NCBI GenBank assembly: GCA_028283825.1
Contig: JAPWJW010000001.1
Span: forward strand, 310,001 to 374,000
Length of the DNA stretch: 64,000 nucleotides
Origin: Azospirillaceae bacterium
Lineage (GTDB): Bacteria > Pseudomonadota > Alphaproteobacteria > Azospirillales > Azospirillaceae
Direction of reading: 5' to 3'
Positions 1 through 64,000 of the stretch are shown here, in pieces (position 1 is the stretch's first letter; each line of letters starts with the position of its first letter). The notes under the pieces are model-generated. The model did not search any database, was not told the origin of the DNA, and saw only the letters and a program-made list of their open reading frames with translations. The position numbers and the translations under genes are program-made.

Positions 1-1047
1 CCGACGCTGACCGTCAGGCCCAGGGGCTCCCCACCATCGCGCATCACCTGGTACTCCGCCCGGCACAGGCGCTGGGCGATGGACTGCCCCTGGAACACCG
101 CCGTGTGGGGCAGCAGGATGCAGAACTCATCGCCGCCGAAGCGGCCGGCCATGTCGTAGGGCCGCAGCAGGCCGGTGATGGTCCGGCCGACCTGGCGGAT
201 GGCGGCGTCGCCCGCCAGATGGCCGTAACAGTCGTTGATGGCCTTGAAATGATCGATGTCCAGCATCAGCACCGACAACGGCTGGCTGGTGCGCGACGCG
301 CGCTCCATCTCCCGTGCCAGGGCGCGTTCCACAGCGCGGCGGGTGCCCAGGCCGCTCAGCTCGTCGGTGTTGGACAGGTCCTGCAACTGCTTCATCACGC
401 GTTCTGCATGGATGGACACCAGGCCCACGCCCCAGAACACCTGCATGAACATCTGCAGGGCCGCCAGCAGGAACAGATCCACGGGCAGGCCATGCGCATC
501 CCCCTGGATCGGACGCCACAGCGCCAGGGGAATGCGCGCCCCGATGAGAAGGCCGAATACCAGGAAGGAAGCGGCGAGCGCCAGATCCACCGGCCGCCGG
601 CGCCGGTCCCGGTCCCGCGCCACCATCAGCGGCACGGCCATTGCCGCCCCGCCGGTCAGGGCCGACATCAGGCAGACGCGAACGCCGATATCCGGCCGGT
701 AGGCGGAATGGATGTGCAGCGCCACGGCGCACGCCAGCGCCAGCAGCCCGTAGACCATCAAGCGCCGGGGGCCGACCCCCGCCCCCAGGAAAAGCCGTAA
801 GCCGCCACACCAGGGTCAGCATGGCGGCGTACAGCATGGTGTTGGCGACGACGATGCTGAGAAAATCCGGGAAAACGCCGCGTGCACCCAGGAGGGCATG
901 GCCGCCGGCGTTCAGCAGGAAGGTTACGGTCCAGACCAGCAGGTGGCGGTCGCGGTCACGCCGCCACAGCAGGAACAGGAACAGCGCCACGGCCAGGCTG
1001 ACCGAAGACATGAACAGGAATAGCGCCCTGCCGTCCAGCCCCGTCAT
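1..1047 (-). CDS. Membrane-anchored GGDEF diguanylate cyclase, frameshifted, C-terminus outside window
   Basis: Reading leftwards on the minus strand, the N-terminus is hydrophobic (several membrane segments), and a GGDEF domain follows with the intact signature RFGGDEF (GGDEF codons at 123-137) plus the upstream DIDHFKAIND region. GGDEF enzymes make the second messenger c-di-GMP from two GTP at the inner membrane. The ATG at 1047 is preferred because GAGGGGG precedes it. The first roughly 85 codons and the GGDEF part lie in different frames; the switch falls between about 775 and 800, where the minus strand reads two runs of five G. This is either a sequencing or assembly indel, a true pseudogene, or a slippage site. 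The end of the domain is cut by the window edge. The family call is firm; intactness is not. Confidence 0.8.
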
Positions 1048-1154
1048 AGCCCCCTCTTGCACGATTGTCCCAAGCCGTAGCCTACACGAAAGGCGGTGTC
1101 TGGGAAGTGCTGCGGCGCAACAACGACAAATTTAGACCTCGACTGGGCGCATGG

Positions 1155-2306
1155 CTATTTCATTATTTTCACCACCGTGGCGACAGCCGCAATTACAAAA
1201 AAACTAATAGCTGCCACAGTAAGTGCTAAAAATACTGCAGGATACTCTCTGATTGCCACGTCTTGTGACGCTGATATATAGATTCTTCTCATAAACCTGG
1301 GGATTAATCTGACAATAAAGGCAATAATCTTTCCGAAAATTAACACAAACATCCATATTATTATAAAGAAACTTGCCAAGAATGAATGCAAGAATGGATA
1401 AGCATAACCAGCAACGGGATACCTACCAGTAGTATCTACATAATCTGCCAAATTCATCCCGTTCAATGATACAGGAATTCTTAAAAACGTCGCCTGAATT
1501 TTTCCATGAGAGATATTTGATAGAAACTCAACCACGTACGAGGACGACTCATTAAAATTATATCGGACTCCAGCAAAAAAATAATCAAACCAGCTGCTTA
1601 TGTGTACAGTTGATCCTCCCGGCATATTCAGATCAAATGGCAGATTAACTCCATACATCGAAACGACGGAAACCAATGAATAACCGATAGGGAATAGAAT
1701 CAGGAAAAAAGCTGGGGTTAATATTGTATCTATCAATAAAAAAAATATTCTCATCCTAATTTTTCCGCTTGATGCTCTTATGAAGAATATTGTCTTTTGG
1801 GTAGAAACAATATCTATGAATAGCGTAACGACAAAGAGCCCAATGGCACCCTCAGCCATCCACCTAGTGTATATTCTAATCGCCCCAAATAACTGGTAAT
1901 TAGCTGATGGCAAAAATACACCATACATCGCAGTAACAAATAAAAAAGACATGACGGTAGAAACGAGAACAGCAAAGACTCTCTTTATTGAAAAGATGCT
2001 TTTTCCAAAAAAATATTCGAACATATCTAAATCGAACTGAAATCGATACACTGACATGAATTTTAATATCATTGCCCTGCTGACAACAGCGAGCCGCTTC
2101 TTAGAGGCGGGAAGAGATTTTGTCTCAATATCCCACACCTTCATTACAACAGCACAGCACGTGGTTGCAACCGCAATCAAAAACCCGATGAACCAGCTAA
2201 TTTTCTTCTCCGCAAAACGAAGGAAACAATAGGGATAACTAGAGCAAGATGCGATCACCCGTGATCGCATCTTGCTCTTAAGCTGTTGATGATAGAGCGA
2301 ATTCAC
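1155..2306 (-). CDS. AT-rich hypothetical polytopic membrane protein
   Basis: I do not recognise this protein. It is about 380 residues with roughly six or seven hydrophobic segments (around residues 35-55, 105-130, 150-165, 180-215, 305-335 and 355-380) and a hydrophilic stretch with many aromatic residues between them. Base composition is far more AT-rich than both neighbours, and codon use (AAA, ATA, TTA) differs from the rest of the window, which suggests horizontal acquisition. The start is uncertain: the upstream GTG at 2306 and an in-frame ATG at 2270 both lie in or near a perfect palindrome at 2241-2278, so the reading frame runs through the palindrome. No neighbour on the same strand gives a functional hint. 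Confidence 0.6.
   Translation of the reverse strand: MNSLYHQQLKSKMRSRVIASCSSYPYCFLRFAEKKISWFIGFLIAVATTCCAVVMKVWDIETKSLPASKKRLAVVSRAMILKFMSVYRFQFDLDMFEYFFGKSIFSIKRVFAVLVSTVMSFLFVTAMYGVFLPSANYQLFGAIRIYTRWMAEGAIGLFVVTLFIDIVSTQKTIFFIRASSGKIRMRIFFLLIDTILTPAFFLILFPIGYSLVSVVSMYGVNLPFDLNMPGGSTVHISSWFDYFFAGVRYNFNESSSYVVEFLSNISHGKIQATFLRIPVSLNGMNLADYVDTTGRYPVAGYAYPFLHSFLASFFIIIWMFVLIFGKIIAFIVRLIPRFMRRIYISASQDVAIREYPAVFLALTVAAISFFVIAAVATVVKIMK
2241..2278. repeat. Perfect 18-bp inverted repeat, 2-nt loop
   Basis: Arms at 2241-2258 (starting AGAGCAAGATGCG) and 2261-2278 are exactly complementary, separated by CC. It overlaps the 5' end of the AT-rich membrane protein frame. It could be a terminator, a REP-like mobile palindrome or an operator. 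It shares its ends (AGAGC...GCTCT) and a central GATCA/TGATC with the palindrome at 2294-2338. Confidence 0.8.
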
Positions 2307-2336
2307 ACGATCAGGTCCACCTGATCGCGGTCCGCT

Positions 2337-2338
<2 letters not shown>
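2294..2338. repeat. Imperfect inverted repeat overlapping the ABC ATPase stop codon
   Basis: The outer arms AGAGCG (2294-2299) and CGCTCT (2333-2338) and the inner arms CGATCAGGT (2308-2316) and ACCTGATCG (2319-2327) are complementary around a CC loop. The outer arm overlaps the TAG stop of the transporter ATPase gene, so it may help terminate that operon. It has the same layout and ends as the neighbouring perfect palindrome, which suggests one repeat family. Confidence 0.7.
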
Positions 2339-3127
<789 letters not shown>

Positions 3128-3128
<1 letters not shown>

Positions 3129-3961
3129 CAGGGCTTCCAGCGCATCAGACGGTCGCGCAATGCGACGAAACCCATGTCGACCAGGCCGTAGAACAGGGCC
3201 ATGGTGGCCATGTAGACGATGACGATATCGGTCGCCAGCAGCGAACTGGCCTGCATCATGCGCTGGCCCAGGCCCGGCACGCCGAACAGCTCGGCCGCCA
3301 CCACCGACATCCACGCCTGGCCCAGGCCGGTGCGCAGGCCCGCCAGGATGGCGCCGGATGAGGCCGGCAGCACGACCTTCACCAGCTTGGCGGTGGTGGA
3401 GCGGTGGCCGAAGGCGTCGGCCAGTTCCAGCAGGTCGCGGTCCACCGCCTGGACCGCCGCCAGCGCCGCGAAGTAATTGATCCAGAAGACGCCCAGCACG
3501 ATGATGAAGGTGGCCGCCAGCGGCGTGATGCCGAACCAGATGATGGCGAACGGCACCCACGCCAGGCCGGGAATGGGCCGCAGCAGGCGCACCACCCAGC
3601 TGGTGAAATCCTCCAGCCGGGGGCTGATGCCGGTGACGACGCCCAGGCCGATGCCGGCCACCGAGCCGACGACCAGGCCCCACAGATAATGTACCAGGCT
3701 GTGCAGGATGGCGTCCGTCCACTGGCCGCTCTGCACCTCCGCCACGAAGGCGGCAGGGATGGCGCTGGGCGGCGGCAGCAGCACGGGCCGCACCAGGCCC
3801 AGGCGGGGCACCGCCTCCCACACCGCCAGAAAGGCGATCACGCCCAGCAACGCCCACAGCCCCCGGTGCCGTTTGGCCGGACGGGTCTGGAACACGGAGG
3901 GCGGAATGCGCTTGCCCGGGGCCGGCAGGGCCGTCCCGGGCGCGTCAGGCGGTGACGTCAA
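3128..3961 (-). CDS. ABC transporter permease, SsuC/TauC/NrtB type
   Basis: About 277 residues with six hydrophobic helices; a binding-protein-dependent transport inner-membrane component. The cytoplasmic EAA-like loop is visible around ELADAFGHRSTTAKLVKVVLPAS. It would form the membrane channel for the solute delivered by the binding protein encoded upstream. The start is uncertain: a TTG at 3961 lies about 10 nt after the binding-protein stop, and an in-frame GTG about 20 codons in is an alternative; neither has a strong ribosome binding site, so coupling to the upstream gene is likely. Confidence 0.9.
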
Positions 3962-3971
3962 ACGAGGATGC

Positions 3972-5003
3972 TCACTTGTGGAGTTTTTCGTAATAGCTGG
4001 CGTCGAACAGGGTATCCAGCGGCTCCGCCTTCTTCAAGACGCCGATCTTCACCTGGAAGTCCTGCAAGGTCTTGGTCTTTTCCACGATGCGCCGGGGATC
4101 GACCACGAACTGCGAGGCGGGGGAGGTCAGCGCACGCTGCATCGTCTTCACGTCGATGATGCCGCGGCCCAGCACCTTTTCCACGTCCGCCGCAGCGCGG
4201 GCCGGATCCTGGTGGATGAGGGTGACGGCCTTGTCCACCAGTTCCACCAGCTTCTGCACCAGTTCCGGATGGTCCTTGGCCAAGGCGCCGGTGACGCCCA
4301 GCACGGTGCCCGGCTGATCCTTCAGCATGTCCTTGCCGTAGGCCAGCACCTTCACCCCGGGCAGGCGGTCCTGGATGATGGTCAGCGCCGGCTCACGCAC
4401 GGCCGCCGCGTCCACCGCGCCGGCCAGCAGCGACTGCTGTGTCGCGTCGATGCCCTGGGCCACGATCTGGACCTTGGTGAGGTCCACATGCTCATCCTCC
4501 TGCAGCCAGTACTTCAGCACCGTGTCGGGGATGGAGCCCGGCGGCTGCGTCGCGATCTTCACCGGCCGGCCCAGCTTGGCCGCCAGGCGGGAGATGGCCT
4601 CGGCATTCGTGCCGCCCTTGGCCACCTCGGCCGCGAGATCCGGGCCAGCGGCCACCACCAGTTCCTCCACGGCGGTGGAGGCCACGACCTTCACCGCGAT
4701 GCCCTGCGAGCCCGCAACCATCAGCGGGCCGATGCCGCCCATGTAGGCCTCCAGCGTGCCCGAGGCCAGGCCCAGGATCATGTTGGGGCCGCTGTCGAAC
4801 TGCGTCAGCTTCAGCTCGAACCCCGCCTGCTTGTCCCAGCCTTCCTGGCTGATGATGTAGGCGGGTGCCGCCCCCAGCACGGGGATGTAGCCGATGTGGA
4901 TCACCGGGTCGGCCGCCCGCGCCGGAATGGCGGCGGCCAGGGCGGCCACGACCGGCAACGCCGTCATCAGGCCACGCAGCAGGAAAGAACCGGGACGACG
5001 CAT
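3972..5003 (-). CDS. Periplasmic substrate-binding protein of the NMT1/SsuA-like family
   Basis: A 343-residue secreted protein with a clear Sec signal peptide (two arginines, a hydrophobic core, cleavage after ARA near residue 30). The mature part begins DPVIHIGYIPVLGAAPAYI, and the QFDSG and LASGTLEA segments are typical of aliphatic sulfonate/nitrate/taurine binding proteins. First gene of a three-gene operon (binding protein, permease, ATPase). Start ATG at 5003. Ligand not determinable from sequence; no sulfonatase or other catabolic gene lies nearby to hint at it. Confidence 0.9.
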   Translation of the reverse strand: MRRPGSFLLRGLMTALPVVAALAAAIPARAADPVIHIGYIPVLGAAPAYIISQEGWDKQAGFELKLTQFDSGPNMILGLASGTLEAYMGGIGPLMVAGSQGIAVKVVASTAVEELVVAAGPDLAAEVAKGGTNAEAISRLAAKLGRPVKIATQPPGSIPDTVLKYWLQEDEHVDLTKVQIVAQGIDATQQSLLAGAVDAAAVREPALTIIQDRLPGVKVLAYGKDMLKDQPGTVLGVTGALAKDHPELVQKLVELVDKAVTLIHQDPARAAADVEKVLGRGIIDVKTMQRALTSPASQFVVDPRRIVEKTKTLQDFQVKIGVLKKAEPLDTLFDASYYEKLHK

Positions 5004-5151
5004 GAGGACACTCCCTTCCAGGACGATCCGTTCTTGGGGTGTGGCGTCACGATGCCACCTGAACGGGAATTATGGGGATTAAGCCGAGCGGCATAGGATC
5101 AGCAGGGAGAGAATGCTGTCAATGCCCATCCCGGCGGGCGGGACATATATT

Positions 5152-5178
5152 CAATTCACACGGCAATATGTTGAATTG
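5152..5178 (-). promoter_or_regulatory. Operator-like dyad upstream of the ABC uptake operon
   Basis: CAATTCA (5152-5158) and TGAATTG (5172-5178) are exact inverted arms with a 13-nt spacer, about 150 nt upstream of the binding-protein ATG, in an AT-rich stretch of an otherwise GC-rich region. It could be a LysR- or TetR-type operator. No adjacent regulator gene exists to pair with it. Confidence 0.35.
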
Positions 5179-5564
5179 TCGCAGACCCGTAAAACCCATC
5201 CACCGGTCTCGGCCCATGCCGGGTGATCGATTGCCCTACCGAACCGGCCCATCACGCCCCAAAAAGGGCGGCGTATCGCGCAATTCTCAATTGCACATTA
5301 AAATTTAGTCATTTGAATCGATATTGACAGCAAAGCCCGCCAGTGACAGTTTTGGTTTCACGGAAAGGGACCTTCCCAGCCCCTTTCCCCGGCCCGGCAC
5401 CGGGGTCCTGCCCTTAATGGAACAACCGCCCGTTCGTTCCCCACCAGGCAGGATCCCGGCCACCGGCCCGCGGCCATTTGACGGAGCAGCTTGCGCCGCG
5501 TCACCAACCGCTAAAGCGCCACGAAGCCCCTTCGTGGTTCCTCCGGAACGTGAAGGACAAGGCT

Positions 5565-5669
5565 ATGACCAACACTTTCCCGACCCTGACATCCCCCGCC
5601 AAAGGCGAATCCTGCGCCCATGGGCTGATGATGTGTTGTCCCCCCGCACGAATGGGCAGCCGCTGTTGA
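5565..5669 (+). CDS. Possible cysteine-containing small ORF or leader peptide
   Basis: A 34-codon frame with ATG at 5565 preceded by AAGGA (spacing about 6). The C-terminal half carries four cysteines (CAHGLMMCCPPARMGSRC). The stop is followed within 4 nt by a strong stem-loop (arms 5673-5686 and 5690-5703, 12 of 14 paired). A leader peptide followed by a hairpin could be an attenuator for the gene at 5781, but frame conservation cannot be judged from one sequence. Speculative. Confidence 0.25.
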   Translation: MTNTFPTLTSPAKGESCAHGLMMCCPPARMGSRC

Positions 5670-5742
5670 TGCCCCGCCGGACGCGGCATCCGCGTCCCGC
5701 CGGCCACAGCCGCACCCGCCATAAAACCATCGTGTTGCATTC

Positions 5743-5766
5743 ACACCCCCGTAATGGCGGGGGTGT
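5743..5766 (+). promoter_or_regulatory. Stem-loop just upstream of the ribosome binding site of the gene at 5781
   Basis: ACACCCCCG (5743-5751) pairs perfectly with CGGGGGTGT (5758-5766) around a TAATGG loop. The stem ends 14 nt before the ATG and immediately before the GAGGGA ribosome binding site, so it could affect translation or be the end of a leader transcript. Confidence 0.5.
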
Positions 5767-5780
5767 AGAGGGAAGCCATC

Positions 5781-6089
5781 ATGAGCCAGCACACCGAAAT
5801 CCGGCAGACGGGCCGGGCCCCCACACCCGCCGCCGTCATCATCGAAACCGCCCGTCACACGGCGGGACTGGCCGTCGAGGACGGCCGGGATGTGCAGTTC
5901 TTCGCCTCCAACAGCCTGTTCCAGGCCCTGGACGGCCAGCGTTTCCGCAGCGTGCGGGCGCTGGAGCGGGCGGTGAGCAGCCTGGAGGCCGCGCTGGCCG
6001 ACCAGCGCCGCACCCGCGACAGCCGCGGCGAAATCTGGCGCAGCTGGCAGGCGGGCGACCAGGCCCCGGGTCAGCCCGAAGCGGCCTGA
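5781..6089 (+). CDS. Hypothetical protein, 102 aa
   Basis: Not recognised. A short soluble protein without signal or membrane segment; the middle (residues about 45-75) is predicted helical with heptad-like leucines and alanines, and the C-terminus is polar and disordered-looking. ATG at 5781 with GAGGGA upstream. Its end overlaps by 19 nt the 3' end of the convergent small gene at 6071. Confidence 0.6.
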   Translation: MSQHTEIRQTGRAPTPAAVIIETARHTAGLAVEDGRDVQFFASNSLFQALDGQRFRSVRALERAVSSLEAALADQRRTRDSRGEIWRSWQAGDQAPGQPEAA

Positions 6090-6286
6090 TCCCGTCCCTG
6101 GCCCGAACCGGACCGATCCTCAAAATAGGTGTCGCCGAACTCGGCGATCATGGCCTGCGCCTCCGCCACCATCGCCCGCACCACGCGGCGGTCGGGATGG
6201 GTGCACAGCGTCTCGTTCATGGCCTTGCCCAACAAGGCCTGTGCCTGGGCGAGCAGCTTCACGGCCAGCCGATCCTCAAGTTCCAT
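6071..6286 (-). CDS. Hypothetical protein, 71 aa
   Basis: Not recognised. The ATG at 6286 is chosen over upstream starts because AAGGA lies 7 nt before it. The protein is helical and Ala/Glu-rich (start MELEDRLAVKLLAQAQALL) with one cysteine, and has no membrane segment. It converges on, and slightly overlaps, the gene at 5781. Confidence 0.6.
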   Translation of the reverse strand: MELEDRLAVKLLAQAQALLGKAMNETLCTHPDRRVVRAMVAEAQAMIAEFGDTYFEDRSGSGQGRDQAASG

Positions 6287-6404
6287 GACCGATATCCTTA
6301 CGTGCTGAAGAGCCCCTCGACACCGGGCCCTTGTCCGATACCCCATAACCGCCTGCGGCACCATGCCCGCCTGATCAATGCCCCCTTAACGATGGAGGAT
6401 TGCC

Positions 6405-7037
6405 ATGAGCTTACGCCTGGGCGACATCGCCCCTGATTTCCAGGCCGAGACATCCGACGGCCCCATCCATTTCCACGACTGGGTCGGCGACGGCTGGGCC
6501 GTGCTGTTCTCCCACCCACGCGACTTCACGCCGGTCTGCACCACCGAACTGGGCGCCGTCGCCCGGCTGAAGCCGGAATGGGACAAGCGCGGCGTGAAGC
6601 CCATCGGCCTGTCGGTGGACCCGGTGGGCAGCCACCGCGACTGGGGCCGCGACATCGAGGAAACGCAAGGGTCCGCCCTGAACTTTCCCCTGATCGCCGA
6701 TCCGGACCGCACCGTCGCCAAACTGTACGACATGATCCACCCCAACCATGACGAGACGCACACCGTGCGCACGGTCTTCGTCATTGACCCCAAGAAGAAG
6801 GTGCGCCTGCTGTTGACCTATCCGCAGACCACGGGCCGCAATTTCAATGAGATCCTGCGGGTGATCGACAGCCTGCAGCTGACCGACCGCCACAGCGTGG
6901 CCACACCGGCCGACTGGCAGGCGGGCGGGGACGTCATCATCGCCCTGTCGGTATCGGATGAGGCCGCCAAGACCAAGTTCCCCGACGGCTGGAAGACGCT
7001 GAAGCCCTATCTGCGGGTTGTGCCCCAGCCGAAGTAG
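6405..7037 (+). CDS. 1-Cys peroxiredoxin (Prx6 type)
   Basis: A 210-residue cytoplasmic peroxidase that reduces hydrogen peroxide and organic peroxides. The peroxidatic cysteine is C45 in FTPVCTTE, with the family's conserved proline and threonine just before it (SHPRDFTPVC). Length and the extended C-terminal dimerisation part (LTDRHSVATPADW, GDVIIALSVSDEAA) match the Prx6 subfamily, which lacks a resolving cysteine of the AhpC type. Strong ribosome binding site GGAGG before the ATG. Monocistronic by layout. Confidence 0.95.
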   Translation: MSLRLGDIAPDFQAETSDGPIHFHDWVGDGWAVLFSHPRDFTPVCTTELGAVARLKPEWDKRGVKPIGLSVDPVGSHRDWGRDIEETQGSALNFPLIADPDRTVAKLYDMIHPNHDETHTVRTVFVIDPKKKVRLLLTYPQTTGRNFNEILRVIDSLQLTDRHSVATPADWQAGGDVIIALSVSDEAAKTKFPDGWKTLKPYLRVVPQPK

Positions 7038-7203
7038 GAACGGCGGCGGGAGGCCCTTGCCGCCGCTAGGCCGCGACGGCGGCCGCCGGACCTTTCCAGG
7101 AAACGAAGTGGACTGGAAAGGGAGGACAGCCAAAGGCCCGGATGGGCCTGCCGGCGCCTGAGGAACAAAGTAGTAACACCCGACCATCTGTCGGGCAGGC
7201 GAT

Positions 7204-7261
7204 CCCCCCGCGTGGCGCGGCCTTGGCCCCGATGCCAAGGTCGATCCGACCACGCGAGGGG
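7204..7261 (+). promoter_or_regulatory. Structured 5' leader that pairs with the ribosome binding site
   Basis: Just upstream of the ATG at 7270, CGCGTGG (7209-7215) pairs with CCACGCG (7250-7256), and the flanking C-run (7204-7208) can pair with GGGG (7258-7261), which is the ribosome binding site itself. An inner stem CCTTGG/CCAAGG (7221-7226/7235-7240) closes the loop. A further hairpin CCCGAC/GTCGGG (7179-7184/7190-7195) and an inverted repeat CCTTTCCAG/CTGGAAAGG (7091-7099/7113-7121) lie upstream. The layout suggests translational control, by a thermosensor, a ligand or a protein. Confidence 0.5.
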
Positions 7262-7269
7262 ACGACCGC

Positions 7270-9114
7270 ATGACATCCACCATCCGCAACGGCTACGCCG
7301 ACACGGCCGCCGGGCAGATTCATTACCGCCGCGTCGATGGCCCGCACGGCGACGCGCCCATCGTGCTGCTGCACCGCACGCCGGTGTCCTCCGCCAGCTT
7401 CGCCAAGCTTCTGGATTTCCTGAGCGAACGACACGCCGCCATCGCCCTGGACAGCCCTGGCTTCGGCCAGTCGTTCCAGCCCAGCGGCCGCCCGACGGCG
7501 CCAGAATACGGCCGGTGGCTGCTGGACGCCCTGGATGCGCTGGGCATCGATCAATGCCATCTGGTGGGCCACCATACCGGCACCCACTTCGCCGCAGAGA
7601 TGGCGGCGGCGGCCCCCGGCCGCGTGCTGTCACTGACCCTGTCCGGCGTGCTGTACGCGCCGGCCGAAGACCGGGCCAAGATGCGCCGCGACATCGGCGA
7701 CGCGCCGCCCATCGACCGGGCTGGCCGCCACATGGCCGACACCTGGTCGCTGATGAAAAGCCTCTACCCCGACTATGACGGCGACCTGGTCCATGCGGAG
7801 ACCCTGGGCGCCCTGGTCGCCATGGCGGGCCGCGACCAGGCGTTCGACGCCATCTTCACCCAGGATTTCGGCGATGTGTTCCGGCGCGTGGTATGCCCGG
7901 TGCAGGTGGTGCAGGCGGCCGACGATCCCCTGACCCTGGGCGGCATGCTGGACCGCTTCCGCCGGGATTTCCCCCAGGTGCCGGTGCGCCAGATCGGCCC
8001 GGCCTTCCTGGCGACGCCGGAACGGCAGAGCGGTCAGATGGGCCGCGCCCTCCTCGACTTCATCCACACCGACAGGGACACGACGACCATGACCAACCGC
8101 GCCTACGAGCTGGCCCTGGGCGCCGGCGGCTATGACCTGAAACGCGCCGACCGGGCCGTGCCGACGCCGGGTGCGGGCGAGGTTCTGATGCGCGTGCATA
8201 CCGTGTCGGTCAACCGCCGCGACGTCAGCATCCGCGACCTCAGCTACCCGGTGAACGGTGCCAACCACTTCGCCCCCCTGACCGACGCGGCGGGCGAGGT
8301 GGTGGCCGTGGGCCCTGGTGTCACGGCGTGGAAGGCCGGCGACCGCGTCGTTTCCACCTTCTTCCAGCATTGGGCGGACGGACGCGTCAGCCTGCCGGCG
8401 GTGATGTCGGCCATGGGTGCTGGCGGCCCCGGCGTCTTCGCCGACCAGGTCATCCTGGCCGAAAACGGCTTGACCCGCGCGCCGGAGGGGTGGAGCTGGG
8501 AAGAGGCCGCCACCCTGCCTTGCGCCGGCGTCACCGCCTGGCGTGCGCTACAGACCCTGGGGCAGGTGCAGGAGGATGACTGGGTGCTGATCATCGGCAC
8601 CGGCGGCGTCGCCCTGTTCGCCGTGCAGATCGCGGCGGCGGCCGGCGCCAAGCCCATCGTGCTGTCGTCCAGCGATGACAAGATCGCCCGCGCCAAGGCC
8701 CTGGGCGCCGTCGCCGGCGTCAACTACGCCCAGACACCGGAGTGGGTGGACGCGGTGAAGGCCATTACCGGCGGCATCGGCGTACAGCACGTGGTGGAAC
8801 TGGGCGGTGCGGGCACGCTACCGAAGTCGTTGGCCTGCCTGGGCCTAGGCGGCCATCTGGCCATCATCGGCGCGCTGGACGGCTTCGGTGGTGAGATCTC
8901 GGCCCTGCCCATGGTGTTCGCCGGCCTGCGGGCCAGCGCCGTGCTGGTGGGCAACCGCGCCGACCAGCAGGCGCTGAGCCAGTTCATGGCCGACAAGGGC
9001 ATCCGCCCTGTCATCGACAGCGTCTTCGGCTTCGATGAGGCGGAGAAGGCCTACGCCCGGGCCAATGCCGGCGCCTTCGGCAAGGTGGTGATCCGCCTGG
9101 ATGGTGCCGCATGA
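7270..9114 (+). CDS. Fusion of alpha/beta-hydrolase and zinc-independent MDR oxidoreductase
   Basis: A continuous 614-residue frame. Residues 1 to about 270 form an alpha/beta-hydrolase fold (VLLHRTP oxyanion region, LDSPGFGQS, QAADDPLT). Residues about 278-614 form a medium-chain dehydrogenase/quinone-oxidoreductase-like enzyme with the NAD(P) motif GTGGVALFAVQIA. The joint HTDRDTTTMTNRAYELALG reads like the start codon region of a once-separate MDR gene. In the nucleophile elbow, GHHTG (residues 100-104) has His102 where Ser, Asp or Cys is usual, so classical hydrolase activity is doubtful. The ribosome binding site GAGGGG is paired in a leader structure. An SDR gene overlaps the end by 4 nt. 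Substrate unknown. Confidence 0.88.
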   Translation: MTSTIRNGYADTAAGQIHYRRVDGPHGDAPIVLLHRTPVSSASFAKLLDFLSERHAAIALDSPGFGQSFQPSGRPTAPEYGRWLLDALDALGIDQCHLVGHHTGTHFAAEMAAAAPGRVLSLTLSGVLYAPAEDRAKMRRDIGDAPPIDRAGRHMADTWSLMKSLYPDYDGDLVHAETLGALVAMAGRDQAFDAIFTQDFGDVFRRVVCPVQVVQAADDPLTLGGMLDRFRRDFPQVPVRQIGPAFLATPERQSGQMGRALLDFIHTDRDTTTMTNRAYELALGAGGYDLKRADRAVPTPGAGEVLMRVHTVSVNRRDVSIRDLSYPVNGANHFAPLTDAAGEVVAVGPGVTAWKAGDRVVSTFFQHWADGRVSLPAVMSAMGAGGPGVFADQVILAENGLTRAPEGWSWEEAATLPCAGVTAWRALQTLGQVQEDDWVLIIGTGGVALFAVQIAAAAGAKPIVLSSSDDKIARAKALGAVAGVNYAQTPEWVDAVKAITGGIGVQHVVELGGAGTLPKSLACLGLGGHLAIIGALDGFGGEISALPMVFAGLRASAVLVGNRADQQALSQFMADKGIRPVIDSVFGFDEAEKAYARANAGAFGKVVIRLDGAA

Positions 9115-9827
9115 GCCGCGCCATACTCGTCACAGGCGCCAACCGCGGCATCGGGCTGGAGCATGTGCGCCAGGCCCTGGCGGCGGGGGAGACGGTGATC
9201 GCCACCTGTCGCCGCCCGGCCGAGGCGGCGGCCCTGGCCGACCTGCACGCCGCCTATCCGGACCAGATGCGGATCGAGGCGCTGGACGTGAATGATGGTG
9301 CCTCCATCGACGCCCTGGCGGCCCGGCTGTCGGACACGCCCATCGACATGCTGTTGAACAATGCCGGCATCTATGGCGGCAGCTGGGCCAGCGGTGGCGA
9401 GCGCCAGACCGTCCAGGGCATGGACTATGATTTGTGGGAGGAGATGATGCGCATCAACGTCATCGCCCCCTTCCGCCTGACCGCCCGACTGATGCCCAGC
9501 CTGCTGCTGGGGCGGGAACGGCTGGTGGTGATGATGTCGTCCGACCTCGGCTCCATCACCAACAACACCCATGGCACCTCACACGCCTACCGCTCCAGCA
9601 AGGCGGCGCTGAACATGCTGACCAAGGGTCTGGCCATCGACCTGCACCAACAGGGCGTGAAGGTCATCGCCATGGCGCCGGGCTGGACCAAGACGGACCT
9701 GGGCGGCGACGGTGCGGTGTGGGAGGTGGACGACAGCGTGCGCCGCCAGCGCGCCGTGCTGGCCGGCGCCGCCGGGATCGCCAGCGGCACCTTCGTCAAC
9801 CTGCTGGGCGAAGCCGTCGCCTGGTGA
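9111..9827 (+). CDS. Short-chain dehydrogenase/reductase (SDR)
   Basis: A 238-residue classical SDR. Cofactor motif TGANRGIG near the N-terminus, NNAG (in LLNNAGIYG), the catalytic serine in MMSSDLGS and YRSSK as the catalytic YxxxK. The ATG overlaps the upstream fusion gene stop as ATGA, so the two are translated together and probably act on the same pathway: a hydrolase-MDR fusion plus an SDR suggests modification of a small carbonyl or enoyl compound. Substrate cannot be assigned. Confidence 0.92.
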   Translation: MSRAILVTGANRGIGLEHVRQALAAGETVIATCRRPAEAAALADLHAAYPDQMRIEALDVNDGASIDALAARLSDTPIDMLLNNAGIYGGSWASGGERQTVQGMDYDLWEEMMRINVIAPFRLTARLMPSLLLGRERLVVMMSSDLGSITNNTHGTSHAYRSSKAALNMLTKGLAIDLHQQGVKVIAMAPGWTKTDLGGDGAVWEVDDSVRRQRAVLAGAAGIASGTFVNLLGEAVAW

Positions 9828-9828
9828 A

Positions 9829-10812
9829 TTAGCCAGCCTCACCCAGCACCTGGGCGTAGAAGGCCGGGTCGACATTGCCGCCGGACAGCACCACGGCGAT
9901 GGTGCGGCCGGCGGTTTCCACCTTGCCGGACAGCAAGGCCGCCAGGGCCGCGGCCCCGCCCGGTTCCACCACCAGCTTCAGGTTGGCGGCGGCGAAGCGC
10001 ATGGCGGCCCGCACCTCCTCCTCCGTCACCACCAGGCCGGGGCCCAGCAGGGCCTGGGCCAGGGGGAAGGTGATGGTGCCGGGGATGGACGCCAGCAGGG
10101 CGTCGCACGACGATTTCCCGCCGGGCACGTTGGACAGCCGCTCACCGGCGGCCAGCGACCGCGCCATGTCGTCGAAGCCCTCAGGCTCCGCCGTGTGCAC
10201 GCGGGCATCGGGGAAGGTCTGCTTCAGGCCCAGCGCTGTGCCGGTGGCCAGGCCCCCACCGCTGCAATTCACCAGGCAGGCATCCACGGTCAGGCCCAGG
10301 GCGGCGGCCTGGCGGCCGATCTCCAGCCCCACGGTGCCCTGGCCGGCGATGATGTGCACGTCGTCGTATGAGGGCACCAGCACGGCACCGGTGCGGGTGC
10401 TAAGCTCGCGCCCGATGACCTCGCGATCCTCGGTCAGGCGATCGTAGAAGACGATCTCGGCCCCCAGCGCGCGGGTCCCGGCCGCCTTCACCGCCGGGGC
10501 GTCAGCCGGCATGACGATGGTGGCCTTGGTGCCCACCAGGCGTGCGGCCGCCGCCACCCCCTGGGCGTGGTTGCCGGATGACCAGGCGACGACGCCGCGC
10601 GCCCGTTCATCCTCAGTCAGGCGGCCCAGGCGGTTGTAGGCGCCGCGGAACTTGAAGGACCCGGTGCGTTGCAGCACCTCGGGCTTCAGCAGCACGCGAG
10701 CCCCCACGGCGGCATCCAGCGCCGCGTTGGTGATCAGCGGCGTCGCCACCGCCTTGCCCGCCAGCAGCTGCGCCGCCGATTCAATGTCCGCACCGGTGAC
10801 CGCCAAGCCCAT
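9829..10812 (-). CDS. PLP-dependent threonine/serine dehydratase family protein
   Basis: A 327-residue fold-type II PLP enzyme. The lysine motif TGSFKFRGA is present, with SSGNHAQGVA for phosphate and substrate binding and a glycine-rich SGGGLATG loop. Such enzymes deaminate L-threonine or serine to 2-oxo acids; without a C-terminal ACT domain it resembles the catabolic or short biosynthetic type. The ATG at 10812 is chosen because GAGGGG lies just upstream. It sits about 80 nt downstream of the last efflux permease on the same strand, so it may be read from that operon's transcript, though no functional link is evident. Its 3' end faces the SDR gene. Confidence 0.9.
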   Translation of the reverse strand: MGLAVTGADIESAAQLLAGKAVATPLITNAALDAAVGARVLLKPEVLQRTGSFKFRGAYNRLGRLTEDERARGVVAWSSGNHAQGVAAAARLVGTKATIVMPADAPAVKAAGTRALGAEIVFYDRLTEDREVIGRELSTRTGAVLVPSYDDVHIIAGQGTVGLEIGRQAAALGLTVDACLVNCSGGGLATGTALGLKQTFPDARVHTAEPEGFDDMARSLAAGERLSNVPGGKSSCDALLASIPGTITFPLAQALLGPGLVVTEEEVRAAMRFAAANLKLVVEPGGAAALAALLSGKVETAGRTIAVVLSGGNVDPAFYAQVLGEAG

Positions 10813-10893
10813 GACCCATCCCCTCATCCGAATCCGGGCCACAGGCTGGCATCGACGGGGCCGCTCACGCAAGCGGGCCGGTGCGGATGCCCG

Positions 10894-13323
10894 CTATTCG
10901 TACCGGAGCGCGTCCACCGGCCGCGCCGCCGCCACGCGGGCGGCGTGCCCCGCCACCGTCACCCAGGCGATCAACAGAGCCGACAGGCCGACAGCGGCGA
11001 AGACCAGGGGGTTCAGGGAGATATGCAGCACGAAGCCCGCCAACCAATGTCGCAGCTGCCACCAAGCCAGCGGCCAGGCGATCAGGTTGGCCAGCAGGAC
11101 GGGCTTGGAGAACTGCCAGACCAGCAGACGGATGATATCGACCACATTGGCGCCCATGACCTTGCGCAGGCCGATTTCCTTCGTGCGGCGTTCGGCGGTG
11201 AAGGCCGCCAGGCCAAACAGGCCCAGACAGGCGATGACCAAGGCCAGGCCGGTGAAGACACCCAGCAGCAGGGCCCGGCGGTGTTCATCCTCATACTGGT
11301 CCGCCAGCCTGTCCGTCAGGAAAGCGCGGACCATGGGCGCGTCGGGATACATGCCCCGCCAGAGCGCGTCGATGGCGTCCAGCGTGGCCAGGCCGGCGCC
11401 AGCAGCCAGCCGAACCGCCAAGGTCCGCTCATCCTCGGGATCCAGGACATAGACCACCGGCTGCGCCGCCATGCGGGCATCGGTGTAACGCACCTCATCC
11501 ACCACACCAACGATGGTCAGCGGATAGTCCTTGCCGAAGACCACCGTCTTGCCCACGGCATCCCGCGCGGTGGCGAAACCCATGCGCCGGGCCGCGTCCA
11601 AGGACAGGACGGTCGTCCTTCCCGCCGGGTACCGGTCGTTTTGCGCGTCCGCCCGCACCGCGTCCGCAGGCGACATAGCGTCGAACAGACGTCCGGCCAA
11701 CAGATGCACGTCCAACGTCTTCAGGACGTCGTAGTCCACCGTTTCCGTCCGCAGCGTCACTGATCCATGGTCGGGCGCGTCGGGCCGGCGGAAACTTTGA
11801 TGATCCTCATCGCCATCGCCCGGCATGTCGTGCGCCCCACCGGCTGCCGTGACGCCCTCCAGGCGCACCACCTGCTCACGAAAAGCCTTGAGCCGGGGCG
11901 GCTGCTCCTCAGGCCGGGGGAAACTGTCCCGCACGACCATCACACCATCGGGGCGAAAGCCGAGTGCCTGGAAACCGGCGTAGCGCGTTTGCTGAAAGAT
12001 GACGATGGCGGCGATGCCCAGCGCGATGCACGCGGCGAACTGGAAAACCACCAGGCCCGTGCGGAAGCTGGCGCCAAGGGCAACCCCTTCCTTCTTCAAC
12101 AGGGTGGTGGGGGCCGGGCGCGAAAGAACCAAGGCGGGGTAGAGTCCGCCCAGCAGGCCGACGGCGATGGCCCCGAAGACGTTGGCCGCCAGCAGCCAGG
12201 GGCTGACCAGGAAATCCATGTCCATACGAATATCCAGGACCCGCAAGAGGCCGGGCATGGCCAGTTCCAGCAGCGCCTGACCGACCACCATGGCGACCAA
12301 CGCCAGCAACACGGATTCCAGCAAAAATTGCGCCGCCACGGCCCGCCGCGCGGCACCCAGAACCTTGCGCACCGCCACCTCCTTAACCCGCAGGGTGGAA
12401 CGGGCGGTGGACAGGTTGACGAAGTTGGCGATAGCGATCAGCAGCACCATGGCCGCGACACCCAGAAAACCCTGAACACCGGCGCCGCCATTTCCCGGTT
12501 CAAGATGGATGCGCCGCAAGGGAAGCAGCGAAAGGGCGACAGTCCCCTTCCCGGTTGCGGTATCGAGGTAATCGGGAAAATGGGCGGCCAGAAAGGCGGG
12601 GAAGCGCGCCGCCAACGCCGATGGATCGGCGCCCGGCCGAAGTAGGACATAGGTTTCGACGAAATAACTGTCCCAGATCGTCGCCCGGCGGGCCAATACG
12701 TCATCGACACCGGTGTTCAGCCGGGTGTCCAGACGCGTGATCAGATCCCCCATCAACTGGCTGTTGCTGGGCCGGTCGCGCATCACCCCCGTGATCGTCA
12801 GGCTGGTGCCCGACGCCAGGGCCAGGACGCGGCCCACGGCATCTGGGGTTCCGAAATACTTGCGCGCCAGCCGTTCGGTCAACACGGCGGTACCCGGCCG
12901 ATCCAGCGCCCCCGCCGCGTCACCGGCCAGGAAGGGGGAATTGAACAAACGGAAATAGTCGGCATCGACCATGGCCACGACCTCCGAGAAGGAGGTGCCG
13001 TCCCGCACCACCGCCAGGCGTTCGTAATCCACCCGCACCGTCCGCTCGATTTCCGGACAATCGCCCGAGAGCGGGGCCGCCATGGGCAGTGACGTGACCG
13101 GATAGGACACCGGCGGCCGACCCTTCACATACTCCGTGAGCCCAAGCCGATAAATGCGGCCGGCGTCGCGGAAGAAGCCGTCGTAATGCGTCTCATGCCA
13201 GACGAACAGGCCGATCATGGACGCCGCCGCCAAGCCCAGTGCCAGGCCCATGACATTCAAGGCGGTATGGAGCCGCTGACGCAGCAGGATACGCAGGGCG
13301 ATGGCAAAAAGGTGTCGCAGCAT
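10894..13323 (-). CDS. MacB/FtsX-type ABC permease, copy D (last of the array)
   Basis: About 809 residues: an N-terminal helix, a large periplasmic domain, three FtsX helices (with REVAVRK-like EVAVRKVLGA), a middle helix, a second periplasmic domain and a second FtsX helix set containing RTKEIGLRKVMGA. It ends in ...VDALRYE like its neighbours. It is a permease without an ATPase domain; the ATPase is the separate gene at 22013. The ATG at 13323 lies 7 nt after the stop of copy C, so the genes are one operon. Such systems act on peptides, lipids or macrolide-like compounds with a periplasmic adaptor. Confidence 0.9.
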   Translation of the reverse strand: MLRHLFAIALRILLRQRLHTALNVMGLALGLAAASMIGLFVWHETHYDGFFRDAGRIYRLGLTEYVKGRPPVSYPVTSLPMAAPLSGDCPEIERTVRVDYERLAVVRDGTSFSEVVAMVDADYFRLFNSPFLAGDAAGALDRPGTAVLTERLARKYFGTPDAVGRVLALASGTSLTITGVMRDRPSNSQLMGDLITRLDTRLNTGVDDVLARRATIWDSYFVETYVLLRPGADPSALAARFPAFLAAHFPDYLDTATGKGTVALSLLPLRRIHLEPGNGGAGVQGFLGVAAMVLLIAIANFVNLSTARSTLRVKEVAVRKVLGAARRAVAAQFLLESVLLALVAMVVGQALLELAMPGLLRVLDIRMDMDFLVSPWLLAANVFGAIAVGLLGGLYPALVLSRPAPTTLLKKEGVALGASFRTGLVVFQFAACIALGIAAIVIFQQTRYAGFQALGFRPDGVMVVRDSFPRPEEQPPRLKAFREQVVRLEGVTAAGGAHDMPGDGDEDHQSFRRPDAPDHGSVTLRTETVDYDVLKTLDVHLLAGRLFDAMSPADAVRADAQNDRYPAGRTTVLSLDAARRMGFATARDAVGKTVVFGKDYPLTIVGVVDEVRYTDARMAAQPVVYVLDPEDERTLAVRLAAGAGLATLDAIDALWRGMYPDAPMVRAFLTDRLADQYEDEHRRALLLGVFTGLALVIACLGLFGLAAFTAERRTKEIGLRKVMGANVVDIIRLLVWQFSKPVLLANLIAWPLAWWQLRHWLAGFVLHISLNPLVFAAVGLSALLIAWVTVAGHAARVAAARPVDALRYE

Positions 13324-13330
13324 GATGCCC

Positions 13331-15793
13331 TTACTCGTACCGCAGCGCGTCAACCGGCCGCGCCGCCGCCACGCGGGCGGCATGCCCCGCCACCGTGGCC
13401 CAGGCGATCAGCAGCGCCGATAGGCCGGCGGCGGCGAAGACCAGGGGGTCCAGCTGGACGCGGTAGGCGAAGCCGCCCAGCCAGCGGCCCATCAGCACCC
13501 AGGCGACCGGCCACGCCACCAGATTAGCCACCAGCACGGGCTTGCTGAACTGCCATACCAGCAGGCGCACGATGTCGGCCACGGTGGCGCCCAGCACCTT
13601 GCGCAGGCCGATCTCCTTCGTGCGCCGTTCGGCGGTGAAGGCGGCCAGGCCGAATAGCCCCAAGCAGGCGATCAGGATGGCAAGGCCGGAGAACAGGGCC
13701 AGCAGGTCGCCCTGCCGCGCCTCGTCGGCATAAAGCTGGCGGATATGGTCGTCCAGGAACTCCCGCCTCAGCGGCAGGTCGGGGAACAGCTGGCGCCAGG
13801 TGTCGTCGATGGCCGCCAGGGTGGCGCCGTCGGCGTTGGGCGCCAGGCGCACCAGCAGGGCCGACAGTTCATCCCGCATGGCGAAGTACACTGTCGGCTC
13901 AAAACCCGACCGGGCGGTGCCGAACTGCACGTCATCGACCACGCCGATGACGGTCAGGACGGTGTCGCCGCCATACATCACCGTCCGCCCCACCGCCTGT
14001 TCCGCCGTGGCCAGGCCCAGGCGCCGCGCGGCGGTGATGGACAGCACGGCCGGGATGGCCGCATGGACGCCGCCGCTGGTCCCGGTGCGCAGCGCCGGCC
14101 GGCTGGTCAGGTCGCCGGGCCGCTGCCGGTCGAACAGGCGGCCGGCCAGCAGGGGAACGCCCAGGGTCTGCATATAATCCACATCCACCTGTTCGGTGCG
14201 GATCAGCAGGTCGGGCGTGCCGGCCGGCGTTTGCGGCAGGCGGTAGTTATTGGTCCATTCGCTATGGTCGCTGGGCAGGTTGGCCGTGGCCCCGGCAGCC
14301 GCCACGCCGGGGATGCGCAGCACCGCCTCACGCAGGGTCTGCACCCCCGCCTGGCCCGCCGGGCGGTCCAGCCCCCGCAGCACCAGCGCCCCGTCGGCCC
14401 GGAAACCCAGATCCTGGGTGCTGGCGTAGCGGGTCTGCTGCCCCATCACCAGGGTGGATATCACCAGGACGATGGCGGCGCTGAATTGCAACATCACCAG
14501 GACGGCACGCAGGCGCCCGCCCCCCGCCGCCCGCGCCTGGCGCAACAGGTCGGTGGGCCGGGGCCGCGACAGCACCAGGGCCGGGTATATGCCACCCAGC
14601 AGACCCACCAGCAGGGAAAGCGGCAGGGTCACGGCCATCAGCCAGGCGCCGGACAGGAAACCCGAATCCAACCGTGCGTCCAGCAAGGCCAGGAAGCGGG
14701 GCAGCGCCAATTCCACCAGCGCCAGGCCCAGTAGGCCGGCCACCAGCGCCAGCAGCACCGTTTCCAGCAGGAACTGCCCCACCAGCTGGCCGCGCCGGCC
14801 GCCCAGCGTCTTGCGCACCGCCACCTCCCGCGCCCTGAGCGCGCTACGGGCGGTCGCCAGGTTCACGAAGTTGACGACGGCGATGCCCAGCACCAGACAG
14901 GCCACGACCGCGAAGGTGGCCAGCGTGACGGGGGAGACGCCCAGGCCCTCCAGCGGATCGGTGTGCATGGCCGTCAGCGGTTGCAGTTCCAGCGTTTCCA
15001 CCAGGTCCGGCGCCACGTCGCCCAGCCCGGGGCGATAGGCGGCCAGCAGCGCGGGGAAACGGGGTGCCAAGGCAGCCGGGTCCACGCCCGGCTTCAGCAG
15101 GACGAAGGTTTGCATGAATTCACTGCGCCACTTGTCATCCTTGGCGGCGAAGTCGGCATCCCAACCGTCATTGAGGCGGGTCGTGATGTTGGTCCACAGG
15201 GTGACGGGGAATTCACGGGTGAATAGGGTGTTGGACGGCAGGTCGCGCACCACGCCGCTCACCACCAGGCCGACGCCGGAGGTCAAGGTCAGGGTGCGGC
15301 CCAGGGCGTCGGCGGTGCCGAAATGACGCCGCGCCTCGCTTTCCGTCAGCACCACGGTGCCGGGACGTTCAAGCGCCGTGGCCGGGTCACCCGCCAGGAA
15401 GGGGAAACCGAACAGGCGGAAGAAGGGCGCATCCACCAGGAAGATGCGCTGCTCCACCGGCGTGGGACCGTCGCGCAGCACGGTGGCGTGACGGACCACC
15501 CGCACCACCGTTTCCACCTCGCCCGCCAAATCCTGCGCCAGGGCGGGCCCCAGCGGCTTGGCCGTTTCCATGATGCGCTGGGTCGCATGCGCCGACTGCC
15601 GGGCCACGTTCAGCACGCGGAAGATGCGGCCGCCCTGTGGGTGGAAGCCGTCGAAATGCGTCTCATGCCAGACGTAGAGGCCCATCATGGCCGCCGTGGC
15701 GATGCCCAGCGCCAGGCCGGCCACATTCAGGGCGGTGTAGAGCCGCTGGCGCAGCAGCACGCGCATTGCGACCCGCAGATTATGAACCAACAT
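13331..15793 (-). CDS. MacB/FtsX-type ABC permease, copy C
   Basis: About 820 residues with the same two FtsX and two periplasmic domains as its neighbours; conserved blocks AREVAVRKTLGGRR in the first and RRTKEIGLRKVLGA in the second FtsX unit, C-terminus ...VDALRYE. GGGGAGG precedes the ATG at 15793, which is preferred over a GTG two codons earlier. Twelve nucleotides separate it from the stop of copy B. The periplasmic domains differ much more between copies than the membrane parts, suggesting divergence in partner or substrate recognition. Confidence 0.9.
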   Translation of the reverse strand: MLVHNLRVAMRVLLRQRLYTALNVAGLALGIATAAMMGLYVWHETHFDGFHPQGGRIFRVLNVARQSAHATQRIMETAKPLGPALAQDLAGEVETVVRVVRHATVLRDGPTPVEQRIFLVDAPFFRLFGFPFLAGDPATALERPGTVVLTESEARRHFGTADALGRTLTLTSGVGLVVSGVVRDLPSNTLFTREFPVTLWTNITTRLNDGWDADFAAKDDKWRSEFMQTFVLLKPGVDPAALAPRFPALLAAYRPGLGDVAPDLVETLELQPLTAMHTDPLEGLGVSPVTLATFAVVACLVLGIAVVNFVNLATARSALRAREVAVRKTLGGRRGQLVGQFLLETVLLALVAGLLGLALVELALPRFLALLDARLDSGFLSGAWLMAVTLPLSLLVGLLGGIYPALVLSRPRPTDLLRQARAAGGGRLRAVLVMLQFSAAIVLVISTLVMGQQTRYASTQDLGFRADGALVLRGLDRPAGQAGVQTLREAVLRIPGVAAAGATANLPSDHSEWTNNYRLPQTPAGTPDLLIRTEQVDVDYMQTLGVPLLAGRLFDRQRPGDLTSRPALRTGTSGGVHAAIPAVLSITAARRLGLATAEQAVGRTVMYGGDTVLTVIGVVDDVQFGTARSGFEPTVYFAMRDELSALLVRLAPNADGATLAAIDDTWRQLFPDLPLRREFLDDHIRQLYADEARQGDLLALFSGLAILIACLGLFGLAAFTAERRTKEIGLRKVLGATVADIVRLLVWQFSKPVLVANLVAWPVAWVLMGRWLGGFAYRVQLDPLVFAAAGLSALLIAWATVAGHAARVAAARPVDALRYE

Positions 15794-15805
15794 CGCCACC
15801 TCCCC

Positions 15806-18259
15806 TTATTCATACCGCAGCGCGTTGACCGGCCGGGCCGCCGCCACGCGCGCCGCGTGCCCCGCCACCGTCACCCAGGCGATCATCAACGCCGACAGCC
15901 CGGCGACGGCGAACACCAGCGGATTGATATCGACCCGGTAGACGAAGCCCGACAGCCAGCGGGCGGCGACGGCCCACGCGATGGGCCAGGCCACCAGGTT
16001 GGCTACCAGCACCGGCTTGCTGAACTGCCAGACCAGCAGGCGCACGATGTCCGCCACGGTGGCACCCAACACCTTGCGCAGCCCGATCTCCTTCGTGCGC
16101 CGCTGGGCGGTGAAGGCGGCCAGGCCGAATAGCCCCAGGCAGGCGATCAGGATGGCCAGGCCGGCGAAGGTGGCCAGCAGGACGGCCTGGTGTCGGTCGG
16201 CCGAATACGCCGCGCGGACGTTGTCGTCCATGAACTCCCGCTTCACCGGCAGGTCGGGGTAAAGCGCCTGCCAGGTCCGGTCAATGGCCGCCAGGGTGGC
16301 GGGACCGCTGCCGGCCGCCACCCGCACGGCCATGGTTTCCATCGCCTGGGGATAGATGACGTAGGCGGTGGGCTCCAAAACCTCGCGTGCCGTGCTGAAC
16401 TGCACGTCATCGACCACGCCGATGATGGTCAGGCCCGTGCGCTCCCCCATCACCAGGGTCCGGCCGATGGCCTGTTCCGGCGTGCCCAGGCCCAGGCGGG
16501 CCACGGTCAGGGCCGACAGGATGACACTGCCACCCAGAGGGGCATTGGGGTCTTCCGGCGGCTCGCCCCGGTCCAGGCGGGTATCCACGGCGTGGGCCGG
16601 GTCGAACAGCCGGCCGGCCAACAGGCGGATGCCCATGGTTTCCATGTAGCCCATGTCCACGCCCTCGGTCCGCAGGCGCAGCCAGCCCTCATGCGGCGCC
16701 TCCGGCAAATGGTAGGCGGAGAACCAGTCCGACCCGTCGGCCGGCGGCGCCTCCGTCCCGCCCGCCTGTTCCACGCCGGGCACGCGCAGCAGCGCCTGGC
16801 GCAGAGCATCCTGGTGGGCGTGGCCGGCGGGACTGTCCAGGCCCCGCAGCAGCACGACGTTCTCCGGCAGGAAGCCCAGGCGCTGGGTGGCGGCGTAGCG
16901 GGTCTGCTGCGCCATGATGGCGGTGGCGATCACCAGCACGATGGCGGCGGCGAACTGCACCACCACCAGCACGCCGCGCAGGGCGCCGCCCCGCATCATG
17001 CCCTCCCCGCCCCGCAGCAGGTCGGTCGGCAACGGCCGCGACAGGACCAGCGCCGGATACAGCCCGCCCAGCAGCCCGACCACCAGCACCAGGGGCAGCA
17101 GCACCGCCGCCACCCAGGCGCCGGACAGGAAGTGCTGGTCCATCCGCACGTCCAGCAGGGCCAGGAAGGACGGCATGGCCAGTTCCACCAGCGCCAGGGC
17201 CACCACGCCGGAAACCAACGCCAGCAGCACCGATTCCATCAGGAACTGCCCCACCAGATGCGCGCGCCGGCCGCCCAGCGTCTTGCGTACCGCCACCTCC
17301 CGCATCCGCAGGGACGAACGCGCGGTCGACAGGTTGATGAAGTTGACGATGGCGATGCCCAGGACCAGCAGCGCGATGCCCACGAAGGTGAACAGCAGGC
17401 TGAGCGGCACGCCATCCTCGCTGATGCCCTCGACATGGATGCGGGTCAGGGGTTGTAGGGCCTGGATGGCGACGGGCTGGCCGGTGGCGGCGTCCAGATA
17501 GTCCGTCATGCGGGCGGCCAGGAAACCGGGGAAGCGCGCCTGCAACTGGGTGGTGTCCACAGCGGGCTTCAGCAGGGCGTAGGTGCGCAGGAAGCTGTGC
17601 CCCCATTCACCGTCGGCGGTGGTGAACATCTCATCCCAGCCGTCGTTGAAGCGGGTCGCGATGTTGGTCACCATTTCCGGCCGCAGGACGGTGTTGGACG
17701 GCGGATCGCGCATCACGCCCGCCACCGTCAGCGTGACGCCGGAGGTGAGGGTCAGGCCCCGGCCCAGCGCCTCGCCCGTACCGAAATACTTGCGCGCCGC
17801 CGTCTCGGTCAGCACCACGGTGCCCGGCTGGGCGATGGCGGTTGCCGGGTCGCCTGAGAGGAAGGGCCAATCGAACAGGCGGAAATAGTCGGCGTCGGCC
17901 ACGGTGATTCGGGCCGCGAACACCGCGCCGTCGCGCCGCACCGCCACGCCGTGGCTCACCACCCGCACCACCGCCTCCATCTCCGGGAAGTCGCGGGCCA
18001 GGGCGGTACCCAGGGGCTTGGGCTGGGCCGCCACCGTCATGGGGGCGCCGCTGGGGGTGCGGTAGGTGCGCACGAGGCGGTAGATGCGGTCGCTGTGGCC
18101 GAAGAAGCCGTCATAGTGCATCTCATGCCAGACGCAGAGGCCGATCATGGCCGCCGTGGCGATGCCCAGCGCCAACCCCGCCACGTTCAGGGCAGTGTAC
18201 AGCCGTTGGCGCAGCAGCACCCGCACCGCCACCTTCAGGAAATTGCCCAGCATCCCCAT
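15806..18259 (-). CDS. MacB/FtsX-type ABC permease, copy B
   Basis: About 817 residues, same architecture as the other array members. REVAVRKTLGGRR and RRTKEIGLRKVLGA mark the two FtsX units, and the C-terminus is ...NALRYE. The ATG at 18259 is chosen because AAGGGGGA lies 7 nt upstream. It is preceded by the only sizeable gap in the operon (about 160 nt), which is filled with hairpins. Its N-terminal 40 residues are nearly identical to copy C, pointing to recent duplication or gene conversion. Confidence 0.9.
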   Translation of the reverse strand: MGMLGNFLKVAVRVLLRQRLYTALNVAGLALGIATAAMIGLCVWHEMHYDGFFGHSDRIYRLVRTYRTPSGAPMTVAAQPKPLGTALARDFPEMEAVVRVVSHGVAVRRDGAVFAARITVADADYFRLFDWPFLSGDPATAIAQPGTVVLTETAARKYFGTGEALGRGLTLTSGVTLTVAGVMRDPPSNTVLRPEMVTNIATRFNDGWDEMFTTADGEWGHSFLRTYALLKPAVDTTQLQARFPGFLAARMTDYLDAATGQPVAIQALQPLTRIHVEGISEDGVPLSLLFTFVGIALLVLGIAIVNFINLSTARSSLRMREVAVRKTLGGRRAHLVGQFLMESVLLALVSGVVALALVELAMPSFLALLDVRMDQHFLSGAWVAAVLLPLVLVVGLLGGLYPALVLSRPLPTDLLRGGEGMMRGGALRGVLVVVQFAAAIVLVIATAIMAQQTRYAATQRLGFLPENVVLLRGLDSPAGHAHQDALRQALLRVPGVEQAGGTEAPPADGSDWFSAYHLPEAPHEGWLRLRTEGVDMGYMETMGIRLLAGRLFDPAHAVDTRLDRGEPPEDPNAPLGGSVILSALTVARLGLGTPEQAIGRTLVMGERTGLTIIGVVDDVQFSTAREVLEPTAYVIYPQAMETMAVRVAAGSGPATLAAIDRTWQALYPDLPVKREFMDDNVRAAYSADRHQAVLLATFAGLAILIACLGLFGLAAFTAQRRTKEIGLRKVLGATVADIVRLLVWQFSKPVLVANLVAWPIAWAVAARWLSGFVYRVDINPLVFAVAGLSALMIAWVTVAGHAARVAAARPVNALRYE

Positions 18260-18315
18260 AGCGCGTTCCCCCTTATTCAATCGGGACCGATCAATCGTCC
18301 CCTCAGACGCCGGGC

Positions 18316-18417
18316 GCTGCCATACGGCAGCTTGGCTTCCTCACTGCGCCCTGCGGCGCTCGTTCCGGCGGACGCGGTCGCGTCCTACAACCGCATGAGG
18401 CCCTGCCTCATGCGGTT
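18316..18417. repeat. Cluster of four hairpins inside the permease operon
   Basis: Four perfect short palindromes follow each other: GCTGCC/GGCAGC (18316-18321/18326-18331), GCGCC/GGCGC (18346-18350/18355-18359), GGACGCG/CGCGTCC (18370-18376/18379-18385) and a 13-bp stem AACCGCATGAGGC with its complement (18389-18401/18405-18417). They lie just after the stop of permease A. This resembles a REP/BIME-type element and could stabilise the upstream mRNA or partly end transcription. Confidence 0.65.
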
Positions 18418-18421
18418 GGCT

Positions 18422-20887
18422 TTATTCGTAACGCAGGGCGGTGACCGGCTTGGCCGCCGCCACCCGGGCGGCATGCCCCGCCACCGTCACCCAGGCGATG
18501 CTGAGCGCCGCCAGGCCCGCGACCGCGAACACCGTCAGGTCCAGATCGACGCGGTAGGCGAAACCCTGCAGCCAGCGGTGCAGCAACAGCCAGGCGACGG
18601 GCCAGGCGATCAGGTTGGCCGCCATGACCGGCTTACTGAACTGCCAGACCAACAGGCGCACGATGTCCATGATGCTGGCGCCCAGCACCTTGCGCAGGCC
18701 GATCTCCCGCGTGCGCCGCTCGGCGGTGAAGGCGGCCAGGCCGAACAATCCCAGGCAGGCGATCAGGATGGCCAGGCCCGAGAAGCCGGCCAGCAGCACG
18801 CCCTGGCGCTGTTCGGCGGCATAGGTGTCGCGCACATGGTCGTCCAGGAACTCGCGGTTCACCGGGATGGTGGGGAAACTATCCTGCCACAGCCGGTCGA
18901 TGGCGGCCAGGGCGGCGGGACCGGCGGTGGGCGCCAGGCGCACGGCCATGACGTCCAGCCCGCGCTCATCCAACAGGAAGACGGTGGGCTGCAGTTCCGT
19001 GCGGGCGCTGTTGAACTGGACGTCGTCGATCACGCCGACCACGGTCAGGGGATAAGTCTTCTCCAAGATCACCTGCTGGCCCAACGCCGCCTCGGGTGAG
19101 GCGAAACCCAGGCGCTGCGCGGCGCGCAGGGACAGCACGGCGGTGCGGCCCGGCGGATCCTCGGCGCCCTTTTCCCGCTTTTCCTGGACGTCGGCGGTGG
19201 CGGTCCGGTCGAACAGCCGGCCGGCCAGCAGGCGCACGTTCATGGCCTGAAGGTAGTCGTACCCGATGGACTCGCTGCGGAAGACGATGCTGCCGTCGTC
19301 CACCGTGCCCGGCAGGTGATAGTTGGAGGTGCTGTCCGACCCGTCGCTGGGCATATGGTCGGCCCCGCCGGCGCCAATCACGCCGGGAATGCGCAGCAAA
19401 GCCTCGCGGAAACTGTCGATGTGGGTGCGGACCTCCGGCTGGTGCAGGTCGCGCATCAGCAGCACGCCGTCCGCCTGGAAGCCCAGCTGCTGGGTGCTGA
19501 CGTAACGGGTCTGCTGGAAGATGACGACGGTGGAGATGGCCAGCAGAATGGCGGCGGTGAACTGCAGCACCACCAGCAGGGTGCGCACGCCCCCGCCCCC
19601 CGCCGCCGCCGGCCCGCCCCGCAGCAGCACCGAGGGTGCGGGCCGCGACAGCACCAGGGCCGGATAAAGGCCGGCCAGGCCGCCGATCACCGCCACGCCC
19701 GCCAGTTCCGCCAGCACCAGCCAGGGGCTGGTGAGATAGCCGCGGTCGAAACGCACGCCCAGCAGCGACACGAAATAGGGCATGGCGACCTCCAGGATGG
19801 CCAGGGCCAGCATGGCCGACGCCAGGGTCAGCAGCGTGGATTCCACCAGGAACTGCGCCACCAGCATGCCCCGGTGGGCGCCCAGCGCCTTGCGCACCGC
19901 CACCTCCCGCGTGCGCAGGGAGGAGCGCGCGGTCGACAGGTTGATGAAGTTGATGACGGCGATGCCCAGCACCACCAACGCCACGGCCACCAGCCCGCGC
20001 AACACATCCAGCAAGGTGGCGGTGGCCCCGGTGGGATCGGTGTGGGCATGGGCCAGGCCCGTCAGCACCAGGGCCTTACCGGGCTTGTCGGTGCCGGACG
20101 CCAGGTAACCGGGGTCATTGGCGGCCAGGAAGGCGGGGAACTTGGCCGTCAGCGCCGCGGGATCGGTACCGGGCTTCACCAGGATGTAGGTGCGCAGGAA
20201 GTTGGAGTTCCAGCGCGTGTCCATGCGATTGAACCAGCCGTCGAAATTCTCCCCCAACCGCGTGGTGATCAGGGTCAGCATGGCGTCCCGCCGCAGGTTG
20301 GTGTTGGACGGCAGGTCGCGGATGACGGCGCTGACCGTCAGGCTGACGCCGTTGCTGAGCGTCAGCGTGCGGCCCAGGACGTTCACGTCGTTGAAGTATT
20401 TGCGCGCCAGCGCTTCGGGCAGGACGACGGTGCCGGGGCTGGCCAGCGCCGTGGCCGGATCGCCGGCAATGAAGGGCAGATCGAACAGCCGGAAGAAATC
20501 GCCGTCCACCACCATGACCCGTTCGCGAAAGACGCTGGCGTCGCGCGTCACCACCACCGGTTCGTTATGGACGCGCACCGCCGCCTCGATCTCCGGGAAA
20601 TTCTGCGGCAGCAGGGGGCCCAGGGGCTTGGTCGTGGAATCATAGGTGACGGGCGGCCGGCCGGGCACGAACTCCGTCTTGTCCACGCGGTAGATGCGGT
20701 CGGCCTTGGTGATGAAAGCGTCGTAGTGCGTCTCATGCCAGACATAGAGGCCCAGCATGCTGGCGGCCGCGATGCCGATGGCCAGGCCCGCCACGTTGAG
20801 GGAGGTGTACAGGCGATCACGCACCAGGATGCGGACCGCCACCGTCAGGAAATTCCCCAGCATCTTGAACATGGGCATCTTCAGCAT
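18422..20887 (-). CDS. MacB/FtsX-type ABC permease, copy A
   Basis: About 821 residues, the first full-length permease after the ATPase. Blocks REVAVRKALGAHRG and RRTREIGLRKVLGA identify the two FtsX units; the first periplasmic domain follows HETHYDAFI. The ATG at 20887 has AAGGGGG about 8 nt upstream; further in-frame ATGs occur 3, 5 and 8 codons later. It starts 13 nt after the stop of the truncated permease. A hairpin cluster follows its stop. Confidence 0.9.
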   Translation of the reverse strand: MLKMPMFKMLGNFLTVAVRILVRDRLYTSLNVAGLAIGIAAASMLGLYVWHETHYDAFITKADRIYRVDKTEFVPGRPPVTYDSTTKPLGPLLPQNFPEIEAAVRVHNEPVVVTRDASVFRERVMVVDGDFFRLFDLPFIAGDPATALASPGTVVLPEALARKYFNDVNVLGRTLTLSNGVSLTVSAVIRDLPSNTNLRRDAMLTLITTRLGENFDGWFNRMDTRWNSNFLRTYILVKPGTDPAALTAKFPAFLAANDPGYLASGTDKPGKALVLTGLAHAHTDPTGATATLLDVLRGLVAVALVVLGIAVINFINLSTARSSLRTREVAVRKALGAHRGMLVAQFLVESTLLTLASAMLALAILEVAMPYFVSLLGVRFDRGYLTSPWLVLAELAGVAVIGGLAGLYPALVLSRPAPSVLLRGGPAAAGGGGVRTLLVVLQFTAAILLAISTVVIFQQTRYVSTQQLGFQADGVLLMRDLHQPEVRTHIDSFREALLRIPGVIGAGGADHMPSDGSDSTSNYHLPGTVDDGSIVFRSESIGYDYLQAMNVRLLAGRLFDRTATADVQEKREKGAEDPPGRTAVLSLRAAQRLGFASPEAALGQQVILEKTYPLTVVGVIDDVQFNSARTELQPTVFLLDERGLDVMAVRLAPTAGPAALAAIDRLWQDSFPTIPVNREFLDDHVRDTYAAEQRQGVLLAGFSGLAILIACLGLFGLAAFTAERRTREIGLRKVLGASIMDIVRLLVWQFSKPVMAANLIAWPVAWLLLHRWLQGFAYRVDLDLTVFAVAGLAALSIAWVTVAGHAARVAAAKPVTALRYE

Positions 20888-20900
20888 CGGCAGGGCCCCC

Positions 20901-21941
20901 TTATTCGTACCGCAGGGCGGCAACAGGTTTGGTTGCCGCCACCCGGGCGGCATGGACGCCGACGGTGGCCCAGGCCACCAGCAGCGCCGACAGGCTGGCC
21001 GCCATGAACAGCAGCGGGTTCAGCGCGATACGATCAGCGAAACCGTCCAGCCAGTGGCGCATGGCGTACCAGGCCACCGGCCAGGCGATCAGGTTGGCCA
21101 CCAGCACCGGCTTGGAAAACTGCCAGACCAGCAGGCGCACGATGTCCATTACGCCGGCGCCCAGCACCTTGCGGATGCCGATCTCCTTCGTGCGCCGTTC
21201 GGCGGTGAAGGCGGCCAGGCCGAACAAGCCCAGGGCGGCGATGACGACGGCCAGGCCGGAGAAGGCGGCGAACATCTGGCCGGTCTTGGTCTCGCTGCGG
21301 TAGACGGTCCGCAACTGGTCGCCCAGCAGCAGGCGGGGCACCGGCTGGTCCGGCACCAGCTTCCGCCAGGCATCGTCGATCAGGCGTAAGGCATCGGGCA
21401 TTTGCCCCGGCTTCACCCGGATCAGCACCTGGCTGAAATCGCTGGGGTTCTGCACGAAGAAACCGGCCTCCACCGCGATGTGCAGGCTGCCCTGGTGGAA
21501 ATCCTCCACCACCCCCACCACCGTCAGGTCCACCGGCGCCGCCCCCACATTGCCGGGCAACACCAGGGGTTGGCCCACCGCGGCCTCGGGCGAGGCGTAA
21601 CCCAGGCGGCGCGCGGCTGACCGGTTAAGGACCACGCCGGCCCGGCGCGACCGCATGGGATCAGCCTTGTCCACCGCCGGGATGGCGTCGCCGGCGAAGC
21701 GCCGATCGAAGACGCGGCCCGCCAGCACCGGCACATCCAGCGTGGTGAAGTAGTCGTCATCCACCACGTCGCGGCGCAGCACCGCGGTGAAGCCCCGGTC
21801 GTAGGTCAGCTCGTTGCGCACGAACAGGCCGATCAGGATGGCCGCCGCCAGGCCCAGAGCCAGCCCGACCACCGTGATGGCGGAATAGAGCTTGTGCTTC
21901 ACCAGCGTGCGCAGGGCCACGGTCAGGTAGTTGGCGAACAT
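20901..21941 (-). CDS. Internally deleted MacB/FtsX-type permease (346 aa)
   Basis: This protein keeps the N-terminal membrane helix of the family (about residues 1-51, ending ELTYDRGF) and then jumps directly into the second periplasmic domain (DDYFTTLDVPVLAGRVFD) and the second FtsX unit (RRTKEIGIRKVLGAG, C-terminus ...AALRYE). Compared with its neighbours about 475 residues, covering the first periplasmic domain, the first FtsX unit and the middle helix, are missing, in frame. The result has four predicted helices, like a single FtsX/LolC-type unit. It retains a good ribosome binding site (AAGGGGGAG) and lies directly after the ATPase gene, so it is probably expressed. Confidence 0.85.
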   Translation of the reverse strand: MFANYLTVALRTLVKHKLYSAITVVGLALGLAAAILIGLFVRNELTYDRGFTAVLRRDVVDDDYFTTLDVPVLAGRVFDRRFAGDAIPAVDKADPMRSRRAGVVLNRSAARRLGYASPEAAVGQPLVLPGNVGAAPVDLTVVGVVEDFHQGSLHIAVEAGFFVQNPSDFSQVLIRVKPGQMPDALRLIDDAWRKLVPDQPVPRLLLGDQLRTVYRSETKTGQMFAAFSGLAVVIAALGLFGLAAFTAERRTKEIGIRKVLGAGVMDIVRLLVWQFSKPVLVANLIAWPVAWYAMRHWLDGFADRIALNPLLFMAASLSALLVAWATVGVHAARVAATKPVAALRYE

Positions 21942-22012
21942 GGGGCGACACTCCCCCTTCCGATAAAGGGCGGCGACAAACGGCGGGCATGGGCGGAACG
22001 GACGGCGCCGGG

Positions 22013-22693
<681 letters not shown>

Positions 22694-22745
22694 CGTGCCA
22701 TCCCCGTCTTCTGACTTGATAGATAAGGATCGTTCCGGATCCGGA

Positions 22746-24083
22746 TTAGTTTAGCTGTATGCGATCCATGCGGGCGAGGTCGCCGTAGGAGGAGACGATG
22801 ACCCGGTCCCCCGCCGACAGGCCGTCGCGCACCTCGATCATCTGGGCGTTGCGCCGGCCCAGATGCACGCGCCGCTTCTCGGCATAGGTACCGCCCGGCT
22901 GCACCACGAATATCCAGTCGCCGCCCGTATCCTGATAGAAGCCGCCGTTGGGGATCAGCAGGGCGGTGGTGGCCGCCCCCAGCTTCAGGCGCATCTGCAG
23001 GGTCTGGCCGCTGCGGATATCCTGCGGCGCGGCGCCCAGGAATTCCAGGTCCACCTGGAACTGGCCGTCATGGACCTGCGGATAAATCTTGGCGACCTTC
23101 AGCTTGTAGTCGCCGCTACTGCCGATGGCGGCCTCCGCCGTCTGGCCCAGTTCCAGGCGCGGCAGGTAGAACTCATCCATCTGGGCCTGGACCTTGAAGC
23201 CGTCGTCGCGGTCGATGCGGCCCAGGCGTTCGCCCTTCTGCTTGGTCTGGCCGATCTCCACATCCAATACGGTGATCTGCCCATCCACCGGCGCCCGCAG
23301 GATCAGGCTGTCCAGGTTCTTGCGCGCCATGGCCAGGTTTTCTTGCAGCTTCTGCGTGGATTCCTGCAACTCGCTGTACTGGCGGGCGCGCATGGCGTCG
23401 GTGGTGCGCATGGTTTCCAGCGTCAGTTCGCGCCGGCGCTGGTACCAGGTGATCTGGTCCTTGATGATATCGATGTCGCGCTGCGAGGCCGCCCCCGTCT
23501 TGATCAGCACGCTCTTGCGCTCCAAATCCTTGGACAGCCAGGAGACGTTGTACTCGCACTCCGCCAGCTCACGCTGGTTGGCCAGGCGGTTGGTTTCCAG
23601 TTGCAGTTCGGTGTCGTGCAGGCGGTTGATCTGTTCCATCACCTGCGCCTCGCGCGAGATGACGTCCAGCTGAAGCTGGGCGTTGGACAGTTCCACCAGC
23701 GGCTGGCCGGCGGTGACCTTCTGCCCCACCTCCACCAGCTTTTTCTCCACCCGCCCGCCCTCGGTGCTGTCCAGGTAGACGCTGTTCAGCGGCTCCACCG
23801 CGCCACGCACGGGGATGAAATCCTCAAACGTGCCCTGGGACACGGTGGCCACGGTCAGCCGCGCCTCCGCCACCCGCACGGTCTGGCCGCCCTGGTTCTG
23901 CGACCAGACGACGGCGCCGGCCACCGCCATCAGGGCCACCCCGGCGGCCCACAGGCGCCGGTCGGTGCGGGCACGGCGCACCCAGCCCTTCCAGCCCTTG
24001 GGCCTTTCCACCCGGCGGTCCATGCCCAGGGTGGCGACCCCCGGCGTGGCGGCGGCGGGACCGTTTCCCGGCGCGCCCATCAT
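22746..24083 (-). CDS. MacA/HlyD-type periplasmic adaptor protein
   Basis: About 445 residues: a cytoplasmic N-terminus, one membrane helix near residues 44-62 (RLWAAGVALMAVAGAVVW), a lipoyl half-motif, a long alpha-hairpin coiled coil with many Gln/Glu/Arg (roughly residues 150-265), the second lipoyl half (SLILRAPVDGQITVLDVEIG) and beta-barrel domains. Such adaptors bridge an inner-membrane ABC or RND pump to an outer-membrane channel; no TolC-like gene is in the window. The ATG at 24083 is chosen because it overlaps the stop of the preceding small ORF as ATGA. Confidence 0.92.
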   Translation of the reverse strand: MMGAPGNGPAAATPGVATLGMDRRVERPKGWKGWVRRARTDRRLWAAGVALMAVAGAVVWSQNQGGQTVRVAEARLTVATVSQGTFEDFIPVRGAVEPLNSVYLDSTEGGRVEKKLVEVGQKVTAGQPLVELSNAQLQLDVISREAQVMEQINRLHDTELQLETNRLANQRELAECEYNVSWLSKDLERKSVLIKTGAASQRDIDIIKDQITWYQRRRELTLETMRTTDAMRARQYSELQESTQKLQENLAMARKNLDSLILRAPVDGQITVLDVEIGQTKQKGERLGRIDRDDGFKVQAQMDEFYLPRLELGQTAEAAIGSSGDYKLKVAKIYPQVHDGQFQVDLEFLGAAPQDIRSGQTLQMRLKLGAATTALLIPNGGFYQDTGGDWIFVVQPGGTYAEKRRVHLGRRNAQMIEVRDGLSAGDRVIVSSYGDLARMDRIQLN

Positions 24084-24235
24084 GCCAGCGCACCCAAGCA
24101 ACGGACGACCACCACCACCAGGGCGCCGGCCAGCCACAAATCCGGATTGACCGCCAGCAGCGCATCCTCGATGCGCTCGATCAGGGGAACGCCTTGGGCG
24201 CCTTCCATATCCAACAGGACATCATTCCGGACCAT
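24080..24235 (-). CDS. Small single-span membrane ORF leading the efflux operon (51 aa)
   Basis: A 51-codon frame from ATG 24235 to TGA 24080 whose stop overlaps the adaptor ATG (ATGA). The first 30 residues are polar and acidic (VPLIERIEDALLAVNPD), and the rest is a hydrophobic helix (LWLAGALVVVVVRCLGALA). Its position between a sigma-54 promoter and the adaptor gene and the coupled start codon argue for real translation. It could be a small pump subunit or only a translational leader. No homologue is recognised; no strong ribosome binding site is seen. Confidence 0.55.
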   Translation of the reverse strand: MVRNDVLLDMEGAQGVPLIERIEDALLAVNPDLWLAGALVVVVVRCLGALA

Positions 24236-24320
24236 CTCAACAACCCCACTTCCCTTGTCCCCCGTCCGGGGGCGCCGCCCATGCCGGCGGCCAAAACGCG
24301 ACTATGATGGGGAAGGGATT

Positions 24321-24337
24321 GGCAAGGGGTGTGCCAA
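24321..24337 (-). promoter_or_regulatory. Sigma-54 (-24/-12) promoter of the efflux operon
   Basis: On the minus strand the sequence reads TTGGCACACCCCTTGCC, which fits the RpoN consensus YTGGCACGNNNNTTGCW at every strongly conserved base with exact -24/-12 spacing. Predicted start of transcription near 24310, about 75 nt before the small ORF. Such promoters need an AAA+ enhancer-binding activator; two candidate activator sites lie about 75-105 nt upstream. Confidence 0.8.
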
Positions 24338-24381
24338 GTGGGCAGTTTGTTGTTTCTCAATGGTTTGGGAAGACGCGCCGC

Positions 24382-24416
24382 GCGTTCGGATGCGGACAGT
24401 GTCCGGATGCGGACAC
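24382..24416 (-). promoter_or_regulatory. Tandem upstream activator dyads for the sigma-54 promoter
   Basis: GTGTCCGGATGCGGACAC at 24399-24416 is a perfect dyad (arms of 7, spacer GATG). A second copy at 24382-24399 matches it at 15 of 18 positions. Their centres are 17 bp apart, and together they lie about 75-105 bp upstream of the predicted transcription start, the usual place for NtrC-type activators. The cognate activator is not identified in this window. Confidence 0.65.
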
Positions 24417-24507
24417 CGCCTGTGCCCGAAATCGGAATATGAGCGGCAATTCGGGGGGCTCTGTGGCCACCCACATTCAAGACCCACCTCACGCTTGGAT
24501 GGAGGTG

Positions 24508-24942
24508 TCATTCCCCAATATCAAGGAATTGATCCATGCAATCGGCAAAATAGCCTTCAAGAAGACCGATCCTAATGCGCGCCGCGGCTTTTGCGTTGCC
24601 TCTTATTTCATATTGATCCGCTTCTATTTCTACATACCCGGAATCATCATTTGTCGGTCTCTTGAAATTCGTACATCTCCCCAGAATAGCTAGAGCGCGT
24701 ATAAGATCTTGATTGGCACTCTTATAATTCTTTCTATCATATGAAATCTTAGCCAAATACCAATTCCACATTACGTCGTTGAATCGCGCCGCATCTATGG
24801 TAATTACGCCTGGTATCTTACCTCTGTCATTTTCAGCGGCAAACTTCTTACAGATGCCAGCCATAGCACTTCCCGTCGGACAGGCCAGAATTGATGAAAT
24901 GATAGCTCCGTAGAGAATCATTTTTATGTAGGAAAATATCAT
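24508..24942 (-). CDS. Small AT-rich secreted protein, candidate immunity protein
   Basis: About 144 residues with a signal peptide (hydrophobic core MILYGAIISSILA, likely cleavage after AMA), so the product should be periplasmic. The mature part is polar with several cysteines and aromatic residues (WNWYLAKISYDRKNY); it may contain a TPR-like helical pair. The ATG at 24942 has GGAG upstream; another ATG is at 24954. It lies about 80 nt downstream of the JAB-domain gene on the same strand and shares the low GC of that gene's 3' end, the layout of an immunity gene behind a toxin. Family not recognised; function inferred from context only. Confidence 0.6.
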   Translation of the reverse strand: MIFSYIKMILYGAIISSILACPTGSAMAGICKKFAAENDRGKIPGVITIDAARFNDVMWNWYLAKISYDRKNYKSANQDLIRALAILGRCTNFKRPTNDDSGYVEIEADQYEIRGNAKAAARIRIGLLEGYFADCMDQFLDIGE

Positions 24943-25024
24943 CCGTAGCTCCATCTTTTCCGTAACCCGTTTATAATAGAATTTACCCGTGCCGTCGAGC
25001 GATCACACATGATGATGCCTTACT

Positions 25025-26233
25025 TTAATATCCCGATGGCGGGTAGTTTCTATATAATTTCCCATGATTCCCCTCATAATAAGCAAGATTATTATCTCTT
25101 GCCGCTTCGTAATTCGCTATGCTACTCGCTCGCTCTTCTGTCATTTCTTTATTTTCTTTCATTAGATTATGCACTCTCTCATCTTGATATTTTATTATAT
25201 CTTTAGCGTTAAATGCCTTTGGTGTCTGTTTTGTTTTCAGAAAAAGAAATTGCTTCTCGCCACTTTGGAGAAATGACATGTTAATATTATAATCCATTAC
25301 CGTCTCAGTATCCCCGCCGCTAAACGACACACCCGTCAATCTACTGTCATACGGATGGGTGTGGATGGTGCCGACCAGGGTGTAATTTTCGGGGTCTTTT
25401 ATCTTCAGGTCCGGCAAGAATTCGCGATTTTTTTCGGAAGCCGGCCTGGGCAATCCCCCGATGTTCTGGAACTCCAAGGCACCATCTTTTGTCGCCACGA
25501 TGGTGGCACCCTGTTCAACAACCCATTCCTTCTGCCCCTTGGGTGGCGGAGCCCCGTTGGCGTTGCGCAGGGGTGCCAGGCTTTGCTCCCAGAACGTCTG
25601 GGATTGCTGGTCGAACGCTGGTGAGAATTGAAAGGACAGTGGCGCAGCCGCTGGCGAAGCGGGTAGGACGAAATCAGCCGCAGTGGCGTAGTGTGGCGCC
25701 GCCTGCTTGGGCGCGTCCTTCTTTTGCTTCGGCCTGGCGGTGGGCTTGACCGGCGCGGCCGTGCCTTCCTGTTTCGGCTTCTCCTCGATCGGCCCCGCCG
25801 CTTCCTCCCCCGCCCCGCCCGCGTCCGTCCAGCGCCCATGGTCGTCACGGGGTTGGTCGGGGCTGTACTTCGCCAGATTGTCATTGGCCTGGGCCAGGCG
25901 GACAGCCGCGTCCCAATCCAGCTCGGGCAGGCGCAGGTGCACGGCGCGGATCATGGCCTGGACCAGGTCGCCCCGGTTCAGCGCGTCGGCGATCTTGGCC
26001 AAGCCCGGCAGGACGGTGGCGCCCAGTGGGACGTCGAATTGGGCGTCCGGCGCGGCACCGGCATAGGCGCGCCGCAGCAGCACCGCCACCTCTGCCGCCG
26101 GGCGGGCCTGGAAACCACCCGCCCCCTTGGCCAGCAGGGGCACGCCGGCCAGGGCCAGGCCCTCACCCGTGCAACTGAGACCCAGGCCGCCGGACCCGGC
26201 GCCCAGACGATAACGACGCTGCCAGCCATCCAT
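25025..26233 (-). CDS. Polymorphic-toxin-like protein with C-terminal JAB/JAMM-type domain
   Basis: 402 residues. The GC-rich N-terminal 120 residues are helical. A YSPDQPRDDHGRWTD motif follows (residues 123-137), known from alphaproteobacterial phage-head/MuF-like and toxin proteins. Next comes a Lys/Pro/Ala-rich linker (140-200), then an AT-rich C-terminal third. The C-terminus has HTHP (291-294) and SGGD (305-308) preceded by E240, fitting the metal-binding JAMM pattern E...HxH...SxxD, though the spacing between HxH and SxxD is longer than usual. JAMM domains are isopeptidases or metallo-hydrolases. The ATG at 26233 is chosen because AAGGA precedes it. No signal peptide. Confidence 0.7.
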   Translation of the reverse strand: MDGWQRRYRLGAGSGGLGLSCTGEGLALAGVPLLAKGAGGFQARPAAEVAVLLRRAYAGAAPDAQFDVPLGATVLPGLAKIADALNRGDLVQAMIRAVHLRLPELDWDAAVRLAQANDNLAKYSPDQPRDDHGRWTDAGGAGEEAAGPIEEKPKQEGTAAPVKPTARPKQKKDAPKQAAPHYATAADFVLPASPAAAPLSFQFSPAFDQQSQTFWEQSLAPLRNANGAPPPKGQKEWVVEQGATIVATKDGALEFQNIGGLPRPASEKNREFLPDLKIKDPENYTLVGTIHTHPYDSRLTGVSFSGGDTETVMDYNINMSFLQSGEKQFLFLKTKQTPKAFNAKDIIKYQDERVHNLMKENKEMTEERASSIANYEAARDNNLAYYEGNHGKLYRNYPPSGY

Positions 26234-26450
26234 GACCCAATCCTTTGTTGATGAAGTGGCAACGTATGTTCTTTTTTTGTTCTTGTCAACCTGAGGAAGA
26301 TCACACAACTGAGAATTCTTCCTGCGAAGGTTGTTCCGGCAAGCGCGGCGGCGGCCGCGCAGGGGATATGCGCTTGACCTGGATCAAGGCCGCGCGGGGT
26401 GGAGCGGAGGACAAGAAGGGTCATCGTCATCGGCCCCAAGGTCACACCCC

Positions 26451-27173
26451 ATGCCCGCGCTTTCACCGTCAGCAACGCCGCACAGCCCGCCGCACAGCCG
26501 GACGGACGGTGTCCTGAACCTGGCCGGCCTGTGCGCCCTGTCGCCCGCGACCGTGCCCTTCCCCCACCTGGTCATGAACGGCTTCATCCCGCCGGACGTG
26601 GCGGCGGCGGCGCGGCGCGACTTCCCGGACAGTCCGCACGGCGGCTTGGTGCCGGCCCCGTCCAAGGCCGCACTGGCGCGGGATGACCTGGACGGCTTCA
26701 CCCGCCTGCTGGCGGCCCTGACGGCACCGGAGACGACGGCCGCCTTCGCCCGCACCTTCGACATCGACCTGGATCCGGCCGCCCTGATGCTGACGGTGCG
26801 CAGCCGCTGCGTGCCCAAGGACGGCCGCATCCACACCGACAGCATCACCAAGCGCCTGACCGCGCTGCTGTACCTGAACGAGGAATGGACCGCCCCCGGC
26901 GGCCGCCTGCGCCTGCTGCGCGGGCCGGAGGACATGGACGACATGCTGGCCGAGGTGCTGCCGGTGGACGGCACGCTGGTGGTGTTCCGCCGCACCGACA
27001 ATTCCTTCCACGGGCACAAGCCGCATGACGGCGTGCGCCGCTACATCATGCTGAACTGGATGGTGGACGCCGGCACCGCCCGGCGCGAAACCCTGCGCCA
27101 CGGCGTGACCGCCGGCCTGAAGGGTTTCTTCGGCGTGGGTTCGCGCAGCGACATGATGGGAGACAAGGCATGA
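26451..27173 (+). CDS. 2-oxoglutarate/Fe(II)-dependent oxygenase family protein (first of pair)
   Basis: 240 residues of the 2OG-Fe(II) oxygenase fold. Probable iron ligands H128 and D130 (RIHTDS) and H187 (SFHGHKPH), with R196/R197 likely binding 2-oxoglutarate (GVRRYIMLNWM). Members hydroxylate proteins, nucleotides or small molecules; this variant is common near surface polysaccharide and protein modification genes. The ATG at 26451 is taken as the start, as codons upstream lack family character. The end overlaps the second oxygenase by 4 nt. Confidence 0.8.
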   Translation: MPALSPSATPHSPPHSRTDGVLNLAGLCALSPATVPFPHLVMNGFIPPDVAAAARRDFPDSPHGGLVPAPSKAALARDDLDGFTRLLAALTAPETTAAFARTFDIDLDPAALMLTVRSRCVPKDGRIHTDSITKRLTALLYLNEEWTAPGGRLRLLRGPEDMDDMLAEVLPVDGTLVVFRRTDNSFHGHKPHDGVRRYIMLNWMVDAGTARRETLRHGVTAGLKGFFGVGSRSDMMGDKA

Positions 27174-27895
27174 GCGCCGTGGCCGAAACCCAGATCGCCG
27201 CCAACAGCAACGGCAACGTCCATATCCTGGACACCGGCACCGCCCCCCACCTGCGCGCCAGCCTGGCGGCGGCGGAGCGGGACGACAAACCCTATCGCCA
27301 CTGGTACCTGGACGGCGTCTTCCCTCCGGCGGTGGCCGAGGCGCTGGCCACCCTGCCCTTCGCCGCACCCGATATCGACGACACCCGGGGCCGGCGGGAG
27401 ACCCACAACTCCACCCGCACCTTCATGGCGGCCGAGAACCAGATGCTGTACCCGGTGTGCGGCGCCGTGGCCCAGGCCTTCCAGGCACCGGAAACGGTGG
27501 CCCTGCTGGCGCGGCAGTTCGGCGTGGATTTGACGGGGGCGTCGCTGCGCGTCGAATACTGCCTGGACCGCGAGGGCTTCTGGCTGGAATCGCACACCGA
27601 CATCGGCGCCAAGCTGTTCACCATGCTGGTCTATCTCAGCACCGGACCGGACGCGGAAAAGCTGGGCACCGACATCATGGACGGCCCGGACGGCGGCCAT
27701 GCCGGCCGCGCTTCCGGCCGGTTCAACACCGGCCTGGTGTTCATCCCGGCCAGCGACACCTGGCACGGTTTCGCCCGCCGTTCCTTCCGCGGCATCCGCC
27801 GCACCATCATCATCAATTACGTGAAGCCCGAATGGCGGGCGCGCCATGAACTGGCCTTCCCAGAACAGCCGGTCAATACTGGCGGTATTACCTGA
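27170..27895 (+). CDS. 2-oxoglutarate/Fe(II)-dependent oxygenase family protein (second of pair)
   Basis: 241 residues. Iron ligands are predicted as H142 and D144 (LESHTDIGAK) and H199 (DTWHGF), with R210/R211 (GIRRTIIINY) for the co-substrate; this spacing parallels the upstream gene, so the two are diverged paralogues. Translation is coupled through ATGA at 27170. Two coupled oxygenases suggest a heteromeric enzyme or successive steps on one target; no substrate can be read from the sequence. Confidence 0.82.
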   Translation: MSAVAETQIAANSNGNVHILDTGTAPHLRASLAAAERDDKPYRHWYLDGVFPPAVAEALATLPFAAPDIDDTRGRRETHNSTRTFMAAENQMLYPVCGAVAQAFQAPETVALLARQFGVDLTGASLRVEYCLDREGFWLESHTDIGAKLFTMLVYLSTGPDAEKLGTDIMDGPDGGHAGRASGRFNTGLVFIPASDTWHGFARRSFRGIRRTIIINYVKPEWRARHELAFPEQPVNTGGIT

Positions 27896-27919
27896 GCGCC
27901 AAATGTTCGGCCGTCCCGT

Positions 27920-27938
27920 TTACCATGATGAATGGTAA
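27920..27938. promoter_or_regulatory. Operator-like dyad between the oxygenase pair and the sensor kinase
   Basis: TTACCAT (27920-27926) and ATGGTAA (27932-27938) are exact inverted arms with a GATGA spacer, in the 160-nt gap before the kinase. It may be a regulator site for the kinase gene. A weak stem without a U-run makes a terminator less likely. Confidence 0.35.
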
Positions 27939-28055
27939 TACACGACGAAAGGGGTAGAATTTACCCCCAGGGCGCCCGTGCGGGGCACATCTACCGGGCC
28001 GTATGATCGGTTGCGGGTGATGGACCCGACAAATGTGCACGGGCGTTAGACGGAC

Positions 28056-30281
28056 GTGACGGCCAATCCTGACTTCGACTTGACGGGGGTTCCCAGCGCC
28101 AGGATGGCCGGCGACCGGCGGGATAGGCGGCCGAACCATGCCGTGCTGGCCCGCCGCACCCTGGCCGCCCTGCGCCTGCAGATGGCGGCGGCCGTGCTGA
28201 TCCCGGCCGTGCTGTTGATCGCCGCCGCCCTGGAAAGCCGGCAGGACATCCTGGCCACGGCGGCCGACCGGGTGGAACGCATCGCCGCCGCGGTGGACGA
28301 ACATGCACAGAAGGTCATCGAAAGTGACCGGCTGATCCTGGACCGGGTGCGCGACCTGCTGGCCGGCGGCTGGACCCGGGGCGGCGCCATCGATGAGGCG
28401 GCGGTGCACGCCACCCTGGCCGGCATGGTCACCGGCATCCCCCAGATCCAGACCCTGTGGGTGTGGGATGCCCAGGGCAGGCCGGTGGTCTCCAGCCGCT
28501 TCTACCCCATGGCCGGCCGGCCCGGCATATCCGACCGCCACTTCTACGACCCGCTGCGTGCCGGGCAGATGGAACTGGTGACCCCGCCGTTCGAGGGGCG
28601 CATCAGCGGCCAGCGCGTCTTCAACCTGGCCCGGCGCCTGAGCCGGCCGGACGGCGGCCTGGCGGGCATCGCCGCCGTGTCGATGTACCCGGCCTATTTC
28701 GATGAGTTCTACCGCCGCGTCACCCAGGACGATCCGGATACCGCCGTCCTGCTGATCGACCGGGCGGGCACGGTCATCGCCGGCCGCCCCATGGTGGCGG
28801 AGGGCACGCGGGTGGACCCGGCCTGTGCCGGCCCGCATGCCGGCTGGCGCCCATCCCCGCTGGACGGACGCGAACGGCTGACCGCCTGCCGGCTGGTGGC
28901 CAACGCGCCGCTGGCCGTGCTGGTGGGGGTGGACCGCGCCCAATTGGATGGGCAGTGGCATCGGCGCCTGGCCCTGCTGACACTGCTGGCCCTGCCCACC
29001 ATGGGGGCGCTGTGCGCCGCGACCGCCCTTTCCATGCGCCGCGCCCAACGGGAACGCCAAGCCGCCCAGGCCCTGGCGGCGGCGGAGACGCGGCGGGAAA
29101 ACGCGGAAAGCGCCCTGCTGCGCACCCAACGGCTACAGGCGCTGGACCAGATCACCGGCGGCATCGTCCACGACTTCGCCAACCTGTTGATGTCGGTGCG
29201 TAGCGGCGCGGAAATCCTGCGCCGCCGCCCCCATACCGAACCGCAGCGCGAGATCATCGACGCCATGCTGCAATCGATATGCTGGGGCGAGCGGCTGACC
29301 CATAATCTTCGCACCTTCGTGCGCCGGCCGCGCCTGCACCTGGACCTGCTGCGCCTGGCCGACAGGGCGGTGGACATCACCGACCTGCTGCACCCGGCGC
29401 TGCGCGGCGATATCCAGCTGGTGATCGACCTGCCGGCCGATGTGTGGCCGCTACGGGTCGATAGGACGGAATTCGACCTGGCGCTGCTGAACATCGCCGT
29501 CAACGCCCGCGACGCCATGCCCCGCGGCGGCCTGCTGCGGGTGGTGGCGGCCAACGTCCACATCCCGGCGGGCGGGCCGGAGAGTGACCGCACCGGCGGC
29601 CTGATCGGCGATTTCGTCCGGCTGTCGGCGACCGACACCGGCGGCGGCATTCCCCCGGAAATCCTGGACCAGGTGTTCGACCCCTTCTTCACCACCAAGC
29701 AGGGCGGCCAATCCACCGGCCTGGGCCTGGCCCAGGTGCAGGGTTTCGCCCGCCAGGCCGGTGGGGCGGCCATGGTGGACAGCACGGATGCCGCCTTGGT
29801 GGACGCATCGTCAGCCGGCACCACGCTGACCCTCTACCTGCCCCGGGCGGAGGAGGAAGCCGGAAGCGACGGCCTATCGACGGATGATGGTCCGGTGCCG
29901 CTGGACGGATCGGGCCGCCATATCCTGATGGTGGAGGACAACCCGGACGTGGCCAAGGTAGTGCGCCATATGCTGGAGGAAGCGGGCTTCCATGTGTTGG
30001 CGGCCGTCACGGCGGACACCGCCCAGTCCCTGCTGCTGGAACGGCCGGACATCTGCCTGGTGCTGAGCGACATCGTGCTGCCCGGCGGCCGCAACGGCCT
30101 GGAACTGGCGCAAGACGTCCGCCGCCTGTCCCCCGGCCTGCCCATCCTGCTGGTCAGCGGTTATGGCGACCGGCTAGCGGAAGCGGAGAGCCAGGGCTAC
30201 ACCATCCTGCCCAAGCCGCTGGACGACCGCCGCCTGCGCCTGGCCATCCGGCGTTGCCTGGCGCCCGCCGCGGCCGGCTGA
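28056..30281 (+). CDS. Hybrid sensor histidine kinase with dCache-like sensor and receiver
   Basis: 741 residues. A membrane helix (about 43-60), a periplasmic PDC/dCache-like sensor (about 61-303), a second helix (304-326), a short coiled coil, a dimerisation/phospho-acceptor region with H372 (GGIVHDFANLL), a catalytic domain (N box around N483, DTGGGIPPE, FDPFFTTK, GLGLAQV) and a C-terminal receiver with phospho-acceptor D672 (VLSDIVLPGG) and lysine in ILPKPLD. The HDF(N/A)N H-box is typical of the alphaproteobacterial hybrid kinase group. The GTG at 28056 is an uncertain start; no response-regulator gene is adjacent, so its partner is elsewhere. Confidence 0.92.
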   Translation: MTANPDFDLTGVPSARMAGDRRDRRPNHAVLARRTLAALRLQMAAAVLIPAVLLIAAALESRQDILATAADRVERIAAAVDEHAQKVIESDRLILDRVRDLLAGGWTRGGAIDEAAVHATLAGMVTGIPQIQTLWVWDAQGRPVVSSRFYPMAGRPGISDRHFYDPLRAGQMELVTPPFEGRISGQRVFNLARRLSRPDGGLAGIAAVSMYPAYFDEFYRRVTQDDPDTAVLLIDRAGTVIAGRPMVAEGTRVDPACAGPHAGWRPSPLDGRERLTACRLVANAPLAVLVGVDRAQLDGQWHRRLALLTLLALPTMGALCAATALSMRRAQRERQAAQALAAAETRRENAESALLRTQRLQALDQITGGIVHDFANLLMSVRSGAEILRRRPHTEPQREIIDAMLQSICWGERLTHNLRTFVRRPRLHLDLLRLADRAVDITDLLHPALRGDIQLVIDLPADVWPLRVDRTEFDLALLNIAVNARDAMPRGGLLRVVAANVHIPAGGPESDRTGGLIGDFVRLSATDTGGGIPPEILDQVFDPFFTTKQGGQSTGLGLAQVQGFARQAGGAAMVDSTDAALVDASSAGTTLTLYLPRAEEEAGSDGLSTDDGPVPLDGSGRHILMVEDNPDVAKVVRHMLEEAGFHVLAAVTADTAQSLLLERPDICLVLSDIVLPGGRNGLELAQDVRRLSPGLPILLVSGYGDRLAEAESQGYTILPKPLDDRRLRLAIRRCLAPAAAG

Positions 30282-30426
30282 GGCCGGTCCGCGCGACAAC
30301 GCTTTCCTGGGGTGGAACCATTCAGCGGATCACCCTTTTTCGCCGGGTTTCCCCAAAGGCCCGTTCGCTGCTATATCTTAGGCGACTGGCCGCCGGCATC
30401 GGCGCCGGCGCGAATGGAGGACGGGT

Positions 30427-30783
30427 GTGACCAGACACGAGGAACGGGTTTTCCGCTCCGCCAAACCGAAGACGGATTTGGCGACGCTGCGCAACCAGTT
30501 GCAGCGCCTGAAGGGCGATCTGGAACAATATCTGGCGCGCAACCGCAACAGCGCGATGATCGGTCCGCTGAAGGAACGCATCCGCGAACTGGAAGGCACC
30601 ATCGCCGCCGCCGAGGAACGCAGCGCCCGCCCGCGGGCCACCGGCTGGACCGGCGCCATCGACGGCGCCGGCGCCCAGCGGGCCGAGGCACCGCCGCGCA
30701 GCCATGGCGGCCCCGCCGGCGGGGACCGTTTCCCGCCGCGCCGCCGGGCGACCTCCGGATCCGAGGGCGAGGGCGAGGAATAA
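30427..30783 (+). CDS. Small coiled-coil hypothetical protein, 118 aa
   Basis: Not recognised. GTG start with an excellent GGAGG ribosome binding site 4 nt upstream. Residues 15-65 form a likely coiled coil (TDLATLRNQLQRLKGDLEQY, LKERIRELEGTIAAAEER), followed by a basic, Gly/Pro/Arg-rich disordered tail ending in GEGEE. Cytoplasmic. Followed by a strong terminator. Confidence 0.65.
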   Translation: MTRHEERVFRSAKPKTDLATLRNQLQRLKGDLEQYLARNRNSAMIGPLKERIRELEGTIAAAEERSARPRATGWTGAIDGAGAQRAEAPPRSHGGPAGGDRFPPRRRATSGSEGEGEE

Positions 30784-30788
30784 AGGAA

Positions 30789-30825
30789 AAAAGCGGGGCC
30801 CGGCCGATACCGGCGCCCCGCTTTT
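30789..30825. terminator. Bidirectional rho-independent terminator
   Basis: AAAAGCGGGGC (30789-30799) pairs with GCCCCGCTTTT (30815-30825); runs of A and T flank the stem on both sides. It serves the coiled-coil gene and possibly the convergent lipoprotein gene. Confidence 0.85.
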
Positions 30826-30847
30826 CCCTTGTTCCCCTGGAATCCCT

Positions 30848-31330
30848 TTAAGCCCCGGACGGGGCGGCGCCCTCCTTGCCGGCACCATCCTTGGCCCCCC
30901 CGCCCTTGATGGGCGGCGGCACGGCGATGATCTCGCGGATCGGCACGCGGATGTGCAGCGGTTCGCCAATGATCTCCAGATCCATGGGCGAACAGATCCA
31001 ATCCGATCCGCCGGGCGGCGTAACGATGGCCAGATGCAGGCGGGTGGTCAGGTCCGGCTGGGGCGTGAACAGTTTCAGATCGTATTTATGATTGACGCCC
31101 ACGGTGATGCGCACCGTGTCGGGATCAATGCTGTTCCAGCCGTCGATGTCGCGGGTGGAAAAGCAGGCCGGTTGCGACGCCTTGCTCTTCTCAAGGGCGG
31201 CCACCTTAGGATCGTTATTGGCCGGACCACCGCCGGCGCCTGGATCCGATTGGCAGGCGGCCAGCAGACCGGCCAGGGCCAGCACCGCCATGTGACGTGC
31301 GCGAATGGCCCGCATGAAACGTTGGATCAT
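30848..31330 (-). CDS. Lipoprotein, DUF6491-like
   Basis: 160 residues with a lipoprotein signal: basic start, hydrophobic core and lipobox LLAAC, so the mature protein begins at a lipidated cysteine and sits in the envelope. The mature part has CFSTRDIDGWNSIDPDTVRI, resembling the DUF6491 family, two further cysteines, and a Lys/Gly/Ala-rich tail. The ATG at 31330 is chosen for the GGGAG about 8 nt upstream. Function unknown. Confidence 0.75.
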   Translation of the reverse strand: MIQRFMRAIRARHMAVLALAGLLAACQSDPGAGGGPANNDPKVAALEKSKASQPACFSTRDIDGWNSIDPDTVRITVGVNHKYDLKLFTPQPDLTTRLHLAIVTPPGGSDWICSPMDLEIIGEPLHIRVPIREIIAVPPPIKGGGAKDGAGKEGAAPSGA

Positions 31331-31539
31331 CGCCTGTACTCCCACAAATGATCGGGCCTGGTGAGGCCTTTGGGGCGGCTTGAACACCACCGTCCCCTTC
31401 CCTTATACGAACGAAAGGCCCTCAAGCCCGCTTGCGACAAAAATTCTATCCAGTCGTGGGGGCCGGGTGTACTTTCCCTAGTGGTTCAGGCGCCGGCTTA
31501 TGACTAAAGCCGCCGCGGTGTGGCGGGAGACGGTGTTCG

Positions 31540-32562
31540 ATGGCGATCCGGGTACGTGAAGATTACCGGGGTCTGACGGGGCCGGAAAAGGCCGCCGTGC
31601 TCATGCTGGCGCTGGGCGAGGAACATGCCAGCCGCCTGTTCGCCCTGATGGCGGAAGACGAGATCAAGGAACTGTCGCAGACCATGGCCAATCTGGGCTC
31701 GGTCAGTTCCAACATCGTTGAACGCCTGTTCGTGGAATTCGCCGAACAGATCAGTTCCACCGGTTCCCTGGTCGGTACCTTCGACAGCACCGAACGCCTG
31801 CTGATGAAGGTGCTGCCCAAGGAGAAGGTGGACACCATCATGGAGGAGATCCGCGGTCCCGCGGGTCGCACCATGTGGGACAAGCTGGCCAACGTGAACG
31901 AACAGGTGCTGGCCAACTACCTGAAGAACGAATACCCGCAGACCGTCGCCGTCATCCTGACCAAGATCAAGGCCGACCATGCCGGCCGCGTGCTGCAGCT
32001 GCTGCCCGAAAGCTTCGCCATGGAAGTCATCATGCGCATGCTGCGCATGGAATCGGTGCAGAAGGAAGTGGTGGACGATATCGAGCGCACGTTGCGCACC
32101 GAGTTCATGTCCAACCTGGCCCGCACCAACCGCCGCGACGCGCACGAGATGATGGCGGAAATTTTCAACAGCCTGGACCGCAGCACGGAAAGCCGCTTCA
32201 TCGCCGCGCTGGAAGAGCGCAACCGCGACAGCGCCGAACGCATCCGCGCGCTGATGTTCACCTTCGAGGATCTGGGCAAGCTGGATCCCTCGGGCGTGCA
32301 GTCCCTGCTGCGCTCGGTCGACAAGTCCAAGCTGGCCACCGCCCTGAAGGGGGCTTCGGAAACGCTGAAGGATTTGTTCTTCACCAACATGTCCGAACGC
32401 GCCGCCAAGATCATGCGCGAGGACATGGCTTCCATGGGGCCGGTGCGCCTGCGCGACGTGGACGAGGCGCAGATGTACATGGTGCAGCTGGCCAAGGACA
32501 TGGCGGCCCGCGGCGAAATCGTCATCGCGTCCGGCAAGGGTGACGACGAACTGGTCTATTAG
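31540..32562 (+). CDS. fliG: Flagellar motor switch protein FliG
   Basis: 340 residues, the usual length. FliG forms the cytoplasmic C-ring part that couples stator torque to rotor rotation and direction switching. The N-terminal [17 protein letters not shown], the middle domain motif [14 protein letters not shown] (the EHPQ position is EYPQ here), and the C-terminal torque helix with charged residues ([40 protein letters not shown]) are all present. It is not flanked by fliF, fliM or fliN, so it is either a stand-alone fliG or the end of a split flagellar locus. Confidence 0.96.
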
Positions 32563-32649
32563 CCGGGCCAGCTGTGATCGGCGCCATCGCGGCGCCCCCT
32601 ATCCCAGGTCCATCTTTGCCGCCCCCAAATCGGCCGCGGGAGAGCGATC

Positions 32650-33300
32650 TTGTCCAACCCCCTGAAAATCGACTTCGTCTCCGACGTGTCCTGCCCCTGG
32701 TGCATCATCGGGCTGAAGGGCCTGGAACAGGCGCTGGAGCGGCTGGAGGGCGAGGTCACGGCCGACATCCGGTTCCACCCCTTCGAACTGAACCCCGGCA
32801 TGGCACCGGACGGCCAGGATCTGGGGGAGCACATCGCGGAGAAATACGGCTCCACACCAGCGCAGATGGCCGAAAGCCGCGCCATGATCACGGCACGCGC
32901 GGCGGGTGTGGGCTTCACCATGAACTTTGGTGAGGGCCGCCGCATCTACAACACCTTCGACGCCCACCGCCTGCTGTTCTGGGCGGCGTCGCGGGATCAG
33001 CAATTGGCGCTGAAGCACGCCCTGTTCGCCGCCTACTTCACCCGAGGCGAAGCACCTTCCGACCCCGCCGTCCTGCTGGCCGCCGTCGAGACGGCCGGGC
33101 TGGACCAGGCCGAGGCCCAGGCCATCCTGGCATCGGACCGCTACGCCGAAGAGGTGCGCGCGGAGGAACAGCTGTGGCTGTCGCGCGGTATCCGTTCCGT
33201 CCCCGCCGTGGTGGTCAACGAGCGTTACCTCATCTCCGGCGGCCAGCCGGTGGAGGCGTATGAGAACGCCCTGCGCAAGATCGCGGCCGAAGCGGCTTAG
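32650..33300 (+). CDS. DsbA-family oxidoreductase, FrnE-like
   Basis: 216 residues of the thioredoxin/DsbA fold with an inserted helical domain. Active site CPWC in DVSCPWCIIG, cis-proline in SVPAVVVN and the C-terminal LISGGQPVEAYENAL typical of the FrnE/2-hydroxychromene isomerase-like group. No signal peptide, so cytoplasmic; family members act in oxidative stress tolerance. A TTG at 32650 with GGGAG upstream is the best start. It follows fliG by about 90 nt. Confidence 0.9.
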   Translation: MSNPLKIDFVSDVSCPWCIIGLKGLEQALERLEGEVTADIRFHPFELNPGMAPDGQDLGEHIAEKYGSTPAQMAESRAMITARAAGVGFTMNFGEGRRIYNTFDAHRLLFWAASRDQQLALKHALFAAYFTRGEAPSDPAVLLAAVETAGLDQAEAQAILASDRYAEEVRAEEQLWLSRGIRSVPAVVVNERYLISGGQPVEAYENALRKIAAEAA

Positions 33301-33322
33301 GTTTTTGCTGCCCCCAAAAGCC

Positions 33323-33354
33323 AACGGCCCGGCAGGTTTCCCCGCCGGGCCGTT
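33323..33354. terminator. Bidirectional rho-independent terminator between DsbA-like gene and autotransporter
   Basis: AACGGCCCGGC (33323-33333) and GCCGGGCCGTT (33344-33354) form an 11-bp stem. T-rich (right) and A-rich (left) flanks fit termination of both convergent genes. Confidence 0.8.
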
Positions 33355-33377
33355 GTTGTATTGAGCCTTTCCCGTCC

Positions 33378-36300
33378 TTACCAGCTGAGGCGGAAGCCGG
33401 CGGTGAAGACATGGTCGGTCTCGCCCCGGCGCAGGGTGCCGTCGTAGTTGGCGTAGAGGTTCAGGTTGCGCCCTTCCTGCAACGTCAGCCCGCCGCCGAT
33501 GGCCAGGCCGTCACGGCCGGTGTCGGGACCGGTCACCGCGAAGCCACTGCCCAGCAGCGAGGCCTCGCTGGTCAACGCGCGGTCGCGGAAGTCGTGCACC
33601 CACGCCGCCCGCACCGTCGGCGTGATCACCGTGCCGCCTTCCGTCGTCCAGTTGGCCGACGCCCGGCCGCCGACACTGCTTTGCAGCGCCGTGGTGTCCA
33701 GTTCATCCACCGCCAGGTTCAAGGCACCCGCCCCCGTCTCGGTGAAGCCGTCGCGCGACACCCGCAGCCATTGCAGGCCCGCCTGCGGCTCCAGGGTCAG
33801 GTTCGACACCCGCACCCGGTAGCCCGCCGACACACCGGCGTTGACCTCACCACCCGAGGCGCTGCCCACCGCCGTGCGCGTCAGGCCGCCGAAGCTCATC
33901 GTCCGCGACGTGTCGTACTGGTCGTAGGTGTAGCCGGCGTTGCCGGTGACGAACAGGCCATCGCCCAGGTCGACGTTGCCATAGGCCGACAGGCCGTAGC
34001 TGGCGGTCTCGTTCGACCCGCCGGAGGTGCTTTGCAGCAGGCTGCCGGCCAGGCCCACCGTCACGCCCGGCGCCATGGCCCGGTCGCCGCCGAACAGGCC
34101 GCCGCCGGTGTTGCTGTGGCCGCCGCCGGCATTGCCGTCGCTGTCCACCCGGTTGAACGCCCCCAGGCCCTGCGCCCAGAAGTGCCAGCCGTCCTCCGGC
34201 AGCGCCGACCCGGCCGAGGCACCACGCTCCTGCTGCACCGGCGCCCCGCCATCGCCGTTGCTGACGGCGGTGTAGAGGGTGCGGCCCACCAGTTCGGCCT
34301 GCATCGTGCCCTGCATGGACCCCGACATGCCGTCGCGCACCGCCGCCAGGCGCTGGCCCAGCACCTGCGTCGCCTGCAAGCCGCGCGTCAGGCTGTAGGC
34401 GACGATGTTGGCCTGGCTTGAGCCGCCGATCTGCGACAGCGCGTCCAGCGACGCCCCCATGGTGGGCGCGCTGTACAGCGCCTTCAGCACCGTGCCCAAA
34501 TCGCTGTTGCCGGACCCGTTGAGGCCCGACACCACCCGGCCCACCGCCTGCTGGTTGGCGCTGGCGCCGGTCAGCTTGGCAAAGGTCGGCGTCACGTACA
34601 GGTCGACGGCGTTGCTGGTGTACACGGCACTGAACTGCGTGCCCGTCAACAGGCCGGCCGCCGGCTGGGTGATGCTGGCGAAGCTGCCCGACACGCCACC
34701 GGCCGCCTGAACGATATTGAAGTCGGTGCCCAGGCTGGGGGTGTAGGTGTTGGTGGCCTTGCCCGACATGCCGCGCAGGTTGGGCTGCAGCACGGCACCG
34801 GTACCGATGATGTAGCTGCCGCCCGTCACCAGGACGCGGGAGTAGTTGCCGTAGCCGGCCCCGGTGCCCGTGCCGTCGATGTCGATCGACAGGGTGGAGT
34901 TGGGGCTTTGCGTCAGGCCGTTGGTGAAGGTCAGGGTGCCGGGCGAGTTGCCGGGCGCCAGGATGCCCGCCACCGTCGCCTCACCCGTCACCACGCCGGC
35001 GCCGCGCAGGGCGCCGCCGGAACCGATGGAGACGTCGCCGGTGATGGTGCCGTTCATCGACACCTTGCCGCTGTCGACCGTGACCGACTGGCTGATGGTG
35101 CCGCCGGCATCCACCGTCATCACCGCCGTGGCGGTGGCGATCTGGGATGGGGAGACGGCGGCGGCCGTGATCTGTACCGGCGCGTTGACGTTGCCGGAGA
35201 TGGACAGGCTGCCGCTGGTCACCGACACCGGCTGGCTGCTGACGATGGTGCCGCCGGCGGCCAGGCTGACGTTGCCGCCGCTGACCGTCACCGGGGCGGT
35301 GATGGTGCCGGCCACGTTGACGGTGCCCGCACTGGCCGTGACCGACTGGGTCACCACACCGCCGCTGGCGATGGACACGGTCGCGGTGCTGCTGGTCACC
35401 TGGACGGGGGCCGCCACGACACCCGAGACGTTGACGCTGCCGCCCGAGACCTGCAGCGGCTGGTCGCTGGCGACGATGCCGCCGCTGGCCACCGACAGGC
35501 TGCCCGAGGACACTTGGATGGGGGTAGAGGTGTTGACGATGCCGCCGCTGCCCACGGACACGTCCCCGCCGCTGACGGCCACCGGTGCGGTGACCACGCC
35601 CGTGAGGTTCAGCGAACCGCCGGACGAGACGCTGACCGTCTGGGTTCCGGTGATGGTCTGGCCGCTGCCGATGGTGGAGGTCGTGCCCGAACCGATGGTC
35701 CCCACGGAACCGCTGTCGGTAGAGCCCGAGCCGCCGGTACCGGTGACGCCATCACCGATGGTAATCACCAGGTCGGTCAGGCCGCCGATGGTGGCCGTGG
35801 CCGCCGTCAGGCTGTGGCCCGGCGCCACCAGGGTATAGCCGGCGTAGGAGGACGCAGCGTCGCCCGCCGCCAGGATGGTGTAGGTCTGGCCGTCCACCAG
35901 GGCGAAGTCGCCGTTGGTGTTCAGGATGACGGAACCACCGCTGACGCCGGCATTACCGCTGACGGCCAGGCCGCCGTAGCTGCTGGCCGAGGACACGCCG
36001 ATCAGCAGGGCGCCCGAGCCCGACTGGACGTAGTTGCCCGTCACACTGACGATGGTGTCCAGCCGCAGGGTGGCGCTGCCGGTGTTGGTCAGGGTGTGGG
36101 TCCCGACATTCACCGCGTCGTTCAGCGCGATGTTGCCGCTGGCCAGCACCACGTTGCTGGACGTGTTGGTGATGGTCGCCTGCGTACCGCCCAGGCCGGT
36201 GAAGGTGCCGTACAGGCTGCCGCTACCGCCGACGATGGTCAGGTCGTTGGCCGAGGCGTTGATGACGTTGCCCGCGATCACGCCCTGGTTCACCAGGGTG

Positions 36301-39300
36301 CCCAGCAGGCCGGTGCTGCCGATGGTGAGGGCTGCAACGCTGCCGGTGATGGTACCGCCGGTCAGGTTCAGGATGCTGCCGATGGTGCCGATGCCGACAT
36401 CGATGCCATAGCTGCCACCGCTGATGAGACCACTGTTGGTCAGGGTGCCGATGGAACCGGACATGACGGTGGCGACCGCCGTGCTGCTGCCGCCCACCAC
36501 GATGACGGCGTCGGCCGCCACGCCGGTGGCGCCGGTGATGGTGCCGGTGTTGACCAGCGCCAGGATGGTGCCGGCATCGGCAACGCCGACGATGCTGCCG
36601 GTGATGGTGCCGCTGTTGGACAACTGGCCGATGGTGCTGGCGACGGTGCCGGCCCCGACGAACGCAACTTCATTAAGGACGCCGGTCACGCCGGCGATCC
36701 CGCCGCTGTTCACCAGCGTGCCGATGGTGCCGGCGTTGTCGATACCCAGGGCGCCCATGGTCACGCCGTTGCCCAGGGTGTAGGTGCCGGCGCCAAAGAT
36801 GGAGCCGGTGTTCACGAGGGTGCCGATCAATGCGTTGATGTTCTGCACGCCCGCCGCCGGCGCCGTGGCACTGACGATACCGGCGATCACGCCATTGTTT
36901 GCCAGCGTGCCGATGGTGCTGTGCAGCGTCGCCGTGCCCGTGCCCTGGCCACCATCGTTGGCAAGGCCGGTGCCGCCCAGGATCTGGCCGTTGTTCACCA
37001 GGCTGACGATGGTGCCGCCACCGTAGAGGCCGCCCGTGTTGTTCAGCAGGCCGTAGGAGATGGTGTTGCCGGTGATGGTGCCGGTGGCCTCATTGACCAG
37101 GCTGGCGATGGCGCCACCCTGGTTGTAGACGCCCATGCGCTGGCCACCCAGGATCTGGCCGGAATTGTCCAGGGTACCGAGGACGTTGTTGTTGCGCACG
37201 CCATACCAGGTGCTGGTGATGGTACCGGCGGCCTCATTCAGCAACGTGCCGATGGTGCCCAGATTGTCGATGCCGTAGTTGCGGATGGTGCCCGTGGTCG
37301 CGGCGGTGATCAGCCCGGCATTGTCCACCAGGCCGATGGTGCTGTCCGTCGACAGGTTGGCCAGGCCGACGCTGACACCCTGGATGGTGCCGCTGTTGAA
37401 CACCGTGCCGATGGTGCCGCCCAGGGCGAAAACATTGGTGGTGTTGGAGACGACGGTGCCCACGGTGGTGAGCGTCTGGAAGGCGATGGTGCCGGCGTTT
37501 TCCAGGCCGAACCCGCCCGTGCCGATCAGGGTGCCGGTGTTGGTCACCTTGCCGATGGCGCCGCTGTTGGCAATGCCGGCGGTGACGCCGCGGATGGTGC
37601 CGCCGACGTTGCTGATGTAGTCGACGTAACCGCTGATGCGGCCGCCGTAAATGGTGCTGGTGCCGTTGATCTGTAACGGCACGATCTCGGCTTCGTTGGA
37701 GATGCCGATGCTGCCGCTGATCAGGGCGGTGGCGTTGGTGCGGATGGTGCCGATGGTGCCGGCGTCGTTCTCGATGCCGATGGCGACGTACATGCCGTTG
37801 GAGGCGCCACACCCGCGATGATGCTGCCGGTACCGGCAGCACCGGTGCCGTTGGCGGTGATGGAAGTGATGGTGCCGTAGACGTTCTGAACGCCCACGCC
37901 CGGGGTCGGCACCCCGTTGACCGTGCCGCCCTGGGCCAGGATCAGGCCGGTGTTGAGGATGGTGCCGATGCTGGGGTGCAGGGTGGCGCTGGAGCTGTTG
38001 TTGCCGATGCCGGAACCGCCGACGATGGTGCCGGTGTTGCTGATGGTGCCGATGCCGCCGGCGCCGGTGAGGTTGGTGCCGTTGACGATGCCATAGGCGT
38101 AGGTGACGCCGCTGATGACACCGCCGGCCAGGTTCACCAGCGAGCTGATGCTGCCCCAGTTGTAGACGCCGCTGCGGTCGGTGCCCTTGATGGTGCCGCT
38201 GTTGGCCATGGTGACCAGCAGGCCGCCGGCGTTGCGCACGCCCCACCAGCCGGCGATGTAGCCCTTGTTGGTGATGCTGTTGATGGTGCCGGTGTTTTCC
38301 ACACCACCCTGGTGGACATCGGTCGAAACCCGGTCGGTGCTGAGGATGGTGCCGACGGTGCCGTTGACGATGGCCCCGATGCTGCCGGGGTTGACCACGC
38401 CGCCTTCCAGGCCGCTGAGGATGCCGCCGTTGGCCAGCGTGCCCAGGTGGCCACCACTGATGGCGGCCGTGCTGTACGAGGCGTTGGACACGGTATTGGA
38501 GACGCCCCGACTGAACGTGCCGTAGTTGGCGAAGCCGGCACCGCTGCCGCCGGTGACGACGCCGTAGTTGTTCAGCGTGCCGATGACGCCCGCGTTGACG
38601 ATGCCCGTGCGGGAGGCGGTGATGGTGCCGGTATTGTTCTGGATGAGGCCGATGGTGCCGATGATGGCCGTGATCGGCCCGCCGACCGTGCCGTTGGTCT
38701 GCTGGGTCAGGTCATTGGGTTCGTTGCTGATGCCGACAACGCCGGAGATCGAGCCGGTGTTGAACACCGTGCCGATGATGCCGCCGCCGTTCTCGATGCC
38801 GATGGCGACTATTGACACCCACGGCGGTGCCGCTGGCCCGGATGACGCCGGCGTTGGAGATGGAGCCGATGACCGCCAGCACGTTCTGGATGCCGACACC
38901 CGGGCCGGTGCCGCCGGTGGCGATGATGGAGCCGACGGTCCCCGCGATGGAACCGTTGGTCAGCTGGGTGATGCTGGTCACCAGGGCGCCGGTGGAAAGG
39001 TTACCCTGCACGCCCAGGCCGGAACCGCCGGTGATGAGGCCGTAGTTGGTCAGCGTGCCCAGCTTGCCGCCGGCGCCGGCATTGGTGCCGATCACCAGGC
39101 CGTAGGAGCTGGCGTCACCGATGATGCCGGCGCCGCCGTTGTTGTACAGCTGGCCGATGGTGCCGGAGGAATAAACGCCGCTGCGCAGGTCGCCCTTGAT
39201 GATGCCGTTGTTGTTCAGCGTGCCGATGCTGCCACTGTTGCGGACGCCCCACACGCCCTCGATCGTGCCCGGAATGGTGCCCAGGGTGCCGACGAAGCTG

Positions 39301-40319
39301 GTGTTGACCAGGGTGCCGATGGTGCCGGCATTGTCGACGCCGCCGAAATGGCCGCTGGTGGTGCCGTGGTCCGTGCCGATGATGAGGCCGCTGTTGTTCA
39401 GCGTGCCGATGCTGCCGCTGGTCACGGTGTTCAGCACGCCGCCCAGCAGGCCGCTGATGGTGCCGTTGTTGACCAGGGTGCCGATGGTGCCGCCCACGGG
39501 GGTGACACCGGCGCCACTACCCGACACCACGTTGCTGCGATTGCCGGAATTGTCCAGGCCGGCGACGCCACTACCGGTGATGCGGCCGTCGTTGGCCAGG
39601 CTGCCGATGACGGCGCCGTTGGCCAAGCCGGCCTGGACCCCCGCGATAAGGCCGGAATTATAGGCCTGGGCGACGGTGCCCAATGTCACCGATACCGGAG
39701 CCCCGCCGATGGACGCCAGCGTGGCAAAGGCGAAGTTCAGGATGCCCAGGCTGCCGCTGATGGTGCCGGTATTGGTCAGGGTTTGGATGATCCCGTCTGT
39801 ACTGATCCCCAGGGAGGCCCCTACCAGGGTGCCGGCATTTGACAGTACCCCGACCCGACCCGCGCGAAGCACGGACACGGCGGCATAATTGCCGCCGGAA
39901 ATGGTGCCGCTGTTGATGATCGAACCAGCGCTGCCGCTGACGAGAAGACCGGTACCGGCACCGGCGATGGCGCCCCCGGCCGCATTGACCAGCGTGCCGA
40001 TGCTGGACCCGCTCCGCAGGCCCACACCACTGAAGGTGCCGGAAATCAGCCCGTTATTGCTGATGCTGCCCAGCGTGCCGGAATTCACGACCGCGGTGCT
40101 GCCGCCGACGATGATGCTGCCGCCCGGGGAGACAGTGACGTTGCCGGAGGACGGGTTCGCCACCTGGATGGTGGTGGGGCTGGAAATGGTGGTGTCCGCC
40201 CGGGCGGCCCCCGCGGCCGCCAGGACCGTGACGATGGCCAGGGCGGAGGAGCCGGCCAGAAGAGCGCGCGCGCGATCACGACGACGGGCGGCGCCCATCG
40301 TTTCGACAGTCCCAACCAT
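33378..40319 (-). CDS. Very large type V autotransporter, modular passenger, two frameshifts
   Basis: If read as one gene it encodes about 2,300 residues. The ATG at 40319 begins an extended signal peptide (cleavage after ARA, residue about 41). The passenger is built of many short IGTLxNxGxIxG repeats, typical of beta-helical adhesins, arranged in three homologous modules, then a series of VTVSGGxVS-type repeats and a C-terminal beta-barrel (about 33378-34200, ending GFRLSW with the expected aromatic last residue). The frame shifts twice, near 38807-38822 and 37803-37815, by +1 then -1, so outer segments share one frame. These could be assembly errors in repeats or true mutations. The barrel and signal sequence look functional. 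Monocistronic, about 100 nt leader. Confidence 0.85.
36650..40170 (-). repeat. Three diverged passenger modules of the autotransporter
   Basis: Each module of roughly 350 residues contains the same marker series: a GVRN block, then G(V/M)Y, an SYGL or AYGIV block, an LG(T)L..N(T/N)G(T/Q)I(V/L)GG(S/T)GL block, and GV(G)(I/V)QN followed by VAIGIEN or LGIDN. The joints fall near 38815, 37809 and about 36750; boundaries are approximate because the shorter repeats blur them. Confidence 0.6.
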
Positions 40320-40979
40320 AGCTTATAGCCCCTTCAGCTTTATTTCCGGGGCGGCGCCAGACCACGCCCCCCAATGCCCAACCGCCGCGGCGGCTCGATT
40401 ACCACCGTAGCATTTAAGCAAATTCTCTACTGATTTAGGGGTATGTCGTCAAGTTGATGAAGGGGCGCCATGTGAAGAATGTTCAAATTTCATATGTGGT
40501 TAACAAACATAAATGCCGATGCTGAAGTCTTAAAGTGACGAAATGTGATAATTTGCGGACGCTTATCAGCGTTAATGGCCGTTAATATGGAATTTATATT
40601 GGAAATTTTCTCGTCGTTTGCCACATAATCAAATAAGGGCAACCTTTGCGAAGCAATGGCAGCGGACGTAACTTTCGAAGTTCTGGATAAGGGGATATGG
40701 CTCAGAAGATGGCAACCGTCCCCCGCAAACCAGTTGGCACGGCAAATCTTTTCTTCAAATCATTGATTTCTTATTTGCCTGCCCATCAGGCTGCGTAACG
40801 GCGGGTGCTCAATAACGCACGGCTGGGCAAGGAAGACCCTGAATATCCGATGTTTACCGGAGCGCGCGCTTGGTAATGGCGCCGCCTGGATCGCGTTTTA
40901 GGCGATGACGCGCCGGATTTTGAAGTGTGGATTACAAGCCCCGCCGTGAGGCCGGATGCGGCACTTCGCCCTACCCCAA
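40320..40979. other. 660-nt AT-rich intergenic region upstream of the autotransporter
   Basis: No convincing gene. It is markedly AT-rich between about 40410 and 40660, contains the candidate promoter at 40424-40452, and further upstream a short frame on the minus strand (40786-40983) without family character. Its length and composition suggest regulatory sequence. Confidence 0.6.
40424..40452 (-). promoter_or_regulatory. Possible sigma-70 promoter of the autotransporter
   Basis: On the minus strand TTGACG (at 40447-40452) is followed after 17 nt by TAGAGA (40424-40429), giving a transcript start near 40417 and a leader of about 100 nt. The -35 is good, the -10 weak. Confidence 0.35.
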
Positions 40980-41402
40980 TCAATCCGCCGCCTTGGGCGG
41001 CTGGGCGAACTGGATCAGGTAGTTGGCGTAGTCGACCACCTTCAGCTTGAAATCCAGGCTTTCATTACCGGCCATGGCGCGGGCGATGATCATGTGGTTG
41101 CCGACGATGGTGGGCGTCAGCTTGAAGATGCCGGCGGCCCCTTTCAAACGGGGATAATAGTTGGGGTCCACCGGCTTTTCCTTGGCCGCCAGGCGCTCCA
41201 GCGCCTCTTCCTCCGTCAGGTCGCCCGCGTCGACCTTCTTCACCAGGGCCCAGTCCGTCTCCCCGCCCCAGCCGGCGGCGATGGCGGCCGCCACGGCGTC
41301 GGCGTCATCGGCCACGCCCACCTTGAAGATGTTCTTGGGCAGGCCGACGTCGGACGCCCATTTGGAGAAGCCGGCGCTGCGCGCGACGAAAAGAATGGCC
41401 AT
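40980..41402 (-). CDS. Conserved-looking hypothetical protein, 140 aa
   Basis: Not recognised by function. Starts MAILFVARSAGFSKWASDVG, a soluble protein with mixed alpha/beta character and no signal peptide. A middle part is acidic (DAGDLTEEEALERLAAKEKP), the end helical (KLKVVDYANYLIQFAQ). The first residues suggest a compact cytoplasmic domain. Transcribed away from the pilus operon. Confidence 0.65.
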   Translation of the reverse strand: MAILFVARSAGFSKWASDVGLPKNIFKVGVADDADAVAAAIAAGWGGETDWALVKKVDAGDLTEEEALERLAAKEKPVDPNYYPRLKGAAGIFKLTPTIVGNHMIIARAMAGNESLDFKLKVVDYANYLIQFAQPPKAAD

Positions 41403-41640
41403 GGCGGTCGTACCGAAGATCGTCGGTGAAGTAGAGAACCCAACCTCTACCGCAGCGTCGCCGCGCTGACCAGGATTACCCTGCCGGTATTAGCATCACA
41501 CCCGAAATAATTCGCGCGAAGATGGCGCGGAAGCGGATGCAACACCGCCAACATCTGGGTATGGTTGGCGCGACGCTGCCCACTCTTAAGGAATAGAGGA
41601 TCGGGGCGGCGGCACCGCCCAATTCGGTGCCGTAAAAGAC

Positions 41641-42450
41641 GTGAACACTTTCAAAAGACGCGGGCGGCTTCGCATGTCGGCAATCTTCCGAATTCCCAAT
41701 CCCCGGCGGCATCTGGCCCCGCTGGCCATCCTGCTGCTGGCCCTGGCCGGCCTGGTACCGATGCAGGCCGCCCGGGCATCCTTCCGCCTGGTGCCCATCG
41801 AAATGGACATGGAGCCCAGCGGCCGCGGCGCCACCCAGATCTTCCGGGTGGAGAATGACGGCAAGGATCCGGTGGCCATCGACGTGAAGGTCATGGCCCG
41901 CGGCATGGACCAGGATGGCCAGGACATCCTGACCGACGTGGAGGACAGCTTCGCCATCTTCCCCGAACAGATCATCCTGAAGCCGGGCGAGAACCAATCC
42001 ATCCGCGTGCAGTGGGTGGGCGACCCCAAGCCGGCCAAGGAACTGCCCTTCCGCCTGGTGGCGGAGCAGTTGCCCATCGATCTGGGCGAAACCCCCACCC
42101 AGGGCGGACAGGTCAAGCTGCTGGTCAAGTACGTGGCCTCGCTCTACGTCGTGCCGGAAGGCGCCAAGCCCAAGCTGACCGTCGTGTCGGCCGAGCCGAA
42201 GCCGGCCATCGCACCCGCCACCGGCACGGTGATGGAGGTGGTGGTGCGCAACGACGGCGCCTCGCGCCAGGTGATGCGCGACCTGGAACTGACGGCGCAG
42301 GTGGGGGGCAAGACCGTCACCCTGCGCAAGGAACAGCTGACCGGCATGGTGGGTGAGAACGTGCTGGCGGGGGTCACGCGCCGCTTCCACATACCATGGC
42401 CGGCCGACCTGCCCCAGGGCCCGGCCACCGTGACCCTGTCCGTGCCCTGA
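41641..42450 (+). CDS. Periplasmic pilus chaperone (PapD-like)
   Basis: About 258-269 residues with a signal peptide (core LAPLAILLLALAGL, cleavage after ARA) and two immunoglobulin-like domains. Typical features are FRVENDGKDPVAIDVKV in the first domain and the subunit-binding lysine/arginine region (GENQSIRVQW, ELPFRLVAEQLPI). It binds pilin subunits in the periplasm and delivers them to the usher. First gene of the operon. GTG 41641 and ATG 41674 are both possible starts; a hairpin CGGCACCG/CGGTGCCG (41610-41617/41625-41632) precedes them. Confidence 0.88.
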   Translation: MNTFKRRGRLRMSAIFRIPNPRRHLAPLAILLLALAGLVPMQAARASFRLVPIEMDMEPSGRGATQIFRVENDGKDPVAIDVKVMARGMDQDGQDILTDVEDSFAIFPEQIILKPGENQSIRVQWVGDPKPAKELPFRLVAEQLPIDLGETPTQGGQVKLLVKYVASLYVVPEGAKPKLTVVSAEPKPAIAPATGTVMEVVVRNDGASRQVMRDLELTAQVGGKTVTLRKEQLTGMVGENVLAGVTRRFHIPWPADLPQGPATVTLSVP

Positions 42451-42463
42451 CACGAGGCCGGCG

Positions 42464-45097
42464 GTGCAACCGTCACGCCAGCACCCCTTACCGGATTCGC
42501 AACACCGCCCCGGCCGATCACGCCGGGGCGTGTTCGTGTTCGCCCTGTGCGCGGCGTTTTCCCTGCTGCTGTCCGCCCCATCCGTGAAGGCGCAATCCCC
42601 CACCGCCAGCCAAAGCAGCGAGGATTTGTTCGAGAAGACCTTCGGCAAGAAGAAAAAGGCGGAGAAGGCCACCACCCTGGACCTGCCGGTGAAGGTGGAG
42701 GGGCGGGAGATGGGCCAGGTGCCGGCCAAGGTGGCCCCGGACCCGGCCGACACCCAGGTGGATCTGAACCGCCTGGCCCTGCTGCTGCGCGACTTCGTCC
42801 AGCCCAAGGCGCTCAGCGACCTGAAGGCCCTGGCCGGCCCCGACGGCTTCGGCAAGATCGGCGCCTTGGTCGCCAACGGCAAGGGCGACGCCATCAGCCT
42901 GGCGTTCGACGCCAAGGAACTGACCCTGGCGGTGGCGGTGCCGCCGGCCCTGCGCGCCCAGCGGTCGCTGACTGTGGTCAACCGCGCCAACGCGGCCGAC
43001 GGCTACCAGGTGCTGGAGCCGGCGGACGTCGCCTCCTACGTCAATCTGCGCGCGGCGCAAATCTTCCTGGCCCAGCCCGACACCGACAGCGGCGGCTACC
43101 GCCAGCCCCTGCTGCTGGGCCTGGACGGCGGCGGCAACATCGACGGCTGGTCCTATGAATGGGAGGGGGAGTACCAGGAACAGTACAGCCACCATTTCAT
43201 GCGCGGCCCCGCCCGCCTGATCCGCGATTTCCCCGATGACGCCGTGCGCCTGCAGGCCGGCGACCTGGACTATTCCATCACCGGCATCCAGACCAACCGC
43301 CCGCTGGCCGGCCTGTCCATCGCCCGCAATTACACCCTGCAGCCCTACCGCGCCATCCAGCCGACCGGCAGCCAGAACTTCGTCCTGGACTCACCCTCCA
43401 CCGTGGAGGTGCTGGTGAACGGCCGCCCCACCCGGGTGTTCCGGGAAGAGGCGGGGCCGGTGTCCCTGTCGGACTTTCCGGGAACGTCGGGCACCAACGA
43501 TGTGGAGGTGCGCATCACCGACGCCTTCGGCCGCACCCAGACCATCGACTTCCCCTTTTTCTTCGACGCCGAACTGCTGGCGGCCGGGGTGTCGGAGTTC
43601 AACTACACCGTGGGGGTGCCCTACACCACCGGCAGCGACCGCCTGATCTATGACCAGAGCCGCCCCACATTTTCGGGATATCACCGCCAGGGCATCACCG
43701 ACAGTCTGACCGTGGGCGCCAGCCTGCAGGCCGACAAGAGCCAGCAGGTGCTGGGGGCGGAAGCCCTGTTCGTCACCGGCATCGGCACCATCGGCATCGA
43801 CCCGGGCGCCAGCCTGGGCGCGTCGCGGGGCGCGTCCCTGGACCTGACCTACCGCGACTACACCAATGAAGAGGCGTTCTATCAGCAGCGCACCCTGACC
43901 GCCCAGGGCGCCTGGCGGTCGGGCGGCTATACCAGCCTGGGCACCATCCCCGCCCGCAACACCGTGGCCTATGATCTGTCGGCGCGGCTGGGACAGCCGC
44001 TGGACGAGGATCTGACCGCCACCCTGAGCGGCCGCTATCAGCTGGTGCGCGACCCCAGCCAGATCGACGGCTATTCGGTGGATCTGGGTTTCCGCCGCCG
44101 CTTCGGCCGCCACGCCACCCTGGAATTCACGCTCAGCCGCGCCCGTAACACCGTGACGGGTGAGGCCGACAACAGCGCCTATGTCGCCTTCCGCTACACC
44201 TTCGGCGACGGCGTGCAGTCCGCCGGCCTGACGGTGGACACCCTGACCCGCCAGCGCGAACTGGACTGGCGTTACCAGGACCCCTGGCCCACTGACAGCT
44301 GGAACCTGGACCTGGACGCCATCAACACCACCGGCACCTACCAGGCCAACGGCACCATCGGCTACACCATGGACCGGTTCGAGGCGTCGGTGCGCCACGA
44401 CTACAGCCAGCGCCTGTCGACCGTCGGCGGACCGGTGGAGAATGATGAACGCACGACCCTGAACTTCGCCACCGGCCTGGTCTTCGCCGATGGGCATGTG
44501 GGCGTCACCCGGCCGGTGACCAACAGCTTCGCCATGGTGGTCCCCCACCCCCGCATCGCGGACGAGGAGGTGGGCGTGGACCCGGTGACGGGCCATTACC
44601 TGTCGTCCAGCGACTGGCTGGGGCCGCCGGTGGTGCCCAACATCTCCGCCTACCTGGTGCGGCCGCTGCTGCTGGACGTGCCGGACGCGCCCATCGGCTA
44701 TGACATCGGCAACGACCGGCCCGCCGTGGTGCCGGGCAACCATACCGGCACGCTGGTGCCCATCGGCACCGACGCCACCGTGTCGCTGGAAGGCGCGCTG
44801 CTGGATGCGGAGGGCAAACCCCTGGTCCTGGCCGCCGGGACCCTGCGCCGGGCCGACGGCAAGCCGGCGCCGGGCGGAAAGGACGCCAAGGCCAATGCGG
44901 AGGTGCCGTTCTTCACCAACCGCAAGGGCCGCTTCCGCGTCGAAGGCGTCCGGCCGGGCGATTGGGTGATGACCCTGAACGGCGTGGCGCACAAACCCAT
45001 CCCGGTGACCGTGCCGCGCGGGGCGGAGGGCGCCCTGCCCCTGGGCGAGGTGCATCTGGTTCCCCTGGCCGGCGCCCCGCCAAAAGACAAACCATGA
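42464..45097 (+). CDS. Outer-membrane pilus usher (FimD/CU family)
   Basis: 877 residues from GTG 42464, with an N-terminal signal (FVFALCAAFSLLLSAPSVKA, cleavage near residue 44), an N-terminal domain, a central beta-barrel (about residues 230-720; NFVLDSPSTVEVLVNGRPTR resembles the plug) and a C-terminal carboxypeptidase-like domain. It secretes and assembles subunits across the outer membrane. The VNGRP and FPGTSGTNDVEV motifs and the spore-coat-U-like subunits beside it suggest an archaic/sigma-type chaperone-usher system rather than a type 1 pilus. A Lys-rich stretch follows the signal peptide (FGKKKKAEKA), which is unusual. Confidence 0.9.
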   Translation: MQPSRQHPLPDSQHRPGRSRRGVFVFALCAAFSLLLSAPSVKAQSPTASQSSEDLFEKTFGKKKKAEKATTLDLPVKVEGREMGQVPAKVAPDPADTQVDLNRLALLLRDFVQPKALSDLKALAGPDGFGKIGALVANGKGDAISLAFDAKELTLAVAVPPALRAQRSLTVVNRANAADGYQVLEPADVASYVNLRAAQIFLAQPDTDSGGYRQPLLLGLDGGGNIDGWSYEWEGEYQEQYSHHFMRGPARLIRDFPDDAVRLQAGDLDYSITGIQTNRPLAGLSIARNYTLQPYRAIQPTGSQNFVLDSPSTVEVLVNGRPTRVFREEAGPVSLSDFPGTSGTNDVEVRITDAFGRTQTIDFPFFFDAELLAAGVSEFNYTVGVPYTTGSDRLIYDQSRPTFSGYHRQGITDSLTVGASLQADKSQQVLGAEALFVTGIGTIGIDPGASLGASRGASLDLTYRDYTNEEAFYQQRTLTAQGAWRSGGYTSLGTIPARNTVAYDLSARLGQPLDEDLTATLSGRYQLVRDPSQIDGYSVDLGFRRRFGRHATLEFTLSRARNTVTGEADNSAYVAFRYTFGDGVQSAGLTVDTLTRQRELDWRYQDPWPTDSWNLDLDAINTTGTYQANGTIGYTMDRFEASVRHDYSQRLSTVGGPVENDERTTLNFATGLVFADGHVGVTRPVTNSFAMVVPHPRIADEEVGVDPVTGHYLSSSDWLGPPVVPNISAYLVRPLLLDVPDAPIGYDIGNDRPAVVPGNHTGTLVPIGTDATVSLEGALLDAEGKPLVLAAGTLRRADGKPAPGGKDAKANAEVPFFTNRKGRFRVEGVRPGDWVMTLNGVAHKPIPVTVPRGAEGALPLGEVHLVPLAGAPPKDKP

Positions 45098-45198
45098 GCG
45101 GCGCGGAACGCTTCTTGCGTAAAGATGGAACGGGCCGCCTTCCGGCCCATCCGCTTGCCCGGGTGCGTCCCGGCGATGAGGCCGTTATTTTGAACACC

Positions 45199-46155
45199 AT
45201 GCGACAGCCGCCCCGCCACTTCGCCCCCCGCCTCCGCCCCTGGGCGCTGCTGATCCTTTTCCTGCTGTTGTGCGGGGCGGCCCTGCCAGCGCGGGCGGCC
45301 CAGTCCTGCTACGCCCAGCTGACCGGCCTGTCGCAGGTGACGCCGGTCAGCAGCTACGACCCCTTCGCCAGCCTGCTGCCGCCCACATACAACACGGTGA
45401 CGGTGCAGTATCTGGCGGGCAGCAACTGCACCTTCGGCATCGGCATCGACACCGGCCTGTGGGGCAGCACCCGGCGCATGCTGGGCCTGACCGGCAACTG
45501 GCTGACCTATGATCTGTACAAGGACGCCGCGCTGACCCAGCGGGTGGGTGACAGCAGCACGGGAAACACCAGCAACCTGATCACCGGGTCGGTCAGCAAC
45601 GGCCGCAACAGCCAGACCGCCACCCTGGGCTTCTACAGCACCGTGCCGGCGGGGCAACTGGTGGGATCGTCCTACTACTTCGACCAGGTGACGGTGACGC
45701 TGTACCAACTGAACAGCGCCGGCACCATCGTCGCCATCATGGACACCGCCATCGTCCAGGTGCGGACGACCGTCCGCACCTCCGTCTCCGCCACCATCAA
45801 TGTCGGCGGCCTGCGCACGACGCTGGGGGCCGCCACCGCCAACGTGGATTTCGGCGAACTGACCACCGGCGCCAGCCGCAGCTTCGACCTGGAGGTGGCG
45901 GGCAACACCGGCTACACGGTCACGGTGCAGTCGCAGAACGGCGGGCAGATGGTGAACAGCGCCGCCAACACCCGCATCCCCTACAGCATGACGGTGGACG
46001 GCAGGGGCATATCGTCCAGCGGCACCGCCACCTTGAACTACTACAGTTATTCCAGCCTGGACCGGCACACCTTCGTCATCGTCATGGGCGACGTCACCAA
46101 GGTGATCGCCGGCACCTACACGGATTATCTTCTGATGACGGTCACCGCCAATTAA
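45199..46155 (+). CDS. Spore-coat-U-type pilus tip subunit or adhesin
   Basis: About 318 residues from the ATG at 45199 with a signal peptide (LLILFLLLCGAALPARA) then two domains: an N-terminal one with CYAQLTG...NCTFGIGIDTG and a C-terminal SCPU-like domain (VDFGELTTGASRSFDLEVAGN). An earlier in-frame ATG at 45094 overlaps the usher stop as ATGA and would add 35 residues before the signal peptide; the overlap argues for coupling, the signal peptide for the later start. Two-domain subunits encoded behind the usher are usually tip adhesins. Confidence 0.82.
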   Translation: MRQPPRHFAPRLRPWALLILFLLLCGAALPARAAQSCYAQLTGLSQVTPVSSYDPFASLLPPTYNTVTVQYLAGSNCTFGIGIDTGLWGSTRRMLGLTGNWLTYDLYKDAALTQRVGDSSTGNTSNLITGSVSNGRNSQTATLGFYSTVPAGQLVGSSYYFDQVTVTLYQLNSAGTIVAIMDTAIVQVRTTVRTSVSATINVGGLRTTLGAATANVDFGELTTGASRSFDLEVAGNTGYTVTVQSQNGGQMVNSAANTRIPYSMTVDGRGISSSGTATLNYYSYSSLDRHTFVIVMGDVTKVIAGTYTDYLLMTVTAN

Positions 46156-46174
46156 CGTTTGCGGTGTACCATGG

Positions 46175-46223
46175 CGCTGGATCAAGCGTGGGGCCGGCCC
46201 ATTTGACCCTCATTGATCCAGCG
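46175..46223 (+). promoter_or_regulatory. Long stem-loop between tip-subunit and major-pilin genes
   Basis: CGCTGGATCAA (46175-46185) and TTGATCCAGCG (46213-46223) are perfectly complementary with 27 nt between. It starts about 20 nt after the tip-subunit stop and lies upstream of the pilin ribosome binding site. Probably a processing, stabilising or partial-termination structure that sets a high pilin-to-tip ratio. No U-run follows. Confidence 0.6.
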
Positions 46224-46300
46224 TAAGGGACCGCACAAGGCGGTTCCCTATCATCACCGACAGGGACGCCCGAAAGGGGACGCCCCCTTGGGAGACTGAA

Positions 46301-46822
46301 ATGTCCCATCTTTCGTACCCCACCCCCCATGGCACCCACCATCATGGCGTCTGCCTGGCCCTGACCGTCGCCGCCACCCTGGCGCTGGCATCCAGCCTGT
46401 GGGCCTCGGCCGCCTGGGCCGACGGCAGCAGCGGCACCATCCATCTCAGCGCCACCGTCGCCACCGTCTGCACCGTGTCGGTCACCGACAGCAACGCCAC
46501 CCTGGACCTGGTCAACGGGCAGAACAGCCTGACCGTGGGTTCGGTGACGGAGCAGTGCAACGCCGGCAACGGCTATACCGTCTCCGTCGCGTCGGCCAAC
46601 AGCGGCGTGCTGAAAAGCAGCAGCAGCACCACCACCACGTCGGTGCCCTACAACCTGACCTACGACAGCAACACCGCCAGCAAGACCGGCACCCTGACCG
46701 CCGACCGCACCACCGCCACGCAAAACCGCCAGGGCACCCTGGCCGTCAGCCTGCCGGGTAACGCCCAAGCCGTCGCGGGCCACTACCAGGACACGGTCAC
46801 CGTCTCCATCGCCGCCAAGTAA
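46301..46822 (+). CDS. Spore-coat-U-type major pilus subunit
   Basis: 173 residues with a signal peptide (cleavage after AWA, near residue 40) and one SCPU-like immunoglobulin domain: two cysteines ([17 protein letters not shown]), Thr/Ser-rich strands and a C-terminal [15 protein letters not shown], the conserved end strand of this subunit family. ATG at 46301 with GGGAG upstream. The likely polymerising shaft subunit of the operon: chaperone, usher, tip, shaft. Confidence 0.85.
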
Positions 46823-46915
46823 GCGAAAACGCTTGCGCTTTCGCTGATACCGCCCCGATCCTGACCCCCTGATGCCGGCCCCTTGCGGGGGGCCGGACGA
46901 TAATGAGGGGAAGCG

Positions 46916-47860
46916 ATGCGTCGTCCGATGTTGCCCGCCCGCTGGGCCGTGGCCCTGGCCTGTGTGGCCCTGTCCAATGTGGCCCATGCCGCCGAAAAGC
47001 CGGCCGCCAAAACCGGCCCCATCGCCTCGGAAGTGCTGGCCGCGTCCAGCCCCGGCGACTGGCGCGAGCCCGACCCGGCCAACCTGCTGTACATGGACCT
47101 GCCCCAGGGCCGGGTGATCATCGAGCTGGCGCCCGCCTTCGCCCCGGCGCACGTCGCCAATTTGCGCCTGCTGGCGCGCGAGGGCTGGTTCGATGGCCTG
47201 GCCATCGACCGGGTGCAGGACAACTACGTCACCCAATGGGGCGACGCCGACAACACCCGCACGCCGAAGACGGCGCAGACCAAGCTGGCGCCGGAGTTCG
47301 TGGTGCGCGGGGCCACGGTGGCCAAGCTGCCCTTCACCCCCCTGCCCGACCGTGACACCTACGCGCCGGAGGCGGGCTTTACCCAGGGTTTCCCCACGGC
47401 GCGCGACTCCAAGAATCATGAGGCCTGGCTGATCCACTGCTACGGCATGGTGGGCGTGGGCCGCGACATGGCCCTGGACAGCGGCAGCGGGGCGGAGCTG
47501 TACGCCGTCATCGGCCAGGCCCCGCGCCACCTGGACCGCAACATCACCGTGGTCGGCCGCGTGCTGCGCGGCATGGACTTGCTGAGCGGCCTGCCGCGCG
47601 GCCGTGCCACCATGGGTTTTTATGACGATCCCAAGGAGCGCCCGCCCATCACCAAGGTGACCCTGGCCGGCGATTTGCCCCCCGAGCAGCGCGAAAAGCT
47701 GCTGGTCCTGCGCACCGACACGCCCACCTGGGCGGCCTATGTCGAGGCGCGCCGGAACCGGCGGGAAGAATTCTTTCCCGTGCCGGCCGGCCACGTCGAC
47801 GTCTGCAACGTGCCGTTGCCTGTGCGATCGGGAGATGATGGGAAGGCGGGTAGCCACTGA
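46916..47860 (+). CDS. Secreted cyclophilin-type peptidyl-prolyl isomerase
   Basis: 314 residues with a Sec signal peptide (cleavage after AHA, residue 25). A cyclophilin domain follows: [28 protein letters not shown], then [20 protein letters not shown], and a C-terminal extension of about 60 residues ([13 protein letters not shown]...). Periplasmic, it would speed proline isomerisation in secreted proteins. It follows the pilin gene by about 90 nt, so it may be cotranscribed and help fold pilus or other envelope proteins. The cyclophilin core carries insertions relative to PpiA. Confidence 0.88.
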
Positions 47861-47886
47861 CCTGACCGAAAGAACAGGTCGGGGCC

Positions 47887-47908
47887 CAGGATGCGGCATT
47901 GCATCCTG
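47887..47908 (+). terminator. Hairpin after the cyclophilin gene
   Basis: CAGGATGC (47887-47894) pairs with GCATCCTG (47901-47908) around GGCATT, 27 nt after the stop. There is no U-run, so it may be a 3'-end stabiliser rather than a classic terminator. Confidence 0.4.
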
Positions 47909-48046
47909 CAAGGTCCGCGTTGACTTAACGAAGAAATTACTTGAAATATTGCAAGCTGCAATGCCAACCGCCCCGGGCCCGTAACCACCCCTCTCCAAAG
48001 GAGGGGGTGGTCCTGGCGCCTTAGAATCCCCGAAAGCGCCCGCTTC

Positions 48047-49660
48047 ATGGAAACCCGTCCGCGCCGCGTCTTGATCGTCGAACCCACGCCGTCGCTGGCG
48101 GCGGCCTACACCCAGGCCCTGCGCAAGGATGGTCTGGCGCTGCAGGTGGTGGACACCGGCCCGGCAGCCCGGCGCGCCCTGGCGGAGGCGCCGGCCGACG
48201 TGGTGCTGCTGAACCTGCAATTGCCGGGCGGTAGCGGGCTGGACCTTCTGCGGGAATTGAAGGCCGATGCCAAGGCACCGCAGGTGGTGGCCCTGACGGC
48301 GCAAGGCTCGGTCCAGGTGGCGGTGGACGTCATGCGCGCAGGCGCCGTGGACGTGCTGCTGCTGCCCGCCGGGACGGAGCGCCTGCGCCAGGCCATGGCC
48401 ACAGCGCTGGCCGAACGGGAAAAGGTGCTGGAGGCGGCGCCGCCGGCGGCACCGGTCGAAGATCCGCTGGGCTATCTGGGCTTCGTCGGCATCTCACCCG
48501 CCATGCGCGGCGTCTATCGCATGATCGAGGCGGCGGCCCCGTCCAAGGCCACCGTGTTCATCACCGGCGAAAGCGGCACCGGCAAGGAAGTGTGTGCGGA
48601 GGCCATCCACCGCCGCAGCCCCCGTACCGGCCGGCCCTTCATCCCGGTGAACTGCGCCGCCATCCCCAAAGACCTGATGGAAAGCGAGATCTTCGGCCAT
48701 GTGAAGGGCGCCTTCACCGGCGCCACGACGGATCATGCCGGTGCCGCCCTGCAGGCCGACGGCGGCACGCTGTTCCTGGACGAAATCGGCGAGATGGACC
48801 TGTCGCTGCAGGCCAAGCTGCTGCGCTTCCTGCAGACCGGCATGGTCAAGAAGGTGGGCAGCGAGAAGGCGGAGGCGGTGGACGTGCGCATCGTCTGCGC
48901 CACCAACCGCGATCCCTTCACCGAGGTGCAGGCCGGCCGTTTCCGCGAGGACCTGTTCTATCGCCTGCAGGTCATTTCCATCGAACTGCCGCCCTTGCGC
49001 GACCGCGGCGAGGATATCCTGCTGATCGCGCGCGAGTTCCTGACCAAGTACACGCAGGAGGAACGCAAGTCCTTCACCGGCTTCAGCGAGGAGGCGGAGG
49101 AGATCATGCGCACCTACGCCTGGCCCGGCAACGTGCGCCAGTTGCTGAACGTGGTGCGCAACGTGGTGGTGCTGAACGACGGCGCCGTCATCCAGCCCTT
49201 CATGCTGCCGCCGCCGCTGAACAAGCCCACCATGATCGTCCCGCCGCTGTTGAACGACCCGCGCTGGTCGGCAATGGCGGGCCCCATGCCCTTCCCCTTC
49301 ACCCCGCCACCGCCCGCCAACCTGGCCGGATCGGGCCCCATGGCACCGCCCAGCCTGGTGCCGGCGCCCGGTGGCGTGTCCATGGGCGGGATGGCCCTGG
49401 GTGGCGGACAGCGCACGTCCGGCGCCAGCTGGACCGGCCCCATTCCGGACATCCATCCCGGCGCCCCTATGGGTGCACACGGTTACGATGCCGACCCCAA
49501 TCCCGAGCGGCGGATCCGCCCGCTGTGGATGGTGGAGGAGGAGACGATCGAGGAGGCCATCCGCCTCTGCCAGGGCAACATCACCCGCGCCGCGGCGCTG
49601 CTGGAGATCAACCCCTGCACCATCTACCGGCGCCGCCAGAAGAAGCGCGCCACGGCCTGA
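48047..49660 (+). CDS. Sigma-54 enhancer-binding regulator with degenerate receiver
   Basis: 537 residues of the NtrC class. N-terminal receiver-like domain (1-125), central AAA+ domain with Walker A GESGTGKE (174-181), GAFTGA (221-226) and Walker B LFLDE, and a C-terminal Fis-type helix-turn-helix ([19 protein letters not shown]). The receiver's usual phospho-aspartate is N56 ([10 protein letters not shown]), the acidic pair is only E12, and the conserved lysine is missing ([10 protein letters not shown]), so it is probably not phosphorylated. A Pro/Gly/Met-rich linker of about 100 residues separates AAA+ and HTH. Followed by small motility-related genes; FlbD- or VpsR-like role is possible. 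Confidence 0.92.
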
Positions 49661-49783
49661 TATCAGGCCGCAGGTTTTTAGGGCCGCCAGCGCGACCGCT
49701 GAACCCAAGGATAAGCCAAGCCGGCGGATGCCGGCGCCCGGCGTTTTGAGGGGCCTTTGGTCGGCCCCGACTGAGAGACAGCG

Positions 49784-50107
49784 ATGATCACCGAAATCCG
49801 GCACATCATTTTTTCCAATGACGAGTTGAAGCTGGTGTTCCAGACGGTGCCGCTGGAAGGCTTCGACACCAGCCGCCGCATCACCGGCATCCAGGTGGTG
49901 GAAGGGCCGCCGCCCACGGTGAAACTGGCCAGCGATCTCGCCGCCGGCGGCGGGCGGGAAGAGATCCAGGTGGAATCCTACCAGCTGGCCCGCCTGATCG
50001 TGGCGTACTGCCGGGAAAAGCGCATCCCCCTGCCCAAGGACGCGCTGAAGACCCTGCACGCCCAGGGCGATCAGCTGTGCTTCAGCATCATGAGCTCGCT
50101 CAGCTGA
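49784..50107 (+). CDS. Hypothetical protein, 107 aa
   Basis: Not recognised. A compact soluble protein with alternating strands and helices (MITEIRHIIFSNDELKLVFQ, ESYQLARLIVAYCREKRIPL) that looks well ordered and under selection. ATG with GAGAGACAGCG upstream. It lies between the sigma-54 regulator and the YjfB-like gene, so it may belong to the same motility or surface regulon. Confidence 0.65.
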   Translation: MITEIRHIIFSNDELKLVFQTVPLEGFDTSRRITGIQVVEGPPPTVKLASDLAAGGGREEIQVESYQLARLIVAYCREKRIPLPKDALKTLHAQGDQLCFSIMSSLS

Positions 50108-50232
50108 AACGCCTGTATCCGAACGCCAGGCTTGAGGCGGGAGCCAATCGGCGCGATACTGCGAACAAATCGTCGTTCGCATTCCTGTGATCGCCCTTTC
50201 CCGCGAATGACGGCCTGTTTGGAGTTTTTGTG

Positions 50233-50418
50233 ATGCAGATCGACAGTCAGGCCGCCAACGCCACCGCCGCTACCCTGTTGCAGGCCCGCACCCAGTTCCA
50301 GGTCGGCGCCCTGAAGCAGACCACGGATGCCGAGGCCTCTGTCGCCACCGCCCTGCTGACCGGGCAGAGCCCGGCCCCCAGCGACGGGCGCGGCCAGATG
50401 GTCGATCTCAGCGTCTGA
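50233..50418 (+). CDS. YjfB-like putative motility protein, 61 aa
   Basis: 61 residues from ATG 50233, with GGAG 8 nt upstream (a GTG directly before is less likely). The pattern ATLLQARTQFQVGALKQTTDAEASVATALL resembles the small YjfB/motility family in which a helix with QVGxxVLKK is conserved. Function in the family is unknown; members sit near flagellar or chemotaxis genes. Confidence 0.55.
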   Translation: MQIDSQAANATAATLLQARTQFQVGALKQTTDAEASVATALLTGQSPAPSDGRGQMVDLSV

Positions 50419-50436
50419 TCCGGCCCGGCACGCGCG

Positions 50437-52035
50437 TTGAGCGGGCAATCCCTGGCCGAGGTGTTGTCCGCCGCCGTGGCCCATCATGGCGCCGGCCGCC
50501 TGGATGCGGCGGAACAGCATTACACCGCCATCCTGGAACAGGTGCCGGACCAGCTGGATGCCCTGCACCTGCTGGGGGTCCTGACCCTGCAACGGGCCAC
50601 CGCCGTAGCCGTCCCCGCCATCGCCCGCCTGACCGCCGGCATCGACCTGATCCGCCGCGCCCATGACCAGCCGGCCTCATCCGGCGTGCCCGACATCGCC
50701 GCCAACTTGGCCCGGGGCCTGGCGGCCCTGGCCGAGGCGCACACCAAGGCCGGCGCACCCGACCGTGCCCTGGAAGCCTGGCTGGAGGCTGACGGGCGCG
50801 GCCTGCCCCTGACGCCCGCCAACCGGCTGGCGCTGGCGGAAAGCCTGGCGACAGCCGGCGCCGTGGCGGAGGCGGAAGGCCAATACCGCGCCCTGCTTGA
50901 GGCCGCACCCGTCGACTTGGGCGTCCGTACCGGCCTGGCCCGCCTGCTGGTCCGCCGGGGACGGGTGGCCGAGGCCCTGGCCCTGCTGGACGGCCTGCCC
51001 CCGCCTGATGCGGCCAACGCCGCCGCCCACCGGCTACGGGCCCAACTGCTGATCCCCCACGCGCCCGACCTGGCGGCGGGCCTGCTGGATACCGTGGCGG
51101 CCGCCGTGGCCATGGACGCCACGCACCACCATCTGCTGGGCCGGCTGCGACAGGCGCGGGGCGACGTTGCCGGCGCCCGGGACCACCACGCCCGCGCGTT
51201 GGCGCTGGAGTCCGCCCACGCCGCCGCCCGCCTGGCGCATGCGGAGGCCTGCCTGCGGCTGGGCGCCTGGCGCGACGGCTTCGCGGATCTGGCCTGGCGC
51301 TGGATGCAGCCCGCCACCACCCGGCGCTTCGGCGGCATCCCCCTGTGGGAACGGGCGGATCAGGACATCGCCGGCCGCCGCCTGCTGGTCTGGGATGAGG
51401 CCGATGGGGCGGCCCTGCCCCACCTGGCCCGCCTGCTGCCCGCGCTGCGCGACCTGGGCGCCGACGTGCGGGTGGAGGTGCCGCCCGGCTGGGCCGCCCT
51501 GCTGCCCACCGGGCCGGGCCAGGCGCTAGCCGGCATCGCCGTGGCGACGCGCGGCCGGGATGAGGCGGCGGGCGACCTGCAAATCCCCCTGCAGGAATTG
51601 CCCGACCGGTTGGAGCTATGGGATGGCGCCGCCTTCTGGACGGGGCCCTATCTGGCGGCCCCCGCCGATGTGCGGGCGCCCACCCCGCCGGAAGGCCGGC
51701 GGATCGGCGTGGCGGCGCATGGGCCGCTGCCCCCACTGCCCCCCGGCGCCACGGCCGTTCCCCTGGCCTTGCCCGGCGCCGATGCGCCTGAGGGCTGGGC
51801 CGCCCTGGCGGCGACGCTGGCGGCCCTGGACGCCGTGGCCTTGCCGGCGGGGCTGCTGGCCCATGTGGCCGGCGGCCTGGGACGGGCCGGCGTGGTGCTG
51901 GTGCCACCCGATGCCGACTGGCGCTGGCCGGCGGCGGGCCTTGAAGCCACCCCCTGGTACCCGGCCTTCCGCCTGGCGCATGGCGACGCCTGGCCCGACT
52001 GGACGGCCGCGGCCTTGGCGGAAACCCCGCCATGA
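50437..52035 (+). CDS. TPR protein with C-terminal glycosyltransferase-like region
   Basis: 532 residues. The first half is a TPR solenoid with many AxAxxHxxA-like helices (AAEQHYTAILEQVPDQLDAL is the clearest repeat). The second half (from about 310) resembles the Rossmann-type domain fused to TPRs in surface-glycan proteins (AGRRLLVWDEADGAALPHLA, VRVEVPPGWAALLP). TTG start at 50437. Overlaps the next gene by 4 nt. With the following genes it forms a putative flagellin or surface-glycan modification operon. Enzymatic activity of the C-terminus is unproven. Confidence 0.72.
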   Translation: MSGQSLAEVLSAAVAHHGAGRLDAAEQHYTAILEQVPDQLDALHLLGVLTLQRATAVAVPAIARLTAGIDLIRRAHDQPASSGVPDIAANLARGLAALAEAHTKAGAPDRALEAWLEADGRGLPLTPANRLALAESLATAGAVAEAEGQYRALLEAAPVDLGVRTGLARLLVRRGRVAEALALLDGLPPPDAANAAAHRLRAQLLIPHAPDLAAGLLDTVAAAVAMDATHHHLLGRLRQARGDVAGARDHHARALALESAHAAARLAHAEACLRLGAWRDGFADLAWRWMQPATTRRFGGIPLWERADQDIAGRRLLVWDEADGAALPHLARLLPALRDLGADVRVEVPPGWAALLPTGPGQALAGIAVATRGRDEAAGDLQIPLQELPDRLELWDGAAFWTGPYLAAPADVRAPTPPEGRRIGVAAHGPLPPLPPGATAVPLALPGADAPEGWAALAATLAALDAVALPAGLLAHVAGGLGRAGVVLVPPDADWRWPAAGLEATPWYPAFRLAHGDAWPDWTAAALAETPP

Positions 52036-52967
52036 GCGACATCCTCTACATCACCGGGGCCGACCGGCGCTATTTCGCCACCACCCTGTTCCTGCTGGAA
52101 AGCTTTGAACGCCGCCTGCCGGGCCAGCGGCTGATGGTCTGCGACTATGGCCTGGCCCCGGGGCAGCGCGATTACCTGGCGGAACGCGGGCAACTGCTGC
52201 CCCGGCCGGCCAGCGTGCCGGCCAGCCTGCATCCCTATGCCAAGAAGGCCACCATCCTGGCCTACGTCGGCGATCTGCCGTGGCAAGGACTGTGCTGGAT
52301 CGACGCCGATATGCTGGTGACCGGCCTGGACGCCACCGTCATGGGCGATCTGTGGGATCGCCTGGTCGCGGCGGATGCCGACATCGCTCTGACCACCGAC
52401 ATCAACGGCCTGACCCTGGGCGACGTGGCCGCCATGGACGAGGGCGGCACTGCCATGGCGCCCTTCCGCGCCCTGCTGGCCGACAGCGCCGCCGACCCGG
52501 CCGCCCCCTATCTCAGCGTCGGTTTCTGGCTGTGCCGGTCGCGCACGCTGCTGGCCGACTGGGACCGGCGCAGCCGCGGCCTGGTGCCCCATCCGCTGTT
52601 CGAACAGAACGTCATGGCCTTGCTGGCGCATGGACCCGGCTGGGGGTACGCCGGCCGGACGCTGTTGTTGGATCCCTGGGAATGGCAGCCACAAAACCAC
52701 GCCCTGCCGCTGATCACCCAGACCACCGACGGCTTCCAGGTGCGGGGCCGGCCGGTGCGGCTGGTGCACTGCACGGCCGCCCGCCACTGGTTCATGGACG
52801 TCTATGACGGCCGCGTGCAGGTGGGGCGACAATCGCTGGCGGGCTATTTCCGCATCCTGCGTCATCCGGCGTTGCGCGCCTTTCAGACGGGGCTGCTGCA
52901 TGACCATGTCGACCGCCATGGCGCCGCCCTGGCCCGCCACGGCCTGCTGACCGGCGCACAGCCTTGA
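52032..52967 (+). CDS. GT-A-like glycosyltransferase
   Basis: 311 residues. The metal-binding DxD motif is DAD in LCWIDADMLV, followed by an acceptor-type YLSVGFWLCRSR segment and HPLFEQNVMALL. No signal or membrane segment. Coupled to the TPR gene through ATGA at 52032. Likely transfers a sugar from a nucleotide sugar; donor and acceptor unknown. Confidence 0.72.
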   Translation: MSDILYITGADRRYFATTLFLLESFERRLPGQRLMVCDYGLAPGQRDYLAERGQLLPRPASVPASLHPYAKKATILAYVGDLPWQGLCWIDADMLVTGLDATVMGDLWDRLVAADADIALTTDINGLTLGDVAAMDEGGTAMAPFRALLADSAADPAAPYLSVGFWLCRSRTLLADWDRRSRGLVPHPLFEQNVMALLAHGPGWGYAGRTLLLDPWEWQPQNHALPLITQTTDGFQVRGRPVRLVHCTAARHWFMDVYDGRVQVGRQSLAGYFRILRHPALRAFQTGLLHDHVDRHGAALARHGLLTGAQP

Positions 52968-53110
52968 CGGGAATTTGACCAGGGCATGAAAGAAGCGCGG
53001 AATCTCAGGGTTAGGGAGCGATCTTGCCTCTATCCATCAGCGGCGGCGAACCCTATCCTGCGCACAAGAGTAGCAAGGCCGGCGCCACAGGCCACCCCGG
53101 CGGAGGAAGC

Positions 53111-54655
53111 ATGAGCGACACGAACGACAGCACGCCCGCCACCCCGGAAGACATCGCCGCCCTGACCTTGCAGGCCGAGGGCCTGACGGCGCTGGAAACA
53201 GGCGACAACGCCCATGCCGCCATGCTGCTGACCCAGGCCGTGGCCCTGCGGCCGGACGATGCCGGCCTGCGCGCCGACCTGGGCATGGCCCTGGAACGCC
53301 AGCAGGACAACGACGCCGCCAAGGCCGCCTACGCCATGGCCGTGGCCCTGGACCCGGACAATCCCATCTATCGCTTCAACCTGGGTGCTGCCTGCCAGCG
53401 CCTGGGCCTGGGGCATGAGGCCGCCGGCCATTACGTGGACGCGCTGGAACGCGAACCCATGCTGGCGGAGGCCTATTTCAACCTGGCGACCCTGTTCCAG
53501 GACGCCGGCCACCTGGACATCGCCGAGCAGCACTATCGCAACGCCCTGGAAGCGCGCCCCACCTATGTGGAAGCCGCCGCCAACCTGGGCCTGGTGCTCC
53601 GCCGCCTGGGCCGGCTCGGCGATGCCTTGGACTATCTGCGGGCCACCGCCCAGGCCCAGCCGGACCTGGCGCAGGCGCACAGCAATCTGGGCCTGGTGCT
53701 GAACGAGGCCGGGCAGTACCAGGAGGCGCTGTCCGCCTTCGACCGCCTGGCGGCGCTGCGCCCGTTCGAGGCGGCGTCCCATGTCGGCCGCGCCACCGCG
53801 CTGCGCGGCCTGGGCCATCTGCCGGAGGCCGCGGCCTCCGTGCAAAAGGCCCTGGACCGGCCGGAACCACCCGTCTCCGCCGAGCTGGAGGCCGCCCAGG
53901 TGGCGGCGGCCCTGCAGGCCGGCGGCAATGGCACGGCTGCCCAGGCCCTGGTCGCCAAGTGGCGAGCGGGCGCAGGCACCACGCCCATCCTGACCCATAC
54001 GGAGGCGGCCCTGGGCCTGGCGCCCGTGCCGCCCCGCGCCGATCCCGCCTATCTGGAACAGTTGCATGACGCCCAGGCCACCGTGCTGACGGAGCAGGCG
54101 GTGGCGGCCTTGGTGGCGCCGCTGACCGCCCCCCTGGCCGCGACCCTGGCCCGTCACCTGGGGCCCGCCGCCGGCACCCTGAACGTGGTGGAGATCGACT
54201 GCGGCGTGGGTGCCCTGGCCCCCCTGCTGAAGCCCTATGCCGCCACCCTGGTGGGCGTCCATCCCTCAACCACCGCCATCCAGGCGGCGGCCCGTGGCGG
54301 CCAGTACGACCATCTGCTGCACGGCGACTTCACCGTGGCGCTGGAACGGTCGGCCGACAGCGCCAACCTGGTGCTGTCCACCGACATCGCCAACTATGTG
54401 GGCGACCTGGCGCCCCTGGCCACGGTGGCCGCCGGCGCCCTACTGCCGGGCGGCACCCTGGCCATCGTCGTGGATGCGGCGGAGCCCTGGGCCGCCGCCG
54501 TGACGCTGAAGGAAAACGGCCGTTACCTGCATCGGCGCGACCACGTGGAGAACGCCCTGCGCCAAGCCGGCCTGACGGTGCTGGAAGTGGTGTCCCTGGC
54601 CCCCGTCGCCGCTGACGGGCCGGAGCGCCTGCTGGCCGTGGCCCGCAAGGGCTGA
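53111..54655 (+). CDS. TPR protein fused to SAM-dependent methyltransferase
   Basis: 514 residues from ATG 53111, supported by GGAGG 5 nt upstream. About eight TPR repeats (AYFNLATLFQDAGHLDIAEQ is typical) cover residues 15-290. The C-terminal third has a methyltransferase-like Rossmann fold: VVEIDCGVGALAPLLKP as motif I, HGDFTVALE and LPGGTLAIVVDAA. TPR-methyltransferase fusions are common in surface-glycan and flagellin modification loci. Motif I is slightly degenerate (DCGVG for D/E-x-G-x-G). Confidence 0.8.
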   Translation: MSDTNDSTPATPEDIAALTLQAEGLTALETGDNAHAAMLLTQAVALRPDDAGLRADLGMALERQQDNDAAKAAYAMAVALDPDNPIYRFNLGAACQRLGLGHEAAGHYVDALEREPMLAEAYFNLATLFQDAGHLDIAEQHYRNALEARPTYVEAAANLGLVLRRLGRLGDALDYLRATAQAQPDLAQAHSNLGLVLNEAGQYQEALSAFDRLAALRPFEAASHVGRATALRGLGHLPEAAASVQKALDRPEPPVSAELEAAQVAAALQAGGNGTAAQALVAKWRAGAGTTPILTHTEAALGLAPVPPRADPAYLEQLHDAQATVLTEQAVAALVAPLTAPLAATLARHLGPAAGTLNVVEIDCGVGALAPLLKPYAATLVGVHPSTTAIQAAARGGQYDHLLHGDFTVALERSADSANLVLSTDIANYVGDLAPLATVAAGALLPGGTLAIVVDAAEPWAAAVTLKENGRYLHRRDHVENALRQAGLTVLEVVSLAPVAADGPERLLAVARKG

Positions 54656-54678
54656 GGCAACGGCCGATACCCGCCGCC

Positions 54679-55785
54679 ATGTCCCCGCACCCCACGTCAG
54701 TACCCGGGGGAGCCACCCCGGGTCGCATCCTGGCGCTGCCCCGTTATGACCGGCTGGGCGCCAGCAGCCGGCTGCGCTTCTTCGACCTGTTGCCCTACTT
54801 GGCAGATGCCGGCCTGACGGTGACGACGGTGCCGTTCTTCGACGACGCCTATCTGGCGCGCCTGTATGCGGGCCAGGGCGTCGATCGCCTGGCGCTGGCG
54901 GGGCATTACCGCCGCCGCCTGTCCACCCTGGCACGTGGCGGCGGTGAGCTGCTGTGGATCGAGAAGGAGGCGCTGCCCTGGTTGCCGGCGGCGCTGGAGC
55001 GGGGCCTGTTCCGGGGGCGGCCCTATGTGCTGGACTTCGACGACGCCTGGCATCTGCGGTATGCCGGCCACCGCCTGGCGCCCCTGCGCCAACTGCTGGG
55101 CGACAAGCTGGAACGGCTGGTGGCGGGTGCCGCCCTGACCGTGGTCGCCAACGAGACGCTGGCCGACTGGGCCACCGGCGCCCGCGCCCGCGCCCTGCTG
55201 CGCCTGCCGACACCGGTGGATCTGGCGCGCTATCGCAGCGCATCCGCGCCGCCGAGACCGACAGGCGGCTTCCGCGTGGCCTGGATCGGCACGCCGTCGT
55301 CGGCGCGATACCTGGAGGCGCTGGCCGGCCCGCTGGCGGACGTGGCCGCGACCGGTCCCCTGACCCTGGTGACCATCGGATCGGCACCAGTGAACCTGCC
55401 GGGCGTGCCGGAGGAGTTCATCGCCTGGAGCGAGACGGGAGAGGCCGCAGCGCTGGCCGGGGTGGACGCGGGCATCATGCCCCTGGCGCCCACCGCCTTC
55501 GCCCAGGGCAAGTCCGGCTTCAAGCTGCTGCAGTACATGGCGGCGGGCAAGGCCGTGGTGGCCAGCCCCGTGGGGGAGAACCGCCGCATCGTCACCGACG
55601 GCGCCACCGGCCTATGGGCGGAAAGCCCGGAGGATTGGGTGCGGGCGCTGTCCGCCTTGCGCGCCGACGCGGACCTGCGCCGGCGGCTGGCGGCGGCCGG
55701 CCAGGCCCTGGTCGCCCGCGACTATGACCTGGCGGTGCTGGGCCCCCGGCTGACGGCGGCCCTGGCCAAGCTCATCAGGCCCTGA
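54679..55785 (+). CDS. Glycosyltransferase, GT4-like (GT-B fold)
   Basis: 368 residues. N-terminal Rossmann part with LGASSRLRFFDLLPYL, the C-terminal part with FRVAWIGTPSS and the donor-binding segment KSGFKLLQYMAAGKAVVASPVGEN (E and G conserved as in GT4), then GATGLWAESPEDW. Cytoplasmic. Its stop abuts the stop of the convergent rfbC with no gap. Probably adds a sugar to the same glycan as the genes upstream. Confidence 0.88.
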   Translation: MSPHPTSVPGGATPGRILALPRYDRLGASSRLRFFDLLPYLADAGLTVTTVPFFDDAYLARLYAGQGVDRLALAGHYRRRLSTLARGGGELLWIEKEALPWLPAALERGLFRGRPYVLDFDDAWHLRYAGHRLAPLRQLLGDKLERLVAGAALTVVANETLADWATGARARALLRLPTPVDLARYRSASAPPRPTGGFRVAWIGTPSSARYLEALAGPLADVAATGPLTLVTIGSAPVNLPGVPEEFIAWSETGEAAALAGVDAGIMPLAPTAFAQGKSGFKLLQYMAAGKAVVASPVGENRRIVTDGATGLWAESPEDWVRALSALRADADLRRRLAAAGQALVARDYDLAVLGPRLTAALAKLIRP

Positions 55786-56343
55786 TCAGGCCACCGGAAA
55801 CGGCGTGCCGATCTCGGCCAGGGTGGGCTGCTTGCCATCCTTGTCCGACAGCACCGCGCCGGCGAAATCAGGCCACTGGATGCCCAGCGCCGGGTCGTTC
55901 CACAGCAGGCCCCGGTCATGCGCCGGGCTGTAGGGTGCGGTCACCTTGTAGGCGATTTCCGTGTCCGGAACCAAAGTGCAGAAACCGTGGGCGAAACCCG
56001 CGGGCACCCACAGCTGCCAGCCGTCAACATCGTCCAGCTCGACCGCGATGTGGTGGCCGTAGGTGGGGGAACCGGCGCGCAAATCCACCGCCACATCCAG
56101 AATACGGCCGTGGACGACGCGAATCAGCTTGCCCTGTGCCGCCGGCGCCAACTGGAAGTGCAGGCCGCGCACCGTGCCCGGAATGCGGGACATGGACTGG
56201 TTGTCCTGGACGAAGGGACCGGCAATGCCCGCCGCCGCGTGTTTGTCGGCGGTCCAGGTTTCGGTGAACCAGCCACGCTCGTCCCCAAAGCGGCGCGGCT
56301 TCACCATCACCAGGCCATCGATTTCCAGGCGCTTCACTTCCAT
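55786..56343 (-). CDS. rfbC: dTDP-4-dehydrorhamnose 3,5-epimerase
   Basis: 185 residues, the usual length. Catalytic histidine H62 in RGLHFQ, substrate-binding KLIRVVHGRILDVAVDLR, GFAHGF and the tyrosine in AYKVTAPYSP are all present. It converts dTDP-4-dehydro-6-deoxyglucose to the L-lyxo form on the way to dTDP-L-rhamnose. No rfbA, rfbB or rfbD is in the window, so the rest of the pathway lies elsewhere. The stop codon faces the end of the glycosyltransferase gene. Confidence 0.95.
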   Translation of the reverse strand: MEVKRLEIDGLVMVKPRRFGDERGWFTETWTADKHAAAGIAGPFVQDNQSMSRIPGTVRGLHFQLAPAAQGKLIRVVHGRILDVAVDLRAGSPTYGHHIAVELDDVDGWQLWVPAGFAHGFCTLVPDTEIAYKVTAPYSPAHDRGLLWNDPALGIQWPDFAGAVLSDKDGKQPTLAEIGTPFPVA

Positions 56344-56402
56344 GCTGTAACCATCCCCGCATAAATAAAGGCGTCGTCGCGCCCGGAATACGCTGGCGAC
56401 CG

Positions 56403-57215
56403 TCAGATGTCCAGGGCCGCCCCACCGCTCAGCGCCCTGTCGGCCCCGGGCGTGTAGCGCCCCCCTTCGCCGTGCAGCACCAGGCCGGGCAGCAGGCGGG
56501 CCGGGCTACGGGCCCCCAGGCGGGCCTGGATGATCACCCGCTTGGCCTCCGCCCCGGCGCGGGGCCAGAGCGGGAACAGCACCACCGCGCCAAACCGCCC
56601 GGCCAGGCGGGCCAGGATCTCATCCACCCGATCGGCGCGGTGGATCATGGTCAGCATGCCGCGCGGCGCCAGCAGGCGGGCGGCGGCGGCGACCCAGGTG
56701 GCGAGATCGGCCGTGCCCTCGCCATGCGACAGGGCCTTGGCCCCCCTGGGTGAGCGGGTATGCCGCCCACCGGGATAGAAAGGCGGATTGGTCATGACGT
56801 GGTCGAACCGGGCGGCCACCAGGTCGGGATCGGAACCCGGCGGCAGATGCGCCGGCGCCTGGGCAGCGTCACCCACGGTGATCGCCACCCGGTCGGCCAC
56901 GCCGTTCAGGTGGGCGTTGCGCCGGGCCAGGCCTGCCGCCGCCTCCTGGATTTCCAGCCCCGCGATCTGCACGCCGGGCAAGCGCGCCGCCAGGCAGAAG
57001 GTGGCGGCACCGGCGCCACAGCCCAGATCCAGCACCCGTTGGCCCTCGCGCGCCGGGGTGGCCGCCGCCAGCAGCACCGGATCGATGGCGGCGCGATACC
57101 CTGCGGCCGGTTGAAGCAGGCGTACGCGACCGCCCAGCAGCGCGTCCTCCGTCAGCTCGCCCCCCTCCGGCGGTGGATCGGGCAACGGGCTGGCGGAAAC
57201 GGGCAACGGCGTCAC
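56403..57215 (-). CDS. trmN6: tRNA1(Val) adenine-N6 methyltransferase (TrmN6-like)
   Basis: 270 residues, class I methyltransferase. SAM motif VLDLGCGAGAATFCLA, acidic motif GLEIQ and the N6-adenine motif NPPFYPGG. The N-terminal GGRVRLLQPAAGYRAAIDPVLLAA is typical of the YfiC/TrmN6 family, which methylates A37 of tRNA-Val. The ATG overlaps the DUF2007 stop codon (ATGA) at 57212-57215. The order polyprenyl synthase, DUF2007, this gene is common in alphaproteobacteria. Confidence 0.9.
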   Translation of the reverse strand: MTPLPVSASPLPDPPPEGGELTEDALLGGRVRLLQPAAGYRAAIDPVLLAAATPAREGQRVLDLGCGAGAATFCLAARLPGVQIAGLEIQEAAAGLARRNAHLNGVADRVAITVGDAAQAPAHLPPGSDPDLVAARFDHVMTNPPFYPGGRHTRSPRGAKALSHGEGTADLATWVAAAARLLAPRGMLTMIHRADRVDEILARLAGRFGAVVLFPLWPRAGAEAKRVIIQARLGARSPARLLPGLVLHGEGGRYTPGADRALSGGAALDI

Positions 57216-57457
57216 GGACCGGTTTCCAGGTGGGCGTCCCGCGGCACCTCAAGGTCGGCGCGGGCGGCGTCCAACAGGCCCTTCGCCTGCGCCACCACCG
57301 GGTCCGCCACCATCAGCCGGCGGGGAATGGCGGCGATGCTGCCTTCCATCGACGCGGTGAAATCATCCAGCAGCACGGACTCGATGCCGGCGTCGGCCAG
57401 CACCGACCGCGCCCAGGACAGTTCCACCAGATCGTTGCTGCGCAGGACAGGTTGCAT
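57212..57457 (-). CDS. DUF2007-domain protein
   Basis: 81 residues. MQPVLRSNDLVELSWARSVL, AGIESVLLDDF and RRLMVADPVVAQA fit the DUF2007 putative signal-transducing domain. Cytoplasmic. Divergent from the polyprenyl synthase and coupled to the methyltransferase downstream. Function unknown. Confidence 0.88.
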   Translation of the reverse strand: MQPVLRSNDLVELSWARSVLADAGIESVLLDDFTASMEGSIAAIPRRLMVADPVVAQAKGLLDAARADLEVPRDAHLETGP

Positions 57458-57683
57458 GCGGTGTTCCTTATAAGGCGGTTTTCCACCGGCTGGCCGGCAT
57501 GACAGCTGAACAATATGCCATCGGCGGCGGTTCCGGGGCAGTGGTGCGCGTCACGCACCGAACGCGGAGGCGGCATTGCGGTCTGTCGGCTTGACCACAG
57601 GGGTTGCGCCGGTATGCTCACTGCCCTATCCAGGGCCGTCAACAGGCATAGGCCGTTGGCCCCTACTGGCAGGAGTTCCTTTC

Positions 57684-58706
57684 GTGGCCGTCGTCACCCC
57701 CCTCGATACCAAGCGCCGCAAGGCCGGCACCGATGCCCTGGAAGCGCTGGTTGAGCTGGTGGCGACCGATCTGGCGGCGGTGAACGACATCATCGTCCGG
57801 CGCATGCATTCGGATGTGGAGATGATCCCCCAGCTGGCGGGCTACATCGTGGCCAGCGGCGGCAAGCGCCTGCGCCCGGTGCTGACCCTGGCCGCCGCCC
57901 GCCTGTGCGGCTACCCGGGCGACCGCCACCATGCGCTGGCGGCGTGCGTGGAGTTCATCCACACCGCCACCCTGCTGCACGACGACGTGGTGGATGAGAG
58001 CGACCTGCGCCGCGGCCAGCCTTCCGCCAACGCCGTCTTCGGCAACAAGGCGTCGGTGCTGGTGGGCGATTTCCTGTTCTCCCGTGCCTTCCAGGTGATG
58101 GTCGAGGATGGGTCGCTGGACGTGCTGCGCATCCTGTCCAACGCCTCCGCCGTCATTTCCGAAGGCGAAGTGCTGCAGCTGATCACCGCCAACGACACCA
58201 CCACCAGCGAGGAAGCCTATCTGGAGGTGATCCGCGCCAAGACGGCGGAACTGTTCGCCGCCGCCTGCCGCATCGGCGCGGTGGTGGCCGCCCGCCCCTC
58301 GGCGGAGGAAGAGGCGCTGCGCAGCTATGGCCTGAATTTAGGGATCGCCTTCCAGCTGGTGGACGATGTGCTGGATTATTCCGCCGTGCAGGCGCGCTTA
58401 GGGAAAACCATCGGCGACGATTTCCGCGAGGGCAAGATCACCCTGCCGGTCGTGCTGGCCTTCCGCCGCGGCGATGACGAGGAACGCACCTTCTGGCGCC
58501 GCACGCTGGAGGACATCGACCAGCGGGACGGCGACCTGGAACACGCGCTGGAACTGATGCAGCGCCATAATACCCTGCGCGACAGCGTGGAACGCGCCCG
58601 CCATTACGGCGCCGTCGCCCGCGACGCCCTGGGCCTATTCCCCGCCAGCCCCATCAAGCGCGCCCTGCTGGACGTCATCGACTTCGTGGTCGACCGGGAT
58701 TTTTGA
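57684..58706 (+). CDS. Polyprenyl (octa/decaprenyl) diphosphate synthase
   Basis: 340 residues from GTG 57684, chosen because AGGAG lies 8 nt upstream. Both aspartate-rich motifs are intact: DDVVD (100-104) and DDVLD near residue 230, with GGKRLRP for diphosphate binding. Synthesises the isoprenoid tail of ubiquinone by chain elongation with IPP; chain length cannot be fixed by eye. Terminator follows. Confidence 0.93.
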   Translation: MAVVTPLDTKRRKAGTDALEALVELVATDLAAVNDIIVRRMHSDVEMIPQLAGYIVASGGKRLRPVLTLAAARLCGYPGDRHHALAACVEFIHTATLLHDDVVDESDLRRGQPSANAVFGNKASVLVGDFLFSRAFQVMVEDGSLDVLRILSNASAVISEGEVLQLITANDTTTSEEAYLEVIRAKTAELFAAACRIGAVVAARPSAEEEALRSYGLNLGIAFQLVDDVLDYSAVQARLGKTIGDDFREGKITLPVVLAFRRGDDEERTFWRRTLEDIDQRDGDLEHALELMQRHNTLRDSVERARHYGAVARDALGLFPASPIKRALLDVIDFVVDRDF

Positions 58707-58732
58707 GGCGGCTTCACCCACGAAGCGGGAAG

Positions 58733-58761
58733 AAGGCGCGCCCTCGGCCGGCGCGCCTTTT
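58733..58761 (+). terminator. Rho-independent terminator of the polyprenyl synthase
   Basis: AAGGCGCGCC (58733-58742) and GGCGCGCCTT (58750-58759) form the stem, followed by TTTT and T-rich sequence. Confidence 0.85.
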
Positions 58762-58812
58762 CTTTTGAAGCCATCCCGGCGCTTGACGGGACTTGCACAT
58801 CACCCCACCTTA

Positions 58813-58833
58813 GAATGCATTCAATGCATGCAT
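58813..58833 (+). promoter_or_regulatory. Palindromic operator upstream of the toxin-antitoxin pair
   Basis: GAATGCATTC (58813-58822) is a perfect palindrome, followed directly by AATGCAT (58823-58829) overlapping TGCATGCA (58826-58833). These repeated TGCAT half-sites about 20 nt before the antitoxin gene fit autoregulatory binding by a ribbon-helix-helix dimer. Confidence 0.6.
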
Positions 58834-58853
58834 ACGGCGTGGGGAGATTCGCC

Positions 58854-59099
58854 ATGGCATCGGTTCTGACAATCCGGAAATTGCCGGAGGAGGTCCAGGA
58901 CGCCCTGCGCCTGCGCGCGGCGCACGCGGGCCGCAGCGTGGAAGCCGAGGCCCGGGAAATTCTGGCGGCGGCCTGTCTTCCCGCCTCATCCATCTCGAAC
59001 TGGGCGGAGGGCCTGTCGCTGCGGGCACAGGCCCGCACCCAGGGACAGGCACAGACGGATAGCGCCGATCTGATCCGCGAAGGCCGCGATGCGCGTTGA
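58854..59099 (+). CDS. FitA/VapB-type antitoxin
   Basis: 81 residues from ATG 58854 with GGGGAG upstream. Ribbon-helix-helix start (MASVLTIRKLPEEVQDALRL, then AAHAGRSVEAEAREIL) of the FitA/VapB family; the C-terminus would wrap the toxin. The DNA-binding part presumably recognises the palindromes upstream. Overlaps the toxin gene by 11 nt. Confidence 0.85.
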   Translation: MASVLTIRKLPEEVQDALRLRAAHAGRSVEAEAREILAAACLPASSISNWAEGLSLRAQARTQGQAQTDSADLIREGRDAR

Positions 59100-59541
59100 G
59101 CAGTTGGCCGTACGCCTGGTCGTCGATGCCAGCGTGGGGTTGAAGTGGGTGGTGGCCGAGAACGACAGCGGGAAGGCCATTCAGTTGCTGCGTACGGGCC
59201 GCCAACTGGTAACCAGCGCCCTCTTCTGGGCCGAAGCGGGCAACGCCCTCGCCATCAAGGCGAAACGAGGCGAATTGGAATCAGCCGCCGCCACGGACGC
59301 GTTGCAGGATCTCTCCGGCGCACCCCTGATAACCCAGCCCCTGGACGCTGACGCCGCGGTAGCCGCGCTGTCCCTGGCCAAGGAACTCAGCCATCCCATT
59401 TACGACTGCGTCTATCTGGCATTGGCCATGGCGGAGGGGGCGACGGTCATCACCGCCGACAAGCGCTTCCAAAACATCACGGCATCCAAGCCGTATCTGG
59501 CCAGGCACGTGGTTCTGCTGAGCGACCTGGACTTCGCCTGA
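59089..59541 (+). CDS. VapC-type PIN-domain toxin
   Basis: 150 residues with the PIN-domain acid residues D13 (LVVDASVGLKW), E49 (WAEAGNAL), D106 (IYDCVYLALA) and D124 (ITADKRF). VapC toxins are Mg-dependent RNases that cleave tRNA or rRNA; the target is unknown here. The gene overlaps the antitoxin gene, giving coupled translation, and is closed by a terminator. Confidence 0.9.
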   Translation: MRVEQLAVRLVVDASVGLKWVVAENDSGKAIQLLRTGRQLVTSALFWAEAGNALAIKAKRGELESAAATDALQDLSGAPLITQPLDADAAVAALSLAKELSHPIYDCVYLALAMAEGATVITADKRFQNITASKPYLARHVVLLSDLDFA

Positions 59542-59556
59542 GCCCGGAAAGCGAAA

Positions 59557-59586
59557 CGGCCGGCTTCTGGTGAAGCCGGCCGCTTT
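59557..59586. terminator. Terminator between vapC and the tRNA gene
   Basis: CGGCCGGCTTC (59557-59567) pairs with GAAGCCGGCCG (59572-59582) around TGGT, followed by CTTTT. It can serve the toxin operon and, in reverse, the tRNA transcript. Confidence 0.85.
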
Positions 59587-59599
59587 TGCGTCCCTGAGA

Positions 59600-59676
59600 T
59601 GGTCGGAGAGAGAGGATTCGAACCTCCGGCCCCTGCCTCCCGAAAGCAGTGCTCTACCAGGCTGAGCTACTCTCCG
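59600..59676 (-). tRNA. tRNA-Pro (anticodon CGG)
   Basis: The minus strand folds as a cloverleaf: acceptor CGGAGAG/CTCTCCG (C1-G72, typical of tRNA-Pro), D arm GCTC...GAGC, anticodon stem CTGCT/GGCAG with loop TTCGGGA (anticodon CGG), T arm with TTCGAAT, discriminator A and an encoded CCA end. Read from a consensus-like promoter just upstream. Confidence 0.93.
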
Positions 59677-59692
59677 TCTCGGGGTGGGCGGG

Positions 59693-59721
59693 TATATATC
59701 GGCATCCGGCGCGGGCTGCAA
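59693..59721 (-). promoter_or_regulatory. Promoter of tRNA-Pro
   Basis: Minus strand TTGCAG (59716-59721) and TATATA (59693-59698) separated by exactly 17 nt, a strong sigma-70 match; transcription would start about 10 nt before the mature tRNA. Confidence 0.75.
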
Positions 59722-59962
59722 GCCTTCTCTTTCATCCAATGACAGATCGAAGCCGCATAGGTAACCCGCACGCCATGGAGGGGCGCTTGGCCTGGGGTGT
59801 TGCCCATCCGCCACAGGTCCCGGAGAGTCTGCGGCTGCCCCATGATGTGCCGACTCTCGCCATGGTTCCGCCACGGTTGGCCCCGAGTTTCGTAATCAAG
59901 ACACAAGCACATCAGCCCTTCGGCTTAAGACCGGGGCGTCGAACATCAGAGGAGACGGAATC

Positions 59963-60262
59963 ATGCCGACCACCCGCACCCTGCTCACCGGCCTGTTCCT
60001 GGGTCTGCCCTTCGTGGTCGCCCCCGCCATCCTGTTCGCCGCCCCCCGCCCCGACGTGCAGGTCGTGGCGCAGACCCAGGCCACGGCGGTCACCCCCACC
60101 GCCACGCTGGCCGCCTCGCCCTCGGGCAAGCTAAAGGTCATCCCGGCCAGCGGTACGATGAAGGCGGGCACGCTCGCCCCCTGCGCCGTCGAGGGTACCC
60201 CCAACAAGGCTCGGGGGACCCACGGCTATCACACGCCGCACCGGCTGGTGGTGCTGAACTGA
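59963..60262 (+). CDS. Small secreted hypothetical protein, 99 aa
   Basis: Not recognised. Signal peptide (LLTGLFLGLPFVVAPAILFA, cleavage after FAA) followed by a Thr/Ala-rich stretch and a short C-terminal part with one cysteine and several His. ATG 59963 with GAGGAG upstream. Probably periplasmic. Confidence 0.65.
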   Translation: MPTTRTLLTGLFLGLPFVVAPAILFAAPRPDVQVVAQTQATAVTPTATLAASPSGKLKVIPASGTMKAGTLAPCAVEGTPNKARGTHGYHTPHRLVVLN

Positions 60263-60369
60263 GGTTCCTGAATATCCGAGGGGCCGGCGACAAACGACCG
60301 GTGCCCGGAGCGAAGTTGTGGAGAGGTTGAAGCAGGAAGGGCCGGTGGACAGTTCCGCCGGCCCTTTGG

Positions 60370-61578
60370 TTATCCCCGCCAGGCGCATAGGCGGCGGGCA
60401 GCCTCCACCATTTCCGATTCGGCGCCGGCGAAGCTGATGCGCACGGTGTGATGGCCGCGCACAGGGTCGAAATCCACCCCCGGCGTCAGCGCCACGCCCG
60501 TCTCGTTCAACAGGCGGGTGCAGAAGGCCTGGGCATCGTCCGTGCGGTCGGAAATGTCGGCATAGAGGAAAAAGGCGCCGTCGGCGGGCGCCAGGCGGCC
60601 GAAACCGGCGCCGGGCAGCAGTTCCAGCAGGATGTCGCGGTTGCGGCGATAGCGGGCGACATGGCCTTCCAGTTCCTCCACGCAATCGAAGGCGGCCACG
60701 GCGGCGTGCTGCGACAAAGTGGGCGGGGAGATGTAGAGGTTCTGCGCCAGGCGTTCCACCGGCCGCACCAGCCGTTCCGGCACGATGGCCCAGCCCAGGC
60801 GCCAGCCGGTCATGGAGAAATACTTGGAGAAGCTGTTGACGGTGATGGCCCCCTCGCCGTCCTCCACCGCCAGCGCCGTGGCCGCCGCCACCGTACCGTA
60901 TTCGATGCCATGGTAGATTTCGTCGGAGATCAGCCAGACACCGTGGCGCCGGCACCAGGCGCCCAGACCGGCCATGGCCACCGGATCCAGCATGGTGCCG
61001 GTGGGGTTGGAGGGGCTGGCCACGATCAGGCCCTTGAGGGGCCCCTGGGCCAGCAGTCCGTCCAGCAGGGCCGGCGTGGGCTGGAAGCGGGTGTCATGCC
61101 CGACGGGCAGTTCCACCGGCACCAGGCCCGCCGTCTTCAATATATTACGATAGGCTGGGTATCCCGGCGCCGCCAGGGCCACGCGGTCGCCCGCGTCGAA
61201 GGCCGCCAGGAAGGCCAAAAGGAAGGCGCCGGAGGAACCGGTGGTGACCACCACCCGTTGTGGGTCGATCACCACCCCATGGCGGTCCCGGTACCAACGT
61301 GCTATGCCCTCTCTCAAGGCTGGCAGGCCCAAGGCATCGGTGTAGGCTAGGCGATCGGCGGTCAGGGCGTGGGTGGCCGCCGCGATCACCCCCATCGGTG
61401 CCGGGGTGGACGGCTGGCCTATTTCCAGGTGCAGGACGTCGCCACCGGCGGCCTGCCGGGCATTGGCGGCCCGCAACACCTCCATCACCATGAAGGGAGA
61501 AATGGTGCTGGTGCGTATAGCGACAGCCGGCCTTGATGCCGCGCGTGGAAATTCGTCCTTGGAGTAGGTAGGGGTCAT
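60370..61578 (-). CDS. Class I/II PLP-dependent aminotransferase
   Basis: 402 residues from ATG 61578. PLP-lysine K252 (SFSKYFSMTGWRLG), with N191 (SPSNPTG), D219 and Y222 (SDEIYHG) and a C-terminal arginine (HTVRISFAG). Fold type I, aspartate-aminotransferase superfamily; N-terminal EIGQPSTPAP marks the subgroup. Amino donor and acceptor not assignable. The start overlaps the 5' region of the divergent peptidase gene. Confidence 0.9.
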   Translation of the reverse strand: MTPTYSKDEFPRAASRPAVAIRTSTISPFMVMEVLRAANARQAAGGDVLHLEIGQPSTPAPMGVIAAATHALTADRLAYTDALGLPALREGIARWYRDRHGVVIDPQRVVVTTGSSGAFLLAFLAAFDAGDRVALAAPGYPAYRNILKTAGLVPVELPVGHDTRFQPTPALLDGLLAQGPLKGLIVASPSNPTGTMLDPVAMAGLGAWCRRHGVWLISDEIYHGIEYGTVAAATALAVEDGEGAITVNSFSKYFSMTGWRLGWAIVPERLVRPVERLAQNLYISPPTLSQHAAVAAFDCVEELEGHVARYRRNRDILLELLPGAGFGRLAPADGAFFLYADISDRTDDAQAFCTRLLNETGVALTPGVDFDPVRGHHTVRISFAGAESEMVEAARRLCAWRG

Positions 61579-61630
61579 GCCTTGCTGCTCGCCTGATCGG
61601 GTATCAACGGCACCGCCGATGGAATTGACT

Positions 61631-63271
61631 ATGTTCTTGCGCCCGCGCCGCCTTGCCCGCCTGATCCTGGCCAGCACATTGTCCCTGGTGCTGGCGATGG
61701 AGTCGGCCGTGGCGCAGGATCGCGGCATCAGCTTCGTGCGCGACGCGGAAATCGAACACACGCTGCGCGTCTTCGCCAGCCCCATCTTCCGCGCGGCCGG
61801 CTTGGTGCCCGACGCGGTCACCCTGGTGCTGGTCAACGACGACGAACTGAACGCCTTCGTGGCGGGCGGCCAGAACATGTTCGTCAACACCGGCCTGATC
61901 ATGACGGCCGACACGCCGGAGCAGCTGATCGGCGTCCTGGCCCACGAAACCGGCCATATGGCGGGCGGCCACATGGTGCGGTCGCGCGACGCCATGGAGA
62001 ACGCGATCATCCTGTCCACCCTGGCCACGCTGCTGAGCGTGGCGGCCGCCATCGGCGGCACGCGCCGGGGCGATGGCGGCGGGGCGGCCATGGGCGGCAT
62101 CGCCGGCGCGCAGGAACTGGGCGCCCGGTCCTTCTATGCCTTCAGCCGCGCACAGGAGGCCTCCGCCGACGAGGCCGGCATGTCCTACATGGAGGCCAAC
62201 GGCTATTCCTCGCGCGGCATGCTGGAGATCATGGAAAAGCTGCATCAGATGGATGCCGGCCTGCCGCAGACCAAGCAGGTGGAGTTCCTGATGAGCCACC
62301 CGCTGACCAAGAACCGCATCGAATACATCGAGAATTTCGTCGATCACGTCTCAAAATTCTCCAACGCCCGCATGCCCTCGGCCTTTTACGACATGCACCA
62401 GCGCATGCGGGCCAAGCTCTTCGGTTTCATCCACCCCGACCAGGCGCTGCGCCGGTATCCGGAAAGCGACACCAGCGTGCCGGCCCGCTACGCCCGCTCC
62501 ATCGCCTATTACCAGGTGGGGGACATCAACAAGGGCCTGAAGCTCGTCGACGGCCTGATCGACCAGGAACCCAAGAACCCTTATTTCTATGAGCTTAAGG
62601 GCCAGATCCTGTTTGAGAACGGCCGCGCCAAAGAGGCGGTGGAGCCCTATCGCAACGCCGTGAAGTACGCGCCGGACAGCGCCCAGCTGCGCATGGCCCT
62701 GGGCCACGCCCTGCTGGAGGCCGGCGACGACAAGCTGGTGCATGAGGCGATCGACGTGCTGCGCGCCTCCGCCCGCGACGAGCCGCTGGTGGAACTGACC
62801 TGGCTGCTGCTGGCCTCCGCCTATGCCCGCGCCGACATGGCGCCGCAGCTGGCCTACGCCCGCGCGGAAGAGGCGCTGGCCCGCGGCGACATCCGCGCCG
62901 CCCGCTATCACGCCGACCGGGCGGAACAGATGCTGCCGGCCGGTTCCCCCGATTGGGTGCGGGCGCAGGATATCCGCGTGCTGGTGGAAAGCCGCCTGCC
63001 CACCAATATGCGCCCGCAGCTGGCCCCCAGCGGCCTGGCCGCCGGCGGCCAGACCCCGTCCGACACGCCCATCATCTCCACCGGCCGCATGCCGGACGAC
63101 CTGCTGTACAGCGGCGGCGTTTCCGCCAGCGGTCCCAGCTTCCCGTCCGTCGCCACCATGCCCGGCGGCACGCTCGACGGCATGGGGGCCGGCGGTGCGG
63201 GGATGGGCGCACCCACCATGGGCGGCGCACCCGGCGGCATGGGGGGCGGTGGCCGTCCCGGCGGACGATAA
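61631..63271 (+). CDS. Periplasmic M48 metallopeptidase with TPR repeats (BepA-like)
   Basis: About 546 residues. Signal peptide (LILASTLSLVLAMESAVAQ), zinc motif HETGH (105-109), third ligand E176 in QEASADEAG, and a C-terminal TPR region (YFYELKGQILFENGRAKEAV, ARYHADRAEQML) followed by a Gly/Met-rich tail. BepA-type proteins assist outer-membrane protein assembly and degrade misfolded ones. ATG 61631 is preferred as it places the signal peptide at the N-terminus; earlier in-frame ATGs at 61577 and 61619 exist. Confidence 0.92.
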   Translation: MFLRPRRLARLILASTLSLVLAMESAVAQDRGISFVRDAEIEHTLRVFASPIFRAAGLVPDAVTLVLVNDDELNAFVAGGQNMFVNTGLIMTADTPEQLIGVLAHETGHMAGGHMVRSRDAMENAIILSTLATLLSVAAAIGGTRRGDGGGAAMGGIAGAQELGARSFYAFSRAQEASADEAGMSYMEANGYSSRGMLEIMEKLHQMDAGLPQTKQVEFLMSHPLTKNRIEYIENFVDHVSKFSNARMPSAFYDMHQRMRAKLFGFIHPDQALRRYPESDTSVPARYARSIAYYQVGDINKGLKLVDGLIDQEPKNPYFYELKGQILFENGRAKEAVEPYRNAVKYAPDSAQLRMALGHALLEAGDDKLVHEAIDVLRASARDEPLVELTWLLLASAYARADMAPQLAYARAEEALARGDIRAARYHADRAEQMLPAGSPDWVRAQDIRVLVESRLPTNMRPQLAPSGLAAGGQTPSDTPIISTGRMPDDLLYSGGVSASGPSFPSVATMPGGTLDGMGAGGAGMGAPTMGGAPGGMGGGGRPGGR

Positions 63272-63297
63272 CGTCCCCTCCTCACGCGAATACAAAA

Positions 63298-63327
63298 ACG
63301 GCCGGATGTCCCCATCCGGCCGTCTGT
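63298..63327. terminator. Bidirectional terminator between the M48 gene and the chemotaxis receptor
   Basis: ACGGCCGGATG (63298-63308) and CATCCGGCCGT (63313-63323) form the stem, with A-rich sequence before and CTGTTTTT after. The two genes converge here. Confidence 0.85.
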
Positions 63328-63353
63328 TTTTCAGGCGATGTGGGTGCCGGTTC

Positions 63354-64000
63354 TCAGCCCGCCCGCACCGTGCGCAGGAAGCCCGAGGCCTCGCGGTCCA
63401 GCACGGCGGACTGGCTGGACAGCCGTTCCGCCAGGCCGGTGACGCCCTGGGCGGCGTCACCCACGGCACGCGACGCGCCGGTCAGGTCGCCCAGGCTGCC
63501 CGCCACCTCACCAATGCCCTGTGCCGCCTGCTGGACGTTGCGGGCGATCTCCTGCGTGGCGGCACTCTGTTCCTCCACCGCCGAAGCGATGGTGACCGTC
63601 AGTTCGTTCACATCGGCGATGGTGGTGCCGATGCGGCGGATAGCCGTCACCGTCTGGCTGCTGCGGCTCTGGATGGTGGTGATCTGGGCCGCGATCTCCT
63701 CCGTCGCCTTGGCGGTCTGGTTGGCCAGGCCCTTGACCTCGTTGGCCACCACGGCGAAACCCTTGCCGGCATCGCCCGCCCGCGCCGCCTCGATGGTGGC
63801 GTTCAGGGCCAGCAGGTTGGTCTGCGCCGCGATGGTCTGGATCAGGGTCAGCACCTCCCCGATGCGGCGGGCATCGCCATCCAGCCCCTCCACCACCTCA
63901 TCCGTCTCGCGCACCACGGTCAGCGCTTCACCCGCGATCTTGGCGGACCGGACGACCTGGCTGCTGATCTCGCTGATGGAGGCTGACAGTTCCTCACTGG
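63354..64000 (-). CDS. Methyl-accepting chemotaxis protein, C-terminal part
   Basis: The C-terminal 215 residues of an MCP; the N-terminus lies outside the window. The cytoplasmic signalling hairpin is clear: [23 protein letters not shown] followed by [15 protein letters not shown], flanked by coiled-coil methylation helices ([30 protein letters not shown]). It signals through CheA/CheW to the flagellar motor. Ligand domain not visible. Confidence 0.95.

Follow-up and report, generated by a model that had tools for sequence, protein, structure and literature searches.

One ATPase and several duplicated permeases: a putative core operon of a sigma-54-controlled type VII export regulon in an Azospirillaceae bacterium

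An operon of a soil bacterium of the Azospirillaceae raises the question of how a single ABC ATPase is matched to five permeases. The window, i.e. the whole stretch of 64,000 nucleotides that was analysed, comes from a 7.16-Mb genome (G000), and its minus strand carries genes for an adaptor, a single ATPase of DarD/MacB type and five permeases, of which four are full-length duplicated ones and one is a copy with an internal deletion. This bears out the anatomy given in the initial annotation (one adaptor, one MacB/LolD-type ATPase and five permeases, four full and one deleted, on one strand). The intergenic gaps are small, as had also been claimed, and run from 6 to 165 nt rather than 7–160 nt when internal starts judged likely are taken. 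The extent assigned to the operon, 9829..24416, starts too early, as 9829–10872 is a threo-3-hydroxyaspartate ammonia-lyase-like gene (score below that model's cut-off) lying outside it. The features of the operon are as follows.

24400..24415, no strand assigned: upstream palindrome TGTCCG-N4-CGGACA, putative NtrC-type activator site, one of the seven genomic sites of TGTYCGNNNNCGRACA
24322..24337, minus strand: sigma-54-type promoter element TTGGCAC-N5-TTGC (GG-N10-GC), by pattern match
24080..24235, minus strand: unannotated small ORF of 51 aa with one predicted membrane span, its stop overlapping the adaptor start (ATGA)
22746..24137, minus strand: HlyD/MacA-type periplasmic adaptor, DarC-like (HlyD_3; NF038010 at 208.9 bits, cut-off 450), likely start ATG 24083
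22013..22693, minus strand: stand-alone ABC ATPase of DarD/LolD/MacB type (NF038007 at 281.9 bits, cut-off 375)
20901..21941, minus strand: P5s, permease of 346 aa with an in-frame internal deletion
18422..20953, minus strand: P4, duplicated MacB_PCD-FtsX permease, likely start near 20887
15806..18280, minus strand: P3, duplicated MacB_PCD-FtsX permease, likely start near 18256
13331..15799, minus strand: P2, duplicated MacB_PCD-FtsX permease
10894..13383, minus strand: P1, duplicated MacB_PCD-FtsX permease, likely start near 13323

New here are the conserved sigma-54 promoter, the upstream palindrome and the 51-codon ORF; the ORF and the promoter, both missed earlier, define the start of the operon. 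A second copy of the palindrome with one mismatch lies at about 24383–24398, 17 bp from the first. Counterparts of the small ORF are found in all seven genomes of the genus (L052 for G001) and in G014, G017, G023 and G088, and by eye in G018; two members submitted to Pfam and one submitted to NCBIfam gave no match. Each full-length permease contains two MacB_PCD and two FtsX stretches, so that each of these genes is an already fused permease pair, whereas what remains in P5s is the first membrane span, the latter half of PCD2 and the FtsX unit at the C-terminal end, and its PCD matches only positions 93–200 of 207 in the Pfam model. That no TolC-like channel is encoded here holds for the 64-kb window, in which no OEP match was found; the 46 OEP domain matches of the genome all lie outside it.

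The promoter region connects the operon to genes elsewhere in the genome. By the patterns used, a sigma-54 element is present in 10 of 12 upstream regions, the exceptions being G037 and the second set of G005. The seven sites of the exact palindrome in G000 fall before the main operon (one), ATPase-less permease operons (two) and the sigma-54 promoters of peptide pairs (three), with one elsewhere. Over the seven genus genomes there are 52 sites, against seven in all for a backward control pattern, and 41 of them are accounted for, by assignment made by hand, as seven main operon, 18 orphan permease and 16 peptide promoter sites (the orphan at C636 of G001 from coordinates only). Of the 11 sites outside these classes, seven were inspected by eye and four lie beyond the fetched sequence; one of the 11 is upstream of an elongation-factor-P-like gene.

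The exact palindrome precedes 14 of the 20 orphan permease operons that were fetched, and in all 14 a GG-N10-GC element ending in TTGC follows 60–90 nt after the palindrome start, an element met in 113 of 2000 random windows of the same loci. Three further operons combine a sigma-54-like element with a palindrome that has one mismatch; L031, L032 and L034 are without the palindrome. In a second phylum, all three palindrome sites of Chitinophaga arvensicola precede orphan permeases, and as the backward control also gives three sites in that genome, it is their placement and not their number that speaks. The main operon, most of the orphan operons and part of the peptide promoters have what characterizes a sigma-54/bEBP regulon, a GG-N10-GC element together with a common upstream site, and the conservation of the palindrome points to a putative NtrC-type activator site. 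Genes for an NtrC-type regulator and a kinase adjoin the clusters of G018 and G037, and a regulator gene is found in 33 of the 46 loci with full flanks among the best 80 of at least 582. The PEP-CTERM regulator (TIGR02915) was considered as the identity of the response regulator and rejected, with a score of 359.2 against a cut-off of 502.6.

We consider the operon to be the core of a sigma-54/NtrC-controlled type VII (MacB/DarB-like) export regulon in which interchangeable permeases, both in cis and in trans, would draw on a single ATPase and a single adaptor, and we give this reading a probability of about two in three. An envelope signal would act through a sensor kinase on the NtrC-type activator, which once phosphorylated would occupy the TGTCCG-N4-CGGACA palindromes and fire sigma-54 promoters at operons of three kinds, namely the core operon, the ATPase-less permease operons and arrays of single-span peptides of ~45 residues. 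Each full-length permease would form a complete pseudo-dimeric membrane part, with a dimer of the single ATPase docking on its conserved coupling loops, above all the C-terminal one. The variable periplasmic domains would pick the cargo, and the one adaptor would connect whichever permease is active with a TolC-type channel whose gene lies elsewhere.

The peptides form a previously unannotated family that the regulon exposed. They are single-span membrane peptides of ~45 residues encoded in pairs behind sigma-54 promoters, three of which carry the palindrome in G000, and have no match among known small-protein families in Pfam (six peptides), NCBIfam (four) or PHROGs (two), nor plasmid relatives for the one peptide tried. 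Constraint on them is modest (pooled dN/dS 0.53). They occur in 20 of 82 genomes of the family, including all 17 with a close ATPase (E ≤ 1e-80, 35 candidates being scored per genome in this family-wide survey), a co-occurrence with a Fisher p of 7e-15, or 0.0014 by genus. The peptides are concrete candidates for cargo or partner proteins, and the shared ATPase and adaptor could be an engine with which type VII permeases, interchangeable and located both in cis and in trans, lift these hydrophobic peptides from the inner membrane, a version of the model that we regard as possible but doubtful.

A serious contender, at somewhat less than even odds, is that the peptides have nothing to do with transport and are stress-induced small membrane proteins that share the activator by chance. 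Their build, a single hydrophobic stretch preceded by an N-terminal part (basic in the A type), would suit a resident membrane protein, and G090 and G094 keep sigma-54-driven peptides although the searches there for an ATPase (at 1e-80), a permease (at 1e-30) and the palindrome all came out empty. Nor does the palindrome lie within 220 nt of every peptide promoter. A peptide profile that recovered the known peptides in L036 and L050 as a positive control found none in the pump loci of Chitinophaga, two Sphingomonas, Massilia and Erythrobacter (L084, L124, L126, L130, L132 and L150–L158), a scan of loci rather than whole genomes that covers 10 of the 26 scanned palindrome sites and a few more loci. 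Against a chance association, the other 18 of the 20 peptide genomes do have the ATPase cluster, if G001 with its contig break at the ATPase is included, and a further small membrane ORF is found within the pump operon itself.

The proposal of a shared motor draws on gene counts. With all 93 candidates scored, G000 has one DarD-like ATPase gene at E ≤ 1e-80, the next best having 48% identity, and eight full-length duplicated permeases, four in the operon and four orphans on contig C5, in addition to the truncated P5s. Permeases of this kind occur in 12 of 40 genomes, all 12 with an adaptor-ATPase cluster if G001 is counted, in which the ATPase was not found and the contig starts inside the first permease. 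The C-terminal coupling loop, RRTKEIGxRKVxGA, hardly varies, whether the permease is in cis or an orphan, and L031 is the clear outlier. These gene counts, the kept coupling loops and the shared cis-elements indirectly support the idea that several pumps may run on one motor. Of the two arrangements offered by the initial annotation, a shared motor or hetero-complexes, the first thus gains indirect support, while the second is not needed because each full-length gene is already a duplicated permease like YbbP. The annotation had also envisaged that each permease might have its own ATPase elsewhere, and G000 yielded no further DarD-like ATPase. Private motors do also exist, as G005 carries a second complete adaptor-ATPase-permease set (L029).

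It is unlikely, in our estimate, that the orphans and some cis copies instead pair with other MacB/LolD-type ATPases or are ATP-free sensors or scaffolds. The genome has 78 ABC ATPase matches from which partners could come, the N-terminal coupling loop is degenerate in L002 and its relatives, and the related ADOP family takes its name from permeases without adjacent ATPases. Such pairing is opposed by the C-terminal coupling loop kept in nearly all orphans, by the cluster present throughout the permease genomes, and by the palindrome and sigma-54 element that orphan and ATPase operons have in common in the family, the palindrome preceding orphan permeases in the second phylum too. MacB-like permeases without a neighbouring ATPase are found in other phyla as well, and a shared regulator site is a direct means of matching such permeases to a motor; and if one ATPase and adaptor drive many permeases, the substrate range would widen by the addition of permease genes.

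The permeases were also compared domain by domain. The initial claim that their membrane parts are much closer than their periplasmic parts holds for the C-terminal membrane half, with 69–84% identity among the paralogues of G000 (all ten pairs) against 46–52% for PCD1 (six full-length pairs) and 33–47% for PCD2 (all ten pairs), but not for the N-terminal membrane half (52–70%, six full-length pairs). Gene conversion was rejected as the cause of the alike C-terminal halves: a tree of their DNA still groups mostly by position, so these halves appear not to have been homogenised, with the reservation that several supports are low and that the P4 copy of G000 does not join its group. The comparison of rates by domain that had been proposed gave median dN/dS values (simple pairwise) of 0.11–0.22 in the C-terminal membrane unit and 0.15–0.45 in the periplasmic domains, purifying in both; the highest value, 0.62, belongs to a 36-residue TM5 stretch of P3, and the large domains are well under 1.

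Each of the seven genus genomes has open copies of P2, P3 and P4, three orthogroups that form clades of seven rows each in a permease tree of 78 of 83 rows (P5s, G001_L015_2, G002_L005_15696 and two pieces in G018 were left out), and the P5 clade has six. These clades rule out a recent amplification of P2–P5 at the level of the genus. Compared with other genera, P1–P4 form a genus-specific clade, so part of the expansion took place inside the family. P1 is full length in two of the seven genomes, and at about its place G002 has only a P2-like C-terminal fragment. P5s has a full-length orthologue in G002–G006, the closest G001 copy being cut by a contig end, and may be decaying, because its deletion is seen in G000 alone; a candidate reading with a partial PCD is that it is a regained MacB-like half-transporter. 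To judge from these sequences, the permease copies of the operon are old and mostly intact. The premature stops that the initial annotation had considered for most copies in relatives are not what we see, most being open with the exceptions of P5s, one broken permease in G018 and the G002 fragment.

Tandem permeases with one ATPase are widespread and not unique to the window: two or more permeases accompany one ATPase in 41 of 80 related loci (the best 80 of at least 582, with 16 ATPase blocks running off the fetched DNA and 14 without a permease in the block), contrary to the rarity that had been implied. Ordinary tandem duplication, with one or two permeases active with the ATPase and the others spare or decaying and kept by drift, could appeal to P5s, to the patchy P1 and to the broken G018 permease, and is made improbable by the conserved P2–P4 orthogroups, by dN/dS values far below 1 for the large domains, and by the recurrence of clusters with three to five permeases in other genera and of tandem permeases in other phyla.

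Among known systems, all five permeases belong with the type VII (MacB-like) ABC systems, having MacB_PCD and FtsX above the Pfam cut-offs, and their profile matches are to MacB, LolF, YbbP and LolC/E chains. A survey of sigma-54 regulons reports that the permease COG0577 shows sigma-54 enrichment in three groups, Gammaproteobacteria, Opitutia and Bacteroidia, and claims the first evidence linking sigma-54 to FtsX-like permeases (PMC12316311); it works at the level of COGs, and its available text has no activator palindrome, motor-sharing orphan permeases or peptides. The literature we searched, with most subscription papers outside it, yielded no description of the regulon or the peptides and no case of an ATPase shared among type VII exporters. 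The multitask ATPase MsmX/MsmK serves several sugar-importer ABC systems according to the portion available (PMC7658222), and these are type I importers, whereas the window system is type VII. YbbP of the E. coli YbbAP-TesA system is described in the accessible part of its report as a duplicated permease with 10 TM segments that works with two ATPase subunits, mimics the MacB/LolCDE dimer and has a periplasmic hydrolase partner (PMC12646458); the duplication is shared with the window permeases, while the profile match is weak and no adaptor is named there for YbbP.

ADOP (TIGR03434) is the top NCBIfam match for the window permeases, with two PCD-FtsX units per chain and orphan copies in both; P1–P4 score 295–329 bits (best 328.7, cut-off 622.3) over nearly the whole profile, and in contrast to ADOP most copies of the window operon stand beside an ATPase. 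MacB is an ATPase fused to a single permease unit, a fusion with which the chain lengths and match ranges agree; MacAB-TolC has PCD and FtsX domains and a related ATPase and adaptor in common with the window system, which has a separate ATPase and duplicated permeases. A separate ATPase, adaptor and permease of ~780 residues, the arrangement of the dar cluster, are common to the window system and the darobactin exporter DarBCD (NF038007, NF038008, NF038010), which is the top NCBIfam match for the window ATPase and adaptor. The scores stay below the curated cut-offs for both proteins (281.9 of 375 and 208.9 of 450) and for the permeases P1–P4 (47.5, 41.8, 58.6 and 63.4 against 700), and the window system differs from DarBCD in its several permeases and its sigma-54 regulon.

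The gene set proposed in the initial annotation is present on the minus strand: an adaptor, a stand-alone ABC ATPase, the internally deleted permease P5s and the full-length permeases P4, P3, P2 and P1. The range assigned to the operon was too wide, as the gene at 9829-10872 is ammonia-lyase-like (NCBIfam match, below that model's cut-off) and lies outside it; upstream of the operon, a 427-codon ORF (25025-26308) is without a Pfam match at E 0.01. Counted from the first start codon, P5s has 346 residues and the full-length permeases 822-843. Each of the latter contains two MacB_PCD and two FtsX stretches, all above the Pfam cut-offs. A simple hydropathy count gives 7 clear membrane spans per full-length permease and 3 in P5s, where the domain plan predicts 8 and 4; a span close to the C-terminus is weak. 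In NCBIfam the permeases score best with ADOP, the ATPase with DarD and the adaptor with DarC, every score falling under the curated cut-off, and the PDB chains matched by the permease profile are MacB, LolF, YbbP and LolC/E.

Clusters were read in the seven genomes of the genus (G000, the window's own, to G006), in four further genomes of the family (G014, G017, G018 and G023) and in one of the class (G037). In a tree of 78 permeases, built by a quick method with SH-aLRT values as its only support, every genus genome contributes one row to each of the seven-row clades P2, P3 and P4, and P5 makes up a six-row clade. Within the genus, full-length P1 is confined to G000 and G006. Genomes G002-G006 have an intact P5, and the internal deletion occurs in G000 alone among the genomes read; in G001 the contig begins inside the closest P5 copy, which is followed by a second P5-like copy. 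In G018 the final permease of the cluster is split into two open pieces (L012:15451-17805). The median dN/dS between orthologues is 0.11-0.22 for the C-terminal membrane unit, 0.18-0.32 for the N-terminal membrane unit and 0.15-0.45 for the periplasmic domains, with 0.62 in the short TM5 stretch of P3. The membrane parts of the copies had been described as closer than the periplasmic ones; among the G000 paralogues this is borne out for the C-terminal membrane half (69-84% identity) but not for the N-terminal half (52-70%), with PCD1 at 46-52% and PCD2 at 33-47%. Gene conversion of the C-terminal half was rejected because its DNA tree mostly sorts by position, which favors constraint as the reason for the similarity. 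The C-terminal coupling loop is near-invariant across the permease set, including orphan permeases (MacB/DarB-like genes with no neighboring ATPase), L031 being the clear exception, and the N-terminal loop is more variable. The permease copies are old and constrained.

To place the arrangement more widely, the best 80 of at least 582 relatives found with the ATPase profile, with titles mostly from Bacteroidota, were kept, and permease, ATPase and adaptor profiles were run over the ORFs of these loci, 16 blocks running off the fetched DNA. The rarity first implied for tandem permeases with one ATPase did not survive: among these best 80 of at least 582 loci, 41 blocks contain at least two permeases, 25 a single one and 14 none, with one ATPase in 76 and two in 4. 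In the same sample the adaptor lies inside the block at 57 loci, and a response regulator resembling that of this system, often divergent from the adaptor, is found at 43 (33 of the 46 loci whose flanks are complete). Outside the family, the window ATPase (22013-22693) is up to 70% identical to those of Bacteroidota and other phyla and 59-62% identical to those of Sphingomonas and Erythrobacter (L058-L137, best 80 of at least 582), a closeness to other phyla that hints at horizontal transfer.

Upstream of the adaptor the following features are found.

24337-24322, minus strand: sigma-54-type element, from a pattern search
24400-24415: palindrome TGTCCG-N4-CGGACA, a putative NtrC-type activator site
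between promoter and adaptor: small ORF (51 codons in the window) predicted to span the membrane once, its stop overlapping the adaptor start

The sigma-54-type pattern matched in 10 of 12 upstream regions, the exceptions being G037 and the second set of G005, and the upstream region of G001, on another contig (L052), has the same promoter-region features. This second G005 set (C24, L029) is a complete adaptor-ATPase-permease set whose ATPase is 59% identical to that of the window; the palindrome is present upstream only with one mismatch. The small ORF is conserved (pooled dN/dS in the genus 0.37), and the members submitted to Pfam (two) and NCBIfam (one) gave no match.

The palindrome, TGTYCGNNNNCGRACA, occurs at 7 places in the 7.16-Mb genome G000, compared with 2 for the backward pattern used as a control. 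One is at the window operon and two precede the two orphan permease operons (C5:242-250 kb, with three genes, and C5:344-347 kb, with one), beside which no cognate ATPase or adaptor was found in the stretches fetched. The random expectation of a site in a given 300-bp stretch is ~0.0003, so that all three permease operons would have one by chance with a rough probability of ~2.5e-11. Three more sites precede sigma-54 promoters for small-ORF pairs (C3:44.6-47.6 kb), the third promoter being parted from its pair by transposase-like ORFs (L036:8277-9235, judged by eye). The remaining site, ahead of a gene judged by eye to be elongation-factor-P-like, looks accidental; no sigma-54 element was noticed there, and G000 and G005 both have the palindrome match (L044:1922 and L045:1877) in an otherwise similar stretch. 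Adjoining the three-gene orphan operon are an OmpR-type kinase/regulator pair and an S41-type peptidase-like gene (L001:5979-9367), whose product, by analogy with YbbAP-TesA, is a possible periplasmic partner of the orphan permeases. Of the 52 sites in the seven genomes of the genus, where the backward control totals 7, hand assignment placed 41: 7 at main adaptor-ATPase-permease operons, 18 at orphan permease operons and 16 at peptide promoters.

The palindrome is present at 14 of the 20 orphan permease operons fetched, all 14 with a GG-N10-GC element ending in TTGC 60-90 nt past the palindrome start, a spacing test passed by 113 of 2000 random windows of these loci. Three of the 20 have a one-mismatch palindrome with a sigma-54-like element, and three have neither a palindrome (up to one mismatch) nor such an element; sites with at most one mismatch occur in 19 of 500 random 610-nt windows from the seven loci of that test, some of these windows including true sites. 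In Chitinophaga arvensicola, outside the family, an orphan permease directly follows each of the three sites, and the 8 kb retrieved around each showed no ATPase or adaptor match; since the backward control likewise occurs 3 times in that genome, the placement of the sites is telling and their number is not. Three of 7 Massilia sites are at two adaptor-ATPase-permease clusters. Among the Sphingomonas/Erythrobacter sites examined, those of L124 and L132 are at main clusters and that of L158 precedes a permease, and no permease lies behind L155, L156 or L157. An NtrC-type response regulator with receiver, sigma-54-interaction and Fis-type HTH domains adjoins the G018 cluster; the regulator genes there are separated from the main operon by an additional permease (L012:5243-7869) that has a palindrome and a sigma-54-like element of its own. 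The regulator's 76% identical homologue in G000 (C1:2054578-2055996), next to a kinase gene, scored below the cut-off in all 25 NCBIfam models listed, and may be the protein that binds the palindrome.

The genus peptides, of ~45 residues with a single span, are mostly paired behind a sigma-54 promoter (A type, 45 residues; B type, 41-53); where a palindrome exists, its distance upstream is mostly 149-150 or 132-134 bp. The initial methionine and one glutamate right ahead of the final hydrophobic stretch are invariant in 22 aligned peptides, and a pooled dN/dS of 0.53 over 22 distinct A-type genes (non-independent pairs) suggests modest constraint. Eleven of the 12 additional regions fetched contain related peptides with sigma-54 promoters; the exception is the G000 region cut off by the transposase-like insertion. 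Among 82 family genomes the peptide profile matches 20, which include all 17 with a close ATPase; counted by genus the match is perfect (both in 4, neither in 9). The peptide genomes lacking the ATPase are G001, whose contigs break at this place, G090 and G094. In the last two, permeases were also not found and no palindrome was found at the peptide promoters, and the peptide genes are kept with a sigma-54 promoter (L142 and L143); these peptides, which argue against an obligate link to the pump, may belong to another regulon. No family in Pfam, NCBIfam or PHROGs matched the peptides submitted, and the profile gave no hit on the pump loci fetched from five non-family genomes.

The window operon is real, well conserved and of a widespread but little-described kind, and it is the regulon and peptides that give the system its interest. 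The literature searches found no description of the palindrome regulon, of motor-linked orphan type VII permeases or of the peptides. A 2025 survey reports sigma-54 enrichment of permease COG0577 in Gammaproteobacteria, Opitutia and Bacteroidia, and claims the first evidence tying sigma-54 to FtsX-like permeases (PMC12316311). Escherichia coli YbbP is, like the window permeases, a duplicated permease; the YbbAP-TesA complex is described as two ATPases, one permease and one TesA, with an internal symmetry that mimics the MacB and LolCDE dimers (PMC12646458). By this analogy, one duplicated permease of this kind can form a complete membrane part. Together with the PDB profile matches, the YbbP-like build makes several complete pump bodies plus one motor, rather than a pool of half-permeases, the most likely product of the operon. 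Gene counts, constraint and regulation, all read from sequence, make a shared motor the most likely arrangement; shared ATPases are known among sugar importers (PMC7658222).
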